The notes beneath the pieces are model-generated. The model ran no database searches. It saw only the letters and a program-made list of their open reading frames with translations, and was not told where the DNA came from. Made by a program: the position numbers and the translations under genes. This document shows positions 1 through 64,000 of a DNA stretch of 64,000 nt, in pieces (position 1 is the first letter of the stretch; each line of letters starts with the position of its first letter). This DNA comes from a virus. The stretch lies in IMG/VR virus record IMGVR_UViG_3300047321_000445, positions 33,311-97,310 of that record. One strand, given 5' to 3'.

Positions 1-1074
1 GACCGTGCCGCCGAGGCCCTGCGCGCGGCCGGCTGGACCGTCGTCATCGACATCGACGAGGACACCCGGCGCAGCTTCGCCGAGGCCGAGGCGGACCGCG
101 TGGAGCGCGCAGGGAACCGCGCCGACCGGTTCGACGGGTACGCCGACAACGCCGCCTCGCGCTCCGACGCCGCCTATGCCGGGGTCAAGCGGATCGCCGA
201 CGGGATACCGATGGGCCAGCCGATCCTGGTCGGCCACCACAGCGAGGCCGGGGCGCGCCGGGACGTCGCGCGTATGGACGCCGGGATGCGCCGCAGCATC
301 GACGAGGGCGACAAGGCCGCGCACTGGGCCAGCCGCGCCAAGGCCGCAGGCTCGTACGAGGAGTTCCGGAAGGCTCCGGGGCGCACGCTGCGCCGCATCG
401 CCAAGCTGGAGGCCGACCTGCGCCGTGTCGAGAAGTGGCTGCGCGGCGAGAGCGCGGGCGGCTTCACCCGGGACCTCACGCCCGCCACGGTCGCCGAGTT
501 GAACCGGCGCAAGGAGGAGCTGGAGGAAGAGATCGGGTTCTGGCGGCACGTCATTGCCAAGGCCGAGGAAGGCGGCTTCAAGGTCTGGGGCAAGGCCGAC
601 TTCAAGCGCGGCGACTTCGTCCTGTACGGCGGCACCTGGTACGAGGTGCTGCGCGTCAACGCCAAGTCCGTGTCGATCCCGCACATCCACAACGGCACCG
701 GCCGCAGGGTCGTGCGCAAGGGCGACGGCCACGTGGCGGACTGGACCTGGTTGGCCCCGTACGACGACGTGCGCGGCCGCAGGACGGCCGAGGAGCAGGC
801 GGCTGTGGAATCGCCCGCCGAACCGGTCGCCGAGGCCGCTGTGGAGGACGAGAGGCCCGCGCGCTTCGCCGTGGCGATCGAGACCGACGAGCGGGAGTGG
901 ATGCGGTTCCACGAGCGGGACCGCGCGGTCGCCTGCGCGGCGGGCTACGGGCTCGGTGAGGAGTACGTCAAGGACACCCACGAGCCGGCTGCCGAGGCCG
1001 CTGAGGGCGCGGAGAAGCCCGCCGCCGCGGTGCCCGTGATGCACGAGGACCGGTTCCTGCCGCTGGACCGCTGA
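1..1074 (+). CDS. DUF3560 domain protein (5' end outside window)
   Basis: The reading frame is open from the first base and ends at TGA 1072-1074, so the gene begins upstream and 357 codons are visible. Residues about 27-115 carry the DUF3560 pattern common in actinobacterial plasmids and phages: ADRFDGYADNAA, then PMGQPILVGHHSE, then an Arg/Lys-rich helical stretch. Residues about 125-185 look like a coiled coil (KLEADLRRVEKW, NRRKEELEEEI). The C-terminus is acidic and Ala/Pro rich. The biochemical function of DUF3560 is unknown. A hairpin of the class found throughout the next 9 kb follows the stop. Confidence 0.85.
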   Translation, partial: DRAAEALRAAGWTVVIDIDEDTRRSFAEAEADRVERAGNRADRFDGYADNAASRSDAAYAGVKRIADGIPMGQPILVGHHSEAGARRDVARMDAGMRRSIDEGDKAAHWASRAKAAGSYEEFRKAPGRTLRRIAKLEADLRRVEKWLRGESAGGFTRDLTPATVAELNRRKEELEEEIGFWRHVIAKAEEGGFKVWGKADFKRGDFVLYGGTWYEVLRVNAKSVSIPHIHNGTGRRVVRKGDGHVADWTWLAPYDDVRGRRTAEEQAAVESPAEPVAEAAVEDERPARFAVAIETDEREWMRFHERDRAVACAAGYGLGEEYVKDTHEPAAEAAEGAEKPAAAVPVMHEDRFLPLDR

Positions 1075-1087
1075 GCCCCTGGAGTTG

Positions 1088-1124
1088 CTGCGCCCCTGAC
1101 CCGGTCGAGTGGTCGGGGGCGCAG
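1088..1124 (+). repeat. Intercistronic hairpin, variant loop
   Basis: A 14-bp stem (CTGCGCCCCTGACC with GGTCGGGGGCGCAG, one G-U pair) encloses a 9-nt loop, CGGTCGAGT. It sits just after the DUF3560 stop and has no U tract. It belongs to the hairpin family of this region but its loop shares only TCGA with the usual ACTCGACTT. Confidence 0.6.
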
Positions 1125-1170
1125 TCGCGTCCGGGGTCGGCTGCGCCCTGACCAGCAAGGTTTCCAGGAA

Positions 1171-1217
1171 GGGACTTGCTTTCACGTCGGGACGGGTGTA
1201 CCTTAAGTCTTGTGAAC
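1171..1217 (+). promoter_or_regulatory. Repeated promoter copy 1
   Basis: TTGCTT (1176-1181), a 17-bp spacer and TACCTT (1199-1204) form a sigma-70-like promoter. The block is near-identical to six others, including the downstream TCTTGTGAACGGGGCA. The dyad over the -35 box is imperfect here because the left arm starts GGGAC rather than CCGAC. Confidence 0.7.
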
Positions 1218-1246
1218 GGGGCACACCGCCCCCGAAGGGAGAGACG

Positions 1247-2086
1247 ATGATCGCCCACAAGCCCACCCTCGCCACGGTCCTCGCAGTCAGGCCGGCCCAG
1301 CTCACCAGCCTCACCCCGGTCGAGATCGACCGCATGAACCTGGTCCTCTGGACAGAGGTCGACCGCCGAGAGGCCGCCGTCGACCGGGCCGAGGACCGTC
1401 TCTTCAGCGCCCTGCTGATCGACAAGGAGAGCGTCCGCCACGGGCGCGGCTGGCGCCAGGTCTGGCCGGTCAGCGTGACCGAGGCGGAGCGGCTCGCCCG
1501 CGAACACCTCGACACGGGTTACGAGATCAGCGACCGCGACAAGCTGATGCGCGGCCTGCACGGCAACCGCTACGCCGAGCAGCTGGCCGCAGCAGTCGAC
1601 ACGCTGGTGGCCGGCCGGGCCGCGGTGAAGGAGCTCACCGGCGGTCCCGTCGAAGTCCTGGACGACGAGTACCGCCGTCGGGGCGGCTGGTCGCGCATGC
1701 ACCTCTGCCTCACTGACGGAGGCCACATCCACACCGGCCGCGAGTGCCCGAGCATCGGCCCCTCCACCCAGCTGGCATGGCTGCCCGAGGTCTCTGGCAT
1801 GGACTGGCGCGAGGCGTTCGAGACGGTGATCGCCAAGAGCATGGCGGGGAGCACCCAGGTGATCATGTGCACCAAGTGCTACCGGGACGCGCCCACCGAG
1901 TGGACCGAGAAGCAGGCCGACCCCAACGAGTGCCCCATGTCCCGCAAGGACGCGTTCGAGCACATGACGCCCAAGCAGCGCCGCCTGCACCGCAAGTACG
2001 CCACCTGCCCGGGGTGCCAGGAGGGCGTGAGCGTGACGAGCGCCTGGAAGTTCCGCAAGCACGGCAAGCCGCAGCGCGCGGTCTGA
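1247..2086 (+). CDS. Hypothetical protein with C-terminal cysteine pairs
   Basis: 279 aa; the ATG at 1247 is chosen over in-frame upstream codons because it follows GGGAGA and lies 43 bp after a promoter -10 box. The N-terminal half is helical and charged. The C-terminal half holds paired cysteines suggesting zinc binding: one in RECPSIGP, then MCTKCYRD, ECPMSRK and ATCPGCQ, with HIHTGREC providing possible histidine ligands. I do not recognise a family with known activity. It is the first gene of a promoter-driven unit in the accessory array and is followed by a perfect loop-conserved hairpin. Confidence 0.75.
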   Translation: MIAHKPTLATVLAVRPAQLTSLTPVEIDRMNLVLWTEVDRREAAVDRAEDRLFSALLIDKESVRHGRGWRQVWPVSVTEAERLAREHLDTGYEISDRDKLMRGLHGNRYAEQLAAAVDTLVAGRAAVKELTGGPVEVLDDEYRRRGGWSRMHLCLTDGGHIHTGRECPSIGPSTQLAWLPEVSGMDWREAFETVIAKSMAGSTQVIMCTKCYRDAPTEWTEKQADPNECPMSRKDAFEHMTPKQRRLHRKYATCPGCQEGVSVTSAWKFRKHGKPQRAV

Positions 2087-2097
2087 CCGGCAGCTGG

Positions 2098-2130
2098 CTG
2101 GGGCCTGGCACTCGACTTGCCAGGCCCCAG
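2098..2130 (+). repeat. Intercistronic hairpin, ACTCGACTT loop
   Basis: A perfect 12-bp stem (CTGGGGCCTGGC with GCCAGGCCCCAG) encloses the loop ACTCGACTT. There is no U tract. Its stem sequence differs from the commoner GCGCCCCGGCC type while the loop is unchanged. Confidence 0.75.
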
Positions 2131-2168
2131 CCCCGGGCTCGGCCCCGGTCTGCGCGGGAGTCTTGGCG

Positions 2169-2217
2169 TCCGACTTGTTTTCACGTCGGGACGTATGTAC
2201 TCTAGGTCTTGTCAACG
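2169..2217 (+). promoter_or_regulatory. Repeated promoter copy 2
   Basis: TTGTTT (2175-2180), a 17-bp spacer and TACTCT (2198-2203). A CCGAC-N10-GTCGG dyad spans the -35 box, followed by the conserved AGGTCTTGT leader start. Confidence 0.75.
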
Positions 2218-2241
2218 GAACACCGACCCACGGAGGACCCC

Positions 2242-2583
2242 ATGATGATCACCCTCGACCTCCCCGAGGCCCTGAGCTACGAGATCGTCTACACGGCCGC
2301 GACGACCTGCCTGGCCAACCGTCGCTCGGGCATCTTCGAGTCCATCTCCATCCCTGCCGCCGAGAACCCCGCCGACGGCTGGAACCTGCGCCTCGTGGCC
2401 CTGAACAAGAAGGACGGCAGCACGCTCCTGGTGGACCTGCTGCGCCCCGTGGACGAGCGCTCCCCGTTCGCCGCCAGCGCCCGCGAGCGCCTGGCCGGAG
2501 GCGAGCGCCTGGCCATGCTGCTGGACCTGCTGCCCGAGCAGGCGCGCGGCGAGGTCATCCGCATCCCGCTCACCCGGGACTGA
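2242..2583 (+). CDS. Small hypothetical protein
   Basis: 113 aa; ATG 2242 follows GGAGGACCCC, a strong ribosome site shared with several genes here. The product is a soluble, mixed alpha/beta-looking protein (begins MMITLDLPEALSYEIVY, ends VIRIPLTRD) without cysteine motifs, signal or membrane segments. No family is recognised. It is first in the unit started by promoter copy 2, with the next gene separated by a hairpin with an ACTCGACTT loop. Confidence 0.7.
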   Translation: MMITLDLPEALSYEIVYTAATTCLANRRSGIFESISIPAAENPADGWNLRLVALNKKDGSTLLVDLLRPVDERSPFAASARERLAGGERLAMLLDLLPEQARGEVIRIPLTRD

Positions 2584-2599
2584 CCCACCCCCCCCAGCT

Positions 2600-2632
2600 C
2601 CGCCCCCGGCTACTCGACTTGGCCGGGGGCGG
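2600..2632 (+). repeat. Intercistronic hairpin, ACTCGACTT loop
   Basis: An 11-bp stem (CCGCCCCCGGC with GCCGGGGGCGG), extended by a U-G pair, with the loop ACTCGACTT at 2612-2620. It lies between two genes of one unit. Confidence 0.75.
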
Positions 2633-2663
2633 CCGCCCACCCACCCACCGGAAGGACCCCAGC

Positions 2664-3245
2664 ATGACGACCGCAGCCGCAGGCCTCGGCGGGCTCATCG
2701 CCCGCGCAGCCCCGTTCACCTCGTACCGCACGTACACGTACAACACAGACCCGAACGTCCCGGGCATCCAGGGGCTTGCCACGGTCGCCGAAGCCACGGA
2801 GCTGGTGCGCGCCCACGTGGCTGCTGACAGCCGGCTGCGCAGCACGGCGGCGACCCCCTACGGCGCGGTCATCCTGCACCAGGGCGACACGCATATCCGG
2901 CTGGAGCCGGGCATCGACGCTCGCCCCCAGCGGCTGACCGGGCGCCAGGCCGACGACCTGCTGCTGATCGGCCGTGTTCAGGACCGGGCGAAGGTCGTGT
3001 GGGAGCCGGCCAAGGGGTGGGCGACGGTCCAGGGCGGGGTGTGGCGCATCCCCGCGGTTTCCACGGAGCGGCTGGTCAGGCGTGGATGGATCGCCACGGA
3101 GGGCGCCGACGGGGCCCTGGTGACCGTCTCCCTGGCTGGGGTGGTCGCCCTGCAGTGGCGCTACCTCAAGGGCGAGCGGGTGTCGTCGACTGCGCGCTGG
3201 GCGGAGGACGTGGCCGAGCATGTCGTGGACGTATTCTCCTCGTGA
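2664..3245 (+). CDS. Hypothetical protein
   Basis: 193 aa; ATG 2664 follows GGAAGGACCCC. The middle reads as a small alpha/beta domain (residues about 25-95: TYTYNTDPNVPGIQG through TPYGAVILHQGDTHIRLEPG). The C-terminal half has RWRYLKGERV-like basic patches and could be a winged helix (about 145-180: ERLVRRGWIATEG with GALVTVSLAGVVALQ), though this is weak. It is second in its unit after a loop-conserved hairpin, and the next promoter copy begins immediately after its stop. Function unknown. Confidence 0.7.
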   Translation: MTTAAAGLGGLIARAAPFTSYRTYTYNTDPNVPGIQGLATVAEATELVRAHVAADSRLRSTAATPYGAVILHQGDTHIRLEPGIDARPQRLTGRQADDLLLIGRVQDRAKVVWEPAKGWATVQGGVWRIPAVSTERLVRRGWIATEGADGALVTVSLAGVVALQWRYLKGERVSSTARWAEDVAEHVVDVFSS

Positions 3246-3246
3246 C

Positions 3247-3297
3247 CCGACTTGCTTTAACGTCGGGACGCCTGTACCTTAGGTCTTGTGAACGGGG
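3247..3297 (+). promoter_or_regulatory. Repeated promoter copy 3
   Basis: TTGCTT (3252-3257), a 17-bp spacer and TACCTT (3275-3280), with the CCGAC-N10-GTCGG dyad and the conserved TTGTGAACGGGGCACACCG leader. It starts only 2 bp after the previous stop codon. Confidence 0.75.
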
Positions 3298-3328
3298 CAC
3301 ACCGCCCCGACCGACCGAGGAGGACCCC

Positions 3329-3847
3329 ATGGCCATCACCACCGCGACCGCCACCGGCCAGGCCGAAGCCGACCGCCTGCGCGCCTCGGCCCGCCAGCAC
3401 GAAGCGGACGTGATCGAGTCCCGCGACCGCTGCGACACCGACGGCTTCCTCTCCCAGTGGGCGTCCGGCCGCATGGCCGGCCTGGACTACCTCGCGGCCG
3501 AGATCGCCGAGGCGGGCGGCAAGTGGGACTTCGGCGGCCTCTTCGACCTGGAGGGCAACCTGGTCCCGGCCATCCGGCTCCAGAACCGCTACGACGGCTG
3601 GTCCTGGAAGCTCCTGGACGAGCGCGGCCGGTGCGCTGGCTGGTTCAACGAGTCCAAGGCCAAGACCGAGGAGCGGCGCGTGGCCGCCCACGCCAAGCAG
3701 GGCTTCTACGTCGGCCGCGTCCGCGTCCCGGCCAAGGCCGAGATGCAGGGCGGCAACTACTTCTCGGTGCGGGCGGTCCCGGTCCGCCTGGACGAGGGCT
3801 GGGACCCGGAGGCCGAGATCCTCGACAACGGCCAGCCCACGGCCTGA
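3329..3847 (+). CDS. Hypothetical protein
   Basis: 172 aa; ATG 3329 follows GAGGAGGACCCC. The N-terminal 45 residues are helical and charged. The centre (GLFDLEGNLVPAIRLQNRY, then WSWKLLDERGRCAGWFNES) reads like a beta-rich domain with a conserved-looking aromatic patch. No catalytic motif or membrane segment is seen and no family is recognised. It begins the longest visible unit before promoter copy 4, with two further genes downstream, each separated by a hairpin. Confidence 0.7.
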   Translation: MAITTATATGQAEADRLRASARQHEADVIESRDRCDTDGFLSQWASGRMAGLDYLAAEIAEAGGKWDFGGLFDLEGNLVPAIRLQNRYDGWSWKLLDERGRCAGWFNESKAKTEERRVAAHAKQGFYVGRVRVPAKAEMQGGNYFSVRAVPVRLDEGWDPEAEILDNGQPTA

Positions 3848-3865
3848 CACCCCGCCCCTTGGCTG

Positions 3866-3892
3866 CGCCCGGCCACTCGACTTGGCCGGGCG
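3866..3892 (+). repeat. Intercistronic hairpin, ACTCGACTT loop
   Basis: A perfect 9-bp stem (CGCCCGGCC with GGCCGGGCG) around the loop ACTCGACTT (3875-3883). Confidence 0.75.
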
Positions 3893-3929
3893 TGGCCGCC
3901 CCCGCCACAAGCCCCAGGAGTAGAGCCCC

Positions 3930-4244
3930 ATGAGCAACCCGCCCACCTCCATCGCCGACCAGCGGCAGGCCTGGAAGAGACTTCGCCCCGAGGCTCTCGC
4001 CCAGCTCGCCACGACCATGAACGCCGCCGAGATAGCCGACGCCTTCGGCGTGGCCCGCCCGGCCGTGGAGCAGCGTCTCGCGTACCACGGTCTCGTCGCC
4101 TGCGTCGGTGGCCCCACGCCCCGCCGCAAGCTCGTCCACAACCGGCTCATCCACTGCCCCGCCACCACGACGCTCGGCACCGTCTGCGGCGCGCCCCAGG
4201 AGCCTGACGGCACCTGCCGGTGGGCCCACCAGCACACGGCCTGA
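3930..4244 (+). CDS. Small HTH protein with Cys/His tail
   Basis: 104 aa; ATG 3930 lies 10 bp after CAGGAG. Residues about 28-56 (TTMNAAEIADAFGVARPAV, then EQRLAYHGL) have the spacing of a helix-turn-helix. The C-terminal 35 residues contain HCPATTTLGTVCGAPQ and CRWAHQH, a possible zinc site. It may be a DNA-binding regulator or a small structural DNA-binding protein; targets are unknown. It sits mid-unit between two hairpins. Confidence 0.7.
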   Translation: MSNPPTSIADQRQAWKRLRPEALAQLATTMNAAEIADAFGVARPAVEQRLAYHGLVACVGGPTPRRKLVHNRLIHCPATTTLGTVCGAPQEPDGTCRWAHQHTA

Positions 4245-4260
4245 CACCCCCCTCCCTGGT

Positions 4261-4291
4261 TGCGCCCGGCCACTCGACTTGGCCGGGCGCA
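4261..4291 (+). repeat. Intercistronic hairpin, ACTCGACTT loop
   Basis: A perfect 11-bp stem (TGCGCCCGGCC with GGCCGGGCGCA) around ACTCGACTT (4272-4280), located 17 bp after the preceding stop codon. Confidence 0.75.
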
Positions 4292-4341
4292 GCCGCCCCG
4301 CTCATCCATCCCCGCTCCATCACCCTCCCGAGGAGAGATCC

Positions 4342-4632
4342 ATGGACACCACCGCTGCATCCACGGCCGGCGCCGAGGACACCCGCCGCGACTGGGCCAT
4401 CGTCGCCATCACCTCCCAGTCCATCCACTGCGCCGACAGGCAGGCCGCCGAGGAGGTGGCTGAAGACCGCCCGCACCTCACGGTCGTCTCGCGGCCGCTC
4501 GGGGGCGAGTGGGAGCCGCTGTCGCAGCCGGTCGTCCCGGTCGACCTGGGGCCGCTGAGCGACGAGCAGCTGGCGGCGCTCCAGTTCGAGGCCGCGCGGC
4601 TGTTGGCGCGCCGTCAGGGCCGCGCGCTGTAG
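4342..4632 (+). CDS. Small hypothetical protein
   Basis: 96 aa; ATG 4342 follows CGAGGAGAGATC. The fold looks like a single small alpha/beta domain (RRDWAIVAITSQSIHCADR, HLTVVSRPLGGEWEPL) ending in an amphipathic helix (DEQLAALQFEAARLLARRQ). No known motif. It is the last gene of the third promoter unit, followed by a hairpin and then promoter copy 4. Confidence 0.65.
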   Translation: MDTTAASTAGAEDTRRDWAIVAITSQSIHCADRQAAEEVAEDRPHLTVVSRPLGGEWEPLSQPVVPVDLGPLSDEQLAALQFEAARLLARRQGRAL

Positions 4633-4648
4633 TTCCTGCTGAGTCCTG

Positions 4649-4679
4649 CTGCGCCCCGGTCGACATGGCCGGGGCGCAG
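4649..4679 (+). repeat. Intercistronic hairpin, variant loop
   Basis: A perfect 11-bp stem (CTGCGCCCCGG with CCGGGGCGCAG) with the 9-nt loop TCGACATGG. The loop keeps TCGAC but not the full ACTCGACTT. It ends a promoter unit rather than separating cistrons within one. Confidence 0.65.
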
Positions 4680-4726
4680 TCGCGTTCGGGGGTGGGCTGT
4701 GCCCTGACCAGCGGGTTTTCACCCCT

Positions 4727-4773
4727 AGGCTTGCATGCACGTCGGGACACGTGTACTCTAGGTCTTGTGAACG
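4727..4773 (+). promoter_or_regulatory. Repeated promoter copy 4
   Basis: TTGCAT (4731-4736), a 17-bp spacer and TACTCT (4754-4759), followed by AGGTCTTGTGAACGGGGCA. The left dyad arm is altered (TAGGC instead of CCGAC), so operator strength may differ here. Confidence 0.7.
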
Positions 4774-4805
4774 GGGCAACGCCCCACCCGACCGAGGAGG
4801 ACCCC

Positions 4806-5066
4806 ATGGACACCATCGCCGCCGACAACCTGACCGGCACCTACTACCCCGCCGCCCCCGGCGCCCGCACCTGGCGCGAGGCCCGCCCCCTCTACATCGG
4901 CCGCGACCGCGTCTCGGCCGAGATCACGGCCGACCGCCAGGGCTACGTCTTCGTCGGCCTGCACATGGTCTTCGCCGGGGCCATCCCCGCCGACGTCCAG
5001 GGCAGCGCCGACGTGACCCGCTGGGCCCGCGAGGTGGCCCTGTCCACGCTCACGCTCGCCGCCTGA
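4806..5066 (+). CDS. Small hypothetical protein
   Basis: 86 aa; ATG 4806 follows GAGGAGGACCCC. A compact protein with alternating beta-like segments (ARPLYIGRDRVSAEITADRQ, YVFVGLHMVFAGAIP) and a C-terminal helix. No cysteine, membrane or catalytic motif. Function unknown. It is first of four genes downstream of promoter copy 4. Confidence 0.65.
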   Translation: MDTIAADNLTGTYYPAAPGARTWREARPLYIGRDRVSAEITADRQGYVFVGLHMVFAGAIPADVQGSADVTRWAREVALSTLTLAA

Positions 5067-5080
5067 CCCACCATCCGCCC

Positions 5081-5117
5081 GCCGCGCCCCGGCCGCTCGA
5101 CTAGCCCGGGGCGCGGC
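5081..5117 (+). repeat. Intercistronic hairpin, CTCGACTA loop
   Basis: A perfect 12-bp stem (GCCGCGCCCCGG with CCGGGGCGCGGC) surrounding a larger loop that holds GCTCGACTA, a one-base change at the 3' end of the usual loop core. Confidence 0.7.
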
Positions 5118-5138
5118 ACCCACCCCGAGAGGAACCCC

Positions 5139-5660
5139 ATGGCCATCGCAGACCTGAAGCTGCTGCCCGCCGTCGCCTTCGACCGCCCCACCCAGGACGG
5201 CATGAAGCCGCTCCCCGAGGGCTACGACCCGAGCCGGCTGACGATCGTCCGCGCCGACCAGGTGCGCACTGGGGACCTGGTCGTCGGCAGCGTCGACCAG
5301 CCCCTGAAGCGCGGCAGCCTGCTCCGCTGGGCGACGTACCTGGCGGCCGCGTACGTCGCGCAGCCGGGCCCGTACGAGGCCGACTGCGCGTCCTGCCGGG
5401 CCTGGACGTCCACGCCCGTGCCGGATGCCGAGTGGGTGTCCCTGGCCCCGCACGTCCCGCAGCTCGCGGACGAGCTGATCTCCATCGTCCCGGCGCCCGA
5501 GCCGGTGGAGGCCGCACCGCGGCCGTGCGTGCACACCTGCACCTGCGAGAACGGCCGCCTGCGGCAGACGACCCGCAGCTTCTACCCGGCCGCCATCTGC
5601 GGCGACTGTCACCGCCGTCCGTGCGGCGCCTGCCGTGACGCGGCCCGCTCGACCCACTGA
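5139..5660 (+). CDS. Cysteine-rich hypothetical protein
   Basis: 173 aa; ATG 5139 follows GAGAGGAACCCC. Residues about 1-75 resemble a small beta domain with a transfer-like loop (VRADQVRTGDLVVGS). The C-terminal third is rich in cysteine (CASCRAW, then CVHTCTCENG, then CGDCHRRPCGACRD), arranged like one or two treble-clef or ribbon zinc sites. Nucleic-acid or protein binding is plausible, but no named family is recognised. Confidence 0.7.
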   Translation: MAIADLKLLPAVAFDRPTQDGMKPLPEGYDPSRLTIVRADQVRTGDLVVGSVDQPLKRGSLLRWATYLAAAYVAQPGPYEADCASCRAWTSTPVPDAEWVSLAPHVPQLADELISIVPAPEPVEAAPRPCVHTCTCENGRLRQTTRSFYPAAICGDCHRRPCGACRDAARSTH

Positions 5661-5673
5661 TCCCACCTCACGG

Positions 5674-5708
5674 CTGCGCCCCGGCCACTCGACTTGGCCG
5701 GGGCGCAG
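5674..5708 (+). repeat. Intercistronic hairpin, ACTCGACTT loop
   Basis: A perfect 13-bp stem (CTGCGCCCCGGCC with GGCCGGGGCGCAG) around ACTCGACTT (5687-5695). This is the clearest copy of the family. Confidence 0.8.
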
Positions 5709-5729
5709 CACCCACACCGAGAGGACACC

Positions 5730-6305
5730 ATGCCCACCTTCACCTTCCCCAGCGGCGCGACCGTCGAGGCGCCCGACGGACTGCCCCTGTGTGAGCGGCC
5801 CGAGACCGTCACGGAGGACGTCGGCCGTTCCATCCTGGTCGGCCTGACCCGCAGCGACCGACCGGTCTTCTCCACCTTCTCCTGTGCCGCTTACGCCGCC
5901 CTCGGTCGCCTGTTCACCATGCGGGGGGACGTTGCCTACGACCGCCGTCGGGCCGAGCGGCTGGAGGCCCGCGGCCGGACCTGGCAGGCGGGGAACGTGC
6001 GCCGCCATGCCGACGAGCGGGAGGCGCGCAACGAACGGCTCCTGGCGCGCATGGTGGCCGACCCGGCGCCGTGCACGTGCGTGATCCCTTACGTGCCCGC
6101 TGTCGAGCTGGCTGAAGAGGTCGGGGTTCTCAAGGCTGACGTCCTGGAGAAGATCCGCGATCGTGCCGACCGGATGAGGGCGCTCGGGGGGCGGGACGTG
6201 GAGCAGCTCGTTTTCCGCCTGGGCCCCGACGGTGAGGTGCTGGTGGCGCCGATTACGGCTCTGTCGCTGCGGATGCACTTCGCCCAGCCTGCGCACCTGC
6301 GCTGA
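5730..6305 (+). CDS. Hypothetical protein
   Basis: 191 aa; ATG 5730 follows GAGAGGACACC, so a TTG 12 codons upstream inside the hairpin is rejected. The first 60 residues look beta-rich (TFTFPSGATVEAPDGLPL). Residues about 80-120 are a charged helix (RRRAERLEARGRTW, HADEREARNERLLARM). A cysteine pair CTC lies near residue 122. Function unknown. The neighbours before and after are separated by loop-type hairpins. Confidence 0.65.
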   Translation: MPTFTFPSGATVEAPDGLPLCERPETVTEDVGRSILVGLTRSDRPVFSTFSCAAYAALGRLFTMRGDVAYDRRRAERLEARGRTWQAGNVRRHADEREARNERLLARMVADPAPCTCVIPYVPAVELAEEVGVLKADVLEKIRDRADRMRALGGRDVEQLVFRLGPDGEVLVAPITALSLRMHFAQPAHLR

Positions 6306-6327
6306 CGCCTGACCCCGGACGCAATAC

Positions 6328-6364
6328 GGCCGTCTGCTGCTTCTCGACTAAGCGGCAGACGGCC
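6328..6364 (+). repeat. Intercistronic hairpin, divergent stem, CTCGACT loop
   Basis: The stem (GGCCGTCTGCTGC with GCGGCAGACGGCC, one G-U) is unrelated in sequence to the other copies, yet the loop still reads TTCTCGACTAA. This copy is key evidence that pairing and the loop core, not the stem sequence, are conserved. Confidence 0.75.
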
Positions 6365-6407
6365 GGCCCCCACCGTAGCAAGACTGAACCCCCGGAAGGA
6401 ACCGTTC

Positions 6408-7052
6408 ATGAGCACGACTACGCCCGCCAGACCGGACGTGCCCGCTCTCGCCCACGAGACCGCGCGCATCCTCGGCACTGACTGGCACGCCCAGCCGGAC
6501 ACGGACTGGGTCAGCGCCTGGGCGCTGCACCACCGGGACGGGCGCCGCGTCCGCCTGTACGGCCCGGAGTACGGCAACGAGGGCCGGCTGTACATGGAGG
6601 GACTGCTGCCGAACGCGCCCGAGGACGAGCGGCCGGACCGGACCGGCCTGGACTCCGGGAACATCTCCGTCGCTGCGTCCTCCCCGGCCCGCCGTGTGGC
6701 CGGGGAGATCACCCGGCGCCTGCTGCCCAAGCTGACCCCGGCGTGCGAGGAGTACCGCCGTCGGCTGGAGGAGCTGCGTACGGCGGAGCGAGCCCGCGTG
6801 GCGGCTGCCCGCAGCCTGGCGGAACTGCCGGGCCTGTCGGAGCCGCGCCGGAACTACCACGACCGGAGGGTGACGGCGTATCACCTGGCCTGGGACGGGC
6901 CGAGGCGCGGCGAGTGGCACGGGGCGAAGCCGTCCGCGCGGATCGACGTGGACGCAGACCGGGAGACGGCTGAGCCGCACGTGTGCATGGAGCTGCGGGG
7001 GCTGTCGCCCGAGCAGGCCGAGCGGGTGCTGCGGGCGCTCATCGAGCCGTAG
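6408..7052 (+). CDS. Hypothetical protein
   Basis: 214 aa; ATG 6408 follows GGAAGGAACC. The layout is an N-terminal domain with HHRDGRRVRLYGPEYGNEGR (residues about 43-65), a charged helix (about 110-145: EEYRRRLEELRTAERARV) and a C-terminal domain ending in a helix, LSPEQAERVLRALI. The ends resemble a phage-type protein that pairs two small beta domains, but no family is recognised. It is the last gene of the unit from promoter copy 4. Confidence 0.65.
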   Translation: MSTTTPARPDVPALAHETARILGTDWHAQPDTDWVSAWALHHRDGRRVRLYGPEYGNEGRLYMEGLLPNAPEDERPDRTGLDSGNISVAASSPARRVAGEITRRLLPKLTPACEEYRRRLEELRTAERARVAAARSLAELPGLSEPRRNYHDRRVTAYHLAWDGPRRGEWHGAKPSARIDVDADRETAEPHVCMELRGLSPEQAERVLRALIEP

Positions 7053-7065
7053 GTCTGAGCGTCGT

Positions 7066-7100
7066 GGGTGTGCCCCGGCCGGGTTGGTCGGGGCACACCC
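7066..7100 (+). terminator. Intergenic hairpin without the conserved loop
   Basis: A 15-bp stem (GGGTGTGCCCCGGCC with GGTCGGGGCACACCC, one G-U) and a short GGGTT loop. It closes a promoter unit just before promoter copy 5. Lacking ACTCGACTT, it may be a plain terminator, although there is no U tract. Confidence 0.6.
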
Positions 7101-7116
7101 ATATCTGCCTCACGTC

Positions 7117-7163
7117 CCGACTTGCTTTCACGTCGGGACTCATGCATGCTTGGTCTTGCGAAC
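7117..7163 (+). promoter_or_regulatory. Repeated promoter copy 5 (weak -10)
   Basis: TTGCTT (7122-7127), a 17-bp spacer, then CATGCT (7145-7150) instead of TACTCT, with the full CCGAC-N10-GTCGG dyad. The poor -10 box predicts lower activity for the phosphatase unit than for its neighbours. Confidence 0.6.
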
Positions 7164-7191
7164 GACACCAGCGACCAGGGATCGGAGATCC

Positions 7192-7896
7192 ATGCCTCAC
7201 GCACGCGCTCAGCTCATCGGCGGCCGCGACCGCCAGTGCGACGCCACCGCCGTCTACACGAAGCACAACAAGGTCCGCGCCTACGTCCTCCTGGACGGCA
7301 TCGGCGACACCACCGACGTCCACCTCTGGACCCTGCTCACCGCCCGCCGCCTGGCCTACCAGGCGGCAAACGACGCCGACGCCGAGGCCGGACTGCGCAC
7401 AGTCCACGCCCGGATCGCCGAGGAGCGCGCCCCGCTCGGCTTGGCCGCAGACTTCGAGCCGTCCGCGGTTGCCGTCGTCGCGGTCGCCATCCCCGGCGAG
7501 CTGCTCCAGGTCGCATGGTGCGGCGACGCCCGCGCCTACGTCCTGCCCGAAGGCGGCGAGTTGCGGCGGCTGACGACCGACCACAACAAGCGCCAGTGGC
7601 TGATCGACCAGGACCTCCCGTTCGGCCCGTACGACCGTAACCAGGTCCTCTCGTACCTCGGCGACACCGCCGAGGACGCGTCGCAGCGGATCGGGACGGC
7701 ACTCGGTCCCGCCTCGGGCCGCCTGCTGCTGGCCTCGGACGGCGCGTACGAGCCCCTGGAGGACTCGTGCATGGACCTGTCGGCCTACCTCGTGGGAAGC
7801 CCGCGTAAGGCCGCCAGGGACTTCACGCAGGCCGCCATCGACCGCGGCTCGGCCCGCCCGGACAACGCCACGGCCCTGGTCGTCGACTTCGGCTGA
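7192..7896 (+). CDS. PP2C-type serine/threonine phosphatase
   Basis: 234 aa, close to the length of a minimal PP2C domain. Metal-dependent PP2C phosphatases remove phosphate from Ser/Thr of proteins. The visible motifs are WCGDARAYVL (residues about 105-114, the GDSRA box), LLLASDGAYEPL (about 180-191, the SDG box) and RPDNATALVV (about 222-231, the DNxT box), which supply metal-binding aspartates. The N-terminal RDRQCDATAVY aligns with the ED/QD box but is weaker. No membrane or receiver domain is attached and no kinase is encoded nearby, so it may act on host Hanks-type kinase targets. ATG 7192 follows CGGAGATC. Confidence 0.8.
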   Translation: MPHARAQLIGGRDRQCDATAVYTKHNKVRAYVLLDGIGDTTDVHLWTLLTARRLAYQAANDADAEAGLRTVHARIAEERAPLGLAADFEPSAVAVVAVAIPGELLQVAWCGDARAYVLPEGGELRRLTTDHNKRQWLIDQDLPFGPYDRNQVLSYLGDTAEDASQRIGTALGPASGRLLLASDGAYEPLEDSCMDLSAYLVGSPRKAARDFTQAAIDRGSARPDNATALVVDFG

Positions 7897-7910
7897 TCCC
7901 CGCTCACCGT

Positions 7911-7941
7911 CCGCCCCGGCTACTCGACTTGGCCGGGGCGG
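7911..7941 (+). repeat. Intercistronic hairpin, ACTCGACTT loop
   Basis: A 10-bp stem (CCGCCCCGGC with GCCGGGGCGG), extended by a U-G pair, around ACTCGACTT (7922-7930). Confidence 0.75.
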
Positions 7942-7979
7942 GCCGCCTCTTCCCACCACACCCACTTGAACGGAGAACC

Positions 7980-8549
7980 ATGGACGCTCACGAGTCCCGC
8001 AACTTCCTGGCCGGCCTGGCCAAGAGACTCCCCGCCGAGGTCACCGTCGAAGACCGCGAAGGGCCGGTCACCCGCGAGGCACTGCTGCGGGTCATCCGTA
8101 ACGACCTGCTGCCGGTCCTGGTCCGCAACCCGCTGCACCGCCACCCGCGCAGGCAGCTCCCCGCCCTCTACGGCCCGGTCGCGGCCGGCCTGCGTCAGGC
8201 CCTGGTCGCCTACAGCTCGGGCCGTGGAGAGGACTTCCTGCCCCGGCTGGAGCAGGCTCTCGAGGCCGCGGCGGCCGCCCGCAAGGCGGACGACTACGAC
8301 CCCGCCACGAAGTACGTGACCGCGACGTCCTGGGCAGTCTCGTGCACCCTGGGCGCGCACATCGACGGCGCGATCCTCAACGTCCACGACCTGGACCACG
8401 AGGCGGTCAACGGCCACGGCGGCTGGGGCGTGGTCGTCTGGCACCCGGTCCACGACAAGCGGCAGTTCCCCAGCCAGGACGCAGCTCGCGCCTACGCCCT
8501 GCGGATGGGGCTGCTGCAGCGCTTCGTGCCGAGCCGCGTGCTGGTCTGA
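7980..8549 (+). CDS. Hypothetical protein
   Basis: 189 aa; ATG 7980 follows ACGGAGAACC. The N-terminal half is helical (SRNFLAGLAKRLPAE, TREALLRVIRNDLLPVLV). The C-terminal half has a beta-like WGVVVWHPVHDKRQFPS segment and a final helix. No catalytic or binding motif is clear. It is co-transcribed with the PP2C phosphatase through a hairpin junction, so a functional link is possible but unsupported. Confidence 0.65.
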   Translation: MDAHESRNFLAGLAKRLPAEVTVEDREGPVTREALLRVIRNDLLPVLVRNPLHRHPRRQLPALYGPVAAGLRQALVAYSSGRGEDFLPRLEQALEAAAAARKADDYDPATKYVTATSWAVSCTLGAHIDGAILNVHDLDHEAVNGHGGWGVVVWHPVHDKRQFPSQDAARAYALRMGLLQRFVPSRVLV

Positions 8550-8559
8550 CGGTCCCTCG

Positions 8560-8594
8560 CTGCGCCCCGGTCACTCGACTTGACCGGGGCGCAG
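8560..8594 (+). repeat. Intercistronic hairpin, ACTCGACTT loop, covariant stem
   Basis: Stem CTGCGCCCCGGTC with GACCGGGGCGCAG around ACTCGACTT (8573-8581). Compared with most copies, one C-G pair near the loop is replaced by T-A on both arms, a compensatory change. Confidence 0.75.
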
Positions 8595-8641
8595 CCGTGT
8601 TCGGGGACGGGCAGGCAGCACTCTCCATCTTTCTTGGGGAA

Positions 8642-8690
8642 CCGACTTGCTTTCACGTCGGGACACGTGCATACTAGGTCTTGCGAACGG
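8642..8690 (+). promoter_or_regulatory. Repeated promoter copy 6
   Basis: TTGCTT (8647-8652), a 17-bp spacer and CATACT (8670-8675), with the full dyad over the -35 box and the conserved GGTCTTGCGAACGGGGAAC leader. Confidence 0.65.
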
Positions 8691-8731
8691 GGAACGGAAA
8701 GTCCGGCCCCACCAACACCGAGGAGCACACC

Positions 8732-9409
8732 ATGGCTAAGACCCCCGCCTACACGATCACCACCACCGACGACACCAAGGTGGACGAGCGGACCGAGGGC
8801 AAGGCGGCCGACAAGCTGGCCCAGAAGCTCACCGCCGAGACCGGCCTGGTCCACCGGGTCTACACCCCGACCGGCAAGCTCCGCCTGGAGACCGAGGTCG
8901 TCGAGCCGGCCCCGGCCGATGAGGTCCCCTCGGTCGACATCAGCGAGGTCCCCGAGGCCGCGCCGGTCGAGGCCGAGGCCGAGGCGGAGGTCGAGGAGGT
9001 CGTGGAGGCCGAGGTCGAGGCCGAGGAGGTCGAGGAGGCCCCCGAGACGGCCCCGGTCGAGGTCCGCGAGATGAACATCGTGGTGCCCAGGGACTTCGTC
9101 TCCTACGCGACGCTGATGGACCTGCTCAAGAACGACGACGACGCGGTCCGCGAGGACGCCGCGTCCGAGTGGGCCTTCCGCCTGGAGGTCTACAAGCGGC
9201 GCACGAACGCCAAGGACGCCTCGAAGCGGATCGTCGGCCCGGCCATGGCGGCGGCGCTGGAGCGCGGCGAGACCACCGACGGGCGGACCATCGCCTCCCT
9301 GGCCAAGCGGGGCCTGGTGGAGCGCGGGGAGGGTCTGGCCTTCACGGTGAACGAGGCCGGGCGCGCGGCCCTGGCCGCTGCGGTCGCCGCGGTGACCGAC
9401 ACCGAGTGA
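8732..9409 (+). CDS. Acidic-repeat protein with possible winged helix
   Basis: 225 aa; ATG 8732 follows CGAGGAGCACACC. Residues about 70-110 are an almost pure Glu/Val/Ala stretch (VEAEAEAEVEEVVEAE and on), a likely flexible acidic linker. The C-terminus (about 170-220: AAALERGETTDGRTIASLAK, RGLVERGEG, FTVNEAGRAAL) has the order of a MarR-like winged helix wing and last helix. It could bind DNA or mimic it through the acidic stretch; neither is shown. It is alone in its promoter unit. Confidence 0.7.
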   Translation: MAKTPAYTITTTDDTKVDERTEGKAADKLAQKLTAETGLVHRVYTPTGKLRLETEVVEPAPADEVPSVDISEVPEAAPVEAEAEAEVEEVVEAEVEAEEVEEAPETAPVEVREMNIVVPRDFVSYATLMDLLKNDDDAVREDAASEWAFRLEVYKRRTNAKDASKRIVGPAMAAALERGETTDGRTIASLAKRGLVERGEGLAFTVNEAGRAALAAAVAAVTDTE

Positions 9410-9420
9410 TCGTCCCTGAG

Positions 9421-9454
9421 GTTGCGCCCCGGCCACTCGACTTGGCCGGGGCGC
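9421..9454 (+). repeat. Intercistronic hairpin, ACTCGACTT loop
   Basis: An 11-bp stem (GCGCCCCGGCC with GGCCGGGGCGC) around ACTCGACTT (9435-9443). It closes the unit and is followed within 15 bp by promoter copy 7. Confidence 0.75.
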
Positions 9455-9468
9455 GACTGCTTCCCTGG

Positions 9469-9512
9469 CCGACTTGCTTTCACGTCGGGACGTGTGTACT
9501 CTAAGTCTTGTG
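9469..9512 (+). promoter_or_regulatory. Repeated promoter copy 7
   Basis: TTGCTT (9474-9479), a 17-bp spacer and TACTCT (9497-9502), with a CCGAC-N10-GTCGG dyad. The leader diverges after TCTTGTGA. Confidence 0.75.
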
Positions 9513-9554
9513 AGGGACCGGAACGACCGGCCCACCAACCACCAGGAGGACGCC

Positions 9555-9932
9555 ATGACCGCCACCGCCACCGAGACCCTGGCCCCCGGCACCGTCGTGC
9601 GCGCCCCCCTCTACCGCAACGGCCAGCCCGTCGGCCGACCCCGCCGCGGCATCGTCCTGCGCACCTTCGCCAGCGACGGCAACCCCAAGTCCGGCTACCT
9701 CGTGTGGTTCTACACGCTCGGGGCGGCCCACAAGGACGGCCAGGGCGACACCAGCACGGTCGGCCTGGTCTTCCCGCGCGAGGCCGAGCGCGTCGGCACC
9801 GTCGCCGACATGGGCGACCGGGTGCTGGCCAACGCCGGTAAGGGCCTGCGCGACTGGCCCACCGGCCGCCAGGCCTGGAACGAGATCTACCGCGTCTACG
9901 TCGCCCGGAAGCGCGCGGCCGCGCAGGCCTGA
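9555..9932 (+). CDS. Small hypothetical protein
   Basis: 125 aa; ATG 9555 follows CAGGAGGACGCC. It is a basic protein with an SH3-like beta pattern in its first 70 residues (LAPGTVVRAPLYRNGQPV, RRGIVLRTFASDGNPKSGYL) and a helical C-terminus ending KRAAAQA. No family is recognised. It begins the last unit of the accessory array. Confidence 0.65.
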   Translation: MTATATETLAPGTVVRAPLYRNGQPVGRPRRGIVLRTFASDGNPKSGYLVWFYTLGAAHKDGQGDTSTVGLVFPREAERVGTVADMGDRVLANAGKGLRDWPTGRQAWNEIYRVYVARKRAAAQA

Positions 9933-9943
9933 CGGCCCCCCTC

Positions 9944-9980
9944 GCCGGGCCCCGGCCACTCGACTTGGCCGGGGCCCGGC
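9944..9980 (+). repeat. Intercistronic hairpin, ACTCGACTT loop
   Basis: A perfect 14-bp stem (GCCGGGCCCCGGCC with GGCCGGGGCCCGGC) around ACTCGACTT (9958-9966). The outer stem differs from other copies on both arms. Confidence 0.8.
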
Positions 9981-10014
9981 ACCCCACCACCCTCCGGAAG
10001 GAACTGAACCGACC

Positions 10015-10536
10015 ATGAACGTCACCGTCTCGCTCCCGTGCGAGTCCACCGCCGAGGCGAACCTGATCCGCAACGCCGTCAACCGCTACCGGCACGTCCT
10101 CAAGGACCAGGGCGTCGACCCGCGCGACTTCGCCCCGCCCAGCGACGAGGGCGCCGGGTTCGGCTGGGACGCCGTGCAGCGCACCGCAGGCGACATGAGC
10201 GCGGGGAGCGTGACCCACATGTCCCCGCGCATGGCGCGCGCCATCCACCTCGCGTTGCAGGACAAGGCGGCCTGGACCCGCGACCCGGACGCGCAGCGCA
10301 TCGCGGCCGTCCTGATGTCCCGGATCAACCGCCTGATCATCCCGCCGAAGGACGGATGGGTCTGCCCCTACATGCCGTTCGGCCACGCCTGGACGGGCGA
10401 CACCGTGTGCCGGTTGTGCGGCGAGACCCGCACCGTCTCCGAGGTCATCACGTCGCTGCTCGCCGGACTGCCCGGCTTCAGCGAGGAGCGTGCAGCCGCC
10501 CTGGTGGCCCGGCACGTCGCCGAGGCCACGGCCTGA
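10015..10536 (+). CDS. Hypothetical protein with zinc-ribbon-like motif
   Basis: 173 aa; ATG 10015 follows GGAAGGAACTG. The N-terminal part is a helical domain (STAEANLIRNAVNRYRHV). Residues about 117-141 (WVCPYMPFGHAW, then TVCRLCGETRT) offer Cys-His-Cys-Cys ligands. The final 35 residues are helical with a UBA-like pattern (LAGLPGFSEERAAALVARHV). It closes the accessory array, ahead of a strong bidirectional terminator. Function unknown. Confidence 0.7.
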   Translation: MNVTVSLPCESTAEANLIRNAVNRYRHVLKDQGVDPRDFAPPSDEGAGFGWDAVQRTAGDMSAGSVTHMSPRMARAIHLALQDKAAWTRDPDAQRIAAVLMSRINRLIIPPKDGWVCPYMPFGHAWTGDTVCRLCGETRTVSEVITSLLAGLPGFSEERAAALVARHVAEATA

Positions 10537-10557
10537 CGCGCCCCGTCGGGGCATGAG

Positions 10558-10601
10558 GAAGCCCGCTGCACCGGCCGGGAGTGGCCTGTGCAGCGGGCTT
10601 C
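10558..10601. terminator. Bidirectional intrinsic terminator
   Basis: A perfect 14-bp stem (GAAGCCCGCTGCAC with GTGCAGCGGGCTTC) with an inner GGCC pair, between convergent genes ending at 10,536 (plus) and 10,615 (minus). TTCTTCG follows on the plus strand. Confidence 0.8.
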
Positions 10602-10614
10602 TTCGTGTCTCCAG

Positions 10615-11364
10615 TCAGGCGCCGGGAGCCGCCTCGAACGTGTACTCGTAGCCGACGACCATGCGGCGGGGCAGGCACCATTCCCCGTACTCGATGACCC
10701 CCTGCCCGTCCCACAGCCGGTGCGCGCCGGCCAGGATGGGCGCCCCGATCGGCAGGGCGAGGAAATTCGCTTCACGGGCGTCGGCGTCCCGGCCGTGGAC
10801 GTCGTCGCGGCCGTTGGTGATGCGGCGTCCGGTGGCCTGCTGGATCCTCAGCAGCAGTCCGGGCGACGTGTGCGGGGACGTCGACAGCAGCTCGGGAACG
10901 CTCCCGGCGAGGTGCGCCGGGTACCAGGTGACGAAGAGCCCGGTTCGCTGCTTGCCCTTGCCGGTGTGCCACTGACGGCGCACCACCTGGTCGCCCTCGC
11001 CGAGGTCGAGGAGCTCGGCCACGTACTGCGGGGGTTTGACCATCTCGGCCGCTGTGACGATCATCGTCTCGCCCTCGGCGAGGACGCTGCCGGTGCGCAG
11101 GACGCGGGTGATCCGCTCGTAGGAGCTGGGGACGACCTCGGGTGCGTTCGCAACGAACGTGCCGCGGCGGCTGGTGGTGATGTAGCCCTCCACCTGGAGC
11201 TGGTCGATTGCCCGCCCGAGGGTGGCGATCGAGACGCCGTGCGACTCGGCCAGCTCTCGCTGTCCGGGCAGCTTGGCGCCCTCCTGATAACCGTCCTCGC
11301 CGTCGAGGATGCTGCGTCGGATGTCGGCCGCTACGCGCATGTACGGGTGTTCGGTCTCGGGCAT
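10615..11364 (-). CDS. GntR-family repressor with UTRA domain (KorSA-like)
   Basis: 249 aa, the normal length for GntR/HutC regulators. Residues about 8-75 are the winged helix (RVAADIRRSILDGE, LPGQRELAESHGVSIATLGR, GYITTSRRGTFVA). Residues about 95-240 form a UTRA effector domain, with the AHRLWDGQGVIEYGEW box near the end. In Streptomyces integrative and conjugative elements, such proteins (KorSA of pSAM2) repress transfer functions. It is transcribed away from the DUF6415 operon. TGTCCTAGGACA-type palindromes lie in the shared intergenic region and again before the transfer genes, so autoregulation plus control of both operons is inferred. Confidence 0.9.
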   Translation of the reverse strand: MPETEHPYMRVAADIRRSILDGEDGYQEGAKLPGQRELAESHGVSIATLGRAIDQLQVEGYITTSRRGTFVANAPEVVPSSYERITRVLRTGSVLAEGETMIVTAAEMVKPPQYVAELLDLGEGDQVVRRQWHTGKGKQRTGLFVTWYPAHLAGSVPELLSTSPHTSPGLLLRIQQATGRRITNGRDDVHGRDADAREANFLALPIGAPILAGAHRLWDGQGVIEYGEWCLPRRMVVGYEYTFEAAPGA

Positions 11365-11377
11365 GGTCCTTCTCCTG

Positions 11378-11412
11378 TATGTCCTAGGGCACTGACGAGC
11401 GTACTAGGACAC
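11378..11412. promoter_or_regulatory. Operator pair upstream of the GntR gene
   Basis: Two imperfect copies of the TGTCCTAGGACA palindrome: TGTCCTAGGGCA at 11,380 and GTACTAGGACAC at 11,401. They lie 16-50 bp upstream of the repressor start, where autoregulation would be expected. Confidence 0.65.
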
Positions 11413-11454
11413 GCGTAATCCTGGGAGGGGGGAATGCGGGTGCACCCTGGTGAA

Positions 11455-11491
11455 GTGTCCTAGGTCACGCTATGGTCTGTCCTAGGACACA
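11455..11491. promoter_or_regulatory. Operator pair upstream of the DUF6415/radical SAM operon
   Basis: GTGTCCTAGGTCAC at 11,455-11,468 and a perfect TGTCCTAGGACA at 11,478-11,489, spaced about two helical turns apart and 58 bp before the DUF6415 start. They probably bind the adjacent GntR repressor. Confidence 0.7.
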
Positions 11492-11548
11492 CCGCGTAAG
11501 CGCCCGACGACTCGACTGCGCCGGGACGCGCTGCTTCAGGAGCGTCAA

Positions 11549-11917
11549 ATGACGAAGACCGTAGACACAGCGAGTGAGACCGCGCCCGTAGACGTCGCCA
11601 CGATGCGCGAGGCCATCAGCCGGCTGCTCTTGGCTGAGGCTGAACTGCCCGCCAGCGAGGAGCTGGCGACACTGACCGTACAGCTGCGCGGGCACATGCA
11701 GCTGCTCATCCCGGAAGTCGAGGCAGCCGCCGCGAAGCTGCACAGGGACGACGTGGCCCGGTACTGCGCGCTCGCCTGCCTCGGCACGGCCCGCAACCGG
11801 CTCCAGGAGCGGCCGAACCCGAACCCCGGTGGAGACGTCGCGTACGCCCGGCGTCTGGCCCGCGCGCTCAACGCCCTCGTGGACCACAGCGAGAACCTGA
11901 CCGCCCCGAGCTGCTGA
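11549..11917 (+). CDS. DUF6415 family protein
   Basis: 122 aa; ATG 11549 follows AGGAGCGTCAA. The sequence matches the DUF6415 pattern as I remember it: TMREAISRLLLAEAELPASE, TLTVQLRGHMQLLIPEVE, CALACLGTARNRLQ and ARRLARALNALVDHSENL. Databases name this family a natural-product biosynthesis protein because of its genomic company, not from biochemistry. All-helical prediction. It is first in an operon with the radical SAM enzyme and the methyltransferase, downstream of GntR operators. Confidence 0.75.
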   Translation: MTKTVDTASETAPVDVATMREAISRLLLAEAELPASEELATLTVQLRGHMQLLIPEVEAAAAKLHRDDVARYCALACLGTARNRLQERPNPNPGGDVAYARRLARALNALVDHSENLTAPSC

Positions 11918-11927
11918 CACCCACAGA

Positions 11928-11976
11928 CCCCCGCCCTCGGGCCCCAGTCCATGGACAGGTCGAGCCCGGGGGCGGG
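11928..11976 (+). other. Intercistronic inverted repeat in the radical SAM operon
   Basis: CCCCCGCCCTCGGGC pairs with GCCCGGGGGCGGG across a 20-nt loop containing GGTCGAG, recalling the hairpin family of the left region. It lies between DUF6415 and the radical SAM gene and has no U tract. Confidence 0.5.
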
Positions 11977-12019
11977 TCGCACCATCGGAAGTCACCTGAC
12001 ACCCGAGGAGAAACACGCC

Positions 12020-12943
12020 ATGACGATCGCTCCCGAGGTTCCCGTCCGGCAGACAGTGCCGGAGTTCCTGGAGCTTGAGATCACCGGCCGCTGTCAGCTC
12101 AGCTGCGGCCACTGCTACGCGGAGTCGGGGCCGACCAACGGCCACGGCACCATGACCGGCGACGACTGGCGGCGGGTCATCACCGAGGCCGCCGCCCTCG
12201 GCACGAAGATCGTGCAGTTCATCGGTGGTGAGCCCACACTGTCGCCCGAATTCGCCGGGCTCGTCTGGCACGCCCTGGAAGCCGGCCTGCGGGTGCAGGT
12301 GTACAGCAACCTGTACCGGGTGCGCGCCGAGCACTGGGACCTGTTCGCGCACCCGCGCGTGAGCCTGGGGACGTCGTACTACTCCGACGTCCCGGACGAG
12401 CACGACGCGATCACCGGCCGGAAGGGCTCTCACGAGTCGACCAGGGCGAACATCGTGGAGGCCATGCGCCGGAACATCCCGGTGAAGGTCGGCATCGTCC
12501 ACATGCGTGACGGGCAGCGCTCCGAGGAAGCCCGCGCCGAGATGGCCGCGCTCGGTGTGGCCCGGGTGCACATCGACCGGGTCCGTGCCGTCGGCAACGC
12601 CTCGACGGCGAAGACGCTGATCCCGTCCACGTCGGAGCTGTGCGGGCGGTGCGCGGACGGGAAGGCGGCAATCCTCCCTGACGGGAAGGTCGCCCCGTGT
12701 GTGCTGGGCCGGTTCCTGCCCGCCGGGGACGTCAAGTCTGGTTCCCTGGAGCAGGTGTTCACCGGGCAGCTGTGGGCGCAGGTCGCGGCGAGCATCCCGC
12801 GACAGCAGCGGACCGCCGGGTGCCTGCCGGACGAGGACTCGTGCCAGCCCGCGCCGCGGAACACCGCCCAGGGCTGCAACCCTGACAGCGACGGTTCGGA
12901 CTGCTCGCCGGCCGAGACCCCGGCCTGCGACCCCTCGTACTAG
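12020..12943 (+). CDS. Radical SAM enzyme with cysteine-rich C-terminus
   Basis: 307 aa; ATG 12020 follows CGAGGAGAAACACGCC. C25-x3-C29-x2-C32 in GRCQLSCGHCYAES is the 4Fe-4S site that cleaves S-adenosylmethionine, and FIGGEPTLSPEF is the SAM-contacting GGEP motif. Residues about 213-240 (LCGRCADGKAAILPDGKVAP, then C) and a tail with five more cysteines (from GCLPDEDSC to TPACDPSY) resemble a SPASM/twitch-type auxiliary cluster domain, as in peptide-modifying radical SAM enzymes. It sits between DUF6415 and an isoaspartyl-methyltransferase-like gene, a RiPP-type pairing. No precursor peptide gene was found, so the substrate is unknown. Confidence 0.88.
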   Translation: MTIAPEVPVRQTVPEFLELEITGRCQLSCGHCYAESGPTNGHGTMTGDDWRRVITEAAALGTKIVQFIGGEPTLSPEFAGLVWHALEAGLRVQVYSNLYRVRAEHWDLFAHPRVSLGTSYYSDVPDEHDAITGRKGSHESTRANIVEAMRRNIPVKVGIVHMRDGQRSEEARAEMAALGVARVHIDRVRAVGNASTAKTLIPSTSELCGRCADGKAAILPDGKVAPCVLGRFLPAGDVKSGSLEQVFTGQLWAQVAASIPRQQRTAGCLPDEDSCQPAPRNTAQGCNPDSDGSDCSPAETPACDPSY

Positions 12944-12954
12944 GAGACGCCCGG

Positions 12955-14085
12955 ATGGATTGGCAGACGCACGCACGGCGCCTCGCGGCCGATGTGGTCC
13001 GGCCCGAATCACGCTGGTACGAACCGCTCGCCAGCACGCCCCGGCATGTGTTCGTGCCGCGCTGGTGGGCGAACCGCGACGGAAGTTGGGAGCTGCGCGA
13101 CGGTAGCGCCGACCCCGGCGCGTGGATGCGGGCCGCCTACGCGGACCGGACACTCGTGACCCGCATCGGCCCCGTGCACGCCGACCACGCCGAACCCGGC
13201 GCCACGGTCACGGAGGGGAAACCCACGTCCTCATCCACGCTGCCGGGCCTGGTGGTCACCATGTACCGGCACGCGGCCATAGCCGACGACTCCCGGGTCC
13301 TGGTGACGACCGGCACCGGCTACGGCACGGCACTGCTGTGCCGACGACTGGGCGATGAGCGGGTGACGAGTGTGGACGTCGACCCGCATCTGGTGAAGGT
13401 CGCAGCGGAACGCCTCGATTCCATCGGGGTGCACCCGTACACAGCTGTCGTCGACATCACCCGGCACGATCTGGGGCGGCACGACCGGATCGTGTCCACC
13501 GTGTCCGTACGAGCCGTGCCGGCCTCGTGGCTGGCCGCTCTGCGGCCCGGTGGGCGGCTCGTGACGACCATCGCGGGAACCGGGTTGATCCTCATTGCGG
13601 ACAAGACCGAGGACGGCGGGGCTGTGGGCCGCATCGCCCCCGACGCGGCGGGGTTCATGCGCACTCGCCACGGCGACGACTATGACGACGCGACAGCGGA
13701 GGTGTGGAGGAAGGCGCAGTGGATCGACGGTGAGGAAGTGAGCACCAGCCGGTATCCGCTGTTGTACGTGCCGGACTCGTGGGAGGTGATGTCGATGCTG
13801 GAGCTGAAGGTCCCGGGCATCGACCACCGGATCGTGCAGAACGGCAGCGAGCGGACGGTGTGGATGCTGCACGCCGACGGCTCCTGGGCCCGAGCGTACG
13901 CAGCGGAGTCCCTCGACTCGCCGACGGTGTATCAGGGCGGTCCCCGCCGCCTGTGGGACGAACTGGAGCGTGTCCGGAACCGGCTCAACCGTGAGGGCGG
14001 GCTCCCCTTGTACGGTGCCCGGGTCACCATCACCCCGGATGGCGTGACCACGCTGTCGCGAGGTTCCTGGTCCCTCACCCTGTAG
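12955..14085 (+). CDS. Protein-L-isoaspartate O-methyltransferase-like enzyme
   Basis: 376 aa; ATG 12955 lies 11 bp after the previous stop with TAGGAG upstream. Residues about 110-200 form a class I SAM-methyltransferase core: VLVTTGTGYGTALLCRRLG is the glycine-rich loop, VTSVDVDPHLVKVAAERL is the acidic motif II, and HDRIVSTVSVRAVPASWL follows. PCMT-like enzymes methylate isoaspartate or aspartate carboxylates; relatives in RiPP clusters modify peptides. The long C-terminal extension (about 220-376) is typical of the actinobacterial natural-product versions. Operonic with the radical SAM gene, with a terminator after the stop. Confidence 0.82.
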   Translation: MDWQTHARRLAADVVRPESRWYEPLASTPRHVFVPRWWANRDGSWELRDGSADPGAWMRAAYADRTLVTRIGPVHADHAEPGATVTEGKPTSSSTLPGLVVTMYRHAAIADDSRVLVTTGTGYGTALLCRRLGDERVTSVDVDPHLVKVAAERLDSIGVHPYTAVVDITRHDLGRHDRIVSTVSVRAVPASWLAALRPGGRLVTTIAGTGLILIADKTEDGGAVGRIAPDAAGFMRTRHGDDYDDATAEVWRKAQWIDGEEVSTSRYPLLYVPDSWEVMSMLELKVPGIDHRIVQNGSERTVWMLHADGSWARAYAAESLDSPTVYQGGPRRLWDELERVRNRLNREGGLPLYGARVTITPDGVTTLSRGSWSLTL

Positions 14086-14096
14086 GGCCCCTCGAC

Positions 14097-14142
14097 GGCC
14101 CCGTCTGTCCGCTCCCCCCCGTGGCGGATGGGCGGGGCCTTT
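14097..14142 (+). terminator. Terminator of the radical SAM operon
   Basis: A 16-bp stem (GGCCCCGTCTGTCCGC with GCGGATGGGCGGGGCC, two G-U pairs and one mismatch) followed by TTTCC. A small upstream dyad, GGGCC-CCTCGAC-GGCCC, directly follows the stop codon. Confidence 0.75.
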
Positions 14143-14217
14143 CCGTGCGCTGGGACGGCTGCGGGTGGGCTAGTGTCGTCGGGCTGCGACACCTCCACAG
14201 TTTTCCCACGGTCCCGA

Positions 14218-14254
14218 TTGACATGCACGTTGGGTGGGGTGTACGGTCATGGCA
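14218..14254 (+). promoter_or_regulatory. Promoter of a likely leaderless gene
   Basis: TTGACA (14218-14223), an 18-bp spacer and TACGGT (14242-14247) place the start of transcription at or next to the ATG at 14,254, which has no Shine-Dalgarno. ATGCACGT[C/T]GGG and GTGTAC are shared with promoter copy 4 of the accessory array, suggesting common ancestry or a shared regulator. Confidence 0.65.
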
Positions 14255-15096
14255 TGAAGACGCCGCCCGAGACACCACAGCTGCCCGAAATCTTCGCCGA
14301 ACCCTTCGGCCACCTGACCGCGCTCACACCCGGCCTGGACGAAACGGGCCAGCTCGTGGACCGGGTCAAGCGCCTCGGCCCCGCCCTCGACGCATGGCCC
14401 CAGCTCCAGAAGGCCATCAAGGCCCTGCGCGCCCTCGACGTCCTCGCCGTCCACGAGGCCGGCCGGACCGTCCCCGACCTGGTCAACGACCTCGGCATCA
14501 CACGCGGCCGCGTCTACAGCCTGATCAAGGCCGCCCGCGAGGACCGAGACATCGAGACGAAGGCACAACTGCCCGCCCCGTTCGACACGCTGCTCGCCCC
14601 GCTCCTCGAGGACGCCGGAACGCTGGAGCGCGCGCAGCGGCTCGGACGCATCCTCGCCGACGGCGTCCTCAACGACGGCTCCCGCTACCTGGCCTGGACC
14701 CGCTCGCACGACGTGCTCACGCTGCACCGCAGCCACGGCATCAAGTACGAGACCCTGGCCCCGCTGATCGGCCTGACCAGCGACCGGACCGCGCACCTCG
14801 CCGACATGGCCAAGGGCACCTACAGCCGCAAGCTGCCAGCCGAACGGCGCGAGCGCGACCCCAACGCCCCCCAGCGGAACAAGCCCGGCGAGAGCGCGCA
14901 GGCCGTCGAGGACGCCATGCGCGCACTGGAAAGCCCCTTCAGCATGGCCGAGGTGACCGAGGCGTCCGGCTTCAAGCCGGGCCAGGTGCAGCGTGTGCTG
15001 AAGACGCTCCGGGCCCAAGGCAAGCTGCGCGACGCCGGCCCCCTCCCGAAGGGGGTCGGTGGCCGCAACGTGGCCACGTTCGAGCTGATCGGCTAG
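14254..15096 (+). CDS. HTH DNA-binding protein, two DNA-binding segments
   Basis: 280 aa. Residues about 60-95 contain a helix-turn-helix (VHEAGRTVPDLVNDLGITRG, RVYSLIKAAREDRD). The central part has a second candidate (HGIKYETLAPLIGLTSDRTA). The C-terminus (about 220-275: MRALESPFSMAEVTEASGFK, then QVQRVLKTLRAQGKL) is a winged-helix pattern. The -10 box lies so close to the ATG that a leaderless transcript is likely. Because its promoter resembles the repeated array promoters, it is a candidate for their regulator (inference). A replication or partition role is the alternative. Confidence 0.75.
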   Translation: MKTPPETPQLPEIFAEPFGHLTALTPGLDETGQLVDRVKRLGPALDAWPQLQKAIKALRALDVLAVHEAGRTVPDLVNDLGITRGRVYSLIKAAREDRDIETKAQLPAPFDTLLAPLLEDAGTLERAQRLGRILADGVLNDGSRYLAWTRSHDVLTLHRSHGIKYETLAPLIGLTSDRTAHLADMAKGTYSRKLPAERRERDPNAPQRNKPGESAQAVEDAMRALESPFSMAEVTEASGFKPGQVQRVLKTLRAQGKLRDAGPLPKGVGGRNVATFELIG

Positions 15097-15160
15097 GACC
15101 GGCTGACGGGCGGGCAGTTCACAATGGATGCACCACCCTCGCCGTACCGGGAGACCCGCC

Positions 15161-15322
15161 GTGTCCAACACCCCGATCGACCCGATAACCGAACTCGCCG
15201 CAGGCGCGGCCGCGACGCACGAGCTGTTCACCGCGTACGTCGAAGCCGGGTTCAGCAGGACCGAGGCGTTGCAGCTCACGGTCAGCATCCTCACCGCTGG
15301 CATCGGCGGCTCCGCCCAGTAG
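15161..15322 (+). CDS. Very small hypothetical protein
   Basis: 53 aa from GTG 15161, which lies 8 nt after GGGAG; an in-frame ATG at 15128 is possible but lacks a ribosome site. The product is one or two helices (ITELAAGAAATHELFTAYVE, RTEALQLTVSILTAGIG) and is neutral. The second half is hydrophobic enough to be a peripheral or membrane-associated helix. Function unknown. A strong hairpin follows. Confidence 0.55.
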   Translation: MSNTPIDPITELAAGAAATHELFTAYVEAGFSRTEALQLTVSILTAGIGGSAQ

Positions 15323-15341
15323 GCGCACGCAGACGCGAGAC

Positions 15342-15378
15342 GGCCCCGCACCCCATGCAGGGGGGTGCGGGGCCTTTC
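15342..15378 (+). terminator. Intrinsic terminator (identical copy A)
   Basis: A GC-rich hairpin at 15,342-15,374 (left arm GGCCCCGCACCCC, loop ATGCA) followed by TTTCCC. The same 33 bases recur exactly at 15,779-15,811. Confidence 0.75.
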
Positions 15379-15401
15379 CCTTCTCCGTGATTACTGGTGA
15401 C

Positions 15402-15440
15402 CAGACTTGCAAATACGCTAGGACGTGTGTACTTTCGTGG
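15402..15440 (+). promoter_or_regulatory. Divergent member of the repeated promoter family
   Basis: TTGCAA (15407-15412), a 17-bp spacer and TACTTT (15430-15435). GACTTGC, GGACGTGTGTACT and spacing match the array promoters, but the dyad arm GTCGG has become GCTAGG, so the operator is probably lost. Confidence 0.6.
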
Positions 15441-15482
15441 TGAGGGGGCGGGTCCACCGCCCCCGACGCCGAGGGAGGACAC

Positions 15483-15758
15483 ATGGAGTCGATTCACATC
15501 CCCACCGAGGAGCGCCCTCGCGTGGGCGAGGACGTCACGTACAAGGTCGGCCGCCACACCGTGAGGGCCGTTGTCACCCGCCAGTTCGTGAACGAGGCGG
15601 AAGACGTGGGCGTCGTCGTCTACGGCGACCAGGTGGGGAGCGTCCACCCCGTGGCGCCCGCGCTGCTCAACGTGCAGGCGCCGGACCTCGACAAGCTGCA
15701 CGCCGACGCCCTCGTAGAGGACGAGCTGCGCGCCCTCCTCGACGAGATCGACCACTGA
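15483..15758 (+). CDS. Small hypothetical protein
   Basis: 91 aa; ATG 15483 follows CGAGGGAGGACAC. A compact beta-rich domain with VGEDVTYKVGRHTVRAVVTR and VGVVVYGDQVGSVHPV resembles an SH3-like barrel, followed by an acidic helix (ADALVEDELRALLDEIDH). No family recognised. It is the only gene between two identical 33-bp hairpins and has its own promoter of the array type. Confidence 0.65.
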   Translation: MESIHIPTEERPRVGEDVTYKVGRHTVRAVVTRQFVNEAEDVGVVVYGDQVGSVHPVAPALLNVQAPDLDKLHADALVEDELRALLDEIDH

Positions 15759-15778
15759 CACCGCCAACGAACGACTGC

Positions 15779-15811
15779 GGCCCCGCACCCCATGCAGGGG
15801 GGTGCGGGGCC
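15779..15811. terminator. Intrinsic terminator (identical copy B), convergent
   Basis: An exact duplicate of the hairpin at 15,342-15,374, now between convergent genes ending at 15,758 and 15,826, where it can end transcription from both sides. Confidence 0.75.
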
Positions 15812-15825
15812 GTTCCCATTGTCGG

Positions 15826-17067
15826 CTACTCGTCGTCGGCCGCCGCCATGCCGCGCAGCAGGTCCACCACGGCCCGGCAGTCGCCCAACGCGCGGTGCTC
15901 GCCCCCGGCCAAGGGCTGCCATGCGTAGTCCCCGTGGTAGTCGGACCAGTCGCCGACCCATTCCGAGTACGGCAGCATCACGTCCTCCGACCGCACCTCG
16001 GCGAGCCAGGCCGCGGCGGCCGCTGCCGGGTCCGGGTGGCCGGCCTGCCGGTAGTGGACCGTCAGCTCGTGCCGCAGCCGGCCGACGTCGAACGGCTCGT
16101 TGTAGATCAGGCAGCGGCGACCGTCCAACGCTGCGGTGAGCTGCGGCAGGAGAGTCGTGAACGACGGCGCCCCGGCCACCTTGTCGTCGGTGATGCCGTG
16201 CAGGTCGGACACGTCCGGGGGGATCGGCTCGCCCGGGTTGACGAGCGTGTCCAGCAGCACCTTCCCGCCCGTGCTGTAGACCCCGAGCTCTACGATCCGC
16301 GCCTCGTCGTGCAGGCCGGTGGTCTCGCAGTCCAGCACGGCCACGTCCGGGTCGTCGACCAGGGCCCGCGCCCAGTCCACGAGCTCGGCCACACGCCGAC
16401 GCCGCTCCTCGACCGCGCGCTCCTCGGCCTCCTCGTACTGCCGCTGCCGCTCGGCCCGCTCCAGCTCGTCGCGTACCTTGCACGGCGGACACCACACTGG
16501 CGTCCAATACCCGCGCTCGGCCCTCCCCGCGGCGATCTCCTCATCGGTGGCCGTGACCACCTCACAGTCCCGACCCGGGCACGTACGCCGCCATGCGGCC
16601 TCGGCTTCCTGCTCTGCCTGCTGGCGTAGCGCTTTGCGGATGCGGCAGTGCTCGCACGCCCCCCAGCCGTGCACGTCCTTCGCCAACGCCGAACCGGACT
16701 CACGGCGGCACCAATGGCAGGTCCGGGCCCGCCGCTCCTGCGCCTCCTGCTGCGCCCGCCTACGGCAGTCCTCGCAGCGCTGGTACACCACATAGCCGCG
16801 GACCTCCCGGCACTCGGGGCAGGTACGCCGGGCCGTCATCGCCTGCTGCTGCTTCGCCGACAACGGCCGCATCGCCTCCGCCCCGGCCGGGTCGTACAGC
16901 GGGAACTCGCCCCACCCGTGACCGCGCCGGTACATCCGCAGGAAGCCCACGGGCTGTTGCCCCTCGGCCGGCTTGAGCCGCTGCGCCTTCAGCTGCGTCG
17001 TGGTCCGCAGATGGTCCGGGACGTCGCCGGACTTGTAGACGGGCAGGGCTTCCGATTCCGTGGTCAA
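15826..17067 (-). CDS. DEDDh 3'-5' exonuclease fused to zinc-binding domain
   Basis: 413 aa from TTG 17067, chosen because CGGAGGTG lies 6 nt upstream; a further TTG at 17106 has no site. Residues about 25-110 match the Streptomyces RRQRL-type zinc-binding region (TTTQLKAQRLKPAEGQQPVG, ARRTCPECRE, CEDC), and more CxxC pairs follow (CHWC, CEHC, CPPC). The catalytic domain begins near residue 243: DCETTG (Exo I), NEPFDVGRLRHEL (Exo II) and HRALGDC (Exo III), the DnaQ-like set. Such enzymes proofread or trim 3' ends. It is last of three minus-strand genes. Confidence 0.85.
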   Translation of the reverse strand: MTTESEALPVYKSGDVPDHLRTTTQLKAQRLKPAEGQQPVGFLRMYRRGHGWGEFPLYDPAGAEAMRPLSAKQQQAMTARRTCPECREVRGYVVYQRCEDCRRRAQQEAQERRARTCHWCRRESGSALAKDVHGWGACEHCRIRKALRQQAEQEAEAAWRRTCPGRDCEVVTATDEEIAAGRAERGYWTPVWCPPCKVRDELERAERQRQYEEAEERAVEERRRRVAELVDWARALVDDPDVAVLDCETTGLHDEARIVELGVYSTGGKVLLDTLVNPGEPIPPDVSDLHGITDDKVAGAPSFTTLLPQLTAALDGRRCLIYNEPFDVGRLRHELTVHYRQAGHPDPAAAAAAWLAEVRSEDVMLPYSEWVGDWSDYHGDYAWQPLAGGEHRALGDCRAVVDLLRGMAAADDE

Positions 17068-17173
17068 CGGGCACCTCCGAGCAGACTGAGGGGGGTCAGG
17101 GACCAAGCACAGCGCACGCCACTGACAACGCGCGGCAGGTCCCGCCCGGCTCGGGCGGGACCTGCCGGGATGC

Positions 17174-17551
17174 TCAGGGCTGCACGTGCAAGCCCGGTCC
17201 CATCGCCGAGAGCCGCACCCATCCCCGGGCCTTCTCCTCGTAGATGTCGACCAGGCCCGCGAACGCAGGCTTCGTGCGCCGCAGCTCGGCAGCCCATCCG
17301 GCCGTCAGCTCCCGGCCGTCGACCAGGACCTGCCCGTCCAGGCCGATCGCCGTGGAGAGGACCCCGCCACCCTTCGGCAGCTTGTGATAGCTGACGTCGT
17401 TGCCGTCCTCCATCAGCCCGGCGCGCACGGCCTCATCCCACGCCGGCTTCAGCCGCTCCAGCTCACTGACCGGGCCGAAGCTGTCCGGCGCCTCCGACCG
17501 CTTGCGCTTGTCGCGTCGCTGCTGCTTGGCGCGCTTCGCGTCACGTCCCAT
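17174..17551 (-). CDS. Small hypothetical protein, basic N-terminus
   Basis: 125 aa; ATG at 17551 has CAAAGGAGTT upstream, so longer in-frame starts are rejected. The first 20 residues are strongly basic (RDAKRAKQQRRDKRKRSEAP), compatible with nucleic-acid binding. The rest is a mixed domain ending YEEKARGWVRLSAMGPGL. No family recognised. It lies between the replication-type protein and the exonuclease in the same direction. Confidence 0.65.
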   Translation of the reverse strand: MGRDAKRAKQQRRDKRKRSEAPDSFGPVSELERLKPAWDEAVRAGLMEDGNDVSYHKLPKGGGVLSTAIGLDGQVLVDGRELTAGWAAELRRTKPAFAGLVDIYEEKARGWVRLSAMGPGLHVQP

Positions 17552-17576
17552 CAGAACTCCTTTGTCCGGGGGAAAT

Positions 17577-18542
17577 CTACTGGTTGTTCCGGGGACGGCA
17601 GTCACGACACCGGCCCGGCGCCGCCGCCCGAAACGCCCGCTCGCAGCCGTCACACGTCTGCAACGGCAACACCGGCGCGCGCTCCGTCTTAGGCACGCAC
17701 GCGGCGGGAGCAGCAGGCAGGAAGTCCGGATGCAGCCGGTGCAGGTATACCGCCGCGAGTGACCGCGCAGTGCTCGTTTCCGCCGTCAGCTGCTGCTGCA
17801 GCGACGTCTCGGACCACCCGGCAGCGAGCGCATCAGCCGCCAGTCCGACCAGCACAGCCCGCTGCTTGCGGCCCGGTCGACGGCCCGCGTACGGCAGTGC
17901 GTCCACGAACACCGCAGCGGGCGTTTCGTGCTGTGGCGTAGCGCCGCCCCCTCCGCCTCCTCCCTGGACGTCAGCGGCCGCGGGCTGCGGCTGCTCACCA
18001 GGGGGAAGGGGGGAGGTAGGGATCACTTCGGGATCTATAAGGGATTGAGCGTCAACCTGGGGCGGGGTCGGCGTCACATTGACTCCGGGTCGGCTCCAAT
18101 TTGACTCGGGGTAGGCGTCATTCTGATGTATCAGCAGGTCAGAGGGCTCCGGGGCGTCCGGGGTGCCAGCCAGCGAGCCGGCCGGGTCGCCCTGGCTGTC
18201 GTCCTCGAAGGTGATGGCTTCGATCAGGTTGTCCCGGTACTGCCGCGGCTCCTGCCGCATGGTCGCCAGTAGCGGCAGGTTCACCCGGGTCAGGTTCGAA
18301 ATCGGCTCGCCCGTCCTCGGGTTCACCCGGCGCACTGACTTGACCAGACCGCGCGTGGCCAGCTTGCGCTTCACCCGCTGCACCGTGCTGCGGGACGTGC
18401 CGCAGTCGGCCGCGAGCCGGGCCTCACTCGGCCAGCAGTAGCCGTGCATGTCGGTGTAGTTCGTCAGCGCGAGCAGCAGCAGCTTTTCACTGCCGTCCAA
18501 GCCGTCGGCCTCGAACACGAGGCTCATGTGGGCAACGCTCAC
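17577..18542 (-). CDS. Winged-helix replication-initiator-type protein
   Basis: 321 aa from GTG 18542 (GAGGA 9 nt upstream). A longer form from GTG 18608 would add a cysteine-containing segment, and ATG 18527 is a third option. Residues about 10-75 (EADGLDGSEKLLLLALTNYT, GYCWPSEARLAADCGTSRST, VQRVKRKLATRGLVKSV) fit the HTH_36-type winged helix found in plasmid and phage replication proteins. A Pro/Gly-rich linker follows, and the C-terminus ends with CDGCERAF and CRDCRP, a zinc ribbon. The architecture fits a replication initiator or helicase loader, but no origin was identified. Confidence 0.75.
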   Translation of the reverse strand: MSVAHMSLVFEADGLDGSEKLLLLALTNYTDMHGYCWPSEARLAADCGTSRSTVQRVKRKLATRGLVKSVRRVNPRTGEPISNLTRVNLPLLATMRQEPRQYRDNLIEAITFEDDSQGDPAGSLAGTPDAPEPSDLLIHQNDAYPESNWSRPGVNVTPTPPQVDAQSLIDPEVIPTSPLPPGEQPQPAAADVQGGGGGGGATPQHETPAAVFVDALPYAGRRPGRKQRAVLVGLAADALAAGWSETSLQQQLTAETSTARSLAAVYLHRLHPDFLPAAPAACVPKTERAPVLPLQTCDGCERAFRAAAPGRCRDCRPRNNQ

Positions 18543-18563
18543 CGCGCAGTCCTCACAGCGCAG

Positions 18564-18682
18564 TTCGCACGCCGGGCGTGCTTGTGTACCATCGCTGGTG
18601 CCTTTCACGTGCGGCGGGTTGCGCCCCGCCGTGATGGTTCTTCGAGCGGCCACCGGATCCGACCCCGGTGGCCGCTCTTGTT
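18564..18682 (+). ncRNA. Candidate antisense RNA with intrinsic terminator
   Basis: On the plus strand, TTCGCA (18564-18569), 17 bp and TACCAT (18587-18592) are followed by two hairpins: CACG/GGCGGG-TTGCG-CCCGCC/GTG, and a perfect 12-bp stem (AGCGGCCACCGG with CCGGTGGCCGCT, 18,645-18,676) ending in CTTGTTTTTGG. A transcript of about 85 nt would run opposite the leader of the minus-strand replication-type gene and contains no convincing ORF. The weak -35 box keeps this tentative. Confidence 0.35.
18645..18682 (+). terminator. Intrinsic terminator, plus orientation
   Basis: A 12-bp perfect stem with an 8-nt loop and a T-rich tail (TTGTTTTTGG). No protein gene lies upstream on this strand within the intergenic space. 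Confidence 0.75.
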
Positions 18683-18737
18683 TTTGGCCGACGCTCGCAA
18701 GCTCCTGACCAGCGCTGATCATGCCGCCCCTTGCATT

Positions 18738-18760
18738 GTTGTGCAAGTGTCTTGTACAAC
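18738..18760. promoter_or_regulatory. 23-bp dyad operator, site 1
   Basis: GTTGTGCAAG-TGT-CTTGTACAAC: 10-bp arms matching at 9 of 10 positions around a 3-bp centre. It lies between the divergent replication-type and HTH genes, so it may control both. Confidence 0.65.
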
Positions 18761-18802
18761 CTACCCAGAGCGACAACCCCCGAAGTGGAGAGGAGGTAAC
18801 CC

Positions 18803-19141
18803 GTGAATGTCGCCTCCCTCTTGGTAGACGGCTACACACCGCTACCGTTGTCACATTCGGATGGACAACACGGAGGATGCGCAGTGGCCGACGAGACCGA
18901 CCCGCTTCTCAACATGGATGAGGTCGCGGCTCTCATCGGCGTGCGTCCCATGACCATGCGCACGTACCACAACCGTGCGAAGAGGGCGCGAGACGACGGC
19001 TACGCCACCGAGGCGCACCTGCCCGAGCCTGACCGCATGTGGGGCCGTACCCCGAGCTGGCGCCGCTCCACGATCGAGCGGTGGCGGTTGGCGCGCGCCA
19101 ACCGGCCCAACGTGATTGACGTCCCGCCAGCCGAGGACTGA
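18803..19141 (+). CDS. HTH protein, excisionase/AlpA-like
   Basis: 112 aa from GTG 18803, which follows AGGAGGTAACCC. An in-frame GTG at 18884 with GGAGG 7 nt upstream gives 85 aa and begins at the conserved part, so both starts are plausible. The domain (LLNMDEVAALIGVRPMTMRT, YHNRAKRARDDGY, WRRSTIERWRLARANR) is the MerR/AlpA-type helix-turn-helix of element regulators and excisionases. 23-bp dyads lie on both sides of the gene and a degenerate one lies within its 5' end, suggesting that this protein or a neighbour binds them. Confidence 0.75.
   Translation: MNVASLLVDGYTPLPLSHSDGQHGGCAVADETDPLLNMDEVAALIGVRPMTMRTYHNRAKRARDDGYATEAHLPEPDRMWGRTPSWRRSTIERWRLARANRPNVIDVPPAED
18847..18869. promoter_or_regulatory. 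Degenerate 23-bp dyad between the two starts
   Basis: GTTGT and ACAAC are kept at the two ends over the same 23-bp span, but the inner bases differ from the other dyads. It may be a weak site or chance. Confidence 0.3.
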
Positions 19142-19161
19142 TCTCCCGAGCAACAGATGAC

Positions 19162-19175
19162 TTGACCTAGGACAC
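19162..19175. promoter_or_regulatory. GntR-type operator half-conserved site
   Basis: TTGACCTAGGACAC: the CCTAGGAC core of the palindrome found near the GntR gene, 21 bp after the HTH gene stop and 74 bp upstream of the next gene. Confidence 0.5.
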
Positions 19176-19181
19176 CGCAGG

Positions 19182-19226
19182 GTTGTACAAGTGTATTGAA
19201 CAGGTTGTACAAGTCTCTTGAACAAC
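19182..19226. promoter_or_regulatory. Two adjoining 23-bp dyads, sites 2 and 3
   Basis: GTTGTACAAG-TGT-ATTGAACAGG (19182-19204) abuts GTTGTACAAG-TCT-CTTGAACAAC (19204-19226), sharing one base. The tandem arrangement just upstream of the 19,250 gene suggests cooperative repressor binding. Confidence 0.7.
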
Positions 19227-19249
19227 CCTCCCGGAAGGAGCGGTGCGCG

Positions 19250-19480
19250 ATGACCACCAAGCACACGCACCAGGTCGTGTTCGGTCGCCGGGTCGACGGG
19301 TGCCCGCGCTGCGCGGAGCTCGCAGCGGGCGCCGAGCCGGTCCGCTGGAGGGGCTGGACGCGCGAGCGTGAGCTCACCGGTGGCTACCCGACCAGCCGTG
19401 AGATTGACGCCCACTTCGCCCCGGGTGGACCGCACACCCGAGGCGACTGCGGCCCCGTCTGCACGTTCGGGGACTGGTGA
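19250..19480 (+). CDS. Small conserved-element hypothetical protein
   Basis: 76 aa; ATG 19250 follows CGGAAGGAGCGG. An in-frame upstream ATG at 19196 lies within the operators and is rejected. Cysteine pair CPRC (residues about 17-20) with later CGPVC suggests a small zinc site. The sequence (TTKHTHQVVFGRRVDGCPRC, REIDAHFAPGGPHTRGDCGP) looks like a small protein common beside transfer genes in Streptomyces elements, from memory. Function unknown. Confidence 0.7.
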   Translation: MTTKHTHQVVFGRRVDGCPRCAELAAGAEPVRWRGWTRERELTGGYPTSREIDAHFAPGGPHTRGDCGPVCTFGDW

Positions 19481-19542
19481 CCGCAATCGGCGGCAGTCCG
19501 CGCCGAGTTCGGATGGATCAGTTCCGGAAACGTCTTCCCATC

Positions 19543-19579
19543 GTGTCCTAGGACAAGATACGTTCCGTCCTAGGACATG
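19543..19579. promoter_or_regulatory. Operator pair upstream of the transfer operon
   Basis: A perfect TGTCCTAGGACA (19544-19555) and CGTCCTAGGACA (19566-19577) lie 40-75 bp before the DUF2637 gene. They match the sites around the GntR gene and the radical SAM operon. Confidence 0.75.
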
Positions 19580-19618
19580 CGTTCCCCTCTCGCACGTCTC
19601 CTCGAAAGGACCCCTCAC

Positions 19619-21205
19619 GTGACCGCCGCAGTCTCGGCCCGTCTGCTGAGCACCGCCACGGCCGCTCCCGTTCCGGGACCGCCGACCGCCGTTCCGGGCA
19701 CGGCGGCTGCCACTTCGGTTCCGTCCCGCTCGGTTCCCGACGCGGTCTCCGTCGTTCCGGACACGGCGCCTGCCGTTCCCGACGCGGCCCCCGCCGTTCC
19801 GGGCGCGGCCTCCGAGCGTTCCGGACGCGCCCTGTCCGCCGTCGCCATCGTCGGCGGTGCCATCCTCGCCGGGATCGGTTTCACCGGCTCCTACAACGCG
19901 TTGAGGGACCTGGCTTTCAAGCACGGCTTGGGCACCTTCTCCTACGCCTTCCCGGTCGGTATCGACGCCGGGATCGTGGTCCTGTACGTGCTGGACCTGT
20001 ACCTGATCCGTCGTCGCTCTCCGTGGCCGCTGCTGCGGTCGCTGGCCCACCTGCTGACCGTCGCCACCATCGTCTTCAACGCGGCCTCAGCTGACGGGCC
20101 GGCCAGTGCCGACCCGATCGGCACCGCGATGCACGCGGTCATCCCCGTCATGTTCGTCGCCTCCGTGGAGGCCGCCCGCAGGCTCGTCGTGCGGGTGTCT
20201 GACTTTGAGGACGGCCGTGACAGTCAGGGCATCCCGCTGACCCGCTGGGCGCTCTCCCCGGCCCCCACGTACGCCCTGTGGCGCCGCATGAAGCTGTGGG
20301 ACAAGCAGTCCTACCAGGAGGTTGTGGCGCTGGAGCAGGAGCGCACCGTGTACAAGGCCATGCTCCAGCGCCGGTACGGCAGGCGCTGGAAGAGGCGCGC
20401 CCCGAAGGACGAAATGCTGCCCCTGACTATGGCCCGCTACGGCCTGACAGTTGACGAAGCCCTCGCCCTGCCCCGGCAGGCGCTGGAAGCCGAGCAGCTG
20501 CGCAAGGAGCAGAACGAGGCCCTGGAGCTGGAGGCGCAGCAGCGCGCCGAGGAGCGCGCCGCCGCAGCCCGCATCCACAGCATCAACACGCAAGGTGACG
20601 TCGAGGCGGCCACGCACGCGACCGCGGCGAGGGTCGACGCGGCGAAGTCGGCCGCGAACGCGACCCGCACAGAGGCCGAGCTCGCCGCCGAGACGCAGTC
20701 CCGCATCGCCCAGGAGACCGCGCAGGCGGTCGAGTCGGCGGAGGCCGCCGAAGCTCGACGGCGCGCAGCCGAAGCCGAGCGGGCCGCAGCCGAAGCGCGA
20801 GCCGTCGCAGCCGAAACGAACCAGGCCGCTGCCGGAATGGAAGAGGCCGCGTCCGAAGCGCGCGCCCGTGCCGCCGAGAACGCCCGGCGCGAGGCCGTAG
20901 CACGGGCGGAACTTGAGACCGCTGAGCGGACCGCAGCCGAAGCCAGGCAGCGTGCAGCCGAAGCCAGGGAGCGTGCGGCCGGAATCGAACTCCGTGCAAC
21001 CGAAGCGGAGGATGCCGCCCGCCTCACGCCCCGGGAACGGACCGTCCGCAAGGTCGCCCGCATGGCACTGGTCGAGCACGACGGCCGCCTCACACAGCTC
21101 CCGCTCGAAGCCATCACCGAAGCGTTCGGGGTGTCTTCCACGACCGCCTCGGAGTACCGCAAGGAAGCCGGCGCGCTGATCGCCGACGGATACCGGATCC
21201 ACTGA
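19619..21205 (+). CDS. DUF2637 membrane/coiled-coil transfer-region protein
   Basis: 528 aa from GTG 19619 (AAAGGA upstream); an ATG 14 codons earlier lacks a ribosome site. The N-terminal 65 residues are Ala/Pro/Val-rich. Residues about 75-185 form four membrane segments of DUF2637 (ALSAVAIVGGAILAGIGFTG, FPVGIDAGIVVLYVLDLYLI, LLTVATIVFNAASA, AVIPVMFVASVEAARRL). Then a long alanine/glutamate coiled coil (about 275-465) built from AAEA-type repeats, and a C-terminal HTH-like end (LTQLPLEAITEAFGVSSTTA). DUF2637 proteins accompany TraB and Spd genes in Streptomyces plasmids. Likely membrane anchor or spread function. Confidence 0.82.
   Translation: MTAAVSARLLSTATAAPVPGPPTAVPGTAAATSVPSRSVPDAVSVVPDTAPAVPDAAPAVPGAASERSGRALSAVAIVGGAILAGIGFTGSYNALRDLAFKHGLGTFSYAFPVGIDAGIVVLYVLDLYLIRRRSPWPLLRSLAHLLTVATIVFNAASADGPASADPIGTAMHAVIPVMFVASVEAARRLVVRVSDFEDGRDSQGIPLTRWALSPAPTYALWRRMKLWDKQSYQEVVALEQERTVYKAMLQRRYGRRWKRRAPKDEMLPLTMARYGLTVDEALALPRQALEAEQLRKEQNEALELEAQQRAEERAAAARIHSINTQGDVEAATHATAARVDAAKSAANATRTEAELAAETQSRIAQETAQAVESAEAAEARRRAAEAERAAAEARAVAAETNQAAAGMEEAASEARARAAENARREAVARAELETAERTAAEARQRAAEARERAAGIELRATEAEDAARLTPRERTVRKVARMALVEHDGRLTQLPLEAITEAFGVSSTTASEYRKEAGALIADGYRIH
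20760..21010 (+). repeat. Tandem GCAGCCGAA-type coding repeat
   Basis: Degenerate copies of GCAGCCGAAGC encode the Ala-Ala-Glu-Ala coiled coil of the DUF2637 protein. The repeat is protein-driven and shows no sign of a separate DNA role. Confidence 0.6.
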
Positions 21206-21223
21206 CCAGAGAAGGGACCAGCC

Positions 21224-21499
21224 GTGTACGGCTCCCGTCGCTCCACCCTCATTGAGGCCGCGGCTGCCATCGGCCAGCGTGTCGTCGCCGCCGCCCGCCT
21301 GTTCTTCAACCTCGCGACCAGCTTCTCCGACTGGTCCCCGACCGGCTTGTACGCGGCGGCCGCCACCGCCCGCTACATGGCCGCGCACCAGCTGATCGAC
21401 CAGGCAGAACGCCAGGTCGACGGCGACCCCGACGTCACCTTGGACCAGGTCCGCCAGCCGCTGTGGTTCGGCGCTACGACGCTTCACGAGGAGCAGTGA
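21224..21499 (+). CDS. Small hypothetical transfer-region protein
   Basis: 91 aa; GTG 21224 follows GAAGGGACC. The first half is a hydrophobic amphipathic helix pair (TLIEAAAAIGQRVVAAARLF, LATSFSDWSPTGLYAAAATA) that may associate with the membrane; the C-terminus is acidic. No family known. Its stop overlaps the start of the next gene (TGATG), so translation is probably coupled within the transfer operon. Confidence 0.65.
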   Translation: MYGSRRSTLIEAAAAIGQRVVAAARLFFNLATSFSDWSPTGLYAAAATARYMAAHQLIDQAERQVDGDPDVTLDQVRQPLWFGATTLHEEQ

Positions 21500-22164
21500 T
21501 GACGACTCCCACCGGTTCCGGTGCCCGGACGACCCCGTACGACTGGAAAGACGACGCTGGCTCTGGGTGGGCCGGGAGCGACCCGAACGCGACGCGGCCG
21601 ACGCGACAGGCCCCGCCCCGGCCCCGTCCCGAGGCGAACGGCGGGGCCACGGCCGGCCCGCGCGTGTCCAAGGAGCGCAACATCCACGTGCACATCGGCG
21701 AGGGTGGCGACGGCAAGGACGGCGGCAAGGGCGGCGGCAAGGGTGGTAACGGTGCAGGTCAGGCCGCTTCCGGCGCGCCCGGCAACCACCAGGGCGACGG
21801 CATGATCGCGACTATCGAGCGCATCGAGTTCAAGTCGGAGAAAGACATCCTGGCCCTGGCCAAGGCCGTCAACCGGCTGGGCCGCGAGCTGCACTTCATC
21901 CTCGGCATGCGCGCCGAGGAGATCCAGGCCGTCCTGTCCACCTACAAGGGCAAGTGGTACACGTTCGGCGCCTCTTCGAGGGTCAAGGCCCGCCTGGTCG
22001 CCATGCACCTCAAGGTCAGCGCGGAGGCCGCGAAGGCCCTCGGTGTCGGCGCCCTGAAGATGGCGTACGCCTTTGACCGGCACTTCGTGAAGCCCGAGCA
22101 GGAAGCCAAGAAGCGGCGCAACGGCCAGAAGGCCCGCCGCGAGTTCACGATCGGAGAGGAGTAG
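21499..22164 (+). CDS. Transfer-region protein with Gly/Lys linker
   Basis: 221 aa; ATG 21499 overlaps the previous stop. Residues 1-95 are disordered, with a glycine/lysine repeat (GDGKDGGKGGGKGGNGAG). Residues about 105-200 are helical (MIATIERIEFKSEKDILALA, KAVNRLGRELHFILGMRAEE), and the C-terminus is strongly basic (KKRRNGQKARREF). The gene lies 5 bp before the TraB/FtsK gene, so it is probably a partner of the translocase. Name and function are unassigned. Confidence 0.7.
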   Translation: MTTPTGSGARTTPYDWKDDAGSGWAGSDPNATRPTRQAPPRPRPEANGGATAGPRVSKERNIHVHIGEGGDGKDGGKGGGKGGNGAGQAASGAPGNHQGDGMIATIERIEFKSEKDILALAKAVNRLGRELHFILGMRAEEIQAVLSTYKGKWYTFGASSRVKARLVAMHLKVSAEAAKALGVGALKMAYAFDRHFVKPEQEAKKRRNGQKARREFTIGEE

Positions 22165-22169
22165 CGGCC

Positions 22170-24293
22170 ATGGCCCGCGTCACCAGCACCACCAACGGCA
22201 AGACCGAGCAGGTCAACACGGCGCAGGCCACGGACCTCGTGCCGGTCGGCAAGGGGGGTGTCGTCTCCCACCTGCTCGGCAAGGCACTGCCGTACGCCTC
22301 TCCGTGGCTCGGCGCCGGTGCACTCCCGCCGCTCGCCGGGCTCGCCACGAACACCATGTGGGGCGACACCGCCGTCCACGCCGGGTTCGCCTCCGCAGGG
22401 CTCGGGATCGGCGGAGCCGTCCTCTCCGCTGTGACCTGGCAGGTTGCCGGGGGGAACAACAAGTTCCGTCGCTTCCGGCGCGCCCAGGCCACCGCGAGCG
22501 TGGCGGCGGGGATGGGCTGGCTGACGGCCGCGACCTCGGCCGGCCCGTTCGGCCACCCCATGATCGACCTGTGGCTGATGGGGGGCGGCCTGTTCGCCGC
22601 CTCCTGGAACATCCGGTCGGTCATGCGGAACGCCCACGACGAGACTGAGCAGGTCGAGGGCAAGAGCGGACTGGGCAAGATCGCTGAGGCGATCGGGCTG
22701 GAGAAGGTGAAGGTCAGGGACGCCAAGGGCAACGGCAAGGGCATGGTGAAGGCGGCCATCGAGGTCGCTCCCGGGGCGACCCTGGACGACGTGCAGGCGG
22801 CTCTCCCGAAGCTGACCGCGGCCCTGCACGTCCCCGGCTCCGGTGCCACCGTCACCAAGGACCTGGAAAACGCTGGTGAGGGCGTCATCAACCTGCGTGT
22901 CGCAGACCTGCTGAAGGACGGAGTCGAGTTCATACCGCCCATCCGGCTGGGCATGCTGCCGAACGAACCGCTGCCGCTCGGCCTGTACGCGGACGGCGAA
23001 GAGTTCATCATCAACCCGTTCGACGCCGAGATCCTCCAGCACCTGCTGGTCATGGGCGTCACCGGCGCAGGCAAGAGCGAGTTCGCCCGCGGCCTGCTCG
23101 CCCACCTGATGACCCGCCGCAAGATGACCGTGATGGTCGTCGACACCGCCAAGGGCCGTCAGTCCATGGGGCACATTGCCCACGGGGTGGACTGGTTCGT
23201 CACCACCACCCGCGAGGCAAAGCACCTGCTCAAGGCCCTGCCCGGGGCCATCCAGGCACGCGGCGACGTCCTCGCGGAAGAGGGCCTGGACCAGTGGACA
23301 CCCAAGTCCAGGCTGAACGCCATGGTGGTCTGGGTCGAAGAGGCCGCCGACCTCGCCGACTTCGCCGAGCTGGACGAGATCGCCCGCAAGGCGCGCTCGG
23401 TCGGCATCTGGCTGGTGATCTCGCTCCAGCGCGCGACCTGGACGAACGTGTCCACCGACGTCCGCGCCAACCTCCAGGCGTCCGCGTGCTTCGGCGTGGA
23501 CACCGCAGGGGACGCCGGATTCGGCCTGCCCGCCCGCGTGACCGACGCAGGCGCCATCCCGGACTGGGGCGCCACCCGACCCGGCTACGCCTTCGCCACC
23601 GGCATGGGAATCCCCGATAACCGCTGGACGATGGAGTGGCGCTCGGGCCTGACCGACCGGGAGTTCCTGTCCGCGCTGGTCACGGCCGCAACACCGTTCC
23701 GTGACCCGCTGGACGACACGACCGCGAAGGCCCTGGGTTTGGCGTACGCGCAGCGCACCCGCCCGGGCACGAACCGGATGAACATGCAGGCCAGCGAGGC
23801 GCAGGAGGCCAGCTCCGCTCAGCAGCTGCTGGCCGCCGCGCACGTGCTGGGCGAGGCACTGGAGGACGCCGGAGTGGACCTGAACAGTCTGCCCACGGGC
23901 AGCGACGACGAGCGCATCGAGGTGGAGATGGAGGACGCATACGCCGAGGTCATGGGCATGATCCCGGACGATCCGGAGCCGGGCGCGCCGTACGCGAACC
24001 TGGATCTGGACGACGACATGCCCGAAGACACCGACACCGGGATGGAGTTCGCGGAGCCCGAGAAGCTTCCGCCTGCGGACGCCCGGCGCCTGCTGCACGA
24101 GCAGCTGCACGAGTGGGCGCAGCGGGACCGGCTCACGTTCCAGCCTGCGGACCTGGCCCCGGTCACGGTCGCAGCCGGCCGGAAGCGGCCGTGGCTCCAG
24201 GGCGAGTTGAAGCGGCTGGTGGAGGCGGGTGTGCTGCGGCACGACTCGCACGGCGAGTACGACATCGTCCAGTCGCCGCTTGTGCCCGCATAG
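22170..24293 (+). CDS. FtsK/SpoIIIE-type DNA translocase (TraB-like)
   Basis: 707 aa; ATG 22170. The N-terminal 150 residues hold membrane segments (LPPLAGLATNTMWG, AGLGIGGAVLSAVTWQVAG, LWLMGGGLFAASW). The RecA-like motor has Walker A GVTGAGKS at about residue 296 and Walker B (MVVWVEEAADL) near 383. The last 60 residues are a winged helix similar in position to the FtsK gamma domain (LHEWAQRDRLTFQPADLAPV). Streptomyces TraB proteins move double-stranded plasmid DNA between mycelial cells without a relaxase. Context (DUF2637, GntR operators) favours conjugal TraB over chromosomal FtsK. Confidence 0.92.
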   Translation: MARVTSTTNGKTEQVNTAQATDLVPVGKGGVVSHLLGKALPYASPWLGAGALPPLAGLATNTMWGDTAVHAGFASAGLGIGGAVLSAVTWQVAGGNNKFRRFRRAQATASVAAGMGWLTAATSAGPFGHPMIDLWLMGGGLFAASWNIRSVMRNAHDETEQVEGKSGLGKIAEAIGLEKVKVRDAKGNGKGMVKAAIEVAPGATLDDVQAALPKLTAALHVPGSGATVTKDLENAGEGVINLRVADLLKDGVEFIPPIRLGMLPNEPLPLGLYADGEEFIINPFDAEILQHLLVMGVTGAGKSEFARGLLAHLMTRRKMTVMVVDTAKGRQSMGHIAHGVDWFVTTTREAKHLLKALPGAIQARGDVLAEEGLDQWTPKSRLNAMVVWVEEAADLADFAELDEIARKARSVGIWLVISLQRATWTNVSTDVRANLQASACFGVDTAGDAGFGLPARVTDAGAIPDWGATRPGYAFATGMGIPDNRWTMEWRSGLTDREFLSALVTAATPFRDPLDDTTAKALGLAYAQRTRPGTNRMNMQASEAQEASSAQQLLAAAHVLGEALEDAGVDLNSLPTGSDDERIEVEMEDAYAEVMGMIPDDPEPGAPYANLDLDDDMPEDTDTGMEFAEPEKLPPADARRLLHEQLHEWAQRDRLTFQPADLAPVTVAAGRKRPWLQGELKRLVEAGVLRHDSHGEYDIVQSPLVPA

Positions 24294-24327
24294 CAGTAAC
24301 CCACCGTGATCACCTCACTGTCACGGT

Positions 24328-24356
24328 CCCGGCCTGACTTTGACTGTCAGGCCGGG
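24328..24356 (+). terminator. Hairpin after the transfer operon
   Basis: A perfect 11-bp stem (CCCGGCCTGAC with GTCAGGCCGGG) with a TTTGACT loop, 35 bp after the translocase stop. No U tract follows. Confidence 0.65.
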
Positions 24357-24456
24357 AGGGGGCCCTAAGGAAAGTCACCTGACAACGGGCCTAAAAACGG
24401 CTCTGACAGCCCGTCTGACTGTCAAAACAGCCCTCCCCGGCACCCGCCTGACAGCC
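24328..24456. repeat. Repeated CTGAC/CTGACAG motifs after the translocase gene
   Basis: CTGAC or CTGACAG occurs about six times in 130 bp: inside the hairpin, then at 24,379, 24,403, 24,415 (as CTGACTGTCA) and 24,448. Double-stranded DNA transfer in Streptomyces uses short repeats recognised by TraB near its gene, so this is a candidate transfer locus. It does not match the GACCCGGA repeat known from pSVH1. Confidence 0.4.
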
Positions 24457-24495
24457 ACCCGCTGTAACCGAACGCCTGAACAGGAGCTCCATCCC

Positions 24496-25020
24496 ATGAA
24501 CCGTCTGCCCGAGCCCGAGCTGCGGCAGCCCCCCGCCAAGCAGGCCGGGCAGCCTGACGTCGACCGCACGGTCGACCAGCTCGTGAACGCCGTCGACCAG
24601 GCCCTCCTGGCGCGAGCCCCGTACGTCGTTCCGACGTCCTTCCGCGACGAGACGAAGACGCCCAAGATCGGCAACGCGATGCCCGTGGCGCAGCCCGGCC
24701 GGCCGCCCATGAGCCAGCGGGCCGTCGACCTCAACACGACCATGCTCGCCGGGGGAGCCACCTTCACCATGGTCGGCGGAACGGTATCGGTCGTCATGTA
24801 CGTGTCCCAGTGGGCCGACCCGGCGGTCTGCGGCATCGTCTTCGGGTCGCTTGTGGCCCTGCCCCTCGCCCTGGGCCGCCTCATGAGACGCACCAAGGAG
24901 GTTGTGGAGGCCGCCCCGGCCACCCACAACCACTTCTACGAGGCGCCCGTCACGAACGTGACCGTGGAGAACCACACCAAGGGGATCATCGCCACGAACC
25001 GCAACGAGCTGCCCAAGTAG
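24496..25020 (+). CDS. Membrane protein of the transfer module
   Basis: 174 aa; ATG 24496 follows CAGGAGCTCCATCCC. Two transmembrane helices lie at residues about 80-125 (MLAGGATFTMVGGTVSVVMY, CGIVFGSLVALPLALGRLM), flanked by a proline-rich cytoplasmic N-terminus and a C-terminus with THNHFYEAPVTNVTVENHT. The size and topology are similar to spread proteins of Streptomyces plasmids, but no signature allows a name. Confidence 0.7.
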   Translation: MNRLPEPELRQPPAKQAGQPDVDRTVDQLVNAVDQALLARAPYVVPTSFRDETKTPKIGNAMPVAQPGRPPMSQRAVDLNTTMLAGGATFTMVGGTVSVVMYVSQWADPAVCGIVFGSLVALPLALGRLMRRTKEVVEAAPATHNHFYEAPVTNVTVENHTKGIIATNRNELPK

Positions 25021-25030
25021 CCTCCCGTCC

Positions 25031-25069
25031 ACGGCCCCGGCCCCGAACTCCCTCGGGTGCCGGGGCCGT
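25031..25069 (+). terminator. Hairpin terminator
   Basis: ACGGCCCCGGC pairs with GCCGGGGCCGT across a 17-nt loop, directly after the membrane protein gene. TTGACG at its right edge may be the -35 box for the lipoprotein gene. Confidence 0.65.
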
Positions 25070-25117
25070 TGACGTGTGTCACACTGCGCGGTGGCTAACA
25101 CACGTCCAGGGGGGACC

Positions 25118-25447
25118 ATGCGCCACATCACCACCGCGGCGGCCGCCGTCTGCGCGGCCGCCGTGCTCGCGCTCACCGGCTGCTCCAGCTCCGACACCAG
25201 CAAGCCCGCCAAGCCTTCGCCGGCTGCGTCCTCGAGCGCCCCGGCGAAGCCGAAGCTGTCGGCGGCCGAGCAGATCAAGGCGTGCACCGATGCGATCGCC
25301 GCAGGGCAGGACAAGGGGGACGGCGCACCGGAGTGCACGGACCTGTCGGCGGACGACTACATGAAGGCGCTCCAAGACGCGAACGAGCAAGGCCGGGGCG
25401 GGTTGCAGAAGCTCATCGATGAGGCGTCGAAGTCGGCGCAGCCGTGA
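25118..25447 (+). CDS. Secreted lipoprotein
   Basis: 109 aa; ATG 25118 follows AGGGGGGACC. The signal peptide has a charged start (MRHITT), a hydrophobic core (AAAAVCAAAVLALTG) and the lipobox LTGC, so Cys22 would be lipidated at the cell surface. A Ser/Pro/Ala linker leads to a small acidic helical domain with two cysteines (KACTDAI, APECTDL) that could form a disulfide. Surface lipoproteins on phages and plasmids often act in entry exclusion; that is only a possibility here. Confidence 0.8.
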   Translation: MRHITTAAAAVCAAAVLALTGCSSSDTSKPAKPSPAASSSAPAKPKLSAAEQIKACTDAIAAGQDKGDGAPECTDLSADDYMKALQDANEQGRGGLQKLIDEASKSAQP

Positions 25448-25464
25448 TCTCGGTGGAACTCTGC

Positions 25465-25553
25465 TTGACAGAAAGATCGCACCGAGGCGACTATCTGCTT
25501 CGCTAGGTTCAATGCGCGTCAGGGTCACCCCTTCCACCCGGGGTGGCCCTTTT
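25465..25553 (+). ncRNA. Short promoter-terminator unit
   Basis: TTGACA (25465-25470), 18 bp and GACTAT (25489-25494) are followed about 25 nt later by a hairpin (GGGTCACCCC with GGGGTGGCCC, 25,522-25,549) and TTTT. A transcript of about 55 nt, or an attenuated leader of the next gene, would result. No open frame of note lies inside. Confidence 0.4.
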
Positions 25554-25572
25554 GCATGTCCCGGGAGCATCC

Positions 25573-25767
25573 ATGGCGTATACCCCCGTCCTCCTCGCCC
25601 CCGGCGATGTCGCCCACCTGATCCGGCGCCCTGTCGGCACGGTCACCCGCTGGGCGTCCGAGGGGCGGCTCACCTCCTACGACGGCATGTACGACTGGCT
25701 GGAGCTGCAAGACGTGGTCGCCGGACGCCTTCGCGTCCCGCCTGTCCGCCACGCTGCCGCGGCCTGA
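25573..25767 (+). CDS. Excisionase-like HTH protein
   Basis: 64 aa; ATG 25573 follows CCGGGAGCATCC. The whole protein is a MerR/AlpA-type helix-turn-helix (VLLAPGDVAHLIRRPVGTVT, RWASEGRLTSYDG), the size of small excisionases and element regulators. It lies just after a promoter and terminator-like hairpin, so its expression may depend on read-through. Targets unknown. Confidence 0.75.
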   Translation: MAYTPVLLAPGDVAHLIRRPVGTVTRWASEGRLTSYDGMYDWLELQDVVAGRLRVPPVRHAAAA

Positions 25768-25789
25768 ACCGACACCTGGGAGGCGCCTG

Positions 25790-25972
25790 GTGGCTAACGC
25801 TGCCCCCAACCCCACACCCGCCCCCGTCACCCGTGATGTAGCCCTCCAGCACGCTGCCCGTCTGCTCCTGGCCGCCGAGATGCTGACCGACCAGGCGCTC
25901 ATGGCCCGGTACGAGTCGCTTGCGGACTCGTGGATCGTGATGGCCCACACCCTCGGCGGCGACAGCGAGTAG
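25790..25972 (+). CDS. Very small hypothetical protein
   Basis: 60 aa; GTG 25790 follows GGGAGGCGCCTG. A Pro/Ala-rich start leads to two helices (RDVALQHAARLLLAAEMLTD, MARYESLADSWIVMAHTLGG). No motif is recognised. It is likely co-transcribed with the HTH gene 22 bp upstream and followed by a strong terminator. Confidence 0.6.
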   Translation: MANAAPNPTPAPVTRDVALQHAARLLLAAEMLTDQALMARYESLADSWIVMAHTLGGDSE

Positions 25973-25987
25973 ACCGCCCCATAGACC

Positions 25988-26022
25988 GGCCCCCTTCGCC
26001 TAGTGCTCGGGCGAAGGGGGCC
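25988..26022 (+). terminator. Intrinsic terminator
   Basis: A stem of GGCCCCCTTCGCC with GGGCGAAGGGGGCC followed by TTTCC. It separates the small HTH operon from the metabolic operon. Confidence 0.8.
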
Positions 26023-26030
26023 TTTCCACG

Positions 26031-26066
26031 CCTGCCGTCGCGTATTGAGGGGTGCGCGACGGCAGG
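26031..26066 (+). other. Perfect inverted repeat in the leader of the metabolic operon
   Basis: CCTGCCGTCGCG (26031-26042) pairs with CGCGACGGCAGG (26055-26066) around a 12-nt loop, only 9 bp after the terminator. With no U tract it is as likely an operator or leader structure as a second terminator. Confidence 0.5.
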
Positions 26067-26150
26067 CCCCCTCTTGCCCGGTCCCGGCCGCCGACTCCAC
26101 GGCCGGGACCGGTGCCCTCCTTCTCCGACGACTTCACGGGAGGCCGCCTC

Positions 26151-26885
26151 ATGCCGTGGCTCTTGGGCCGGGGAAACAGCGAGCTGGGCGCCGAAGGCAT
26201 CTACCACTGGTCGCTGCCCGCGTGGGTGGTCGAACTCCCGTGGGGTGGCCACTTCAACGTGTGTCCGTCCGCTTCGGCGTGCGCCCCCCTCTGTTACGCC
26301 AGGAAGGGCACTTACCAGTTCTCCAACGTCAAGGCCGCCCACATGCGGAACCTGCTGCTGACCTTGCAGGACCTGCCCGAGTTCGAGCGGCAGATGACTG
26401 AAGAGGTCCAGCACCCCCGCTACCAGGGCGGATACGTCCGCATTCACGACAGTGGGGACTTCCATAGCCAGGACTACCTGGAGGCGTGGCTGCGGATCAT
26501 CCGCTCCGCTAAGGGCGTTCGTTTTTACTGCTATACGAAGGAAGTCGCCCTCTTTCAGGACGTGGTGGAACCCGACCCGCCCGCCAACTTCGGCTGGGTC
26601 TACAGCCTCGGCGGCAAGCAGGACCAGGCCATCGACCTGGCCACCATGCGGCACGCCGACGTGTTCCCCAGCGAGGAAGCGATCGCCTACCACGGCTACG
26701 CCTCGCAAGACGCCTCCGACCTCCTCGCCGTCTACGGCGAAGACCTGCGGGTCGGCATCCCGGCGAACAACATCCCCCAACTGCGCCGCGAGCAAGGCAT
26801 GCAGTCCTTCGGCTCGCTCCAGCGCATCCGCGACAACCAGGCACAGGCCAAGTCCGGCCGGCGCCGCCCTTCCGACCCTGAGTGA
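26151..26885 (+). CDS. Phage Gp88-like protein with conserved cysteines
   Basis: 244 aa; ATG 26151 has GGGAGG 8 nt upstream, preferred to in-frame codons further back. The sequence resembles the actinophage gene product 88 family: NVCPSASACAPLCYAR (three cysteines, residues about 39-54), VRIHDSGDFHSQDYLEAWLR and RFYCYTKEV. The cysteine spacing recalls phage Gp37/Gp68-type proteins related to radical SAM barrels, but CxxxCxxC is not exact, so catalysis is uncertain. It is first in the operon that continues to the aldehyde dehydrogenase. Confidence 0.75.
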   Translation: MPWLLGRGNSELGAEGIYHWSLPAWVVELPWGGHFNVCPSASACAPLCYARKGTYQFSNVKAAHMRNLLLTLQDLPEFERQMTEEVQHPRYQGGYVRIHDSGDFHSQDYLEAWLRIIRSAKGVRFYCYTKEVALFQDVVEPDPPANFGWVYSLGGKQDQAIDLATMRHADVFPSEEAIAYHGYASQDASDLLAVYGEDLRVGIPANNIPQLRREQGMQSFGSLQRIRDNQAQAKSGRRRPSDPE

Positions 26886-26897
26886 TGAGGACCCCTC

Positions 26898-27701
26898 ATG
26901 CCTGCTGGCTACCTCGAAACCCGCGACGTCCCGATCGCCGACCTCACCCCCTACCCGGGCAACGCGAAGCGGGGCGACGTCGAGGCGATTCGCCGGTCCC
27001 TGACCCGTAACGGCCAGTACCGGTCCCTGATCGTGAGGCAGACCAGCGACGGCGCGCTGATCGTGCTCGCCGGAAACCACACGATGCAGGCCCTCGCCGC
27101 CAACGGCGAACAGACGGCGCGCTGCGAGGTCATCAGCTGCGACGACGCCGAGGCCAAGCGGATCAACCTCGCGGACAACCGGCTGTCGGAGCTGGGCACG
27201 TGGGATGACGGCGCGCTCACCGCGCTGCTGAAGGACGTGCAGGACGACCTGGAAGGCACCGGGTACGGGGCCGACGACCTGGACGAGCTGCTGCAAGCCA
27301 CGGGCGAACTCGCGGCCGGTGCGACGGAGTTCCTGACGGACTTCCTCACCCCGCCCCCGGCTGTGCCCGCCCCCGCGGCCCCGGTCCCTTCGGTCCCTTC
27401 GGCTCCGGGTACTCCCGGCCAGGAGGCGCCGGCTGCGGACACGGCGTCGGACGACACGGGCACCGTCCCGCCCCCGGCCCCGATCACCCCGGCGCAGCCG
27501 TACGAGCCGCCCCCGGCCGTGCCCGCGCCGACCGGGCCACTGGTGACGCCTATCCAGTGGATCGTCACCGTCGAGCAGCGCGACATCATCCGGGCCGCCC
27601 TCAAGCACGCCCAGGAGACGAACGGCCTGGACAACTCCTCCGCCGCCCTCACCGCCGTGTGCGCGGCCTACCTCGAAACCCAGGAGAGCAACCCCTCATG
27701 A
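26898..27701 (+). CDS. ParB/sulfiredoxin-fold protein with long linker
   Basis: 267 aa; ATG 26898, 12 bp after the Gp88-like gene. Residues about 8-125 form a ParB N-terminal domain as fused to phage DNA methylases: VPIADLTPYPGNAKRGD, LIVLAGNHTMQALAANGEQT, and INLADNRLSELGTWDDGAL. Residues about 150-220 are a Pro/Ala/Val linker, and the last 45 residues are helical (TVEQRDIIRAALKHAQETNG). ParB-type folds bind or hydrolyse nucleotides and some are nucleases; GNH instead of the usual GxHR is notable. The stop overlaps the cupin start. Confidence 0.8.
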   Translation: MPAGYLETRDVPIADLTPYPGNAKRGDVEAIRRSLTRNGQYRSLIVRQTSDGALIVLAGNHTMQALAANGEQTARCEVISCDDAEAKRINLADNRLSELGTWDDGALTALLKDVQDDLEGTGYGADDLDELLQATGELAAGATEFLTDFLTPPPAVPAPAAPVPSVPSAPGTPGQEAPAADTASDDTGTVPPPAPITPAQPYEPPPAVPAPTGPLVTPIQWIVTVEQRDIIRAALKHAQETNGLDNSSAALTAVCAAYLETQESNPS

Positions 27702-28195
27702 GCGAAACCCACGCCTACGGCCACAACCCCATCGACTATGGCCACGACGGTCCCAGCCTGAACATCGTTAACCTGGTCGACGCCATGGAGGCCATCAAGG
27801 TGGACGGTGTCCCCGTCCACGGCGCGGACGCGACCGGGCTGCCGCTGCACTCGAACGGCCACCTGGGTGTCGACATGCTGTCCGTGCCGCCGAACGCGCA
27901 GTTCCCGATCCATACCCACCCGGGCGACCACCTGCTGCTGTGCCTGGAAGGCGAGGGCACCATCACCATCGGCGACGTCACCTACGAGGTGGAGCCGGGC
28001 GACATCTACATGGTGCCCGGCGAGATCCCGCACGCCGTCGGCGCCGGGGGCGCCGGGCACGTCCTGATCGCGACCGGCTCGCCGCACAAGCCCGTCGACT
28101 CCCCGGAACGGATGACGTACACGGACTGGGCGGGCAACCCGACCGGTCGGCCCCTGTTCGTCGACATCGAGGCCGAGCCCGGGTCGGAGTCGTGA
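27698..28195 (+). CDS. Cupin-domain protein
   Basis: 165 aa; ATG 27698 overlaps the ParB-like stop (ATGA). Single-domain cupin with motif 1 HTHPGDHLLLCLEGEG (residues about 70-85) and motif 2 GDIYMVPGEIPHAVG (about 99-113), supplying His ligands for a metal. Cupins include isomerases, dioxygenases and sensors, so the reaction is not known. The stop overlaps the PP-loop gene (GTGA), implying stoichiometric expression with it. Confidence 0.82.
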   Translation: MSETHAYGHNPIDYGHDGPSLNIVNLVDAMEAIKVDGVPVHGADATGLPLHSNGHLGVDMLSVPPNAQFPIHTHPGDHLLLCLEGEGTITIGDVTYEVEPGDIYMVPGEIPHAVGAGGAGHVLIATGSPHKPVDSPERMTYTDWAGNPTGRPLFVDIEAEPGSES

Positions 28196-28977
28196 ACCAG
28201 CGCAAGCAGACACTGCGCGAACAGGACGACTGGGGCAAGCTGCGGGCCCGCGCCCGCGCCGAGTGGCCGGACGACAAGCTCGACAACCTGATCGACCGCA
28301 CGGTGGAGCAGATCAAGGACAGCGTCGGCGGCCGCCGTGCCGCGTACGCCTGGTCCGGTGGCAAGGACTCCATCGCCCTCGGCCACGTCGCCGAGCTCGC
28401 CGGGATCCACGACTGCGTCCTTGGCATCTCGAACCTCGAGTTCCCGGCGTTCCTTCAGTGGGTCACCGACCACATGCCGGACGGGCTGACCGTGGTCAAC
28501 ACCAGCCAGGATCTGCGCTGGCTGGCGAAGAACCCGAACATGCTGTTCCCGCAAGGCGCGTGGGGCCCGAAGTGGTTCACGGCCATCAACCACCGGTCGC
28601 AGGCCCGCTACTACCGGGACGAGAAGCTGGACGTGCTGCTGCTCGGACGGCGCCACTCGGACGGCAACTACACCGGCCCGGCTGGCGCGACCGAGTACAC
28701 CAACGCTCAGGGCATCACCCGCTCCTCGCCGATCGCGCACTGGTCCCACACGGCCGTGTTCGCGCTGATCGACCGGGAGAACCTGCCGATGCCGCCTTGC
28801 TACGACTGGCCGCGCGGCTACCAGGTCGGCACCGGCTCGTGGCCGGCCCGCCAGTGGACCAACAGCATCGACCACGGCTTCGAGGAAGTGTGGGCGATCG
28901 ATCCGGACGTGGTCCGTCAGGCCGCGCCCGTGCTGCCGCAGGCTGCGGACTGGATGGCACGCACCGGCCACGCCTGA
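28192..28977 (+). CDS. PP-loop ATP-pyrophosphatase (PAPS-reductase superfamily)
   Basis: 261 aa; GTG 28192 overlaps the cupin stop. The PP-loop SGGKDS lies at residues about 55-60 (AYAWSGGKDSIALGH) and binds ATP to adenylate a substrate. The remainder (SNLEFPAFLQWVTDHMPDGL, LLGRRHSDGNYTG, WSHTAVFALIDRENLPMPP) is like CysH-type enzymes acting on PAPS or on nucleic-acid substrates. The CysH C-terminal ECGLH motif is absent, so classical sulfate reduction is unlikely. The class II glutaminase follows directly, suggesting an amidation partner. Confidence 0.8.
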   Translation: MNQRKQTLREQDDWGKLRARARAEWPDDKLDNLIDRTVEQIKDSVGGRRAAYAWSGGKDSIALGHVAELAGIHDCVLGISNLEFPAFLQWVTDHMPDGLTVVNTSQDLRWLAKNPNMLFPQGAWGPKWFTAINHRSQARYYRDEKLDVLLLGRRHSDGNYTGPAGATEYTNAQGITRSSPIAHWSHTAVFALIDRENLPMPPCYDWPRGYQVGTGSWPARQWTNSIDHGFEEVWAIDPDVVRQAAPVLPQAADWMARTGHA

Positions 28978-28994
28978 GAAGGGAGCAACAACCC

Positions 28995-29591
28995 GTGTGC
29001 GGGATTTTCGCCTACACCGGGGACGGCGCTCCTGACCGCGAGTTGCTGACCGCCATCACCCGCGCCGCCGCCACCCGAGGGCCGCATGCCCACGGCTGGA
29101 CGGCCGGCGACCAGACACACCGGGCGCTCGGTCCGATGGACGCGGCCGCGGCCGCCCTCGCGTGCCAGGACGCCAGCCGGTGTCTGGGGCACGCGAGGCT
29201 GGCCACCTTCGGCCGGTACGACGACGAGGACGCCATCCAGCCCATCACCGTGAACGGCCACCATGTGGCGTTCAACGGCAACATCTACAACCCGGGCGAC
29301 GTCTACCCGGGCGAGTGGCCTGCCGACACGCACCACCTGGCGCACGCCTACGCCCGCCATCGGGCCGAGCACCCGCCCGGAGCAGCCCTCTCCCTGGCCT
29401 TGCGCCAGGCCGACATGGACGCGGGTGCCGTGGTGGTCCTCGACTCCTCCGGAACCCTCGTCTACTTCCGGCACCGGCTGCCGCTGTTCACCTACCGCAC
29501 CGGCAGCGGCTTCTACCTGGCATCCCGGCGCTTCCACCCCGACGCCGAAGCGGTGCCCGAAAACACTTACGTCCGCGAGGAGCCGCAGTGA
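28995..29591 (+). CDS. Stand-alone class II glutamine amidotransferase (glutaminase) domain
   Basis: 198 aa; GTG 28995 is chosen because translation gives M-C-G-I-F, placing the nucleophile Cys2 where N-terminal removal exposes it; GAAGGGAG lies upstream. Active-site parts are intact: GHARLATFG, AFNGNIYN and PADTHHLAHAY (compare Arg, Asn-Gly and Asp of asparagine synthetase B and GlmS). The enzyme should release ammonia from glutamine, but the protein ends after this domain with no synthetase half. Flanking PP-loop genes could provide the ATP-dependent half, a split asparagine-synthetase-like arrangement (inference). Confidence 0.85.
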   Translation: MCGIFAYTGDGAPDRELLTAITRAAATRGPHAHGWTAGDQTHRALGPMDAAAAALACQDASRCLGHARLATFGRYDDEDAIQPITVNGHHVAFNGNIYNPGDVYPGEWPADTHHLAHAYARHRAEHPPGAALSLALRQADMDAGAVVVLDSSGTLVYFRHRLPLFTYRTGSGFYLASRRFHPDAEAVPENTYVREEPQ

Positions 29592-30910
29592 GACAGTCGT
29601 CCGCGCCGTATGTCCACAAGAAAGTGACCCTCGACCGGGTGGACGTGGCCACCGACGTCTACACCCTCGCCTGCGAGCGCATGGCGTACGTGATGGACAA
29701 CTTCGACCGGGTACAGGTGCTGTTCTCGGGCGGCAAGGACTCGACTGCCGTCCTGAACGTCGCTCTCGCGGTCGCCCACTCCGATCCGCGGTTCGCCCGG
29801 CACCTGCCGCTGCGGGTGATCTTCTGGGACGAGGAGGCCATCCCGCAGGAGACCGCCGACTACGTGGCCCGCGTCGCAGCCCGCGACGACGTGGCGATGG
29901 AGTGGCTGTGCCTGCCGGTCCAGCACCGCAACGCGTGCTCTCGCGAACACCCGTACTGGTGGCCGTGGGCCCCGGAGGACGAAGCGAAGTGGTGCCGTCC
30001 GCTCCCGGAGCAGGCCATCACCCACGTGGACGGCTTCGAGACGTGGCCGCCCGAGAAGCGCATGTCCATCCCGGACATGTCGGGGCTGATGGCCCCGGCG
30101 CCGTACACCACGGCCGCCCTGATGGGCATCCGTGCGCAGGAGTCCCTGATCCGTACCCGGGCGGTCACCCGCCGCGCGGTCGACAACTACATCGTCTACC
30201 ACTCCGGGTCAAAGACGAACCAGGGCAACCTGTACAAGGCGTACCCGGTCTACGACTGGCGCACCGAGGACGTGTGGGCTGCGACCCGCAAGTTCGGCTG
30301 GGACTACAACAAGGCGTACGACCTGCTGGAGATGGCGGGTGTCGGCCCGAGTCTCCAGCGCTGTTCGCCCGCGTTCGGCGAGGAACCCCTCCAGAAGATC
30401 CACACGTACGCGCAGTGCTTCCCCGAGGTGTGGGGAAAGATGGCCGAACGCGTCCCCGGCATCGGCGCCGCCCAGCGCTACGCGCTCACCGAGCTGTACG
30501 CCTACCGGGACCGGCCCGACAAGCCCGCAGGCATGCCCTGGCCGGACTTCGTGACGCACTACGTGGCCAAGTTCCGGCCGGAAGACCAGCGGATGATCGC
30601 CGCTCGCCTCCGTGAGGAGATGACGAGCCACTACAAGAAGACCCGCGACCCGATCGTCTACAAGATGCCGCACCCGAACACGGGCATCTGCTGGCACTTC
30701 CTCCTGACCCTCGCGATGCGCGGCGACTTCAAGAAGCGCAAGCAGGCCGGGGCCCGCCTGAACAAGCCGGCCGCCCAGCTGTGGGCCGCCTACATCGCCG
30801 AGGTCGCCGAGATCGGCCAGGCCGGAACAGAGGCCGAGTACGCCCACCCGTTCGCCTGGCCCGCCGACCCGATCGCTCTCGTGCCCGAGAACGTCGACCT
30901 GATCCACTGA
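29588..30910 (+). CDS. IbrA-like PP-loop enzyme (DUF3440, PAPS-reductase family)
   Basis: 440 aa; GTG 29588 overlaps the glutaminase stop. SGGKDS lies near residues 47-52. Order and motifs match the DUF3440 proteins IbrA and YbdN of E. coli: FWDEEAIPQETADYV, WLCLPVQHRNACSREHPYW, WCRPLPEQAI, MSIPDMSG, MGIRAQESLIRTRAV, YPVYDWRTEDVWAATRKFGW and CSPAFGEEPL. IbrA and IbrB control immunoglobulin-binding protein expression in E. coli, but the reaction is unknown. The next gene is an IbrB homologue, as in those bacteria. Confidence 0.85.
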   Translation: MRQSSAPYVHKKVTLDRVDVATDVYTLACERMAYVMDNFDRVQVLFSGGKDSTAVLNVALAVAHSDPRFARHLPLRVIFWDEEAIPQETADYVARVAARDDVAMEWLCLPVQHRNACSREHPYWWPWAPEDEAKWCRPLPEQAITHVDGFETWPPEKRMSIPDMSGLMAPAPYTTAALMGIRAQESLIRTRAVTRRAVDNYIVYHSGSKTNQGNLYKAYPVYDWRTEDVWAATRKFGWDYNKAYDLLEMAGVGPSLQRCSPAFGEEPLQKIHTYAQCFPEVWGKMAERVPGIGAAQRYALTELYAYRDRPDKPAGMPWPDFVTHYVAKFRPEDQRMIAARLREEMTSHYKKTRDPIVYKMPHPNTGICWHFLLTLAMRGDFKKRKQAGARLNKPAAQLWAAYIAEVAEIGQAGTEAEYAHPFAWPADPIALVPENVDLIH

Positions 30911-30942
30911 CCCGCCCTCACCAGAAACCCGGTGATCCCCTC

Positions 30943-31491
30943 ATGACCGACCCCACCCCGACGGTCCCGGCCACTCCGGTCGGCGCCGACGCGCAGCCCC
31001 TCGCGAACATTCAGTGGATGCCGCGCGAGGCGCTGTCCGCGAACGACTGGAACCCGAACGTCCAGGCGCCGCCCGAGCACCGGCTGTTGGCCACCAGCAT
31101 CCTGGAGAACGGCTGGACGCAGCCGATCGTCGCCCGCGAGCAGAACGACGGCACATACGAGATCGTGGACGGCTTCCACCGCTGGACCGTCGCTGGCCGG
31201 CCTGCGGTCGCCGCCCTCACCGACGGGCTCGTGCCCGTGGTGGTGTTGCCGCCGACCGACCCGGCGACGGCGCGCATGGCGACCGTCCGCCACAACCGGG
31301 CACGCGGCACCCACCACGTCCTCGGCATGGCCGGGATCGTGGACGACCTGCTGAAGCTGAACATCTCGCCGGCCGAGATCAGCCGCCGTCTGGAGATGGA
31401 CCCCGAGGAAGTTGACCGGCTCGCCGACCGGGGCAACATGCTCAAGCGGCACGCCCCGGACGGCTTCAACAAGGGATGGACCGTCGCATGA
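30943..31491 (+). CDS. IbrB-like ParB-domain protein
   Basis: 182 aa; ATG 30943. Residues about 25-125 are a ParB N-terminal fold with IbrB features: NDWNPNVQAPPEHRLLATSI, QPIVAREQNDGTYEIVDGFH, RW (the GFHR motif) and MATVRHNRARGTHHVLGMAG. The end (ISRRLEMDPEEVDRLADRGN) is an HTH-like segment. It is paired with the IbrA-like gene and overlaps the aldehyde dehydrogenase start (ATGA). A regulator or a partner that presents substrate are both possible. Confidence 0.85.
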   Translation: MTDPTPTVPATPVGADAQPLANIQWMPREALSANDWNPNVQAPPEHRLLATSILENGWTQPIVAREQNDGTYEIVDGFHRWTVAGRPAVAALTDGLVPVVVLPPTDPATARMATVRHNRARGTHHVLGMAGIVDDLLKLNISPAEISRRLEMDPEEVDRLADRGNMLKRHAPDGFNKGWTVA

Positions 31492-32960
31492 CCGCCGCCG
31501 TGGACTACGACCGCCTGTACATCAACGGGCAGTGGCAGAAGCCGCTGGGGCGGGACCGGATCACCGTCATCAGCCCGGTCACGGAGGCCACGGTCGGCTC
31601 GTGCCCGGCCGGCTCGCCCGCCGACATCGACGCCGCGGTGACGGCCGCGCGCGAGGCGTTCGACTACGGGCCCTGGCCGCGCATGACCCGGGGAGAGCGG
31701 GCCGAAGCGCTCCAGCGCATGGCGTGGCTGTACGCCGACGGCGCGGCCGAGGCTGCCGAGCTGATCACGCTGGAGATGGGCTCGCCGGCCGCGTTCACCG
31801 CCCAGACCCAGCACCCGCGCGACATCTTCGAGTACTACCTCAGCTTGGTCTCCTCCGGGCGGGACCTGTTCGCCGAGCAGCGGGACGGGCACATCGTCAC
31901 CCGCGAACCGGTCGGCGTCTGTGCGCTGATCACGCCGTGGAACATGCCCCACAAGACGATCCTGATGAAGGCGATACCCGCGCTGTTGGCCGGGTGCACG
32001 CTCGTCATCAAGGCGGCCGTCTGGTCCCCGCTGTCGGCTCTGTGGCTCGCCGAGATCGCCGACGCCGCAGGCCTGCCAGCCGGTGTGTTCAACGTGGTTC
32101 CCGCCCGGCCGGACGCCGCCGAGCACCTGGTCGCCCACCCCGGTATCGACAAGATCGCATTCACCGGGTCGACGGCCACCGGTACTCGTATCGCGCAGCT
32201 CGCCGCACGGAACCTGACCCGGGTGTCGCTGGAGCTCGGGGGCAAGTCCGCGATGGTCATCCTCGACGACGCCGACGTGGACGCCGCCCTGCGCAGCGTG
32301 CTGGACAACAGCCTCGCGTGCTCCGGGCAGATCTGCTCGAACCAGACCCGGATCCTGGTCGCCCGCCCGCTGTACGACCAGGTGTGCAGCGCGCTTCAGG
32401 ACATGCTGGCGCTCGACCTGGCCGTGGGGGACCCGGCCGACCCGATGACACAGATCGGGCCGCTGGTGTCCCGCAAGCAGCTCGATCGGGCGCGCGCCGC
32501 GATCCACGCGCACGACACCCCGCCCCGCACGGGCGGCTACCGCCTGAACCGGGCCGGATGGTTCCTCAAGCCGACGCTGTTCACCGACGTCGACCCGGAC
32601 TCCGACCTGTTCAAGACGGAGGTGTTCGCCCCGGTCCTGGCGGTCACACCGTTCTCCAGCGACATGCAGGCCGTGCACCTGGCGAACGCCACCCCGTACG
32701 GGCTGGACGGGTCGGTGTGGTCCGCAAGCGGGGATCGGGCACACACGGTCGCGTCCGGGATCCGCACCGGCATGGTCCACATCAACGGCGCCCCGCACCC
32801 CATCTCGGCGCCGATCGGCGGCTTCAAGGCCTCCGGGATCGGCCGCGAACTCGGCCCGGAAGGGCTGCACGCGTTCACCGAGGTGAAGGCCACCATCACC
32901 GGCCGCGCGGCCGCGCCTGTCCCTGCGGGCATGCACCGCGGCGAGACCGGCGCCTGGTAG
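31488..32960 (+). CDS. NAD(P)-dependent aldehyde dehydrogenase
   Basis: 490 aa, full family length; ATG 31488 overlaps the IbrB-like stop. The enzyme oxidises aldehydes to acids. Visible motifs are ALITPWNMPHKTILMKAIPA (cofactor site), FTGSTATGTRIAQ, catalytic Glu249 in VSLELGGKSA and nucleophile Cys283 in GQICSNQTRI, with the C-terminal IGGFKASGIGRELGPEG typical of the superfamily. Nothing is truncated. It is most like the betaine/4-trimethylaminobutyraldehyde branch; the substrate cannot be set from sequence. A metabolic ALDH between a ParB gene and a terminase block is unusual phage cargo. Confidence 0.9.
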   Translation: MTAAVDYDRLYINGQWQKPLGRDRITVISPVTEATVGSCPAGSPADIDAAVTAAREAFDYGPWPRMTRGERAEALQRMAWLYADGAAEAAELITLEMGSPAAFTAQTQHPRDIFEYYLSLVSSGRDLFAEQRDGHIVTREPVGVCALITPWNMPHKTILMKAIPALLAGCTLVIKAAVWSPLSALWLAEIADAAGLPAGVFNVVPARPDAAEHLVAHPGIDKIAFTGSTATGTRIAQLAARNLTRVSLELGGKSAMVILDDADVDAALRSVLDNSLACSGQICSNQTRILVARPLYDQVCSALQDMLALDLAVGDPADPMTQIGPLVSRKQLDRARAAIHAHDTPPRTGGYRLNRAGWFLKPTLFTDVDPDSDLFKTEVFAPVLAVTPFSSDMQAVHLANATPYGLDGSVWSASGDRAHTVASGIRTGMVHINGAPHPISAPIGGFKASGIGRELGPEGLHAFTEVKATITGRAAAPVPAGMHRGETGAW

Positions 32961-32973
32961 AGAACGGGGGGAA

Positions 32974-33010
32974 GGGCGGGCACCCCTCGGGGGAGGGTGC
33001 CCGCCCCTTT
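32974..33010 (+). terminator. Intrinsic terminator after the metabolic operon
   Basis: A perfect 12-bp stem (GGGCGGGCACCC with GGGTGCCCGCCC) followed by CTTTT. It insulates the metabolic genes from the head genes. Confidence 0.85.
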
Positions 33011-33015
33011 TCACT

Positions 33016-33426
33016 ATGGCCAATGACCTGAGCGTGGGCGGCGACATGCTCGCCCACCAGAACCTGCTTCCACCCGAGCCCGAGGCCCCCGAAACGGTCG
33101 CCGACTATGCCGCCCTCGCGGACCGGCTGGCCGCCCGCTACCAGCACGCCATGCGCACGTACGACATGCCGGTGCTCATCGAGACGAGCGCCAACCATGC
33201 GGCCTGGCTGGTGTCGTGGGAGCCCGGACAGCGCAGGGACGCCGAGACCCGCCGCGTGTGCCGACTGGTCGCCGTCCTCGACGGCACCCTCACCGAACGC
33301 ACCCCGACCGGTGTCCGGCCCGTGCACCAGCACACCCAACGTTTCCACCCTCCCGGCTGCTGGCCCGAGCTCGTCAACGACACCACCCGCCCGGCCACAG
33401 CCGTACTCATCTACTTCCGGTCCTGA
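33016..33426 (+). CDS. Hypothetical protein, beta-rich
   Basis: 136 aa from ATG 33016, only 6 nt after the terminator U tract and with no clear Shine-Dalgarno, so the start is uncertain; later Met codons are possible. The C-terminal half (RRVCRLVAVLDGTLTERTPT, VHQHTQRFHPPGCWPELVND, AVLIYFRS) suggests a cupin-like beta barrel with His-x-His. No name assigned. It is the first gene before the packaging block. Confidence 0.6.
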   Translation: MANDLSVGGDMLAHQNLLPPEPEAPETVADYAALADRLAARYQHAMRTYDMPVLIETSANHAAWLVSWEPGQRRDAETRRVCRLVAVLDGTLTERTPTGVRPVHQHTQRFHPPGCWPELVNDTTRPATAVLIYFRS

Positions 33427-33453
33427 CCCCTCGCACCCTCACGGGAGGCAGCC

Positions 33454-33792
33454 GTGGACGACACCACACCCCTCAGCGACGAAGACCGTGCGAAGGCCAC
33501 GCAGGCCCTGAACCTGCGCCTGGCTGGCGTGGACTGGCACACCATCGCCACCCGCCTCGACTACGCCGACGCGGCCGACGCCCTCGAAGCCGCCACCGAA
33601 GTCGCCGACAGCCAGTACGACGGGCTGCCGATGGACCCGCTCCGCGTGCTGGAGATCCTGCGGTACGACCGGCTTCAGGCGGCTGTATGGCCGTCCGCGA
33701 TGAAGGGCGACCTGGCCGCAGTGGACCGGGCCCTGACGATCGGTGACCGCCGTACGCGCATGCTGCGCCTGAACCAGCGGAGCCGGGATTGA
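33454..33792 (+). CDS. Hypothetical protein preceding the terminase genes
   Basis: 112 aa; GTG 33454 follows CGGGAGGCAGCC. Helical, with an HTH-like pair in its first half (RAKATQALNLRLAGVDWHTI, ATRLDYADAADALEAATEV), similar in style to phage small terminase DNA-binding domains. Its stop overlaps the TTG start of the next gene. It could contribute DNA recognition in packaging; this is only positional inference. Confidence 0.65.
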   Translation: MDDTTPLSDEDRAKATQALNLRLAGVDWHTIATRLDYADAADALEAATEVADSQYDGLPMDPLRVLEILRYDRLQAAVWPSAMKGDLAAVDRALTIGDRRTRMLRLNQRSRD

Positions 33793-34379
33793 GCAGCCTG
33801 CGCCCCGAACGCGCCGACGGCGACAAGCCCAAGTGCGGCGCACAGAAACGCCAAGGCGCGCCCGGCGAGCTGTGCAGCTTCGTCGCCGGATGGGGAACCG
33901 ATCACGTCGGCACCGGACGGTGCCGGCTGCATGGCGGGAACACCCGCAACCAGCGGGCCGCGGCGAGGACGCAGCTTGCAGAGCAGCAGGCCCGCGCCGT
34001 GCTCGCCACGCTGGAAGTGACCCCGATCGACAACCCGTTCACCGCCCTCGCACGGCTGGCCGGGCAGGCCGTCGCCTGGCAGGACACCATCGCCGGAATC
34101 GTCAACGAGCTCGGCGACCGGATCCGCTACGAAGGCGCGGGCGGCAACGAGCAGCTGCGCGCCGAGATCCAGCTGTACGAGCGCGCGATGGACCGCTGCG
34201 CGCAAGTCCTCGGCACGATCGCCCGCCTGAACATCGAGGACCGCATGGCCCGCGTGTCGGAGAGGCAAGCCGAGATCGTCGTGACCGCGATCGAGGCCGC
34301 CCTCTCGTCCGCTGGCATCACCGGACGGGAGGCCGACGAGGCCCGCAAGGTCGCCGCCCGCCATCTGAGAGCCGTCTGA
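33789..34379 (+). CDS. Probable terminase small subunit (HGG-type)
   Basis: 196 aa from TTG 33789, overlapping the previous stop (TTGA). Residues about 13-50 carry the Cys/His pattern of actinophage small terminase-like proteins: KCGAQKRQGAPGELC, GWGTDHVGTGRCRLHGGNTR. The rest is helical and suited to oligomerise (QLAEQQARAVLATLE, LRAEIQLYERAMDRCAQVLG). Small subunits bind the packaging site and hand DNA to the large subunit encoded next. Confidence 0.75.
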   Translation: MSSLRPERADGDKPKCGAQKRQGAPGELCSFVAGWGTDHVGTGRCRLHGGNTRNQRAAARTQLAEQQARAVLATLEVTPIDNPFTALARLAGQAVAWQDTIAGIVNELGDRIRYEGAGGNEQLRAEIQLYERAMDRCAQVLGTIARLNIEDRMARVSERQAEIVVTAIEAALSSAGITGREADEARKVAARHLRAV

Positions 34380-34422
34380 CCTCCCTGTACGGCCGCCTGT
34401 ACCCCTCGCAGGAGGCGTTCCC

Positions 34423-35922
34423 ATGCTCGCTATCGCTGACCCGCTCGCCATGGCTGCTGACCGGCTGGAGGGCCGTTCTGAGGCTGGCGACCGGTACCCC
34501 ACCCCGCACGATCTGGCCCGCGAACTGGACCCGAAGATCGTGCGCACGCCCGCGCTTGAGCTGCTCGACGAAGTCCTCATCGACTGCGCCGAGGGCCGCA
34601 CGAACCGGCTGATCTTCTCCATGCCCCCGCAGGAGGGCAAGTCGCAGCGCGTCAGCCGCACCTTCCCGGCGTGGCTGCTGTCCCGCGACCCCGACCTGCG
34701 TATCGCCATCGCCTCCTACGAGGCGAACACGGCGCGCCGCTGGGGCCGCGCGGTCCGCAACGACATCAAGGGAAACCCGGACAAGTTCGCGCTGCGGATC
34801 CGCCGAGACACCTCCTCCGCCATTGAGTGGCAGGTCGAGGACCACCAGGGCGGCGTGTACAGCGTCGGTATCGGGGGTGCCCTCACCGGCCGCCCGGTCG
34901 ACGTGTTGATCATTGACGACCCGGTCAAGGGCCGTGCACAGGCCGAATCGGAGACGTTCCGGCAGGCCGCATGGGACTTCTGGACCGACACGGCCCGCAC
35001 GCGTTTCGGTCCCAACACCGTCGTTGTCGTGGTCCTCACCCGCTGGCATGAGGACGACCTCGCCGGGCGGCTCCTCGCGCAGGACGTCCGCAAAGAGTGG
35101 CGGTACATCAACATCCCGGCCGAGGCCGACCACGACCCCTACAAGGGGGAGACGGATCCGCTCGGCCGCGAGCCGGGCGAGTTCCTGTTGTCCGCCCGTG
35201 GCCGCACCGCCAAGGACTGGCAGGACACCAGGGACGACGTCGGCTCGCGTACCTGGACGTCGCTGTACCAGGGCCGGCCTGCCCCGGCCGAGGGCGGCCT
35301 GTTCAAACGAGGGGACTGGCGCTGGTACGTCGCCCCGAAGGCGGTCCGCCGCCAGGACGGCACGATGTGGGTCCACGACGCGGACGAGATCATCCAGTCG
35401 TGGGACATGGCGTTCAAAGACACCAAGGGCTCGGACTATGTCGTCGGGCAGGTGTGGGCCCGGTTCGGGGCCAGCGTGTACCTGCTGGACCAGGTCCGTG
35501 ACCGGCTCGACTTCCCGGCCACGCAGCAGGCCGTCAAGGCACTGTCGGCGAAGTGGCCGCAGACGTTCGCAAAGCTCGTCGAAGACAAGGCGAACGGCCC
35601 GGCGATCATCGCCCAGCTTCAGGCGACCGTGCCCGGTCTGATCCCGATCACCCCGAAAGACTCCAAATACGCGCGCGCGTCGGCCGTGGCGCCGTTCGTC
35701 GAAGCGGGAAACGTGTGGCTGCCCGATCCGTCGTTCGCCCCGTGGATCGAAGACTTCGTCTCCGAACTCGGAGGCTTCCCGAACGGCAGCAATGACGACC
35801 AGGTCGACACCACCAGCCAGGCCCTCCAGCGGCTGCTGGCCGGACAGTTCAGCGCCGACCAGGCCATGGACTGGCTCCGCGGCTACGGCAACAACCCGAA
35901 CCCCGAGGGAAGGCAGCAGTGA
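34423..35922 (+). CDS. Terminase large subunit
   Basis: 499 aa; ATG 34423 follows GCAGGAGGCGTTCC. The ATPase half has a Walker A variant in MPPQEGKSQR (residues about 67-75) and Walker B VLIIDDP (about 161-167). The RNase H-like nuclease starts at QSWDMAFKDTKGSDYVVGQV (about 325) with later acidic residues ED (KLVEDKANGPAI) and D (GSNDDQVDT). This motor cuts and pumps phage DNA into proheads. Length and layout are typical of terminase_6-type actinophage enzymes. Confidence 0.93.
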   Translation: MLAIADPLAMAADRLEGRSEAGDRYPTPHDLARELDPKIVRTPALELLDEVLIDCAEGRTNRLIFSMPPQEGKSQRVSRTFPAWLLSRDPDLRIAIASYEANTARRWGRAVRNDIKGNPDKFALRIRRDTSSAIEWQVEDHQGGVYSVGIGGALTGRPVDVLIIDDPVKGRAQAESETFRQAAWDFWTDTARTRFGPNTVVVVVLTRWHEDDLAGRLLAQDVRKEWRYINIPAEADHDPYKGETDPLGREPGEFLLSARGRTAKDWQDTRDDVGSRTWTSLYQGRPAPAEGGLFKRGDWRWYVAPKAVRRQDGTMWVHDADEIIQSWDMAFKDTKGSDYVVGQVWARFGASVYLLDQVRDRLDFPATQQAVKALSAKWPQTFAKLVEDKANGPAIIAQLQATVPGLIPITPKDSKYARASAVAPFVEAGNVWLPDPSFAPWIEDFVSELGGFPNGSNDDQVDTTSQALQRLLAGQFSADQAMDWLRGYGNNPNPEGRQQ

Positions 35923-36278
35923 CCACCGAGCCTGAGCCTGTCGAACAGCCCGCTTTCTGCACGCACCGGCCGCTGCCGGGCCAGCTCCTGACGGCCGGCT
36001 GTCCGGACTGCGGGCACGCGTTGATCGTGCACATCGGAGTGGAGCACTGCCCCGTGTGCGAGATGCAGCACCTCAACCAGCAGGCCCGCGCCGCCACGGT
36101 CACGTGGGATCAGGTCGTGCGGGGCGAGGTCAGCATCAACGCGTACCGGGCCGCTCGCGGACTGCCGCCCGCACCGGCCGGGATCGTCGGTCTGTCCGAC
36201 CGGGAAGTCGACGCCGCCGTGGAACGCATCCTCGTCCGTGTCGGCCGCTCCCGCTCCCTGCGCCGCCCGTACACCTGA
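35919..36278 (+). CDS. Small zinc-ribbon protein between terminase and portal
   Basis: 119 aa; GTG 35919 overlaps the terminase stop. Residues about 12-47 have CTHRP, CPDCGHALIVHIG and CPVCEMQH, a zinc ribbon. The C-terminus is basic (RVGRSRSLRRPYT). Small proteins of this kind often sit here in Streptomyces phages; function unknown. Confidence 0.7.
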   Translation: MTTEPEPVEQPAFCTHRPLPGQLLTAGCPDCGHALIVHIGVEHCPVCEMQHLNQQARAATVTWDQVVRGEVSINAYRAARGLPPAPAGIVGLSDREVDAAVERILVRVGRSRSLRRPYT

Positions 36279-36306
36279 CCCCCCCTTACGCAGGAATGGA
36301 GGCGCC

Positions 36307-38994
36307 GTGCCCCGCTGGAACCCCTTCCGTCGCACCGTCGAGCAGCCTGACACCACCAAGGCCGCCCCCCAGGTGCCGGCCGGGGCGCAGACGTTCACCG
36401 CAACCCAGGTCACGGCGCTCCTCGGCTCGGTCACCGCCAACCCCACCGGCGTCCTCAACCCGCTGCCGCGCACGGATCCGATGGTGGCGTTCGGGCCGGG
36501 TGTGCCGGTGTTCCCTGCGGCGATCGACCCGCTGCGCCCGGACTCGGGCCGCCCCGAGCCGCGGCTGACCGAATACCAGGTGTCGACCAACCTGCCGGGC
36601 GTCAGCGACAGGTTGGTGCCCTGGAAGGTGCTGCGGGACGCGGCCGAGCACGGCGGCCTCCCGCGCCGCTGTATCGAGATCCGCAAGAACGAAGTGTCGA
36701 CGTTGGCGTGGACGGTCACGATCACCCAGGGCGCGGTGGAGAAGGCGCAGGCCGACAACCCCGGCCAGTCGCGTGCCGACGTGGAAGCCGAACTCGGCAA
36801 ACGACTCGGCCCGCACATCGCGCGCTGCACCGCGTTCTGGGAGCAGCCGAACGTGCGCGAAGGCGAGTATTTCGCCGAGTGGGTCAGCAAGGTCCTTGAG
36901 GAACACCTCGTGTTGGACGCGCTCGCGATCTATCCCCGCTACACCTACGGCGGCGACCTGCACTCGCTGGAGGTCATCGACGGGTCCACGATCAAGCCGT
37001 TGCGGGACCACTCCGGTGGCCGCCCGCAGCCCCCGAACCCCGCCTACCAGCAACTGCTGTGGGGCTTCCCTCGAGGCGAGTTCCTCGCCGACGTGGACCC
37101 TGAAGGGCAGATCCTCAACGGGTACCGGTCGGATCAGCTCATCTACAAGCGGCGCAACGTCCGGACGTGGACCCAGTACGGGTACTCGGCTGTCGAGCAG
37201 GCCCTTGAGGACGTCGATGTATGGCTGCGCCGACGGGGCTGGATCCGAGCCGAGTACACCGACGGCGCCGTGCCCCGCGGCCTGCTGAAGCAGGTCAACG
37301 GCGGGCCCGGGTGGACACCGGGGCAGGTCCTCGACTACGAGCGGGGCCTGAACGACGCCTACGGCGGACAGACCGGCGAACGGCACCGGCTGCGCGTCCT
37401 GCCGCCCGGGATGGAGCTCCAGACCCAGGCCGACGTGGCGGAGCGCTACCGCCCCGAGTACGACCTGTTCCTGATCAAGGCGATAGCCGCGCACTTCGAC
37501 GTCACGATCGCCGAACTCGGGTACACCGAGCAGGGCGGTCTCGGGTCCACGGGCTGGCACGAGGGACAGGCGGCCGTTGAACAGCGCAAGGGCACCATGC
37601 CGACGACGCGCTGGTTGCAGCAGCTCATCACCGCCATCAGTCGCCGCCACCTCGGCATGCCGCCCGAGCTGGAGTTTCGGTTCCTCGGGCTGGAGGAGGA
37701 AGACGAGGCGTCGGCTGACCAGGTCGCCGAGAACCGCGTCAAGTCCGGTCGCATGACCTACAACGAGGACCGGGACCGGATGGGCTTGCCCCGCTTCAAC
37801 TTCCCCGAAGCGGACATGCCGATGATCCACGGCTACAGCGGCGTGATCTTCGTGGAAGGCGCCAGCAAACTTGCGGCGGGCGGCGAAGCCGTCAACCCCG
37901 TCACGGGACCGAAGCTGAACGACGCGGACGGCGACGGCAGTATCGACGCCCCCGCAGGGCCCGACAGCGACGTCAACGGCTCGAACCCCGAGAAGCCGGC
38001 CGACGACGGGAGTGGCCAGGCCGACGCGGTCAAGACCGAACTGGCCGCCTACCGGCGCTGGGCCCGAAAGAACCCGACACCGGCGCGGCCGTTCGTCTTC
38101 CAGACCGTCACCAAGGCCGACGCCCCCGACCTGGCCGGGCAGGCAGTCGTCTACGCGGCAGGTGATGACAGCCCAAAAGCCGGTGACGGCCCCGCCCACT
38201 GGCAGGGCTGGGACCGCGACCAGGACACCGCCGACGTGTGGGCGGGCCGCATCCAGCGGGCCCTCACCGCGGCGGTCAACGTCGACCAGCTCGCGGAACG
38301 CTGGCTCGCGCAGGAACTCGTCAAGGCCGACGAGCCCGACGTGGCCGGCGAACTGCAACAGCCCGAGGACGACAGCCACCTTGGCGAGTTCGCGGCCGCC
38401 CTCGCGGCGGCATGGCTCACCGCCCAAGGCATCGACCTGACCGCCACGATGGCCAGTCTCCTCACCGGCATCTGGACCGAAGGATGGGCCATCGGCGCCT
38501 CCGCTGCCCGCGCCCTCATGGACCGGGGCCGGGCGCTGTTCCCATGGCGGCGAGGCAGCCACGAGGACGCCGCGCGGACCCTCACCACACAGTCCGCTGA
38601 CGACCTGGGCACCTTCCGCAGTCGCAACGCCAGCGACGCGCAGACCCTCGCCCGTGGCCGGATGCACGCCCTGGCCAAGACACTGGCCCGGGCCCGCTCG
38701 GAAGGCTGGACCGCCCGGCAACTCGCTGCGCAACTCCGGGGTGTCCTGCGGGATGAGTCGTGGGCGCGACGGACTGCGCTGACCGAGCTCAGCCGCGCGT
38801 CCACCGAGGCCGCCCGCGACGTCTACACCACGGCCGGCCTGACCAGGTGGCTGTGGCACACCGAGCCGGGCGCCTGCCCCGTGTGCCTCGCCAACGAGGC
38901 CGCAGGCCCCCGCGCGTCCGGCGAGACGTGGCCTGACGGATCACAGGCCCCGCCCGCTCACCCGAACTGCCGGTGCACCCTCATTCCGGCCTGA
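36307..38994 (+). CDS. Portal protein fused to MuF-type head morphogenesis domain
   Basis: 895 aa; GTG 36307 follows GGAATGGAGGCGCC. Residues about 1-520 are the portal (LTEYQVSTNLPGVSDRLVPW, RRCIEIRKNEVSTLAW, VLPPGMELQTQADVAERYRP, ITAISRRHLGMPPEL), which forms the DNA entry ring. A disordered Asp/Gly/Pro linker (about 540-590) joins a C-terminal MuF-like domain ending RASTEAARDVYTTAGLTRW, CPVCLANEAAGP and HPNCRCTLIPA. In many phages portal and MuF are separate genes; here one polypeptide would put MuF inside the prohead with each portal subunit. Confidence 0.88.
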   Translation: MPRWNPFRRTVEQPDTTKAAPQVPAGAQTFTATQVTALLGSVTANPTGVLNPLPRTDPMVAFGPGVPVFPAAIDPLRPDSGRPEPRLTEYQVSTNLPGVSDRLVPWKVLRDAAEHGGLPRRCIEIRKNEVSTLAWTVTITQGAVEKAQADNPGQSRADVEAELGKRLGPHIARCTAFWEQPNVREGEYFAEWVSKVLEEHLVLDALAIYPRYTYGGDLHSLEVIDGSTIKPLRDHSGGRPQPPNPAYQQLLWGFPRGEFLADVDPEGQILNGYRSDQLIYKRRNVRTWTQYGYSAVEQALEDVDVWLRRRGWIRAEYTDGAVPRGLLKQVNGGPGWTPGQVLDYERGLNDAYGGQTGERHRLRVLPPGMELQTQADVAERYRPEYDLFLIKAIAAHFDVTIAELGYTEQGGLGSTGWHEGQAAVEQRKGTMPTTRWLQQLITAISRRHLGMPPELEFRFLGLEEEDEASADQVAENRVKSGRMTYNEDRDRMGLPRFNFPEADMPMIHGYSGVIFVEGASKLAAGGEAVNPVTGPKLNDADGDGSIDAPAGPDSDVNGSNPEKPADDGSGQADAVKTELAAYRRWARKNPTPARPFVFQTVTKADAPDLAGQAVVYAAGDDSPKAGDGPAHWQGWDRDQDTADVWAGRIQRALTAAVNVDQLAERWLAQELVKADEPDVAGELQQPEDDSHLGEFAAALAAAWLTAQGIDLTATMASLLTGIWTEGWAIGASAARALMDRGRALFPWRRGSHEDAARTLTTQSADDLGTFRSRNASDAQTLARGRMHALAKTLARARSEGWTARQLAAQLRGVLRDESWARRTALTELSRASTEAARDVYTTAGLTRWLWHTEPGACPVCLANEAAGPRASGETWPDGSQAPPAHPNCRCTLIPA

Positions 38995-39038
38995 CCCCGC
39001 TCTCTTTCGCGCGCCCGCGCACCGGGCGAGGAGGAACC

Positions 39039-40607
39039 ATGCCCCCTGAGTCCACCACCTTCGCGTGGGCCCCCATCACCAAGTCCGAGAAGCAAGACGA
39101 CGGCACGCTCATCGTCTACGGCCCTGCCGCATCCTCCGCCCTCGACCGGGACCATCAGCGCCTTGACCAGGGATGGCTGGACCAGGCCATGCCCGAGTGG
39201 ATGGCCGAGGGCGGCAACGTCCGCGAACAGCACGACGCCAAGCGCGCGGTCGGTGTCGGCGTCGGCCTGTCCAAGGCTGACGACGGAAGGCACCTGCTGG
39301 CTGCGCACATCGTGGACCCGGTCGCCGTGAAGAAGGTGGCGACCGGAGTCCTCAAGGGCTTCTCCGTCGGCATCAAGGCCCCCCAGATCCAGATGGGGAA
39401 GGCGGACGCGCCGAAGGGCCTGGTCACGGGCGGCTCGATCGTGGAGGTATCGCTGGTCGACCGGCCCGCGAACCCCGGCTGCATGTTCGAGCTGGCGAAG
39501 GCCGACGCGGCCGGTGATCTGACGGCTGTCGAGGACGCCCAGGTCGTCGAGAAGACCGACGCCCCGATCACCTCGAAGTCCCACCTGCGGAAGGCCATCA
39601 AGGCGGTCGGCCGCGGCGACGACCACGACGCCGTCAGGCTGCACATCGTCAAGCGGGCCAAGGCCCTCGGATTGGAGGGCATGGTGCCCAGCGATTGGAA
39701 CGGTGACGGCAGCCTCAACAAGGGCGACGACACCGGCGACACCGGCCCGGAGGAGACGGCGGCAGTCGACCCGGCGATGGCGGAGAAGGCTGAGGCAGTG
39801 CTCCGCGAGGTCCGCACCCTCGTGCCGGAACTCGCCAAGGCCGACGACGGCGAGATGGGCAACGAGGGCGGCGACATCACCGGCGCCCAGCAGGCCATCG
39901 CCTGCATCGCCGGCCTGATCGTCGCTGAGGCCGAGAGCCTCGCCGCGGGCAACCTCAACGAGGCGTACGACATCGCCCTGTTGCTGGATGCGGTCAGCTC
40001 GCTCAAGTACTTCATGCGCCGCGAACAGGCCGAGAACCAGGGAGACGACACCGACATGTCCTTCGCCGACACCGCCGACCTGGCCAAGGCCGACGAGCCC
40101 GACACCGCCAAGACCACCGAGCCCGAGGCCGCGAAGAGCGAGCAGCCCGAGGCCGCCAAGACCACCGAGCCCGAGGCCGCGAAGGCCGACGAGCCTGACG
40201 CGGCCAAGGGCGACGGGGTGCAGCCGGAAACCCCGGCCGCCCCCAAGACCACCGAGCCGGCCGCCACCGTGGCGGCCGACTTCATCACCAAGGCAGACGT
40301 CACCGAACTGATCAAGTCGGCTGTTGCAGAGGCCACGACCGCTTCCAAGGAGCGCACCACGGCGCTCGAAGCGGATCTGGCGAAGGCGCAGAAGGCCATC
40401 GAGGAGTTCCGTGCCATGCCGCTGCCGGGCGGGCCTGTTATGACCCGCACCGCCGCGCAGGAGCAGACCGCCCGCCAGAGCGACGCCGATGCGTTGCGCG
40501 CGCAGGCCGACCACTACCTGCGCAAGGCGGATCAGGTACAGGACCGCGACCTGCGCGAGGGCTACCGAGAGAAGGCCCACCAGCTCATGGCCAAGGCCGA
40601 CGCCTGA
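39039..40607 (+). CDS. Prohead protease with long scaffold-like tail (XkdF-type)
   Basis: 522 aa; ATG 39039 follows GCGAGGAGGAACC. Residues about 1-160 are the protease: LIVYGPAASSALDRDHQRLD, GNVREQHDAKRAVGVG (His), GFSVGIKAP (Ser) and VEVSLVDRPANPGC. The middle has DWNGDGSLNKGDD, a calcium-loop-like motif, and helical stretches. Residues about 345-425 are a Lys/Glu/Pro/Ala repeat (KTTEPEAAK). The last 60 residues (QADHYLRKADQVQDRDLREG) are coiled coil. A protease-scaffold fusion would assemble the capsid and then digest itself. Confidence 0.85.
   Translation: MPPESTTFAWAPITKSEKQDDGTLIVYGPAASSALDRDHQRLDQGWLDQAMPEWMAEGGNVREQHDAKRAVGVGVGLSKADDGRHLLAAHIVDPVAVKKVATGVLKGFSVGIKAPQIQMGKADAPKGLVTGGSIVEVSLVDRPANPGCMFELAKADAAGDLTAVEDAQVVEKTDAPITSKSHLRKAIKAVGRGDDHDAVRLHIVKRAKALGLEGMVPSDWNGDGSLNKGDDTGDTGPEETAAVDPAMAEKAEAVLREVRTLVPELAKADDGEMGNEGGDITGAQQAIACIAGLIVAEAESLAAGNLNEAYDIALLLDAVSSLKYFMRREQAENQGDDTDMSFADTADLAKADEPDTAKTTEPEAAKSEQPEAAKTTEPEAAKADEPDAAKGDGVQPETPAAPKTTEPAATVAADFITKADVTELIKSAVAEATTASKERTTALEADLAKAQKAIEEFRAMPLPGGPVMTRTAAQEQTARQSDADALRAQADHYLRKADQVQDRDLREGYREKAHQLMAKADA
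40085..40260 (+). repeat. Coding repeat in the protease-scaffold gene
   Basis: Degenerate copies of ACCGAGCCCGAGGCCGCGAAG encode repeated TEPEAAK. Copy number is likely to vary between relatives through slippage. Confidence 0.6.
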
Positions 40608-40636
40608 TCCAGGCACCACCTCCCCACGACAATCCC

Positions 40637-40673
40637 AAAGACCTCCAACCCGACATCGGGTGGGGGTCTTTTT
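40637..40673 (+). terminator. Intrinsic terminator between protease and capsid genes
   Basis: AAAGACC and ACCCG pair with CGGGT and GGTCTT, followed by TTTTT. A terminator inside the head operon could set capsid expression separately; the capsid gene's ribosome site AAAGGAGG lies just downstream. Confidence 0.75.
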
Positions 40674-40694
40674 GCATGAAAGGAGGGCGGGGCT

Positions 40695-42416
40695 GTGGCT
40701 CTGCCCAGTGTTGACACCCTGTTCGGCGGCACGCCGGACGCTCCCAAGCTGGCCAAGGCCGACGTCGCCACTCGTTTCGACGAGCTCATGTCGGCCGTGG
40801 ACTCCGCACCGGTCCGTACCCTCACCGCGCAGGACATCACCCAGGCGTTCGCGGTCGGGCAGGGTATCGACTTCACCCAGCAGCCCACCACCGCCTACGG
40901 TGCGCTGACGAAGGCTCTGGACACCCCGGAGATCGTCAAGGGCCTGTCCGCGGACGCGCTCGCGTCGGTGACCTCCGCGCTTGCGGAGCTCAAGTCGCAG
41001 CAGCCGGACCTCGTCAAGGACATCTCGCCCACGTCCCCGCTGAGCACGGGTCTGGTGGCGTTCGACCTGGAGGCGCCGGCGAAGCTGCTGACGCCGCGCC
41101 CGACGCCGCTCCGGAACCGGCTGCCGCGCCGCCGTGGCCTCGGTCTGTCGCACCGCTTCAAGGTGATCACCGGGTTCACCGGCACCGGCACCGGTGGTAT
41201 CGGTTCGATCCACCCGGGTATCCAGGACAACACCCAGAACAACTTCGCGCCCTCCGGTGCAGGCAACTCGCTGTTCTACGCGCGAGGCCCGAAGATCAGC
41301 TACGCGGGTTCCGACGTGACGGTGCCCTACGCGCAGTTCTCGGTGTCGGACCAGGTGACGTGGTCGGCGCAGTACGCGGGCCAGGGCTACCAGGACATCC
41401 GTCAGCTGTCCCGCACGTCGCTGATGTACTCCAGCATGCTGCTGGAGGAGCGCATGCTGCTCATGGGCCGTGGCACCGCCGCTGGCTTCTCCGGTGCGCT
41501 CGCCGCGCCGACGGGCCTGACGCTGGGCAGCCCTCGCGCGGCTGTGGCCGGTGAGACCGGCCTGACCGGCGTGACGACGAACATCTTCGTCAAGGTCACC
41601 TCGGACGCGGGTGACTTCGGCCAGTCGGTCCTGTCGACGGCCGCCACCGTGGCGATCACGAACGGGCAGGTCGTGGACCTGACGTTCAACCTGCCCGCTG
41701 GTGCGCTCGGTGCCCGCGTGTACGTGTCCACGGGTGCCTCCGACCCCGGCGACGCGTCGCGCTGGTTCTTCGGCCGCACCGGCAACGGGAAGATCACCAT
41801 CCAGGGTGCGCTGCCCACGTCCGGCACCGCCGCGTCCGCGATCACGGCGGACACTTCGGCGTTCGCCAACGGCTACGACGGCATCCTGCCGATCGTCACC
41901 GGCCCGAACTCGGGCTACGTCAACCGGCTCAACGCTGCCCTGTCCACCAGCAACCCGGGCGTCGAGTTCCAGACCGCGTTCGCGAAGCTGTACGACGCGG
42001 TGAAGGCCGACCCGGACCGCATCCTGTTCAACGGCAGCGACCGCAAGCAGCTGTCGGACACGCTGAAGAGCAGCTCGTCGTCGAACTACCGGATGACGAT
42101 CACGCAGGACCAGCTGACCGGCGTGACCCTCGGCGACGTGGTCAACACGATCATCAACGAGGTCACCGGCAAGGGCGTGGCCGTCGAGGTCCACCCGTGG
42201 CTGCCGCAGGGCAACGCCCCGATCCTGTCCGACACGCTGCCCATCCCGGACACCGAGGTGTCCGACGTGTGGGCGGTGTTCAACGTGCAGGACCTGCTCG
42301 GCGTCGATTGGCCGGTCAACCAGTTTGCGTTCGAGTCGAGCAGCTACTGGTTCGGCACGTTCGTCTGCTACGCCCCGGCCTGGAACGGTGCCATCACCGG
42401 CATCACCGCGGCCTGA
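40695..42416 (+). CDS. Major capsid protein (HK97-like)
   Basis: 573 aa; GTG 40695 follows AAAGGAGGGCGGGGCT. Residues about 1-120 are helical and probably act as a delta/scaffold domain; the core (AKLLTPRPTPLRNRLPRRRG, GPKISYAGSDVTVPYAQFSV, QLSRTSLMYSSMLLEERMLL, DYD-like NGYDGILPIV) fits an HK97-type capsid. Residues about 280-365 (VTTNIFVKVTSDAGDFGQSV, PAGALGARVYVSTGASDPGD) look like an inserted Ig-like domain that would project from the capsid surface. It follows the protease and precedes connectors, the standard position. Confidence 0.88.
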   Translation: MALPSVDTLFGGTPDAPKLAKADVATRFDELMSAVDSAPVRTLTAQDITQAFAVGQGIDFTQQPTTAYGALTKALDTPEIVKGLSADALASVTSALAELKSQQPDLVKDISPTSPLSTGLVAFDLEAPAKLLTPRPTPLRNRLPRRRGLGLSHRFKVITGFTGTGTGGIGSIHPGIQDNTQNNFAPSGAGNSLFYARGPKISYAGSDVTVPYAQFSVSDQVTWSAQYAGQGYQDIRQLSRTSLMYSSMLLEERMLLMGRGTAAGFSGALAAPTGLTLGSPRAAVAGETGLTGVTTNIFVKVTSDAGDFGQSVLSTAATVAITNGQVVDLTFNLPAGALGARVYVSTGASDPGDASRWFFGRTGNGKITIQGALPTSGTAASAITADTSAFANGYDGILPIVTGPNSGYVNRLNAALSTSNPGVEFQTAFAKLYDAVKADPDRILFNGSDRKQLSDTLKSSSSSNYRMTITQDQLTGVTLGDVVNTIINEVTGKGVAVEVHPWLPQGNAPILSDTLPIPDTEVSDVWAVFNVQDLLGVDWPVNQFAFESSSYWFGTFVCYAPAWNGAITGITAA

Positions 42417-42428
42417 TCCCCATCCATC

Positions 42429-42463
42429 GGAGGCCCGCACCCCTGCTTGGGGTGCGGGCCTCC
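42429..42463 (+). terminator. Hairpin after the capsid gene
   Basis: A perfect 15-bp stem (GGAGGCCCGCACCCC with GGGGTGCGGGCCTCC) with a TGCTT loop and no U tract. The GCACCCC...GGGGTGC inner part resembles the duplicated hairpins at 15.3 and 15.8 kb. Confidence 0.7.
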
Positions 42464-42487
42464 GGTGTCCTCTGGAAGGAGACCGGC

Positions 42488-42760
42488 ATGGCACGTCTGT
42501 GCATGCCTGACGGTGCCGTCCGTGGCATCGACATCCAAGGCGCCCAGACCGGCGTCAACACCAGCTACACGCCCGGCCGGGACGGCACCGTCACGGTCGA
42601 CAACCCGCGCCATGAGAGGGCGCTGCGCGAGTACGGGGCGTTCCCCGCGAACCTCGGCGGTCGTGTACGCGGTGGCTATCGCTGCAAGGCGTGCGGCTTC
42701 GGCGCGTTCTTCGCCGCCTGTGGCCGCTGCGGCGGCGTGTGTGAAAAGGAGAACAGCTGA
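42488..42760 (+). CDS. Small zinc-ribbon protein next to capsid gene
   Basis: 90 aa; ATG 42488 follows TGGAAGGAGACCGGC. Residues about 63-88 contain CKACGFGAFF and CGRCGGVCEKE, a four-to-five-cysteine site. The N-terminal half is beta-like (RGIDIQGAQTGVNTSYTPGR). Possibly a minor head or decoration protein by position. Stop overlaps the next start (TGATG). Confidence 0.7.
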   Translation: MARLCMPDGAVRGIDIQGAQTGVNTSYTPGRDGTVTVDNPRHERALREYGAFPANLGGRVRGGYRCKACGFGAFFAACGRCGGVCEKENS

Positions 42761-43083
42761 TGCCTCCCCGTAGGCGCGCTACTGCCGAGGCCGACGACCA
42801 GGCGCAGACCCCGGCGCCGGACCCGGCCCCGGAGCAGCCCGAGACCCCGGCCGCGCCGGCTGCCCACGAGCAGCCCGAGCAGCCCGAGACCCCGGACCCG
42901 GTCACCCCGGACCCGGTCACCCCGGACCCGGTCCCGGTCATCGCGGATGAGGGATGGGAGGCGTCGGCCGCCGCACTCGACAGCGGACCCACCCTGTGCC
43001 GCGACCACTACCCCGACCCCATCCCCACCAGCGTCACCGCCGTCGCCTGCGAACACGGTTCCTGGATCCGCACCGGATCCTGA
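42760..43083 (+). CDS. Proline-rich small protein
   Basis: 107 aa; ATG 42760 overlaps the previous stop. A basic start (PPRRRATAE) is followed by a Pro/Glu/Asp-rich region with three TPDPV repeats, then a small end with CRDHYPDP and CEHGSW. Largely disordered; head-tail joining region by position, function unknown. Confidence 0.65.
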   Translation: MPPRRRATAEADDQAQTPAPDPAPEQPETPAAPAAHEQPEQPETPDPVTPDPVTPDPVPVIADEGWEASAAALDSGPTLCRDHYPDPIPTSVTAVACEHGSWIRTGS

Positions 43084-43110
43084 CCGGCCGAACAAGAGAG
43101 GGGTGGGCTC

Positions 43111-44001
43111 GTGCCAACCGTCCCGTACGTCTCCGCTGCGGCGTTCACCGCCCACCCCACCTACCTGGACCTGGACGACCTGCGCAGCGGGTCCTCATCG
43201 GCGGCCGACCAGACCGCAGCGCTCACAGACCTGCTGCTGACGGCGTCCTCATGGGCCGACGACCAGTGCGGCCTGCCGCGCGGTCTCGGCGCGCACACCA
43301 CCACCCAGCGGACCCGGGCCAGGATCGACCGGAACGGGAACCTGAAGATCCACCCCGACGACATACCGGTGGTCTCGGTGTCGACGGTCGCCTACGGCAG
43401 TACCCCCACCGCGCTGACGACCGTGGACGCGTCGGCGGCATGGGTGGAGGACGAGCGGAACGTGGTGATCCCGCTCGGCGGCGGCGGCCCCTGGTCCGGC
43501 GCGCTGCAATTCGGCGCGCCCTCGTCGGGCGGCGAGATGTTCGTGAAGTTCGGATACACGGCCGGTTTCGTCGCCACCATCCTTACCGCCGCCTCGACGG
43601 CCGGGGCCACCTCGCTGACGGTCGCGGACCCGCTCGCGATCCTGCCCGGCAGCACCTACCGCATCTGGGAGCCCGGCAAGGAAGAGACCGTGGCGGTGTC
43701 CTCGTCGTGGACGCCACCGGCCGTGAGCGTGCCGCCGCAGGCGACCGCGGTTCCCCTCGTCAAGCCCACCATGTTCGACCACCAGGCGGGCCACGACTTC
43801 TCGGGGATGCCGTCCGTGATGCGGCTGGCGATCGTCAACTACACGATCTCGCTGCTGATGAGGCCGGACACAGCGGCCGAGGACTCGTACCCGGACACGT
43901 CCCTGTCGTCGGGCACCCGGTCGAAGGACCCCCGGCGGGACGGTTCCGGGCTGGTCGCCGAGGCCGAACGCATCCTCGCCAAATACGCCCGGGTCAGGTG
44001 A
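43111..44001 (+). CDS. Head-tail connector protein
   Basis: 296 aa; GTG 43111 follows AGAGAGGGGTGGGCTC. N-terminal helices (YLDLDDLRSGSSSAADQTAA, LTDLLLTASSWADDQCG) and a beta insertion (residues about 65-235) fit the gp6/HK97-like adaptor family enlarged by a beta domain; the C-terminal helix (VMRLAIVNYTISLLMRP) is typical. It would attach to the portal ring and begin the neck. Confidence 0.72.
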   Translation: MPTVPYVSAAAFTAHPTYLDLDDLRSGSSSAADQTAALTDLLLTASSWADDQCGLPRGLGAHTTTQRTRARIDRNGNLKIHPDDIPVVSVSTVAYGSTPTALTTVDASAAWVEDERNVVIPLGGGGPWSGALQFGAPSSGGEMFVKFGYTAGFVATILTAASTAGATSLTVADPLAILPGSTYRIWEPGKEETVAVSSSWTPPAVSVPPQATAVPLVKPTMFDHQAGHDFSGMPSVMRLAIVNYTISLLMRPDTAAEDSYPDTSLSSGTRSKDPRRDGSGLVAEAERILAKYARVR

Positions 44002-44008
44002 GCGCGCA

Positions 44009-44539
44009 GTGAGTATCCAATCCGTCATGGACGGTATCGCCGTCTACTTCGGCGGCCCCTACGACCCGGCGACCCGCTCCTATCGGTCGTCTCCGGTGCC
44101 CGGCGTCGGGGTGGTACGGCGGGCCTGGTCCAAGCGTGACGATCACGCGGACTACACGCACGGCATGCCACCCGGGACCCGCACCGGCTGCCAGATCGTC
44201 GTCTGGATCCCGCGCAACAGCGAGTCCCGGCTCACTGTCGGCGGGCCCGGAACCGGGCAGAAGAACGTGCTGTACGAGGTGCAGTTGGCCTGTTACGTCC
44301 GCTCCCACACCCCGCATGCGGAGGACGCACAGGACGACGTGTACGCGCTGCGGGACGCCCTGGCGGCGCACCTGCGCGAGGATCCCACGCTCGGCGGGGC
44401 GGTGTTCCAAGCCGGTGAGCATGTGGACGGCGGCACCGGAACGATCGATTTCGAGTACGGCCAGCCCGAGACGAAAGCCGAGTTGACCAAGAGTTTCGTG
44501 CTGATGACGTTCCCGGCGCTGGAGATCGTCAAGGGCTGA
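44009..44539 (+). CDS. Tail completion/terminator-type protein
   Basis: 176 aa; GTG 44009, 7 bp after the connector stop. An alpha/beta protein with MDGIAVYFGGPYDPATRSYR, GTRTGCQIVVWIPRNSES, KNVLYEVQLACYVRSHTPHA, EDAQDDVYALRDALAAHLRE and FEYGQPETKAELTKSFVLMT. The order of strands and position before the tail tube fit tail terminator or neck proteins. Moderate certainty. Confidence 0.65.
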   Translation: MSIQSVMDGIAVYFGGPYDPATRSYRSSPVPGVGVVRRAWSKRDDHADYTHGMPPGTRTGCQIVVWIPRNSESRLTVGGPGTGQKNVLYEVQLACYVRSHTPHAEDAQDDVYALRDALAAHLREDPTLGGAVFQAGEHVDGGTGTIDFEYGQPETKAELTKSFVLMTFPALEIVKG

Positions 44540-44595
44540 GCGCCCTCGGCCGCGAACCCCTCGCTTCCCTGTTGTCCATCGGACCGGAGTTCCGC

Positions 44596-44919
44596 ATGCC
44601 TGCGAAGTCCCCGACGCCTGAGCCGGATCCGACTCCGGCCGTCGTCGACACCATCCCCGAACCTGCTCCCGCACCCGAGCCCGAGCCTGATGAGGCCGCG
44701 GCCTCGGGCCTGCTCCCGGCCGGGACGTACGCGTTCGTCGGCTCCCTGCCGACCCAGTACCTGCACGTGCCGCTCACCGCCTACCCGGCCAGCAACGACA
44801 GGCCGGCGACCGTCTTCGACTGGGCGTTCGGCGCGCCTCCGGACGGCCGCTGGGAGCCCACCCGCAAGAAGCAGAACCAGCAGCCGGACAACGCCCCGGC
44901 CGACCCGGAAGGGGACTGA
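44596..44919 (+). CDS. Small proline-rich protein before tail tube
   Basis: 107 aa; ATG 44596 has GGAG 8 nt upstream; an in-frame TTG at 44572 is less likely. Residues 1-45 are Pro/Glu-rich and disordered; residues about 48-90 (LLPAGTYAFVGSLPTQYLHV, RPATVFDWAFGAPPDGRW) form a short beta motif. It could be a neck or tail accessory protein; no family recognised. Confidence 0.6.
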   Translation: MPAKSPTPEPDPTPAVVDTIPEPAPAPEPEPDEAAASGLLPAGTYAFVGSLPTQYLHVPLTAYPASNDRPATVFDWAFGAPPDGRWEPTRKKQNQQPDNAPADPEGD

Positions 44920-44922
44920 CCG

Positions 44923-46179
44923 GTGCCTACTCCCGCCACTTTCGCCAGTACAAAGCAGTTCATCGGCCTCGCTTCCGAGGTCACCCAGGGCACGGCCGTG
45001 GCGATGACCGCCACCCAGCTCCTGACGTCCTTCCAGCCGTCCGACAAGCCCACGTTCATCAAGGACCAGAGCTGGCGCGGCAGCATGGGCACCGACGCGT
45101 TCGCGCAGGTGCTCGGCGTCGGCACCGCGGACATCAACCTCGGCGGCCCGGTCTACGGAGACACGGCCGGGTTCTGGCTGCGGAACATGCTCGGCGACCT
45201 GGCCGTCACCGGCACGCCGACCGGTTCCGGCGCGACCACCCTGACCGCCCAGGCCAACCCTGGGGCCGTGTCCATATCGACGCTGGCCACCATCCCGAAC
45301 GGCACGCTGGTGCAGATCGGCACCGGGGCCACGGCGGAGATCGTCACGACCGGTACGCCGACCGGTGCGGGCCCGTTCACCATCCCGATCACCATCCCGT
45401 CGGGCGGCCTGCTGTTCCAGCACGCTTCCTCGCAGGCGGTCACCCCGGTGCAGTCGGCCGGCCTGTTCACCTACACGTGGAGCCTGCTCAACGGCGGTGG
45501 CGGACAGCCGCTCTCGCACACCCTCACGCACTCCCTCGGCCCGACCGCTGTGTCCGGTGCCCGCCAGTACCCCGGCTTCTGCATGTCCCAGCTGAACTAC
45601 GCGTTCAACGCGGAGAGCGAGCTGTTCGCGTGGACGGGGCAGGGCACTTCGTGGCCGTCGGTCGCCGCAGGTACGGCGCCGGTCGCGAACCCGACCACGA
45701 TCCTGCCGACCGCCTCGTGGCGCACGAAGATCGGTATCGGCGGGCCGGCTGCCGGTGGCACCCTCGTGAACACCGTCACGGACGGCGAGGTCAACATCAC
45801 GCGCGAGCTCCAGCCGGTGTTCACTGCCAACGGCAGCCGCACCCCGTACCTCATCCAGCGGGGCGGGCTGTCGGTGGCCGGGAAGTTCAACTTCTCCGCC
45901 GTGTCCGACGAGAGCGTCCTCCAGTACCTGCTGGCGAACACACAGCCGCAGGTCCAGATCGTGTCCGACAACGGCCTGGCCGGTAACGCCCAGATCGTCA
46001 TCCAGATCGACATGCAGTCGGCGGCGTTCACTCAGGCCGACCCCGACACCAGCAAGGCCGCCGTCGGCTACCAGACCAGCTATGCGGCCAACTTCAACAC
46101 CACGAACGCGGGCGGCTCGGGCGGACAGTCCCCGATCAAGGTGTCCGTCACCTGCGCCGTGGCGCCCGGCAGCTTCTAA
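44923..46179 (+). CDS. Major tail (tube) protein
   Basis: 418 aa; GTG 44923, 3 bp after the previous stop. The N-terminus (STKQFIGLASEVTQGTAVAM, WRGSMGTDAF) and later MSQLNYAFNAESELFAWTGQ, ITRELQPVFTANGSRTPYLI and IQIDMQSAAFTQADPDTSKA resemble the large tail tube proteins of siphoviruses. A Gly/Thr-rich insertion (residues about 95-170) looks like an exposed beta domain. It lies upstream of chaperones and tape measure, the expected place. Confidence 0.8.
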   Translation: MPTPATFASTKQFIGLASEVTQGTAVAMTATQLLTSFQPSDKPTFIKDQSWRGSMGTDAFAQVLGVGTADINLGGPVYGDTAGFWLRNMLGDLAVTGTPTGSGATTLTAQANPGAVSISTLATIPNGTLVQIGTGATAEIVTTGTPTGAGPFTIPITIPSGGLLFQHASSQAVTPVQSAGLFTYTWSLLNGGGGQPLSHTLTHSLGPTAVSGARQYPGFCMSQLNYAFNAESELFAWTGQGTSWPSVAAGTAPVANPTTILPTASWRTKIGIGGPAAGGTLVNTVTDGEVNITRELQPVFTANGSRTPYLIQRGGLSVAGKFNFSAVSDESVLQYLLANTQPQVQIVSDNGLAGNAQIVIQIDMQSAAFTQADPDTSKAAVGYQTSYAANFNTTNAGGSGGQSPIKVSVTCAVAPGSF

Positions 46180-46205
46180 GCCCTGCCGCGGCTCCCTCCG
46201 TTGTC

Positions 46206-46239
46206 TGCGGTCCCGGAGACGAAGGGCTCCGGGACCGCA
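46206..46239 (+). terminator. Hairpin after tail tube gene
   Basis: A perfect 12-bp stem (TGCGGTCCCGGA with TCCGGGACCGCA) and a 10-nt loop, without a U tract. It may lower expression of the chaperones relative to the tube. Confidence 0.65.
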
Positions 46240-46268
46240 CCCCCTTCCACACGAGAGGTACATCCCTC

Positions 46269-46628
46269 ATGTCCGAACGAGTTCCCCTCGCGACCCCCGA
46301 CTCGTGGGTCCAGCTCCGCGACCCGCACACCCTCAAGTCCGGTGACAAGCGCCGTGTGCTGCGCGCGATCCGTGACACCGAGGAGGCCGGGGCGGTCGCC
46401 CTCTCCATGCTCGACGCGATCACCGTGGTCGCGATCGAGGCGTGGAGTCTGCAACTGCCCATTCCCGCGCAGGACGTCACGGCGCTGGATCTGATGGAGA
46501 TCTCGGACTACGACATGCTGTCCGACCTCCTCGGCCCGACGCAGGAAGCGCTGTTCCCGACCCCGGTCGAGGACACCCCGGAGCAGCAGGAAGACCCGGC
46601 GTCCCCTACCGAGCCTTCCGCCGCCTAG
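46269..46628 (+). CDS. Tail assembly chaperone, G product
   Basis: 119 aa; ATG 46269 follows CGAGAGGTACATCCCTC. A helical acidic protein (AIRDTEEAGAVALSMLDAIT, DVTALDLMEISDYDMLSDLL) ending in a Pro/Glu tail, like the gpG-type chaperones that coat the tape measure. The reading frame of the T extension begins in the tail of this gene in the -1 frame. Confidence 0.75.
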   Translation: MSERVPLATPDSWVQLRDPHTLKSGDKRRVLRAIRDTEEAGAVALSMLDAITVVAIEAWSLQLPIPAQDVTALDLMEISDYDMLSDLLGPTQEALFPTPVEDTPEQQEDPASPTEPSAA

Positions 46629-46876
46629 TCGCACGGCTGGAAGGGCGCCCCATCCCCGGCAGCGAGGACGCGCCGTACACGCTGCTGGACGAGGCAGCCG
46701 ATTACGGCTGGTTCGCCGAACGCTGGGGCTGGCCGCCCAGCGTGGTGGACGAGCAGCCCGCATGGGTCGTCGAACGGCTCCCGGCTGTCGCCCGAGCGTG
46801 GGACGAGGCCAAGGTCGCGCTCGAGGAACGGGCTCGGGAAAAGGCGGAGCGCCAGTCCAAGGGGGCGACCGGGTGA
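46269..46876 (+). CDS. Tail assembly chaperone, G-T product by -1 frameshift
   Basis: The -1 frame continues G with PYRAFRRLVARLEGRPIPGS, YTLLDEAADYGWFAERWGWP and a charged C-terminal helix, ending at TGA 46874-46876. It has coding character but no start codon with a ribosome site. The join is best explained at GTC-CCC-TAC (46,601-46,609), where a Pro-tRNA on CCT could re-pair with CCC one base back. Programmed -1 frameshifting of these genes is conserved in tailed phages. The exact slip point is inferred. Confidence 0.65.
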
Positions 46877-47322
46877 CGGAGATCAACGTCAACGTCCAGG
46901 GTGGCGACGAGCTCGCCGCGGCTCTGGACCAGCTCGCCATCAGGGTGCGGACCGCGACCCGCAGCGCCACCAAGGAGGCCACGAGGCTTCTCCAGCGGCG
47001 CGCCTGGGCGCACCTGTCGCGTTACTCCCACCCGCCGAACACGCCGACCCCGTCCCCGCCAGGGGAGCCACCGGCCCGTATCACCGGGTTCCTGCGGGGT
47101 TCGCTGTCGCCGACCGGCCCGTTCCCGACGGGGGATGGCTTCGGCGCCAAGCTCGGCCCGACGGCCGTCTATTCGCGGATCCAGGAACTCGGTGGCCAGG
47201 CCGGCCGCAACCACTCCGTGACGCTGCCGCCCCGCCCCTATATGCGACCCACCCGCGCATCCGTCATCGCCGACGGATCACTGCGTCGTGCGTACGTCGG
47301 CGCCTGGCGCCGCGCCCTGTAG
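46873..47322 (+). CDS. HK97 gp10-like tail/neck protein
   Basis: 149 aa; GTG 46873 overlaps the T stop. ELAAALDQLAIRVRTATRSA, KEATRLLQRRAWAHL, then a motif TGFLRGSLSP and a conserved-looking RPYMRPTRASV are typical of gp10/virion-morphogenesis proteins that complete tails. Its place after the chaperones, rather than before the tube, is unusual. Confidence 0.7.
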   Translation: MTEINVNVQGGDELAAALDQLAIRVRTATRSATKEATRLLQRRAWAHLSRYSHPPNTPTPSPPGEPPARITGFLRGSLSPTGPFPTGDGFGAKLGPTAVYSRIQELGGQAGRNHSVTLPPRPYMRPTRASVIADGSLRRAYVGAWRRAL

Positions 47323-47363
47323 CCCTCACCTGCACACCCACAACTGAATAGAGGGGGCCTGCC

Positions 47364-50300
47364 GTGTCCGACTACCTGCCGCCCGTGGTGGTGGAGCTCG
47401 AAGGTAAGCACGCCAAGCTCCTTGAGACCCTGACGGCGGCTAAGGCCGAGGTTCGCCGGTTCACCACTGACGTCGGCGCGATGCGGGCGACCGTCAACGT
47501 CAAGGCGGACCTGGCGGCCGGTGAGGTCCAGAAGATCCAGCGCAGGGTGGGCGCGATCAGCGCCACGGTCCGTGTCGCGCTCCGTCTGGACGACGCGGTT
47601 GCCCGTGCGCAGTTGGACGACGTCACCCGCACACGGAACATCAACGCGAGGGTCGGCGTGAAGCTGACCCTCGCGGACGGCGAGGTCCAGAAGATCCAGG
47701 AGCGTATCGGCCGGATCAAGGCGACGATCAAGGTCAAGCTCCGTCTCGACACTGCGACCACGACCGCCCGCCTGAACCAGCTGACCCGGGACCGGACGGT
47801 CACCATCACCACCCGCACGGTCGGCGGCGGGCCGGTGCCCCCGGGGGACAGACGGGAAGGCGGAGGCGGTGGGGGTGGGGGTGGCCTGCTGGCCGCGGTG
47901 CTGCCGCTTGCCCCCGCGCTCGTTCCGATCGCCGCGCAGGCCACCGCGCTCGCGGCCTCCATAGGTGCTGCGACTGTCGCGGTCGGTGTGTTCGGTGTGG
48001 CGGTCAAGTCGCAGTTGGGAGCCCTGTCCGCTGTCGCCGACGCGCAGGGGAAGGCCGGGGATGCGGTCGCCAAATACGGCAGCACCTCCAAGCAGGCGGC
48101 GCAGGGCCAGCAGGCGCTGACGCAGACCCTTGACAGGCTGCCCACCGCGACCCGGACGGCGGCCGGCACGTTCCTGAACCTCAAGTCCAATTTCAAAGCC
48201 TGGTCCGACAGCATGGCGAAGTTCACCATGGTGCCCGTCACGCAAGGCCTCGGTGTCCTCGACGCCTTGCTGCCGAAGCTGTCGCCGCTGGTCAAGGACA
48301 CCAGCGGCCAGTTCACCCGGCTCACTACGGCCCTGGCCGGTGGCGTGAACTCCGGCGCGTTCGACGGGCTGATGAGCCGGTTCACCACGTTCGCGAACGG
48401 AGCCCTCCAGAAGGGCGTGGACGGCGTCCTTCACTTCGCCCGGGTGCTGTCCCAGGGCGGCGGCAACGGGCCCATGTCCGCGTTCCTGGCCTACGTGCGG
48501 TCCACCGGGCCCATCGTGGGCGAGACGCTCAAGAACCTGGGCCTGGCCCTCATGAACATCCTCAAGGCGGCCAGCCAGGCCGGCCCGGGGATGCTCACCC
48601 TCGTCAATGCCTTCGCCAAGTTGGTGGCCGCGCTCCCGCCGTCGCTGCTGGCCACGCTCATGCAGGTCGCTCTGGCGATCAAGGTGATCACCCTGACTCG
48701 CACCGGCATGACCGCCCTCGGCGGCTCGGTCACGTCGCTGACGGGCCGGTTCACGACGCTGCGGGGGGTGGCCGTTGCCGCTGGTGGCGGCCTGGCCGGG
48801 TTGCGTGCCGCGTTCCTGTCCCTGGGCACCGCCGCCAAGGCGACCGTCATCATCGCGGTAGTCGCAGCCATCGGTGTCGCGGTGGCCAAGCTCGCATCCC
48901 TGGGGCAGAAGGCGCCCCCGGACATCGACAAGCTGACGAACTCCTTCGGCCGGCTCGGCCAGGGCGGCAAGGTCCAGGGCGAGGCGCTCAAGTCCTTCGG
49001 CGCGAATTTGGACGGGCTGCGGGACTCGATGAAGTCGTTCGTCGCTCCGAGCGTCGTCGACAACATCCAGCAGGGCATCGTCAAGGTGCTGACGGCGGGG
49101 ACCACGGACTCCACCCCCGTCAAGCAGGCCAAGGAGAACCTCGACGCGATCGACAAGTCTCTTGCGAACCTTGTCCAGGGCGGGCACGCCGACCTGGCGG
49201 CCGCGGCCCTGGAGAAGTTGAAGGCGGCGTACGGCAAGGGCGGCCACAACGTCAACAACTTCACGAAGAACCTGACCGAGTACAAGAAGGCCGTGGACGA
49301 CGCCAAGTTCTCCCAAGAACTGGCCGCTCAGTCGCAGGGCCTTTTCGGGCAGCAGGCGCAAGCCACCCAGAAGACCCTCGACGCGCAGAAGGCCTCAGCC
49401 GACGGGCTCAGGCAGTCCCTCCAGGCCCTCAATGACGTGCAGCGCAGCGCGCTGGACGGCGAGATCGGGTTCCAGGCGGCGATCGATGCCGCCGCGAAGG
49501 CCGTGAAGGACAACGGGCGGGCGCTGCACATGCGCAACGGCGTTCTGGACCTGAGCACGGAGAAGGCCCGGAACGAGGCACAGACCCTGTCCGACCTGGC
49601 GGCGAAGACCGAGGCGAACGCGGCCGCCGCGCGGGACGCCAACAAGCCGTGGGGGGAAGTCACCCGGATCTATGACCAGGGCCGGGCCCACCTGGTCGCC
49701 TTCGCGCGACAAATGGGCCTGAGCAAGGACCAGGCGAAGGCACTGGCCGACCAGATCCTGAAGACCCCGAACAAGACCAGCCGCATAAAGATGGACACCG
49801 AGGACGCCACCCGCGACCTCAACACCTTCAATGCGGCAGTCAAGAAGTCGCCGGGCGCCAAGAGCGTCACCCTCAAGACGCTGTCGGCCGCGGCCGAGAA
49901 GGTGCTGAGTGCCTTCGGATTCAAGGTCACGCACCTCAAGGACGGCTCGGTCAAGATCGTCGCGAAGGCGGGCGGCGCGCTCAGCCAGATCGGGAGCGTC
50001 TCCGCTGCGATCTCCAACCTGAACGGCAAGACCGCCACCACCTACGTCATCACCAAGACGAAGACGTCCAACGCGGGCACCGTCTACCACGAGGGAGGGA
50101 AGTACGCGCAGGGCGGTCTGGTGCGCCGCTACGCCGACGGCGGCTCCATCGAGGGCGGCTCCGGCACACGGGACGATGTGCCGCTGCTGGCGATGGGCGG
50201 CGAGTTCATCGTCAACAAGAAGCAGACCAACAAATACCGGCGCCTGCTGGACGCGATCAACGAGGACCGCGTGCCCCACTTCGCCAAGGGCGGGTTGACG

Positions 50301-51419
50301 CAGGCGCAGAAGTCTGCCCGCTCGCAGCTGGGCTCACAGTTCGGGATCTCCCTGTTCGGGAAGGTCGCCGGGTACCAGATCGACCCGTTCGAGAGGGGGT
50401 TGGGAAGGCCCGCCGACCTGGGCAGCCTGGTCTCGGCGCTGAACGGACTCCACAGCCAGATCAAGGCCGCATTCAACGGGAAGACCGAGTCGTCGCTGCT
50501 GAAGCAGTTGGACAAGGCCGGTAAGAGCCTGATCAGCTACGACAAGCAGCTCACCAAGGTCACGTCCAGCTTGGCTTCGGCCAAGACGAAGCTGGACGAC
50601 CTGAAGAACGCGGCCGCACAGGTCAAGTCGTCGGTCGCGTCGAGCATCATGTCCGGCGCCAGCGTGGTCACCCAGGCCCCGCAGGACGGGTTCGGGCTCA
50701 CCAGCGCGGACGTCGTCAACAGCATGGCCGCGCAAGTGCAGAAGGCGCAGCAGTTCACTGCTGAGCTGGAGACGCTGAAGAAACGCGGGCTGAGCGGCGA
50801 CCTGCTCGACCAGATCGCGGCGGCCGGCGTGGACCAGGGCGGTGCGACAGCCGCGGCCCTGACCGGGGCGAGTGACGCCCAGATCAAGCAGCTCAACAGC
50901 CTGCAGAAGAACCTGAAGTCGTCGGCCAACAAGGCTGGCTCGGCGGTCGCCGATGCCATGTACGGCGCCGGGATCAAGGCTGCCGAGGGCTTGGTCAAGG
51001 GCCTGGAGAAGCAGCAGAAAGCGATCGAGGCCGCCATGCTTCGCATCGCGAAGAGCATGGAGAAGGCCCTGAAGGCGGCCCTCGGGATCCACTCGCCATC
51101 GACGGTGATGGCGAACGTGGGCGACTTCACCGCGCTCGGCTTCGCGCACGGCATCACCCGCAGCAGCAAGCACGCGGTGATCGCTGCGCGCGGGATGGCT
51201 ATGTCGGTGGCGCAGGGTGCCACGCTCACGGGCTCGCCGACGTGGGCCGGTATCTCCCACGGCGGGGGCGGCCCGATGGTGGTGCACAACCACTACCACG
51301 CGCACGTCACCGTCGAAGGGCACGTCATGACTGAGCGGAATTTGCGGGATGTCGTCGAGAAGCAGATGACGCAGCTCGGCGCCCGCAATTCCCAGACGTG
51401 GCAGCCGTTCAGGCGCTGA
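47364..51419 (+). CDS. Tape measure protein
   Basis: 1351 aa; GTG 47364. It sets tail length; at about 0.15 nm per residue it implies a tail near 200 nm. Residues about 30-150 contain two similar units of about 60 residues, each with GEVQKIQxR(V/I)GxIxAT. A Gly run follows (about 170-180). Hydrophobic segments lie at about 180-215 and 470-515 (TVIIAVVAAIGVAVAKLASL). The C-terminal part (about 900-1120) is Lys/Ala/Gln-rich helix, and near the end is ALGIHSPSTVMANVG, a tape measure signature. Largest gene after the chaperones. Confidence 0.93.
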   Translation: MSDYLPPVVVELEGKHAKLLETLTAAKAEVRRFTTDVGAMRATVNVKADLAAGEVQKIQRRVGAISATVRVALRLDDAVARAQLDDVTRTRNINARVGVKLTLADGEVQKIQERIGRIKATIKVKLRLDTATTTARLNQLTRDRTVTITTRTVGGGPVPPGDRREGGGGGGGGGLLAAVLPLAPALVPIAAQATALAASIGAATVAVGVFGVAVKSQLGALSAVADAQGKAGDAVAKYGSTSKQAAQGQQALTQTLDRLPTATRTAAGTFLNLKSNFKAWSDSMAKFTMVPVTQGLGVLDALLPKLSPLVKDTSGQFTRLTTALAGGVNSGAFDGLMSRFTTFANGALQKGVDGVLHFARVLSQGGGNGPMSAFLAYVRSTGPIVGETLKNLGLALMNILKAASQAGPGMLTLVNAFAKLVAALPPSLLATLMQVALAIKVITLTRTGMTALGGSVTSLTGRFTTLRGVAVAAGGGLAGLRAAFLSLGTAAKATVIIAVVAAIGVAVAKLASLGQKAPPDIDKLTNSFGRLGQGGKVQGEALKSFGANLDGLRDSMKSFVAPSVVDNIQQGIVKVLTAGTTDSTPVKQAKENLDAIDKSLANLVQGGHADLAAAALEKLKAAYGKGGHNVNNFTKNLTEYKKAVDDAKFSQELAAQSQGLFGQQAQATQKTLDAQKASADGLRQSLQALNDVQRSALDGEIGFQAAIDAAAKAVKDNGRALHMRNGVLDLSTEKARNEAQTLSDLAAKTEANAAAARDANKPWGEVTRIYDQGRAHLVAFARQMGLSKDQAKALADQILKTPNKTSRIKMDTEDATRDLNTFNAAVKKSPGAKSVTLKTLSAAAEKVLSAFGFKVTHLKDGSVKIVAKAGGALSQIGSVSAAISNLNGKTATTYVITKTKTSNAGTVYHEGGKYAQGGLVRRYADGGSIEGGSGTRDDVPLLAMGGEFIVNKKQTNKYRRLLDAINEDRVPHFAKGGLTQAQKSARSQLGSQFGISLFGKVAGYQIDPFERGLGRPADLGSLVSALNGLHSQIKAAFNGKTESSLLKQLDKAGKSLISYDKQLTKVTSSLASAKTKLDDLKNAAAQVKSSVASSIMSGASVVTQAPQDGFGLTSADVVNSMAAQVQKAQQFTAELETLKKRGLSGDLLDQIAAAGVDQGGATAAALTGASDAQIKQLNSLQKNLKSSANKAGSAVADAMYGAGIKAAEGLVKGLEKQQKAIEAAMLRIAKSMEKALKAALGIHSPSTVMANVGDFTALGFAHGITRSSKHAVIAARGMAMSVAQGATLTGSPTWAGISHGGGGPMVVHNHYHAHVTVEGHVMTERNLRDVVEKQMTQLGARNSQTWQPFRR

Positions 51420-51469
51420 TCAACAACCGATAGAAAGGGCGCCACCGGGCGCCAGAGAGGTGGTGTCCG

Positions 51470-54400
51470 GTGGCTAACCCCAAGCTGTCGACCCTCGTGG
51501 ACGGCTTCACGGCTGCGACGCTCAACGGCAGCGTGTGGACCGGTACCGGAGGGACGTTCGCGCTCGACACGACGCGCGACCTGGTGACGGTCAACGTGGG
51601 CACCACGCCGGGCGTCTTCAACAACTTCAACTCGGTCGCCACCTTCGACGCGACGAACACCTCGGTCTTCGCGCAGGTGTGGCCAGCCATGACCGGTAAC
51701 ACGGCGAACACGGCCCTGAAGCTGGACGCGGGCTCGAACAACGCGATCAGCGCCCTCGTCACGGGCACCGGCAGCTTCACCTTCCGGCTCACCAACGCCG
51801 GCGCGTTCGTAGACACCGCGCTGCCTACCTACAACCCGAGCACGCACCGGTGGTGGATGTTGTCGGAGGCGGCAGGCGTCTACACGTTCTCCACGAGCCC
51901 GGACGGGCAGACGTGGACGGCGCTGGCGAGTGTGGCGCACGCGTGGGATGCGACCGCCTCGAAGCTGTTCTTCCAGACCGGTTCGGGCAGCAACACGACG
52001 GCCGGGCTTCAGGCGGCCATCGCGCACGTCAGCACGCTCGCGGGCGGCAGCACCCGGCCGAAGCTGGGCGCGCTCGTGGACGGGTTCACCGGCAGCAGCA
52101 TCAACAGCGCGCTGTGGAACGCGTCCTCGGTGGGCCAGTCCACGCTGGACACGGTCAACGATCAGGTGCTGCTGAACGTGGCCACCACCACGTTCTCCTT
52201 CCCCAGCTTCGGCAGCGCCTCCTGGGACATAACCGGCTCGGCCCTGTACGCGCAGATCACGGTGGCGCCGAACTTCGCGGGAGTGCTGACCATCCTCAAG
52301 GTGGACGCGGGATCGAATTTCTCGATCTCGGCGAAGGTGACCAGCCCGAGCGGGTTCGAGGTCGACGTCCAAGCCTTCGGTTCCACGAGCGTCCTCAACT
52401 TGCCGACGTACGACCCGCACCAGCACAGGTGGTGGCGCTTCTCCGAGGCGAACGGGCTGATCGTGTTCGCGACCAGCCCGGACGGCCTGAACTGGACCAG
52501 CCTCCAGAGCGTCGCCTACACCTGGCCTTTCACGAGCGTCCAAGTGTTCTTGCAGACCGGCACGGGTGGCACCGCCCCACCGGCCGGGCTGACGGCGGGC
52601 ATCGCGCACGTCAACACCCAGGCCGGTGGGCCCCTCAATCCGAACTGGCCGGTCGTAGAGGACGCCTGGGGCCCGTACTGGGGCGCTAACGCGGGCACGG
52701 TGGCGCCCGATCGGTACGTGGACCTCAGCAACCTGACGCAAGGCAGCGTGAACTTCAACCGCGGCAAGCAGTACGAACTGGACCAGGTCCGGTCGGGCGA
52801 GGGACAGGTCGGGCTGTTGAACACCGACGCGGCGTTCGAGCCGACCAACCCCAGCGGCCCATGGTTCGGGCACGTCAAGCCGTACGAGCCGTTCAAGCGG
52901 CGCGCCCAGTGGCCACCCACCCGGAACCTGCTCACTCAGGTGCAGGCCACCGGGGGTGATCTGGGCGGCTACCCCACCGGCTCGATCCCCACCGAGGCGG
53001 GCGTGTCCTCCGATACGGGCGGCGGCACCATCAAGGCCGTCAGCGGCGCGTGGCAGGGCGGTCGGGTCCTCGACTTCATCGTGGCTGCGGGCGCGCCCTC
53101 GAACTCGGTGGTCTTCCGGACGGCGCAGCCTGCGGCGGACCCGGGCACGATCTACACGCACACCGTGCGGGTCCGTAACGTCGCCGCCTCCGGCACGCTT
53201 CAGGTCAAGCCGTACGTGGCCTGGTATACGGCGGGCGTCGCCACTCCTACGTTCGTGGACGGGGGCACGGTCGGGCTCGTCGGATCGGCGAGCGCCGCCT
53301 GGACGACGCTCACCATCACGGCGACCGCCCCGGCCACGGTGGCGGGCATCGAGATCGGGATGCGGACCGCCGTCGAGTCGCCCGACGCCGATATCCAGGT
53401 CGACGGATGGCAGCTCGAACAGGGCCCCTCGTCCACGGCGTGGACGTGCCCGGGTGTCTGGTATCCCGTGTTCAGCGGGTTCATGGAGCGGTTCCCGTCC
53501 AAGTGGGACATGGAAGGCACGTTCGGGACGGTGCAGCCGACCGTCGTGGACGCGTTCGCCCTGCTGTCGCAGGTCACGCTGTCGGACCCGCTCACGGAGG
53601 AGGTCACCTCGAGCGGGCCGAGGTTCCTGTACAAGCTGGATGACCCGAGCGGGAGCATGTCCGCAGCGGATGCGACCGGCAACTTCGGGGCCGCGCCGAT
53701 TGCCGTGTCGAAGTACGGTGCGGGCAGTCTGTCGTTCGGGAGCCCGGTCACGGCGGCCGACACCGTGAACGGCATCTTCACGGGTGCTCCGGGCCCTGTC
53801 GTCACCATCAACAACGCGAGCCCGGGGCAGGCCGTAACGGCGGCCGCCTCGTTCCTGCGGCTCGCCGCGGCGGGCATCACCGGGCCGGCCGACCCGGGCT
53901 TCTTCACGCGTGCCCTCGCGTTCCGCTACGTCGGCCCCACGCCGACGGCCGCGGCCTGCCTGTGGTCCTGCATGGACAACCAGCGGGCGAACGGCAACCC
54001 CAGCGGATCGCGGATCTTCCTGTACATCCTCAACGACAACAAGATCCATTTCTTCATGACGGGCCCGGACGGCTCGACGCTGGTCAACACCACGATCGGC
54101 ACGGCGAACGTGGTCGACAGCAACTGGCACCTGGTGACCTTCGGCTACCGGAACGACACCGGCCAGGTCATCGTGTCCCTCGACGGGGCCACCACCCTGT
54201 CGTCCGTCACCCCGCTGTCGGGCAAGCCGACGGGCATCGTCGGTGACAACCTGGGCGGGTTCGTGGACGTGACCGTGGGCAACGGCACCACGTGGAACTT
54301 CAAGGGTGACATTGCGTTCGCCGGCGAATGGCCGACGCTGCTGAACGCCACCCAGCTCTCCAACCTGTTCGAGGCGTGGAAGTCCGCGTGCGTGGGGGAC

Positions 54401-55453
54401 ACCACCGACCAGCGGTATGCCCGGATCCTCCGCTACGCCGGGTACACCGGGTCGTCGGTGATCCAGACCGGGCTGACCACGAGCATGGGTCCGGCGAACA
54501 TCGCCGGGCAGGACGTCGTCACAGCCCTGCAGAACGTGGTCACCACCGAGAACGGACAGCACTACATCGACCGATCCGGCGCCCCCACGTTCCGTGCCCG
54601 ATCGGCCCGCTACAACGCCACCATCCCGGCGTACGTCTTCGGTGAGCGCGCCGACCTGGGGGAATGGCCGTACGAGGACGTGGAAACCGACTACGACACC
54701 ACGCACCTGGCGAACGATGTGTCAGTCACCCAGGAGCCGACTGGGCAGGTGTTCCACGCTAAGGACGCTGGCAGCCGCGCCGACTACTTCCCTCGCCCCA
54801 TGGACCGGACGATCAACTCGACGTCCGGCCCGGAGTGCCAGGACGCCGCGGACTACCTGCTCAGCCGGTACAAGCAGCCGCTCACACGGATCAGCACCAT
54901 CAAGCTGCATCCTGCGGCGATACCGGCGATGTGGCCGGTGTGCCTGTCCCTGGAACTCGGCACGCGGGTCCGTGTGATGCGCAGGGCGCCGGGAGTTCCC
55001 GCGAGACAGCTTGAGGCCTTCGTGGAGCAGCTTCAGTGGGAGTTCTCGGACTCGGGGGACGCGTGGCTCACTCTCCAGTGCTCGCCCGCTGACACCACGC
55101 CCTACGGGGTGTTCGTGCCCTGGTACGCGGCCGTCACCTTCACCGTGGCGTCAGGCGTCAACTCCCTGGACGTCCTCAACCGGCGCGACAACGCAAACCC
55201 GCTCGCCGCGCAGCTCGCTCCCGGGCAGCAGCTCGTGCTGGGCGTGGGGACCGCCAACCAGGAGACCGTCACCGTGCAGTCGGTCGCCACGACGTCGCCC
55301 GGCTGGACCTCGGCGACGATCACCTTCACCACCAACACGACCAAACCGCACAGCGCGAATGAGACCGTCAGCGAACCGCTCCCGGCCGGTGTCACGGATC
55401 CGACGACGTGGGATTCCGCTGGCACGTTCGACGCTGTGGCATTCGCCTACTGA
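51470..55453 (+). CDS. Large minor tail protein with duplicated beta domains
   Basis: 1327 aa; GTG 51470 follows AGAGAGGTGGTGTCCG. Two adjacent copies of a domain of about 195 residues open the protein: PKLSTLVDGFTAATLN at the start and PKLGALVDGFTGSSIN near residue 199, each ending with a WTxLxSVA strand and AxIAHV; they look like concanavalin-A/DUF1349-type carbohydrate-binding jelly rolls. A carbohydrate-binding-like segment (about 520-660) and a LamG-like domain (about 790-960) follow, then a tail-hub-like C-terminus (TRVRVMRRAPGVPARQLEAF). Probably the distal tail/host-binding protein. Confidence 0.78.
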   Translation: MANPKLSTLVDGFTAATLNGSVWTGTGGTFALDTTRDLVTVNVGTTPGVFNNFNSVATFDATNTSVFAQVWPAMTGNTANTALKLDAGSNNAISALVTGTGSFTFRLTNAGAFVDTALPTYNPSTHRWWMLSEAAGVYTFSTSPDGQTWTALASVAHAWDATASKLFFQTGSGSNTTAGLQAAIAHVSTLAGGSTRPKLGALVDGFTGSSINSALWNASSVGQSTLDTVNDQVLLNVATTTFSFPSFGSASWDITGSALYAQITVAPNFAGVLTILKVDAGSNFSISAKVTSPSGFEVDVQAFGSTSVLNLPTYDPHQHRWWRFSEANGLIVFATSPDGLNWTSLQSVAYTWPFTSVQVFLQTGTGGTAPPAGLTAGIAHVNTQAGGPLNPNWPVVEDAWGPYWGANAGTVAPDRYVDLSNLTQGSVNFNRGKQYELDQVRSGEGQVGLLNTDAAFEPTNPSGPWFGHVKPYEPFKRRAQWPPTRNLLTQVQATGGDLGGYPTGSIPTEAGVSSDTGGGTIKAVSGAWQGGRVLDFIVAAGAPSNSVVFRTAQPAADPGTIYTHTVRVRNVAASGTLQVKPYVAWYTAGVATPTFVDGGTVGLVGSASAAWTTLTITATAPATVAGIEIGMRTAVESPDADIQVDGWQLEQGPSSTAWTCPGVWYPVFSGFMERFPSKWDMEGTFGTVQPTVVDAFALLSQVTLSDPLTEEVTSSGPRFLYKLDDPSGSMSAADATGNFGAAPIAVSKYGAGSLSFGSPVTAADTVNGIFTGAPGPVVTINNASPGQAVTAAASFLRLAAAGITGPADPGFFTRALAFRYVGPTPTAAACLWSCMDNQRANGNPSGSRIFLYILNDNKIHFFMTGPDGSTLVNTTIGTANVVDSNWHLVTFGYRNDTGQVIVSLDGATTLSSVTPLSGKPTGIVGDNLGGFVDVTVGNGTTWNFKGDIAFAGEWPTLLNATQLSNLFEAWKSACVGDTTDQRYARILRYAGYTGSSVIQTGLTTSMGPANIAGQDVVTALQNVVTTENGQHYIDRSGAPTFRARSARYNATIPAYVFGERADLGEWPYEDVETDYDTTHLANDVSVTQEPTGQVFHAKDAGSRADYFPRPMDRTINSTSGPECQDAADYLLSRYKQPLTRISTIKLHPAAIPAMWPVCLSLELGTRVRVMRRAPGVPARQLEAFVEQLQWEFSDSGDAWLTLQCSPADTTPYGVFVPWYAAVTFTVASGVNSLDVLNRRDNANPLAAQLAPGQQLVLGVGTANQETVTVQSVATTSPGWTSATITFTTNTTKPHSANETVSEPLPAGVTDPTTWDSAGTFDAVAFAY

Positions 55454-55462
55454 GGAGGGCAT

Positions 55463-56008
55463 ATGGCGCGAAGCATGCCCGTCGTCGCTACTGAGGCTCC
55501 CGGCTCCTTCGTCACCTCCGCCCTGTGGATGGCGCAGGTCGCCGCCACGATGCAGTGGCTGTTCGGCTCGGGCGCCGGCAACGGAGTGCCCCGCTTCCGC
55601 GGCTTCGCGAGCACCGCCCAGGCCTTCGCGTCTGGGCTCACCTTTGCCCCGGTCAACCTGGACTCGGAGGTGTACGACAGCGAGGGCGGGCATTCCACCA
55701 CCACCAACACATCTCGCTACGTCTGTCAGGTCGCGGGCATGTATCGGCTGACCGCGATGGGTTCGTTCGGCGTCAACAGCGCGGGCAGCCGGGCCGTCGC
55801 CGTCGGGGTGAACGGCAGTTCGGTCATTCAAGCCCAGTCGGCGGCACCGGCCGCGAACTCGTGGGCCAACCAGTCCACTGTCGACCAGTTCCTGAACGTC
55901 GGTGACTATGTCGAAATTCTGACCTGGCAGAACTGCGGCGCAAGCCTCTCCACCAGCACCGGGTCGCTCGCCCCGGCCCTCCTGGTGTGGTGGATCGGTA
56001 ACAACTAG
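55463..56008 (+). CDS. C1q-like tail protein
   Basis: 181 aa; ATG 55463 follows TGAGGAGGGCAT. Residues about 45-180 resemble the C1q/TNF jelly roll used in phage receptor-binding tips: FAPVNLDSEVYDSEGGHSTT, SRYVCQVAGMYRLTAMGSFG and VDQFLNVGDYVEILTWQN. It follows the large tail protein, so it probably trims the tail tip or recognises the host. Domain call is by pattern only. Confidence 0.68.
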   Translation: MARSMPVVATEAPGSFVTSALWMAQVAATMQWLFGSGAGNGVPRFRGFASTAQAFASGLTFAPVNLDSEVYDSEGGHSTTTNTSRYVCQVAGMYRLTAMGSFGVNSAGSRAVAVGVNGSSVIQAQSAAPAANSWANQSTVDQFLNVGDYVEILTWQNCGASLSTSTGSLAPALLVWWIGNN

Positions 56009-56025
56009 CGGACGGAGACCCTCGA

Positions 56026-56433
56026 ATGGCTACCCCGCCCCCTCCCGTTCCGGTCACGGGCCCGGTGTGCCCCGTCTGTGGTGACCGTGCGGTCGTGAAC
56101 TGGACCCGTCGCCTCACCGACGACGAGATAGCCGACCTGCTGGACCGCGAACAGCAGCAGCGAGACCAGATCACTGCCACGGCTCCGGACGAGCAGCCGC
56201 CCGCTTTCGGGCCCCTGCCGACGCAGGCAAACTCGACTCAGCTCGTGCTCGCCTGCGCAGTCCACGCGATCGCTTTAGACCTGGCTGCGCTGGTCCACCA
56301 GTCCACGTGCACGGCACCCAACCCGACCACCCTGCCCGGCTGCGACTGCACCCCGGAGGCGCCGCCGACGACTGACGGGCCAGCACTGGTGAAGGCGCTG
56401 GCGCTGCCTACGCACTGGCAGTCCGTCGCCTGA
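56026..56433 (+). CDS. Cysteine-rich hypothetical protein
   Basis: 135 aa; ATG 56026 follows CGGAGACCCTCGA. CPVCGDRAVVNWTR at residues about 15-28, CAVHAIALDLAALVHQSTC and CDCTP give five to seven possible zinc ligands. A charged helix (LTDDEIADLLDREQQQRDQI) lies between. Structural or regulatory role unknown. A strong terminator follows. Confidence 0.7.
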   Translation: MATPPPPVPVTGPVCPVCGDRAVVNWTRRLTDDEIADLLDREQQQRDQITATAPDEQPPAFGPLPTQANSTQLVLACAVHAIALDLAALVHQSTCTAPNPTTLPGCDCTPEAPPTTDGPALVKALALPTHWQSVA

Positions 56434-56454
56434 CCCCGGCGCACCCCGCCCCGA

Positions 56455-56479
56455 CCCCGGCCCCGTGCCGGGGTTTTTT
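56455..56479 (+). terminator. Intrinsic terminator at the tail/lysis boundary
   Basis: CCCCGG pairs with CCGGGG around CCCCGTG, followed by six T. It separates tail genes from the protease-lysin-holin genes. Confidence 0.85.
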
Positions 56480-56501
56480 CATGCCCCGGTTTGGAGGCCT
56501 T

Positions 56502-57323
56502 GTGTCCCTTGTCGATCACGGCGTGCTGGTCCGCCGCTATCCCGTACATGCCCGTCTGGGGCGTCACCAGCGGCTCGACGCCCGCTCTCTGCAGTGGCTG
56601 CACCACCACAACCCGGCCGTGACTCTGAAGCGCGTCGACCACGCCCCGCCGATTCCGGTCCTGGACCAGCAGGACCTGATCCGGCAGGGCATCAGGGTGT
56701 CCGAGCTGGTGCCGGGCGCAGCCGACACGGACGCCCTCGGCTCGTGCACGGGCAACGGAGGCACCGTCGCCCTGGCCACCCTCGTGGGCGCGGCCGGCCT
56801 GGCCGCCGTGGGCCTGTCCAGCCGTGACGCGGTCGCCGACGAAGCGTTCGCGATCAAGCTGTATGCGGCGGCGACCCTCGTGGACGACGTGCCCGGGGGG
56901 ATGCCGCAGCAGGACACCGGATCCTCGGGCCTGGCGATCGCCAAGACGCTGAAGAAGCGCCGTCTCATCCGCGGTTACCGGCACGCGGTGAACGCGGACG
57001 CGCTCGCGAGTCTGCTCCAGGCCGGGACCGTGCTGATGGGCACTCCCTGGTTCAACGCCTGGTTCGAGCCGAACGCGTCCGGGTTCGTGGACGGGGTGTC
57101 GGGCTGGGAGCGGTCCGGGGTCGCCGGGGGTCACGAGGTGTGCATCACCGGCCTCGAGGACGTGGTCCAGGACCACGCCGGCCGGGTCGTCCCCGAAAAG
57201 ACGATCATCCGCGTGCGGAACTCGTGGTCGGTGTCCTGGGGCGACAGCGGCGACTTCCTGATGCGGCTGTCCACGTACAACGCGCTCCGCTCCGCTATCG
57301 ACCTGATCCAACTCCACGCCTGA
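56502..57323 (+). CDS. Papain-like (C1-type) cysteine protease
   Basis: 273 aa from GTG 56502, 4 nt after TTGGAGG; an ATG at 56481 begins 1 nt after the terminator U tract and is rejected. The catalytic triad is visible: Cys in ALGSCTGNGG (about 81), His in GGHEVCITG (about 210) and Asn in RVRNSWSVSWGDSGDFLM (about 239), with the NSWGxxWG-type signature. No export signal is seen. It sits between tail genes and the endolysin, so it could process virion proteins or attack host surface proteins. Confidence 0.85.
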   Translation: MSLVDHGVLVRRYPVHARLGRHQRLDARSLQWLHHHNPAVTLKRVDHAPPIPVLDQQDLIRQGIRVSELVPGAADTDALGSCTGNGGTVALATLVGAAGLAAVGLSSRDAVADEAFAIKLYAAATLVDDVPGGMPQQDTGSSGLAIAKTLKKRRLIRGYRHAVNADALASLLQAGTVLMGTPWFNAWFEPNASGFVDGVSGWERSGVAGGHEVCITGLEDVVQDHAGRVVPEKTIIRVRNSWSVSWGDSGDFLMRLSTYNALRSAIDLIQLHA

Positions 57324-57336
57324 AAGGCACGAGCAG

Positions 57337-58239
57337 ATGACGCTCAAGGGCATCGACGTATCCGGCTACCAGTCCACCAACTATCCGACCGACGGCTTCG
57401 ACTTCGTGTTCGTGAAGGCAAGCGAGGGCACGAGCTACGTCAACAGCGAGTGGTCCCAGCAGGTCGCCCACGGCCGCGACAAGGGCCTCGCCATCGGCCA
57501 CTACCACTTCGGACGGCCCGGCCCGTGGCAGGCCGAGGCGAACCACTTCCTGAACGTGGTCCGGCCGAAGCTGCACACCGGTGACGTCCTGGTCTACGAC
57601 TGGGAAGTGGCGGGCATCCCGAGCGAGTACAAGGACGCCTGGATCAAGTACGTCAAGGCGCAGGCGCCCGGCCACCGGGTCCTGCTGTACGCGAACACCG
57701 ACTTCTGGAAGAACCGGGACAAGACCAGCTACGCGGGTGACGGGCTGTGGATCGCCGACCCGAACCACCCGGTCGGCCACCCCGGCATCACGGCGAAGTG
57801 GCTGTTCCACCAGTACTCCTCGGCGCAGAACCTGGACCGGAACGTCGCCCAGTTCGCGACCAAGACGGACCTTCTGAAGTGGACCGGCGCCATCACCGAC
57901 GGCGGCGGGCACGCCCCGTCCCTGCCGGGCGTGTCCCTCTCGAAGATCATCCACGCGGCGGAGATAGACCCGCACGCCGCGCAGGGCCACCAGACGTACC
58001 AGCTGGGCACGCTCCACATCGAACAGGCCCTCGTGAAGCTCAAGTTCATGGCGTCCACCCGGTACGCGAAGGACGGCTCGTACGGCACCGAGACGCTTCG
58101 CGCCTACGGCGAGTTCCAGCGCTGGTACTCCGACAAGCACAACCTGCACTGGACGGCCGCAGAGTGCAACGGCGTGCCCGGCAAGACCTCGCTGACGGCC
58201 CTCGGTGACCTGTCCAAGGTCTTCCACGTCATCGCCTGA
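57337..58239 (+). CDS. Endolysin: GH25 muramidase with C-terminal domain
   Basis: 300 aa; ATG 57337, 13 bp after the protease stop. Residues about 1-180 are the GH25 barrel: GIDVSGYQ (Asp at 7), FVFVKASEG, GHYHFGRP and YDWEVAG (Asp-Glu pair near 88-91). These cleave the glycan of peptidoglycan. Residues about 210-300 (LSKIIHAAEIDPHAAQGHQT, RAYGEFQRWYSDK) are similar to a peptidoglycan-binding helical domain. No signal peptide, so holin-dependent release is expected. Confidence 0.92.
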   Translation: MTLKGIDVSGYQSTNYPTDGFDFVFVKASEGTSYVNSEWSQQVAHGRDKGLAIGHYHFGRPGPWQAEANHFLNVVRPKLHTGDVLVYDWEVAGIPSEYKDAWIKYVKAQAPGHRVLLYANTDFWKNRDKTSYAGDGLWIADPNHPVGHPGITAKWLFHQYSSAQNLDRNVAQFATKTDLLKWTGAITDGGGHAPSLPGVSLSKIIHAAEIDPHAAQGHQTYQLGTLHIEQALVKLKFMASTRYAKDGSYGTETLRAYGEFQRWYSDKHNLHWTAAECNGVPGKTSLTALGDLSKVFHVIA

Positions 58240-58255
58240 CCCATCCCCGACCTCG

Positions 58256-58286
58256 ACGGCCCCACCCTCCCAAGGGGTGGGGCCGT
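58256..58286 (+). terminator. Hairpin after endolysin gene
   Basis: ACGGCCCCACCC pairs with GGGTGGGGCCGT around a short loop, followed by TCCCGTT. Weak U tract. Confidence 0.7.
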
Positions 58287-58308
58287 TCCCGTTCCGGCAG
58301 GAGCCCCC

Positions 58309-58599
58309 ATGTACACATCGTCTGTCCGTTACGTCGTCACGCTGTCGGCCGGCCTGATCCTCACACAGGGGCTGCGCCTGGGCGTGCACCTGGACCAGGG
58401 CGCCGTCACCATGGTGGTGCAGGCCGCCGTCACGGGCCTGTACTACAACGTCTTCCGGTGGGCTGAGACCCACCTCGGCCAGGGGTGGGGTTGGTTCCTC
58501 GGCCTGGCCCGCCCGCCCCAGTACGCGGACGTCCCGCCCGGGAAGCTGCGCGGCTGGGTGCGCCGGCGTGTGGGCCGTAGGGGAGGCGGCACTGCATGA
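58309..58599 (+). CDS. Holin-like membrane protein 1
   Basis: 96 aa; ATG 58309 follows GGCAGGAGCCCCC. Two hydrophobic segments (YVVTLSAGLILTQGLRLGVH and AVTMVVQAAVTGLYYNVFRW) and a strongly basic tail (GWVRRRVGRRGGG) suit a holin or holin partner. Its stop overlaps the next gene. Position after the endolysin supports a lysis role. Confidence 0.72.
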   Translation: MYTSSVRYVVTLSAGLILTQGLRLGVHLDQGAVTMVVQAAVTGLYYNVFRWAETHLGQGWGWFLGLARPPQYADVPPGKLRGWVRRRVGRRGGGTA

Positions 58600-58922
58600 C
58601 CAGTCCAACGGACAACACGACGGCACTAGGGCTGGAGCGATTGCGCGGCGAGCTACGCGAGGGCCTGGCACGGATCGAGGGCGCGTTGCAGTTGCTCGTG
58701 GCGCGGTCCGACCAGGCGGAGAAGACGGCCGAGGCGCACGCCGCGAAGCTGGAGAAGCATGACCAGCGGCTCGACACGCTGGAGGCCGCCAACGCGGCGG
58801 CCACGAATCAGGACGTGCACGGCCGGCTGCGGCAGGTCGAGCAGCGGGTGTGGGCCGTCGGCGGTGCGATCACGGTCGTGCTGGCCGTAGGCGAGATCCT
58901 GCTACAGGCGTTTCTGCACTGA
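58596..58922 (+). CDS. Holin-like membrane protein 2 with coiled coil
   Basis: 108 aa; ATG 58596 overlaps the previous stop (ATGA). Residues about 10-85 are a charged coiled coil (ERLRGELREGLARIEGALQL, AKLEKHDQRLDTLEAANAAA), followed by one C-terminal membrane helix (VGGAITVVLAVGEILLQAFL). This is the XhlA/haemolysin-type architecture of two-component holins. A strong terminator ends the lysis unit. Confidence 0.72.
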   Translation: MTSPTDNTTALGLERLRGELREGLARIEGALQLLVARSDQAEKTAEAHAAKLEKHDQRLDTLEAANAAATNQDVHGRLRQVEQRVWAVGGAITVVLAVGEILLQAFLH

Positions 58923-58927
58923 CATAG

Positions 58928-58983
58928 AAGGGGCGCGGCCTCTCATCCTTCGGGATGGGAAGGCCGCGCCCCTTCTTTTTTTG
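58928..58983 (+). terminator. Strong intrinsic terminator ending the virion/lysis block
   Basis: A perfect 14-bp stem (AAGGGGCGCGGCCT with AGGCCGCGCCCCTT), an inner CATCC-TTCG-GGATG hairpin, then a run of T. It marks the end of the late genes. Confidence 0.92.
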
Positions 58984-59089
58984 TTGGCGGGGCCGCGATG
59001 ATGCAGAGCACCTTCGGCTCCCGATGCGGGAGTGGGGCCGTCGCGGCCCGGCCGGTGTGTCTAACGCGCCGCCCGCCCGTCCGTCACGG

Positions 59090-60136
59090 TCAGGTGTCGC
59101 GGCCGCCACGGGCGATCAGGTACAGGTCGGTGGCCACGGGCCAGCCCTTGCGTCCCTCGTGCTCGTCGTTGAGCCACCGCGCCCACTGGCTGTAGGACTG
59201 CTCCAGGCCCTTGCCGGTGATCCGGACACCGGGCGGGATCATGCGCGGGGTGGCGGACGCCGGTTCGGCCTTGGTGTGCCGCAGGGTGATGAACAGGCCT
59301 TGATGCGCGGGATGGTCGGGGCCTTCGCGCAGGTGCTTGCGGATCACCTCGCGGCGTTCGGGTAGCCACAGCCGGATCGCGGCCTGCGCAGGCCGGGGCA
59401 GCTTGAAGTCCTGCTCTTCTGCTTCGGTGCGGCCGGGCGGGTTCACCCACAGCCGGATCCGGGACTGGTCGGGGGCGAGGGCGGTGACGTCCGCGCGCAC
59501 GAGGCCTTCGCGGGTCACGCCGGTTGCCCACAGCAGTTCCAGCGCGGCGAGCAGCCGCAGCCGGTACAGCTCGCGGCGCGGGTGCATCGGCTTGGACAGG
59601 GCGCGGCGCAGGACCAGGTGGCCGCCCGGCTCCAGCGGGACTTTGGTGTGCTTGGCCCACGGGCGGGCGCCGGGCATCTGCCACCAGTACGGGGGCTGGC
59701 CTGCGGCCCGGTTGAGGTCGACCAGCCCGTCCATCAGGTTGCGCTGGTAGGACGGCTTGAGGCGGGTGCCGACGTCGCGTATGCGGTAGTGGCCTGCTGT
59801 GATGCGGCCCAGGACGGTGTCGGGCATGCCGGGGTGCCCGATCACGTCGGGGTGGAGGAACGCCTCCAGCGACTCCAGGGCCTCCGGGGGCACGTCTGCG
59901 GCGGCCCGTTCGAGGGTGTTGACCGTGACGCGGAGCCGCTCGGCGCGTTTCGCGGAGGTGTTGATATCGGGGTTCGCGAGTGCCCGGTCTCGGGCGGCGC
60001 GGAGTTGCCTGATAGCGGGCACAATCATGAGGCTCAGCTTACGAGCGGTAACAGACTGATCTGGCTGGATACTCTCGCGTAGGATGCCGCCTGCCGCTGA
60101 TTGATATTTCAATTTGCGCACGTTTCGCGCACCCAT
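59090..60136 (-). CDS. Tyrosine-recombinase-like protein without C-terminal motifs
   Basis: 348 aa; ATG at 60136 has GGGAGG 5 nt upstream. Residues about 195-300 resemble the start of a phage integrase catalytic domain (LYRLRLLAALELLWATGVTR with the first Arg, IRLWVNPPGRTEAEEQDFKL, GLFITLRHTK). The later HxxR/HxLRH box and nucleophile Tyr are not seen before the stop, and no other frame supplies them. It could be a recombinase remnant, or a recombinase-derived regulator. It is convergent with the late operon and divergent from the next gene. Confidence 0.55.
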   Translation of the reverse strand: MGARNVRKLKYQSAAGGILRESIQPDQSVTARKLSLMIVPAIRQLRAARDRALANPDINTSAKRAERLRVTVNTLERAAADVPPEALESLEAFLHPDVIGHPGMPDTVLGRITAGHYRIRDVGTRLKPSYQRNLMDGLVDLNRAAGQPPYWWQMPGARPWAKHTKVPLEPGGHLVLRRALSKPMHPRRELYRLRLLAALELLWATGVTREGLVRADVTALAPDQSRIRLWVNPPGRTEAEEQDFKLPRPAQAAIRLWLPERREVIRKHLREGPDHPAHQGLFITLRHTKAEPASATPRMIPPGVRITGKGLEQSYSQWARWLNDEHEGRKGWPVATDLYLIARGGRDT

Positions 60137-60180
60137 ATGGCCTCCCGTAGGGGGCTGTTGCCACGGAGGTACCCTCTGCG

Positions 60181-60909
60181 ATGACTCCCGTCGATGTCGC
60201 AGGTGGCCCGCAAGGGTCCTCGGAGCGTCGTCACCTGACGCTCGTGTCCGTTGCCGTCATCGTCCCGAAGGAAGAAGGTGGCGGAGAAGAGGAGGGCGGC
60301 GGGGTTGCCTCCAGCGGACCGAAGCACCGTCGCCCTGATCCTCCGGGCGGCAGCTCGACGCTCCGTGCGCTGATGGCTCTCGGCGCGCTGGCTACGGCCA
60401 TCGGAATCGGCAGCGCCCAGCTGGCGGCCGCCAACCCGCCCAGGACGCGGGCGTCCGCTCCGCCCCGAGACGAGACAGCCCCCGAGACCGGCCGCTCTGC
60501 ACTCGTCGAAACGGCCCCTGGCACCGGGCAGCCGGCGCGCACTGGACACCGGACCCCGGTCGTTGGTGAGGCCGTATCGCGGCCCCCGGCGAACAAGTCC
60601 CACACGAGCAGCCGCATCCGCTCGACCGAGCCGAAGGCCCGCCAGCTCACGGTGAACGCCGCGGTGACGGTCGTGGCCGCCGCCTACACGCTCCCCGAGG
60701 GCACGGGCAAACACCGCAAGCCGACCACGGCCACCTACAGCGACCCCTGCGGCCGCAACGCGGGCTATGTCGGCAGGCACCGCGGTCACCGGGACGGCGG
60801 GTACGAGCATCTTCACCGGCACGACAACGACCACGACCACGACCGAGACCGGGCCGGTTACGGCCACCGCCAAGGGATGTTGGCGGCCGGTCTTACCCAC
60901 AGCGTCTGA
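60181..60909 (+). CDS. His-rich protein with one membrane segment
   Basis: 242 aa; ATG 60181 follows ACGGAGGTACC. Third-position GC supports this frame over the overlapping minus-strand frame. Residues about 60-85 (LRALMALGALATAIGIGSAQ, LAAAN) form a membrane anchor or late signal. The middle is Thr/Pro/Arg-rich, and residues about 200-232 are packed with His, Asp and Arg (HRGHRDGGYEHLHRHDNDHD), a possible metal-binding tail. No family recognised; divergent from the recombinase-like gene. Confidence 0.6.
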   Translation: MTPVDVAGGPQGSSERRHLTLVSVAVIVPKEEGGGEEEGGGVASSGPKHRRPDPPGGSSTLRALMALGALATAIGIGSAQLAAANPPRTRASAPPRDETAPETGRSALVETAPGTGQPARTGHRTPVVGEAVSRPPANKSHTSSRIRSTEPKARQLTVNAAVTVVAAAYTLPEGTGKHRKPTTATYSDPCGRNAGYVGRHRGHRDGGYEHLHRHDNDHDHDRDRAGYGHRQGMLAAGLTHSV

Positions 60910-60925
60910 AAGTACAAAGCCACTT

Positions 60926-61345
60926 ATGCGCCTCACAGCCACCCCCCGAACCATCCCGATCCGACGACGCACCCCGGCTGTCCGGGGCGCGGTCGTTGAC
61001 ATCGCCTCGCGACGGACACGCTGTCCGGCCAGGGAACCGGACAGAGCGTCGGCAGGCGACGAAGCGAGTCTCGCGGTCGCGTACTGGGAGGGTGTTTTCG
61101 CTGCGGCCGGCCTGGACCTCCTCACACCGCAGCCACCTGCGATGGTCACGCGGGTGATTGCGTCGGAACTGGAGCGGCTGGTCGGGGGTCTGTCGTTCCT
61201 GCGCGAGGGCGGCGGGCCGAGGAACCTGCCGCCGAACCCGCAGGTGGGCATGGACGCGGTCAGCGCGGCGGAGTGCGCGGGACTGCTGCGGGAGCTGGCG
61301 GCTGCTGCTGAGCGGGCGACGGCCCGCAGCCAGGAAGAGGCGTAA
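60926..61345 (+). CDS. Hypothetical protein
   Basis: 139 aa from ATG 60926, 16 bp after the previous stop; ribosome site weak (GAAAG), so start uncertain. The C-terminal two thirds is helical (SLAVAYWEGVFAAAGLDLLT, VTRVIASELERLVGGLSFLR, LLRELAAAAERATARSQEEA). The first 35 residues are basic. Function unknown. Confidence 0.55.
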   Translation: MRLTATPRTIPIRRRTPAVRGAVVDIASRRTRCPAREPDRASAGDEASLAVAYWEGVFAAAGLDLLTPQPPAMVTRVIASELERLVGGLSFLREGGGPRNLPPNPQVGMDAVSAAECAGLLRELAAAAERATARSQEEA

Positions 61346-61352
61346 GACGAAA

Positions 61353-61379
61353 GCCCCCGCCCTGGGGAGGGGCGGGGGC
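61353..61379. terminator. Hairpin between convergent genes
   Basis: GCCCCCGCCC pairs with GGGCGGGGGC around a short loop, between stops at 61,345 (plus) and 61,397 (minus). No U tract. Confidence 0.65.
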
Positions 61380-61396
61380 GCTCGCCGGCGCACGGG

Positions 61397-61585
61397 CTAC
61401 TCGCCCAGGAGTCGGCGCAGGAGTGCACGCATCTCGGGCGTCATCTGGTCCACCAGTGCGTGCGCTGCCTGATGCCCCGAGTACCGCTCCACGAAGTCGG
61501 CCTCCGTGGTCGCGGTGAACTTCTCGCCGCAGCGCCCACAACTGTGCTCGGCCAGGTCCCACGCCTGGCTGGCCTTCCTACTCAT
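61397..61585 (-). CDS. Small zinc-knuckle-like protein
   Basis: 62 aa; ATG at 61585 overlaps the upstream stop and has GGAGG 10 nt before it. CGRCGEKFTATTEADFVERY with a later HQAAH gives Cys2-His2 ligands. The C-terminus is a short helix (TPEMRALLRRLLGE). Last gene of the HicA-like minus operon. Confidence 0.7.
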   Translation of the reverse strand: MSRKASQAWDLAEHSCGRCGEKFTATTEADFVERYSGHQAAHALVDQMTPEMRALLRRLLGE

Positions 61586-62106
61586 GCGCGCGGAGCCTCC
61601 TTGCGGGGCCGGCCAATCTTCCTGCCCTGCTTCTCCCATGCGTCCTTGAAGGCGCGCACCTGGTAGGCGAAGTAGATGGGGCCTGCCTTGAGATGGGCTA
61701 CGGGCTGGGCGTGCTCCTGGAACAGGGCCGTCTGCGTGAGCTGCGCGGCGCGCTGCCGACTGGCGACGCCCAGCATCTCCTTGAGGTCCGCGATCCCAAC
61801 GAGGTCCGGGATGGGCAGGGGCTCGCGGTTGCGGCGGTCGAGCTCTTCCTCCGTGACGACCTCGATGCCTACGACCGCGGCGCGCCCGTAGACGGCCTGC
61901 ACGGCGCGGTCGCAGACGGCCAGGGCGGCGGGCACGGCGCGCTCGACGGTGGGCTCCTCCACGAAGACGCGCATGGAGAAGTTGCCGTTGGGGGCGGGGC
62001 TGACCGTGGCGTGGTAGCCGTCCAGGTGGTCGATGGCGGTGTCATAGGCGTCGTCGGGCACGCGGGCGCCGTACTCCACGTACACGCTCCATGCGGGGGG
62101 GTTCAT
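61582..62106 (-). CDS. HTH protein downstream of the HicA-like gene
   Basis: 174 aa; ATG at 62106 with GGAAGGA upstream. Residues about 1-95 look like a ferredoxin-like alpha/beta domain (AWSVYVEYGARVPDDAYDTA, ATVSPAPNGNFSMRVFVEEP). Residues about 105-170 contain a MerR-type HTH (LVGIADLKEMLGVASRQRAA, HLKAGPIYFAYQVRAFKDAW) with a basic end (KIGRPRKEAPRA). It could act as the antitoxin or regulator of the HicA-like toxin but is not a standard HicB. Confidence 0.7.
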   Translation of the reverse strand: MNPPAWSVYVEYGARVPDDAYDTAIDHLDGYHATVSPAPNGNFSMRVFVEEPTVERAVPAALAVCDRAVQAVYGRAAVVGIEVVTEEELDRRNREPLPIPDLVGIADLKEMLGVASRQRAAQLTQTALFQEHAQPVAHLKAGPIYFAYQVRAFKDAWEKQGRKIGRPRKEAPRA

Positions 62107-62130
62107 CGGGGTCCTTCCGGTGAGGGCCGT

Positions 62131-62161
62131 GGGGGCCGCCCAAGTCGAGTGGGCGGCCCCC
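62131..62161 (-). repeat. Intercistronic hairpin, ACTCGACTT loop (minus strand)
   Basis: A perfect 11-bp stem (GGGGGCCGCCC with GGGCGGCCCCC) whose loop reads ACTCGACTT on the minus strand, the strand of transcription here. It shows that the family is oriented with the mRNA and occurs 50 kb from the main array. Confidence 0.8.
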
Positions 62162-62171
62162 GTGGTGTGGA

Positions 62172-62372
62172 TCAGTGCGGCCACTTGAAGCCAGCTCGTC
62201 GGCAGTCGGCGAGGCAGTTCTTCATGGTGCGGTGGTCGCTTGGGGTGCTGGGGAGGGTGGTGACTCGCTGGCCCTTCTTGCGGACGACCAGGTGCGTGCT
62301 GTTCCTCCCCTTGGTCACTTCGAACCCTTGTGCTTCAAGTTCCTTGATGAGCGTCCTCAGGTCCTTGTTCAC
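62172..62372 (-). CDS. HicA-like toxin
   Basis: 66 aa; GTG at 62372. The sequence DLRTLIKELEAQGFEVTKGR, NSTHLVVRKKGQRVTTLPST is the small dsRNA-binding-like fold of HicA mRNA interferases, with the catalytic His in the STHLVV strand, where HicA proteins have G-S-H-x-x. Translation-blocking RNA cleavage is expected if active. It is first in a three-gene minus operon with an HTH gene; an operator-like dyad lies upstream. Confidence 0.78.
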   Translation of the reverse strand: MNKDLRTLIKELEAQGFEVTKGRNSTHLVVRKKGQRVTTLPSTPSDHRTMKNCLADCRRAGFKWPH

Positions 62373-62392
62373 CGTAGCCCCTTTCCCTGTCC

Positions 62393-62432
62393 GTTGACAA
62401 GGATATTACGTCGTAACCCTTGTCAACGTCAA
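62393..62432 (-). promoter_or_regulatory. Promoter/operator of the HicA-like operon
   Basis: On the minus strand, TTGACG (62427-62432), an 18-bp spacer and TAATAT (62403-62408) form the promoter. A perfect dyad, GTTGACAAGG-N15-CCTTGTCAAC (62393-62427), covers it, with an inner TTACG-T-CGTAA. This fits autorepression by a toxin-antitoxin complex. Confidence 0.7.
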
Positions 62433-62536
62433 CCCTTTTTATGGAGGGAACTGCGCTTGACCTGCAAGGACACCACGCGCGCGCGACTTCAGCCGAACAC
62501 CCTGTAGCGGCGCGTACGAGCCGCTACCCTTGCCCC

Positions 62537-62785
62537 ATGGCGAAGAAGCAGATCAACGTGCGTGTGGACGAAGACGTGTATGCCGGGATCGAGGAGCGCG
62601 CGGCGGCGGCCGGTATGGAGGTGGCCGACTACGCCCGCCAGGTGCTCGCCGACGAAGGCAACGACCTGCGGCACCGGTTCCTCGACGCGGCCCAGCACTA
62701 CGCGGAGGAGTGGGGCCCGCACTTTGCCGAGCGGTTCGGCCACCCCGCGCCCGCTCAGGATGAGGCGCGCGGGCGGGCAGCGTGA
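62537..62785 (+). CDS. Ribbon-helix-helix antitoxin-like protein
   Basis: 82 aa; ATG 62537. KKQINVRVDEDVYAGIEERA, AAAGMEVADYARQVLADEG is a classic RHH DNA-binding fold; the C-terminal half would wrap the toxin. There is no Shine-Dalgarno, and TACCCT lies 7 nt before the ATG, so the transcript may be leaderless. Stop overlaps the next gene. Confidence 0.75.
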   Translation: MAKKQINVRVDEDVYAGIEERAAAAGMEVADYARQVLADEGNDLRHRFLDAAQHYAEEWGPHFAERFGHPAPAQDEARGRAA

Positions 62786-63165
62786 TCGTGCGCATTGACG
62801 GTGCGTGGCTGCTGGACGTCGCGCACCGGCACCTGCCAGGCGACCCGGACGTCACCGACTGGGGGACGATCGAGGCCGCCGTGGCCCGGCACGCCGCGCA
62901 GGTCATGGAACGGTACGTCTATCCCGAGCCACACCATCGGGCGGCGTCCCTCATGCACCAGCTCATCCGGTGCCCGGCGCTGGAGTACGGCAACGAGCTG
63001 TTCGGGGCCGTGACCGCCGCGGCGTACCTGACGGTGTCCGGGGTCGTGGTGACGGTCGACTTCAAGCAGGCGGCGGACCTGGCCGAGCGGATCGCCCGCG
63101 ACGGGCTGGACGTGCGCCAGGTCGCCGAGGAGATCAAGGGCTGGGCGGGGAGGGGACCGCGATGA
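62782..63165 (+). CDS. Fic/Doc-like toxin, degenerate motif
   Basis: 127 aa; GTG 62782 overlaps the antitoxin stop. The order of helices and the segment HHRAASLMHQLIRCPALEYG, NELFGAVTAAAYLTVSGVVV match Doc-type Fic proteins, but the HxFx(D/E)GN motif is altered to CPALEYGN, losing the catalytic His and changing the metal position. It may be inactive or act differently. Stop overlaps the next ATG. Confidence 0.65.
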   Translation: MIVRIDGAWLLDVAHRHLPGDPDVTDWGTIEAAVARHAAQVMERYVYPEPHHRAASLMHQLIRCPALEYGNELFGAVTAAAYLTVSGVVVTVDFKQAADLAERIARDGLDVRQVAEEIKGWAGRGPR

Positions 63166-63512
63166 CGACGGTGTGCGTGAACGACACGGATGGAGACGGG
63201 AACTGCGCCGCGTGCGCACGGAACCCGCAGGCTCTGTGTCCGGCCGTGGGGACCAGCGGGGCAGCCAGTAACGCTAAGCGCTGGGAGTTCCCGTCGGCGG
63301 GGTGGGCCACCGGATCGAGTAGCCGTCACACGGCGATCTCCGCCGAACCTGCCCGTTCGCGCTTCCTCCAGGCCGCTGTCCGGCAGGCGCCGGAGCAGAA
63401 CACCTGGTCAGATCGGGTGAAGTACCCAGGAGCAAGACGACGGCCGCACGTCCGGCAGGCTGGTCCGGCCCCGATCGTGTGGGCGGCCATGAGGTCCAGG
63501 CCACGGCCGTAA
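63162..63512 (+). pseudogene. Small Cys-rich ORF disrupted by the 33-bp repeat
   Basis: ATG 63162 overlaps the Fic-like stop. The first 27 codons (TVCVNDTDGDGNCAACARNP, QALCP) look like a normal small protein, but from 63,241 the frame runs into repeat copy 1 and then opposite the minus-strand zinc-finger gene, where it lacks coding character. I read it as a gene whose 3' end was replaced by the repeat; a short real protein is not excluded. Confidence 0.4.
63241..63273 (+). repeat. 33-bp repeat copy 1
   Basis: Begins CGGCCGTGGGGACCAG and matches copy 2 (63,671-63,703) at 29 of 33 positions, same orientation. Confidence 0.75.
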
Positions 63513-63631
63513 CGACGGTATTGCCGGAACCAGGCCGACTTGCACGCGGTCGAGCAGTACCGCCGCCGCGGCGCCGAGCTCGAAGGCAGCGGCTCGTGGC
63601 ACATCGCGCAGGCCCGCTGCGTGCCAGCCAT
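63326..63631 (-). CDS. Double zinc-finger protein
   Basis: 101 aa; ATG at 63631. Two related units: CAMCHEPLPSSSAPRRRYCS, TACKSAWFRQY and CRTCGRRLAPGYF, TRSDQVFCSGACRTAAWRKR, each C-x2-C...C-x3-C with a basic aromatic follow-on. This resembles small actinobacterial zinc-binding proteins. It lies between copy 1 and the inverted pair of the 33-bp repeat, as if carried by that unit. Confidence 0.72.
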   Translation of the reverse strand: MAGTQRACAMCHEPLPSSSAPRRRYCSTACKSAWFRQYRRYGRGLDLMAAHTIGAGPACRTCGRRLAPGYFTRSDQVFCSGACRTAAWRKRERAGSAEIAV

Positions 63632-63660
63632 ACCTCCGGTCTACGCCCATCGCCGTCCGC

Positions 63661-63951
63661 GTGCCAGTACCGGCCTTGGGGACCAGTGGGGCAGCCGTTA
63701 ACGGCGCCCCCACTGGTCCCCAAGGCCGGTGTCGCCGGCCGAAGTACCTGACCGTCGCCCAGGCTGCCGAGGAACTGGACGTGTCGGAGGATTTCCTCGA
63801 GCGTCTGCTGACCAGCAGGGAGATTCCGTTGCGGCTGGACGGGAATCAGTTGTTGCTGCTGACCTCCTGGGTCCAGCAGTTCAAGCGGCAAGACATCCTC
63901 GGTCGCCGTCTTGTTGCCGAGGGAGTCCGGGGGCCAGCGCGCCAGCAGTAG
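63661..63951 (+). CDS. HTH protein whose 5' end overlaps the inverted repeat
   Basis: 96 aa from GTG 63661, without a clear ribosome site. The domain (RRPKYLTVAQAAEELDVSED, FLERLLTSREIPLRLDGNQL) is a MerR/excisionase-type HTH. The first 25 residues are encoded by the inverted repeat and look unlike protein, so the original start was probably displaced by it. Confidence 0.6.
   Translation: MPVPALGTSGAAVNGAPTGPQGRCRRPKYLTVAQAAEELDVSEDFLERLLTSREIPLRLDGNQLLLLTSWVQQFKRQDILGRRLVAEGVRGPARQQ
63669..63730. repeat. Perfect 23-bp inverted repeat (repeat copies 2 and 3)
   Basis: Left arm 63,669-63,691 and right arm 63,708-63,730 are exact complements (core TTGGGGACCAGTGGGG). The 16-nt centre contains the palindrome GCCGTTAACGGC. 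The left part is copy 2 of the 33-bp repeat; the right arm is a shorter inverted copy. Confidence 0.85.
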
Positions 63952-64000
63952 TGGAGTGGAGAGGGGCGGGGTGGCCGTGTGGTCGGGCCCCACCCCCCGC
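63952..64000. other. Window end, no gene seen
   Basis: Only a GC-rich inverted repeat (GGGGTGG with CCACCCC) is visible, possibly a terminator for the preceding HTH gene. Confidence 0.4.

Follow-up and report, generated by a model that had tools for sequence, protein, structure and literature searches.

The small genes in one stretch of viral DNA are followed by hairpins whose stems differ in sequence while the loop stays the same. This raises the question of what kind of element the hairpin is, whether it acts as DNA or as RNA, and whether its loop is read by another molecule. Hairpins at gene ends are commonly regarded as terminators that can replace one another, with stem strength as the one property that matters; here, in contrast, dozens of unrelated genes in several mobile elements share one loop sequence on stems that vary freely.

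The stretch analyzed (the window, 64,000 nucleotides) comprises bases 33311-97310 of the 97,310-bp IMG/VR virus record IMGVR_UViG_3300047321_000445, here termed G000. The window carries genes for a terminase large subunit (34423-35922), for a tape measure protein (47364-51419) and for an FtsK/TraB-like protein (22170-24293). The last shows 72% identity to proteins from pFP3 and pFP4, two Streptomyces plasmids the annotations of which include capsid, portal and terminase genes. Based on the phage genes and the FtsK/TraB-like match, G000 is probably a phage-plasmid, and its host would be Streptomyces-like.

Gene-end hairpins sharing one loop

The original prediction had listed nine plus-strand copies of a loop enclosed in stems, all of which are present: the sequence ACTCGACTT occurs on the plus strand with loops at 2110, 2612, 3875, 4272, 5687, 7922, 8573, 9435 and 9958, and a tenth time on the minus strand (62142-62150) within a 12-bp hairpin. 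The stems around all ten copies are 12-16 bp long, and the ten matches in the window compare with 0.25 expected from shuffles. Four example copies fold 4.3 to 7.1 standard deviations below shuffled sequences. The features of the window are as follows.

1088..1124, + strand: reversed hairpin, transcript loop GGTCGAG, at the 3' end of a DUF3560 gene and before the promoter repeat at 1173
1173..1215, + strand: promoter-operator-like repeat, first of seven (putative promoter, judged from sequence)
2096..2132, + strand: hairpin, loop CTCGACT, before the promoter repeat at 2171 (49.6 bits)
2600..2632, + strand: hairpin, loop CTCGACT, intercistronic
3860..3898, + strand: hairpin, loop CTCGACT, intercistronic
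4257..4295, + strand: hairpin, loop CTCGACT, intercistronic
4650..4679, + strand: degenerate gene-end hairpin, core GTCGACAT, before the promoter repeat at 4730
5082..5116, + strand: hairpin, loop CTCGACT, G/A in place of the closing pair, intercistronic (45.4 bits)
5673..5709, + strand: hairpin, loop CTCGACT, intercistronic
6327..6365, + strand: hairpin, loop CTCGACT, unrelated stem with T-A closing pair, intercistronic
7064..7098, + strand: strong gene-end hairpin lacking the loop motif, before the promoter repeat at 7118
7909..7943, + strand: hairpin, loop CTCGACT, intercistronic
8559..8595, + strand: hairpin, loop CTCGACT, before the promoter repeat at 8643
9420..9458, + strand: hairpin, loop CTCGACT, before the promoter repeat at 9470
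9944..9980, + strand: hairpin, loop CTCGACT, intercistronic (60.4 bits)
62131..62161, - strand: hairpin, loop CTCGACT, 3' of a minus-strand gene in a separate region (48.9 bits)

Several details of the first description had to be revised. The loop then taken as exact holds for its inner seven bases; the outer A and T form the closing pair, which is A-T in most copies and also G-C, C-G or T-A, so that only the 7-mer CTCGACT is invariant. Two copies, placed at 5081 and 6328 and thought to keep only the core, in fact have all seven loop bases; at the closing position, the former has a G/A mismatch and the latter a T-A pair. Of the two assigned to the family at 1088 and 4649, the former is a reversed hairpin (GGTCGAG in transcript sense) and the latter is degenerate (GTCGACAT). 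Moreover, the genes had been assigned to one promoter unit, but the stretch contains seven almost identical promoter-like repeats, with starts near 1173, 2171, 3248, 4730, 7118, 8643 and 9470, which split it into several units; the hairpins are therefore found at the ends of units as well as between cistrons.

The whole G000 record contains 18 hairpins with the loop CTCGACT at gene ends, located on both strands and oriented with the direction of the gene. One further hairpin, found via its loop, directly follows a promoter-like repeat at record position 32912.

Distribution among mobile elements

An exact 17-mer scan of genome contigs identified one true relative, Streptomyces cavernae NZ_RPDJ01000011.1, in which a region with genes in the same order as in G000 carries the promoter repeat and about 17 hairpins; the other exact 17-mer matches in genome and viral contigs were single, most of them short-stemmed, and were taken as chance. 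Pattern scans and a covariance model added three viral records of about 98 kb, IMGVR_UViG_2934965791_000001, 3300010218_000004 and 3300046499_000591 (G301, G303 and G304), which were the only multi-copy records among many single matches in the viral contig scans. Further copies were found at the end of the Streptomyces linear plasmid NBC_00708 unnamed2. Outside G000, in the three viral records, S. cavernae and the linear plasmid, the loop is mostly CTCGACC. The promoters of G301, G303, G304 and the plasmid use a different repeat, paired GTGTAGCTACAC, and the hairpin family is therefore independent of one promoter type. Thus, the family is genuine and extends far outside the window. Within this group of Streptomyces-linked viruses and plasmids, such a hairpin follows the majority of the small accessory genes.

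The hairpins are restricted to these mobile gene arrays. They are absent from the close terminase relatives G003 and G004, which are without this gene array, and from pFP3 and pFP4. In 295 Streptomyces genomes, the stem-loop pattern was no more frequent than its reversed control, ruling out a general Streptomyces terminator loop. Samples at genus, order and phylum level, searched with the model under strict filters that may miss rare carriers, yielded only the S. cavernae array and isolated marginal matches. The gene families common to most carriers are SSB, DUF3560 and small unknown proteins, and the shared genes are arranged in a different order in G000 and G301. The element had been thought to be without a name, and this view stands: the window gave no Rfam 15 match at or above the gathering score, and a literature search for the loop strings returned only unrelated oligonucleotides, and no phages or comparable RNA hairpins.

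Stem covariation and loop conservation

Among 37 copies from G000 and S. cavernae, which were chosen partly for pairing, 91.1% of cells were paired and both-side changes were found in 13 of the 14 pairs; the covariation score was 0.639, compared with 0.172 after shuffling and at most 0.141 with slid partners. Because of this selection, the test was repeated without a pairing requirement, with the inclusion of every xTCGACx that lay 10-50 nt downstream of a same-strand called stop codon. In G301, G303 and G304 together, 66.4% of cells were paired as against 47.9 ± 1.5%, and double changes numbered 208 as against 111 ± 8. Individual orthologues illustrate the same pattern: compared with the hairpins of record genes 41290-41859 and 42865-43242, those of S. 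cavernae have stem changes from C-G to A-T and from G-C to T-A, despite which the loop core CTCGAC is unchanged.

The gene-end hairpins of six elements (n=71) comprise 69 with exactly CTCGAC(C/T), one with TTCGACC, from S. cavernae, and one with CTCGGCT, while three permuted control motifs yielded no such hairpin. A chance origin of the family is ruled out by these empty controls, the excess of ACTCGACTT in the window and the excess of pairing over shuffles. The loop is not required at every gene end, since several hairpins in the same position in G301-G304, as well as that at 7064 in the window, are without it. The two points on which the original prediction had staked itself, covariation in a wider alignment and retention of the loop in relatives, both came out in its favor, and selection on pairing together with a sequence-specific loop is strongly supported by the covariation and the loop conservation.

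Loop base 7 differs between lineages, being T in 19 and C in two of the 21 copies in G000, and C in 60 and T in three of the 63 copies in the other four genomes. A lineage-wide shift with independent stems would be expected from co-evolution with a reader and may favor it, since copying alone should homogenize the stems too.

Position, strand and tail

The hairpins start about 10 nt 3' of the stop codon. The loop begins at a median of 26-30 nt after the stop codon across all five genomes (interquartile range in G000, 24-29 nt), and the distance from the stop codon to the loop is far less variable than that from the loop to the next start. In the transcript-sense stem 22 G-U pairs compare with 10 A-C mismatches (p=0.05), which lends modest, marginal support to RNA of the transcript-sense strand.

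The 9 nt past the stem contain on average 1.56 T (62 hairpins), compared with 2.63 for other gene-end hairpins outside the arrays (p=0.0015). The earlier statement that U tracts are lacking describes a tendency: 36 of the 62 loop-bearing hairpins in five genomes have 0-1 T in these 9 nt, but 18 have three or more. The hairpins share with canonical intrinsic terminators the GC-rich hairpin downstream of a gene, although not the U-rich tract, and most copies have the anatomy of an I-shaped terminator, a strong hairpin with the U tract absent. Because the hairpins also stand at unit ends, where terminators would be expected, and because many transcripts in Streptomyces, as in S. clavuligerus, have a structured 3' end without a U tract (PMC8269248), the sequence is compatible with a terminator as well as with processing, stability or attenuation.

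Possible functions

Our preferred reading, which we hold tentatively and put at somewhat less than an even chance, starts from an RNA element at the 3' end of each small cistron, a GC-rich hairpin of about 12-16 bp roughly 10 nt past the stop codon. Once transcribed and folded, the hairpin would act, judging from its anatomy and position, as a U-less (I-shaped) terminator or as a barrier to 3'-exonucleases for that one cistron, and the intercistronic hairpins would be leaky enough for downstream gene expression. The CUCGAC(C/U) loop would be read in trans by a protein or RNA factor, borne by the element or tuned to it, that could adjust termination, 3'-end processing or stability across the whole array. 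When a gene for such a factor was sought via the shared gene content of the carriers, no candidate stood out.

The reader could be dispensed with if the hairpins were ordinary U-less intrinsic terminators, whose loop either folds fast or stably or was inherited as terminators were copied through the array. The U-less 3' ends of S. clavuligerus and the T-poor tails agree with this explanation, as does a plasmid array in which the hairpins share a different loop, ATGGCA, and keep nearly the same inner stem, as would result from copying. We nevertheless consider it rather unlikely: around the fixed loop of the present family the stem sequences have become unrelated to each other, with compensation between the arms, where copying would have homogenized stems along with loops, and the host-chromosome hairpins show no excess of the loop, unlike what a loop favored for folding alone would do. 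The same free stems bear on an action at the DNA level, as a gene-cassette boundary, a recombination site or a folded single-strand DNA signal. Such an element would explain the reshuffled gene order between G000 and G301, given that the hairpins follow individual genes, and a plasmid array of shared-loop hairpins adjoins a MobF relaxase gene. A freely varying stem is, however, disallowed for an ordinary duplex DNA-binding site, and an operator or stoperator would have conserved arms, whereas here the arms vary with compensation and the loop is fixed; with the position tied to the stop codon rather than to the next gene and G-U exceeding A-C in the transcript-sense stem, a DNA-level role appears quite improbable.

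Two further readings concern the loop itself. The consensus of the tRNA T loop is UUCRANY, to which CUCGACY fits at six of seven positions, and one S. cavernae copy reads TTCGACC; a host T-loop enzyme might accordingly bind or modify the hairpins. This is hardly credible, as nearly every copy has C at the first loop base, the counterpart of tRNA position 54, and most lack the G-C pair that closes the loop in tRNA, so that contacts shaping a T loop are lost, and a host enzyme poorly explains the lineage-wide change at base 7. The second reading, a kissing-loop regulon, stems from the reversed hairpin, of which there is exactly one in each of the six carriers examined; its transcript loop, (G/A)GUCGAG, complements the other loops, at least six of the seven bases being complementary in all six carriers, and might pair with every CUCGAC(C/U) loop as an antisense hub. 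In five of the six carriers this hairpin directly precedes a promoter repeat, and the G000 and S. cavernae copies, both of which stand at the end of the DUF3560 gene, differ by compensatory stem changes; in G301, G303 and G304 it is found at another locus. The count rests on about 2-3 independent loci, with four of the six records covered in part, base 7 departs from the predicted covariation in G000 (U-G) and in S. cavernae (C-A), and the sense-strand stem of G301 has C-A mismatches. The reversed hairpin is therefore only a lead and the regulon improbable, although, if it were real, each phage or plasmid would run an RNA regulon in which one hairpin controls many cistron-end loops by kissing.

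Other roles could be set aside. Bacterial SECIS or stop-codon readthrough is ruled out by in-frame extensions of 0 to 300 codons, many below 30; the stop codons before the hairpins are mostly TGA. Occlusion of the next ribosome site is ruled out by a distance from loop end to next start of mostly more than 30 nt. The idea, first formed by eye in G000 and S. cavernae, that the loop is kept between cistrons and relaxed at unit ends was rejected in an automatic count with imperfect gene and promoter calls (30/43 versus 20/28 in five genomes, p=1.0).

With free stems, a fixed loop and a lineage-wide switch of one loop base, these phages and plasmids linked to Streptomyces allow a direct test for a possible trans-acting factor that reads the 3' ends of mRNAs, and the loop serves as a tag for the accessory gene arrays that carry it.

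Comparison with known systems

In the early region of the Streptomyces phage phiC31, terminators in the form of hairpins without poly-U tails are located between the early genes; we know of no fixed loop shared among them. Lambda boxB and the histone 3' stem-loop are short mRNA hairpins with a loop recognized by a protein, and the histone element stands at the 3' end, but both differ from the present hairpins in stem and loop. The features of boxB are a short stem, a pentaloop, an adjacent boxA and an N-type protein, and the stems of 12-16 bp with 7-nt loops described here fall outside it on stem and loop alone.

The I-shaped terminators, or HS-U-lack ends, of Streptomyces (PMC8269248) are similar in their GC-rich hairpin, loop of a few nucleotides and few U; the available text of that study describes no conserved loop sequence. 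In the present family a single 7-mer recurs unchanged at the ends of many genes in several elements. The cluster M mycobacteriophages are likewise actinobacterial, of about 80-100 kb, with small genes separated by units of a stem-loop and a repeat, the conserved repeats CR3 and CR4 having stem-loops upstream (PMC7953290). Compared by text description, in which neither loop sequence nor covariation is given for the CR3/CR4 stem-loops, the present family differs in that conservation falls on the loop. Neither source, as far as its available text extends, describes free stems around a fixed loop (PMC8269248, PMC7953290). The cluster O mycobacteriophages carry palindromic 17-bp repeats that, as here, number tens of copies per phage genome (PMC4351075). 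Their architecture is the opposite of that reported here: the cluster O repeats have invariant arms around a variable centre, as for a DNA site, whereas the gene-end hairpins have variable arms around an invariant centre.

Promoter-like repeats and a putative regulator

Features of the window considered here are as follows:
1-1074: DUF3560 (PF12083) gene, which begins at record position 32894
1173, 2171, 3248, 4730, 7118, 8643 and 9470: promoter-operator-like sequence repeat
10615-11364, minus strand: regulator gene, product 39% identical to that of a gene of the Streptomyces plasmid pFP3

The repeats consist of CCGACTTGcTTTCACGTCGGGAC followed by TACTCT and GTCTTGTGAAC, a layout resembling a promoter with an operator. 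Their place is taken by paired GTGTAGCTACAC in three viral records of about 98 kb (G301, G303 and G304) and in the Streptomyces linear plasmid of NBC_00708. The annotation of the matching pFP3 gene names a GntR-family transcriptional regulator. The minus-strand gene is a candidate for the factor acting on the promoter-like repeats.

DUF3560 genes and hairpins with other loops

In the virus and in the Streptomyces cavernae contig, the DUF3560 gene lies directly between an upstream loop hairpin and the downstream reversed hairpin. DUF3560 genes were also found in many plasmid arrays of this kind, and two other Streptomyces DUF3560 regions (L273, L274) carry small numbers of gene-end hairpins repeating the loops ACCCGATA and AGCCA. 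A further loop, ATGGCA, which differs from CTCGAC(C/T), is common to the gene-end hairpins of regions L244, L264, L276 and L277, representing the Streptomyces MobF plasmids NZ_CP107769, NZ_CP061283, pZL1 (NC_023316) and one relative. There, the hairpin region adjoins the MobF relaxase gene, and a few extra ATGGCA-loop hairpins with unrelated stems stand directly 3' of a promoter-like TAATGT/TAATAT and 5' of a gene.

Follow-up and report, generated by a model that had tools for sequence, protein, structure and literature searches.

A conserved ParB and PP-loop gene cassette upstream of phage terminases as a candidate DNA-hypermodification system

The Streptomyces virus DNA analyzed here (the window, 64,000 nucleotides) carries eight genes directly in front of its packaging genes, which raises two questions: do these genes work together, and on what would their products act? 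An initial annotation had treated all eight as a single unit encoding a pathway that modifies DNA, RNA or a small molecule, and had linked the composition to no described system; our literature search likewise found no matching description. The eight reading frames proposed between 26151 and 32960 are all present on the plus strand, and the family names assigned to them agree with Pfam and PHROG matches.

Genes, residues and layout of the operon

The operon opens with Gp88 (26151..26885, +; PF17338, E 2e-55) and the ParB-like domain protein ParB1 (26898..27701, +), which is recognized as ParB by PHROG 723/620 and for which no Pfam ParB_N match was found. A single-domain cupin follows (27698..28195, +; Cupin_2, 8e-15). 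Its four invariant histidines (H72, H74, H78 and H112) are intact by inspection and alignment; identification as a ureidoglycine aminohydrolase was rejected, as that match is weak (7.6e-4) and far under the cut-off, and bicupins gave none. Downstream lie the PP-loop ATP pyrophosphatase PPlA (28192..28977, +; PAPS_reduct, 4e-8), a class II (Ntn) glutamine amidotransferase, previously labelled glutaminase (28995..29591, +; GATase_6, 2e-6), the second PP-loop enzyme IbrA (29588..30910, +; PAPS_reduct and DUF3440, PHROG 2302), the second ParB-like protein IbrB (30943..31491, +; ParB_N, 6e-8; PHROG 2159) and an aldehyde dehydrogenase (ALDH; 31488..32960, +; Aldedh, 5e-137). Catalytic residues of the amidotransferase are kept, with C2, R68, N94 and G95 invariant and D111 present in at least 90% of aligned sequences, and the GQIC and ELGG motifs of the ALDH are intact.

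Inspection and alignment place the SGGKDS motif in both PP-loop proteins. C108 is the sole nearly invariant cysteine of IbrA, and no cysteine is invariant among 46 aligned PPlA sequences; PPlA is therefore expected to perform ATP activation and not redox chemistry. This bears on the suggestion that these "PAPS reductases" are auxiliary sulfur-assimilation genes that reduce PAPS or APS, as their Pfam and PHROG names imply and as PMC11318856 annotates them (PMC10434257 does so for a gene of similar name). That suggestion is barely credible and we discarded it: PPlA lacks the CysH-type catalytic cysteine, the cassette holds no further sulfate gene, and the core is seldom parted from ParB genes. 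In its structure model (pLDDT 94.7), PPlA has a PP-loop fold and resembles PAPS reductase, TtuA, GMP synthetase and TilS to much the same degree. With TtuA and TilS among its Foldseek neighbours, modification of RNA (tRNA), or other anti-defence nucleic-acid chemistry, by PP-loop enzymes like TilS, TtuA and TiaS comes into consideration, but we regard it as decidedly improbable: no RNA-binding domain was seen, the slot that the cassette occupies is common to DNA enzymes, and its ParB partners are DNA-associated.

The 4-nt overlaps said to mark almost every junction occur at four of seven, as ATGA or GTGA (ParB1/cupin, cupin/PPlA, glutaminase/IbrA and IbrB/ALDH, the last only with the ALDH start set at 31488), whereas gaps separate Gp88 from ParB1 (12 nt), PPlA from the glutaminase (17 nt) and IbrA from IbrB (32 nt). 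Because such overlaps are also found elsewhere in the same phage, at 33789/33792 and 35919/35922, we read them as translational coupling and nothing further. Strong, terminator-like hairpins flank the operon, one of 14 bp on its 5' side (25988..26022, +; -32.3 kcal/mol, z -5.4) and another on its 3' side (32968..33012, +; -34.8 kcal/mol, z -2.8). They would allow expression separate from the late genes, which counts against a role in DNA modification. Beyond them lie a 136-aa open reading frame (33016..33426, +), for which no family match was found, a presumed terminase small subunit (33789..34379, +), named for its position directly 5' of the large subunit, and the terminase large subunit itself (34423..35922, +), identified by position and because its DNA is 75% identical to the terminase annotated in Arthrobacter phage Kukla.

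A four-gene core and its exchange for DNA-modification genes

Neighbourhood comparison of 143 PPlA relatives revealed a strong core and not random subsets of the eight genes. IbrA accompanies PPlA in 137/143 loci, IbrB in 136/143 and ParB1 in 132/143; where a core gene is missing, the locus mostly lies at a contig end. The conserved unit is thus four genes, PPlA, ParB1, IbrA and IbrB, whose trees are congruent (r 0.71-0.92) and which sit upstream of mutually unrelated TerL families. An amidotransferase and a cupin form a second tier found in a minority lineage, and the ALDH is limited to the closest kin of the window, all actinobacterial. The full eight-gene order is also present in one further locus (L004) and in Streptomyces cavernae (L163); since this order recurs there and the four-gene core in more than 120 loci, the gene set is not a product of chance. 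Of the initial annotation, a conserved functional set kept beside packaging genes, with nucleic-acid modification as the best reading, therefore stands, and the single eight-gene unit does not, given that relatives retain only the core and that Gp88 and ParB1 stay with a methyltransferase cassette described below. In some relatives an additional gene separates IbrA from IbrB; by inspection it encodes a homing endonuclease (LAGLIDADG-type in L002 and L004, similar in L163, HNH-type in L051) and was dismissed as a component of the system.

Hosts of the core comprise prophages of gut Bacillota, gut Bacteroidota and Streptomyces, and one Gemmatimonadota bin. Cultured strains in which the cassette occurs include Streptomyces cavernae SYSU K10008 (L163), Acetatifactor muris DSM 23669 (L167) and Flavonifractor sp. 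An100 (L200). Among 50,697 phage records the PPlA gene was found in one uncultured faecal contig only, which explains how the core has escaped study. A viral scan with the amidotransferase returned one locus, and searches of cultured phages with the amidotransferase and cupin returned none. ALDH matches in phage records were numerous and unspecific. Amidotransferases of Arthrobacter phages were set aside as relatives, as they occur in an amidoligase context and not with the PPlA/ParB1/IbrA/IbrB core.

At this locus the cassette proved interchangeable with known DNA-modification genes. Contig L242 aligns to window positions 25029-27681 and 33502-40000 at 79-82%, and in place of the intervening stretch (27682..33501, +), which includes the 136-aa reading frame, it carries at 5010-7417 a ParB gene, a C5-cytosine DNA methylase (PF00145, E 3e-59) and another ParB gene. 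Gp88, common to both versions, and ParB1 border the swapped stretch and accompany the methyltransferase in L242. Other terminase relatives in which the module is absent carry different genes in the same slot: a ParB-N6/N4 methyltransferase with a C5 methyltransferase (L229), a ParB-methyltransferase (L231), an N6_N4 methyltransferase (L232), ParB with Mom (PF25680, E 2e-52; L235) and ParB with ABC-GNAT (L233, with a homologue in L241). The argument from the slot is contextual, because DNA-modification genes are common beside terminases, and an obvious one was seen in no more than about half of the relatives inspected that lack the module. ParB1 itself matches PHROG 498, with E 1e-26 for the window protein and 8e-31 for that of L030, and so belongs to the ParB families present in phage ParB-DNA methyltransferases.

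Importer and amidotransferase variants

In prophages of Bacillota and Bacteroidota, a DUR3-like symporter precedes the core (126 loci; best match the urea symporter DUR3, E 4e-29). The Bacteroidota loci add a predicted 12-strand outer-membrane porin whose model resembles KdgM/NanC. In the group of the window, the symporter's place is taken by the class II amidotransferase and cupin, joined in the closest kin by the ALDH. This alternation requires about four changes on the tree, so it reflects few evolutionary events, and we do not interpret it as independent origins or repeated substitution. In most relatives the phage-encoded importer looks like the carrier of the cassette's raw material; we found no description of an importer accompanying such a cassette.

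DNA modification would not ordinarily call for an importer of its own, which would suit a metabolite pathway equally well. Such a metabolic or fitness cassette, expressed in the lysogen, would use the PP-loop enzymes to convert a small nitrogenous compound, imported by the symporter or made by the amidotransferase, cupin and ALDH, into a metabolite of use to host or phage, with a target other than DNA. The importer and porin of the relatives, the hairpins bounding the operon at both ends and the best matches of the ALDH to aminobutyraldehyde and betaine-aldehyde dehydrogenases, both far under cut-offs, speak for it; nevertheless we consider it unlikely in light of the fixed place beside unrelated terminases, the precise swaps against cassettes encoding a DNA methyltransferase or Mom, and the presence of two ParB proteins like those that occur alongside DNA methyltransferases.

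Comparison with known systems and proposed function

The closest precedent is CmoA/CmoX/CmoY, a 5-carboxymethylcytosine-amide DNA hypermodification in which CmoY, an AMP-forming amide ligase from phages, works on DNA and has ParBc neighbours as well as glycine- and glutamine-ammonia-type clusters (PMC12783734). Both are phage cassettes with an AMP-forming ligase and ParBc neighbours, and CmoY clusters vary in nitrogen donor, glycine versus ammonia via a glutaminase domain; in contrast, the window cassette has two PAPS-reductase-type PP-loop proteins, and most relatives have importers. Within the 97-kb record, which may be incomplete, no match was found to the Cx-SAM synthase CmoA (TIGR00740) or to a CmoY-type Asn_synthase (PF00733), and the CmoX-type C5-cytosine carboxymethyltransferase yielded a single partial match, which scored under the cut-off and lies outside the window. 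Phage 7-deazaguanine systems (Gat-QueC/DpdA, PMC6884629) similarly set a class II amidotransferase adjoining a PP-loop enzyme, and profile searches for TGT/DpdA (PF01702) and QueC (PF06508) returned no match. Both systems are best read as analogous to the cassette. Mom and ParB-DNA methyltransferase cassettes share its slot upstream of the terminase and its ParB partner but differ in chemistry, as the window cassette has neither methyltransferase nor Mom.

Dnd/Ssp systems bear a weak likeness, a PP-loop DndC-like protein paired with a ParB-like DndB-type protein. A phosphorothioate-like backbone modification, with IbrA as the DndC-type and IbrB/ParB1 as the DndB-type component, is very unlikely despite the weak DndC similarity of IbrA (TIGR03183, 5.5e-5; PADLOC DndC, 3e-7): no cysteine desulfurase was found in the 97-kb record, DndD and DndE were not found adjacent, the single nearly invariant cysteine of IbrA and the lack of one in PPlA do not amount to an Fe-S cysteine set, and an amidotransferase, cupin and importer are unsuited to sulfur chemistry. 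A host desulfurase could stand in for a missing one. Membership in Dnd, Dpd or CmoA/X/Y was rejected, as the defining genes are absent.

IbrA and IbrB fall in the PHROGs of the E. coli ECOR-9 proteins of those names, which the literature names as prophage gene-expression coactivators (J Bacteriol 2002;184:3640 via PMC10434257; PMC5874904); no assignment of a biochemical role was found in the literature. That the pair forms a regulatory module and the remaining genes are separate cargo is highly improbable: here it sits in a larger core, co-inherited with PPlA and ParB1, the ATP motif is kept in both PP-loop enzymes, and activation in E. coli could itself result from DNA modification.

We conclude that the cassette probably carries out ATP-dependent hypermodification of phage DNA. 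That DNA is the target is inferred from the finding that, upstream of the terminase, the core is swapped en bloc for known DNA-modification enzymes and from the families to which ParB1 belongs; the near-universal core with congruent trees beside unrelated terminases, the PP-loop fold of PPlA lacking an invariant cysteine, the intact amidotransferase, the importer and porin models and the CmoY precedent point the same way. The importer variant and the methyltransferase swap are the bulk of the evidence, and neither is visible in the window sequence alone. In the proposed scheme, the PP-loop enzymes would spend ATP on adenylating a group carried by a DNA base (or by a precursor nucleotide or ligand) and would then couple that group to a nitrogen nucleophile, while the ParB proteins would bring the enzymes to DNA or serve as their nucleotide-binding partners. 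In the window version the amidotransferase may yield ammonia from glutamine, much as in an asparagine synthetase split into separate proteins, and preparing or finishing the carboxyl group may fall to the cupin and ALDH. For Bacillota and Bacteroidota, the symporter and, where present, the porin would bring in the nucleophile or ligand from outside. The mark would be added before packaging and would protect the DNA against restriction. More tentatively, it is possible that two cooperating ParB/PP-loop pairs produce a new DNA modification from a building block either imported or made on the spot.

The core enzymes currently carry the label "PAPS reductase" and with it a role in sulfur metabolism, by which surveys of auxiliary metabolism are misled. 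If our reading is correct, this would be a widespread phage DNA modification with bearing on restriction evasion and on the sequencing and cloning of gut phages. Uptake of such a substrate for modification by phage-encoded transporters would amount to a new principle, with viruses drawing on a solute from outside to decorate their own DNA.

Operon structure and conserved core

The window makes up the right-hand side of an IMG/VR virus record of 97,310 bp, and its nearest relatives among genomes were Streptomyces. The eight gene families recognized in the initial annotation were upheld (26151-32960, + strand): Gp88, a ParB-like protein (ParB1), a cupin, a PP-loop protein (PPlA), a class II amidotransferase, a second PP-loop enzyme (IbrA), a second ParB-like protein (IbrB) and an aldehyde dehydrogenase. 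The 4-nt overlaps that it had placed at almost every junction from the ParB-like gene onward occur at 4 of the group's 7 junctions; the other 3 show gaps of 12, 17 and 32 nt. The group is bracketed by strong hairpins at 25988-26022 and 32968-33012. Motifs were intact in both PP-loop proteins, the amidotransferase and the cupin, and by inspection the catalytic motifs of the aldehyde dehydrogenase were present.

Scanning viral contigs for PPlA yielded 79 loci; a further 59 came from genomes, each species being represented once. Using per-family profiles, we scored 143 loci with a PPlA match (related loci and contigs carry L-numbers) and found IbrA in 137, IbrB in 136 and ParB1 in 132. Five of the six loci lacking IbrA are truncated contigs and the sixth (L067) resembles a deletion. 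Four of the 143 (L083, L092, L093 and L099) have no closer match than a distant PP-loop relative, whose branch in the PPlA tree is very long in three cases. The conserved set across the 143 loci is thus this four-gene core instead of the eight genes initially taken as the unit. Pairwise distances of the core proteins correlate at 0.71-0.92 (93 loci; 0/500 permutations as high), and the terminase large subunits downstream of the module fall into at least 4 groups without mutual BLAST similarity. The core therefore travels together as one unit and stays before the packaging genes.

Several variations were also observed. In L102-L162, IbrA and a mostly longer IbrB occur as a pair in the absence of PPlA, amidotransferase and importer, suggesting that the pair can act alone. 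One cassette holds three tandem IbrA genes (L002 10361-14546) and another two (L010). By inspection, homing endonuclease genes sit between IbrA and IbrB, LAGLIDADG-like in L004 (4860-5375) and L002 (14606-15166) and HNH-like in L051 (11551-12045); the window has none there. In Eubacterium plexicaudatum ASF492 (L196 5273-9630) a ~3.3-kb insertion splits the PPlA gene. The L083-L101 variant comprises ParB, a two-domain cupin (conserved motifs HTHPSxR and HPMINRT), sometimes a distant PP-loop gene, IbrA and IbrB.

Putative supply genes, and enzyme models

Upstream of PPlA, 126 loci (Bacillota, Bacteroidota or viral contigs resembling them) encode a membrane transporter, which in most Bacillota-type loci is the immediate neighbour. 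It belongs either to the SSF symporter family (PF00474) or to a shorter, divergent type related to it (hhalign probability 82%, E 1e-5); the best solved relatives of the profile were urea-proton symporters DUR3 (E 4e-29), then choline transporters. Bacteroidota loci add a ~200-aa protein with an N-terminal signal-like helix and a predicted 12-strand barrel (pLDDT 84.8) resembling the KdgM and NanC porins. Class II amidotransferase and/or cupin occur in 18 loci, 2 of which have both transporter and amidotransferase; all transporter-less loci carry one or both, except a truncated locus with neither. Aldehyde dehydrogenase is additionally present in the window, L004, L163 (Streptomyces cavernae), L002 and L005. 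No SSF protein was found in the window's record. The alternation between transporter and amidotransferase or cupin is suggestive of functional substitution, though with only ~4 changes on the PPlA tree it reflects few events.

The PPlA model (28192-28977; pLDDT 94.7) is a divergent version of the PP-loop fold, with about the same similarity to PAPS reductase, TtuA, GMP synthetase ATP-pyrophosphatase and TilS (TM-scores near 0.5). The lack of an invariant Cys in PPlA speaks against reduction or Fe-S chemistry. IbrA most closely resembles FAD synthase and CysD, both adenylating enzymes.

Gene replacement before the terminase

Among fetched terminase relatives of the window, L242 aligns to 25029-27681 (80%) and 33502-40000 (79-82%), and its 5010-7417 replaces window 27682-33501 with genes for a ParB protein, a C5-cytosine DNA methylase (PF00145, E 3e-59) and a second ParB. 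L241 (terminase 90% identical) has the end of an ABC-GNAT protein at this place, homologous (37% identity) to that of L233, which follows a ParB. A second comparison set lacked the module and had terminases related to that of the Bacillota phage L018. In these contigs the slot holds a ParB-N6/N4 methyltransferase and C5 methyltransferase (L229), a ParB-methyltransferase (L231), an N6_N4 methyltransferase (L232), ParB and Mom (L235) or ParB and ABC-GNAT (L233), and nothing recognisable in L230, L236 and L237. From these contents, DNA-modification genes recur in the slot with ParB as recurrent partners. In L225 (4213-6976, before the terminase) a PIG-L deacetylase, a weak ParB relative and a WbqC-like protein occupy the slot, possibly another DNA-modification set.

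Within the swapped stretch, a 136-aa ORF (33016-33426) has no family hit and is partly matched by L004 and L163. Elsewhere in the window, a GntR-like regulator (- strand) beside a radical-SAM protein (CQLSCGHCYAESG) and an isoaspartate-methyltransferase-like protein may form a small RiPP-like cluster (10615-14085). Positions 20000-23785, with FtsK/SpoIIIE and DUF2637 genes, share ~80% DNA identity with Streptomyces plasmids FR1 (NC_017833) and F2 (NC_023067), and by this similarity the element may be a phage-plasmid.

Proposed chemistry and relation to known systems

We infer, with moderate confidence, that DNA is the target of the cassette. ATP would be used to activate a group carried by DNA, by a precursor or by a ligand, to which a nitrogen nucleophile would then be attached; glutamine would supply it as ammonia in the window's variant, and elsewhere it would be an imported solute. 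The cupin and the aldehyde dehydrogenase would produce or complete a carboxyl group. The amidation details are doubtful. Of the systems whose chemistry has been worked out, CmoA/CmoX/CmoY comes closest: its phage AMP-forming ligase joins glycine to carboxymethylcytosine in DNA, related ligases contain a glutaminase domain, and ParBc genes lie nearby (PMC12783734). The window's record gave no above-cut-off match to the gene families of this system or of the 7-deazaguanine system (PMC6884629), nor to a cysteine desulfurase of the Dnd type, so the cassette is at most analogous to these systems and not a member.

In the literature, IbrA/IbrB are named as coactivators of prophage genes (PMC5874904; PMC10434257). 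The PP-loop genes have been annotated as PAPS reductases and assigned to host metabolism (PMC11318856), and a similarly named gene that may belong here was treated as auxiliary metabolism (PMC10434257). Neither the core nor its importers nor the swap was described in any paper that we found, and PPlA occurred in only 1 of 50,697 phage records. In kind, the module probably belongs with the DNA-modification cassettes of phages, with a reasonable chance that it is something more.
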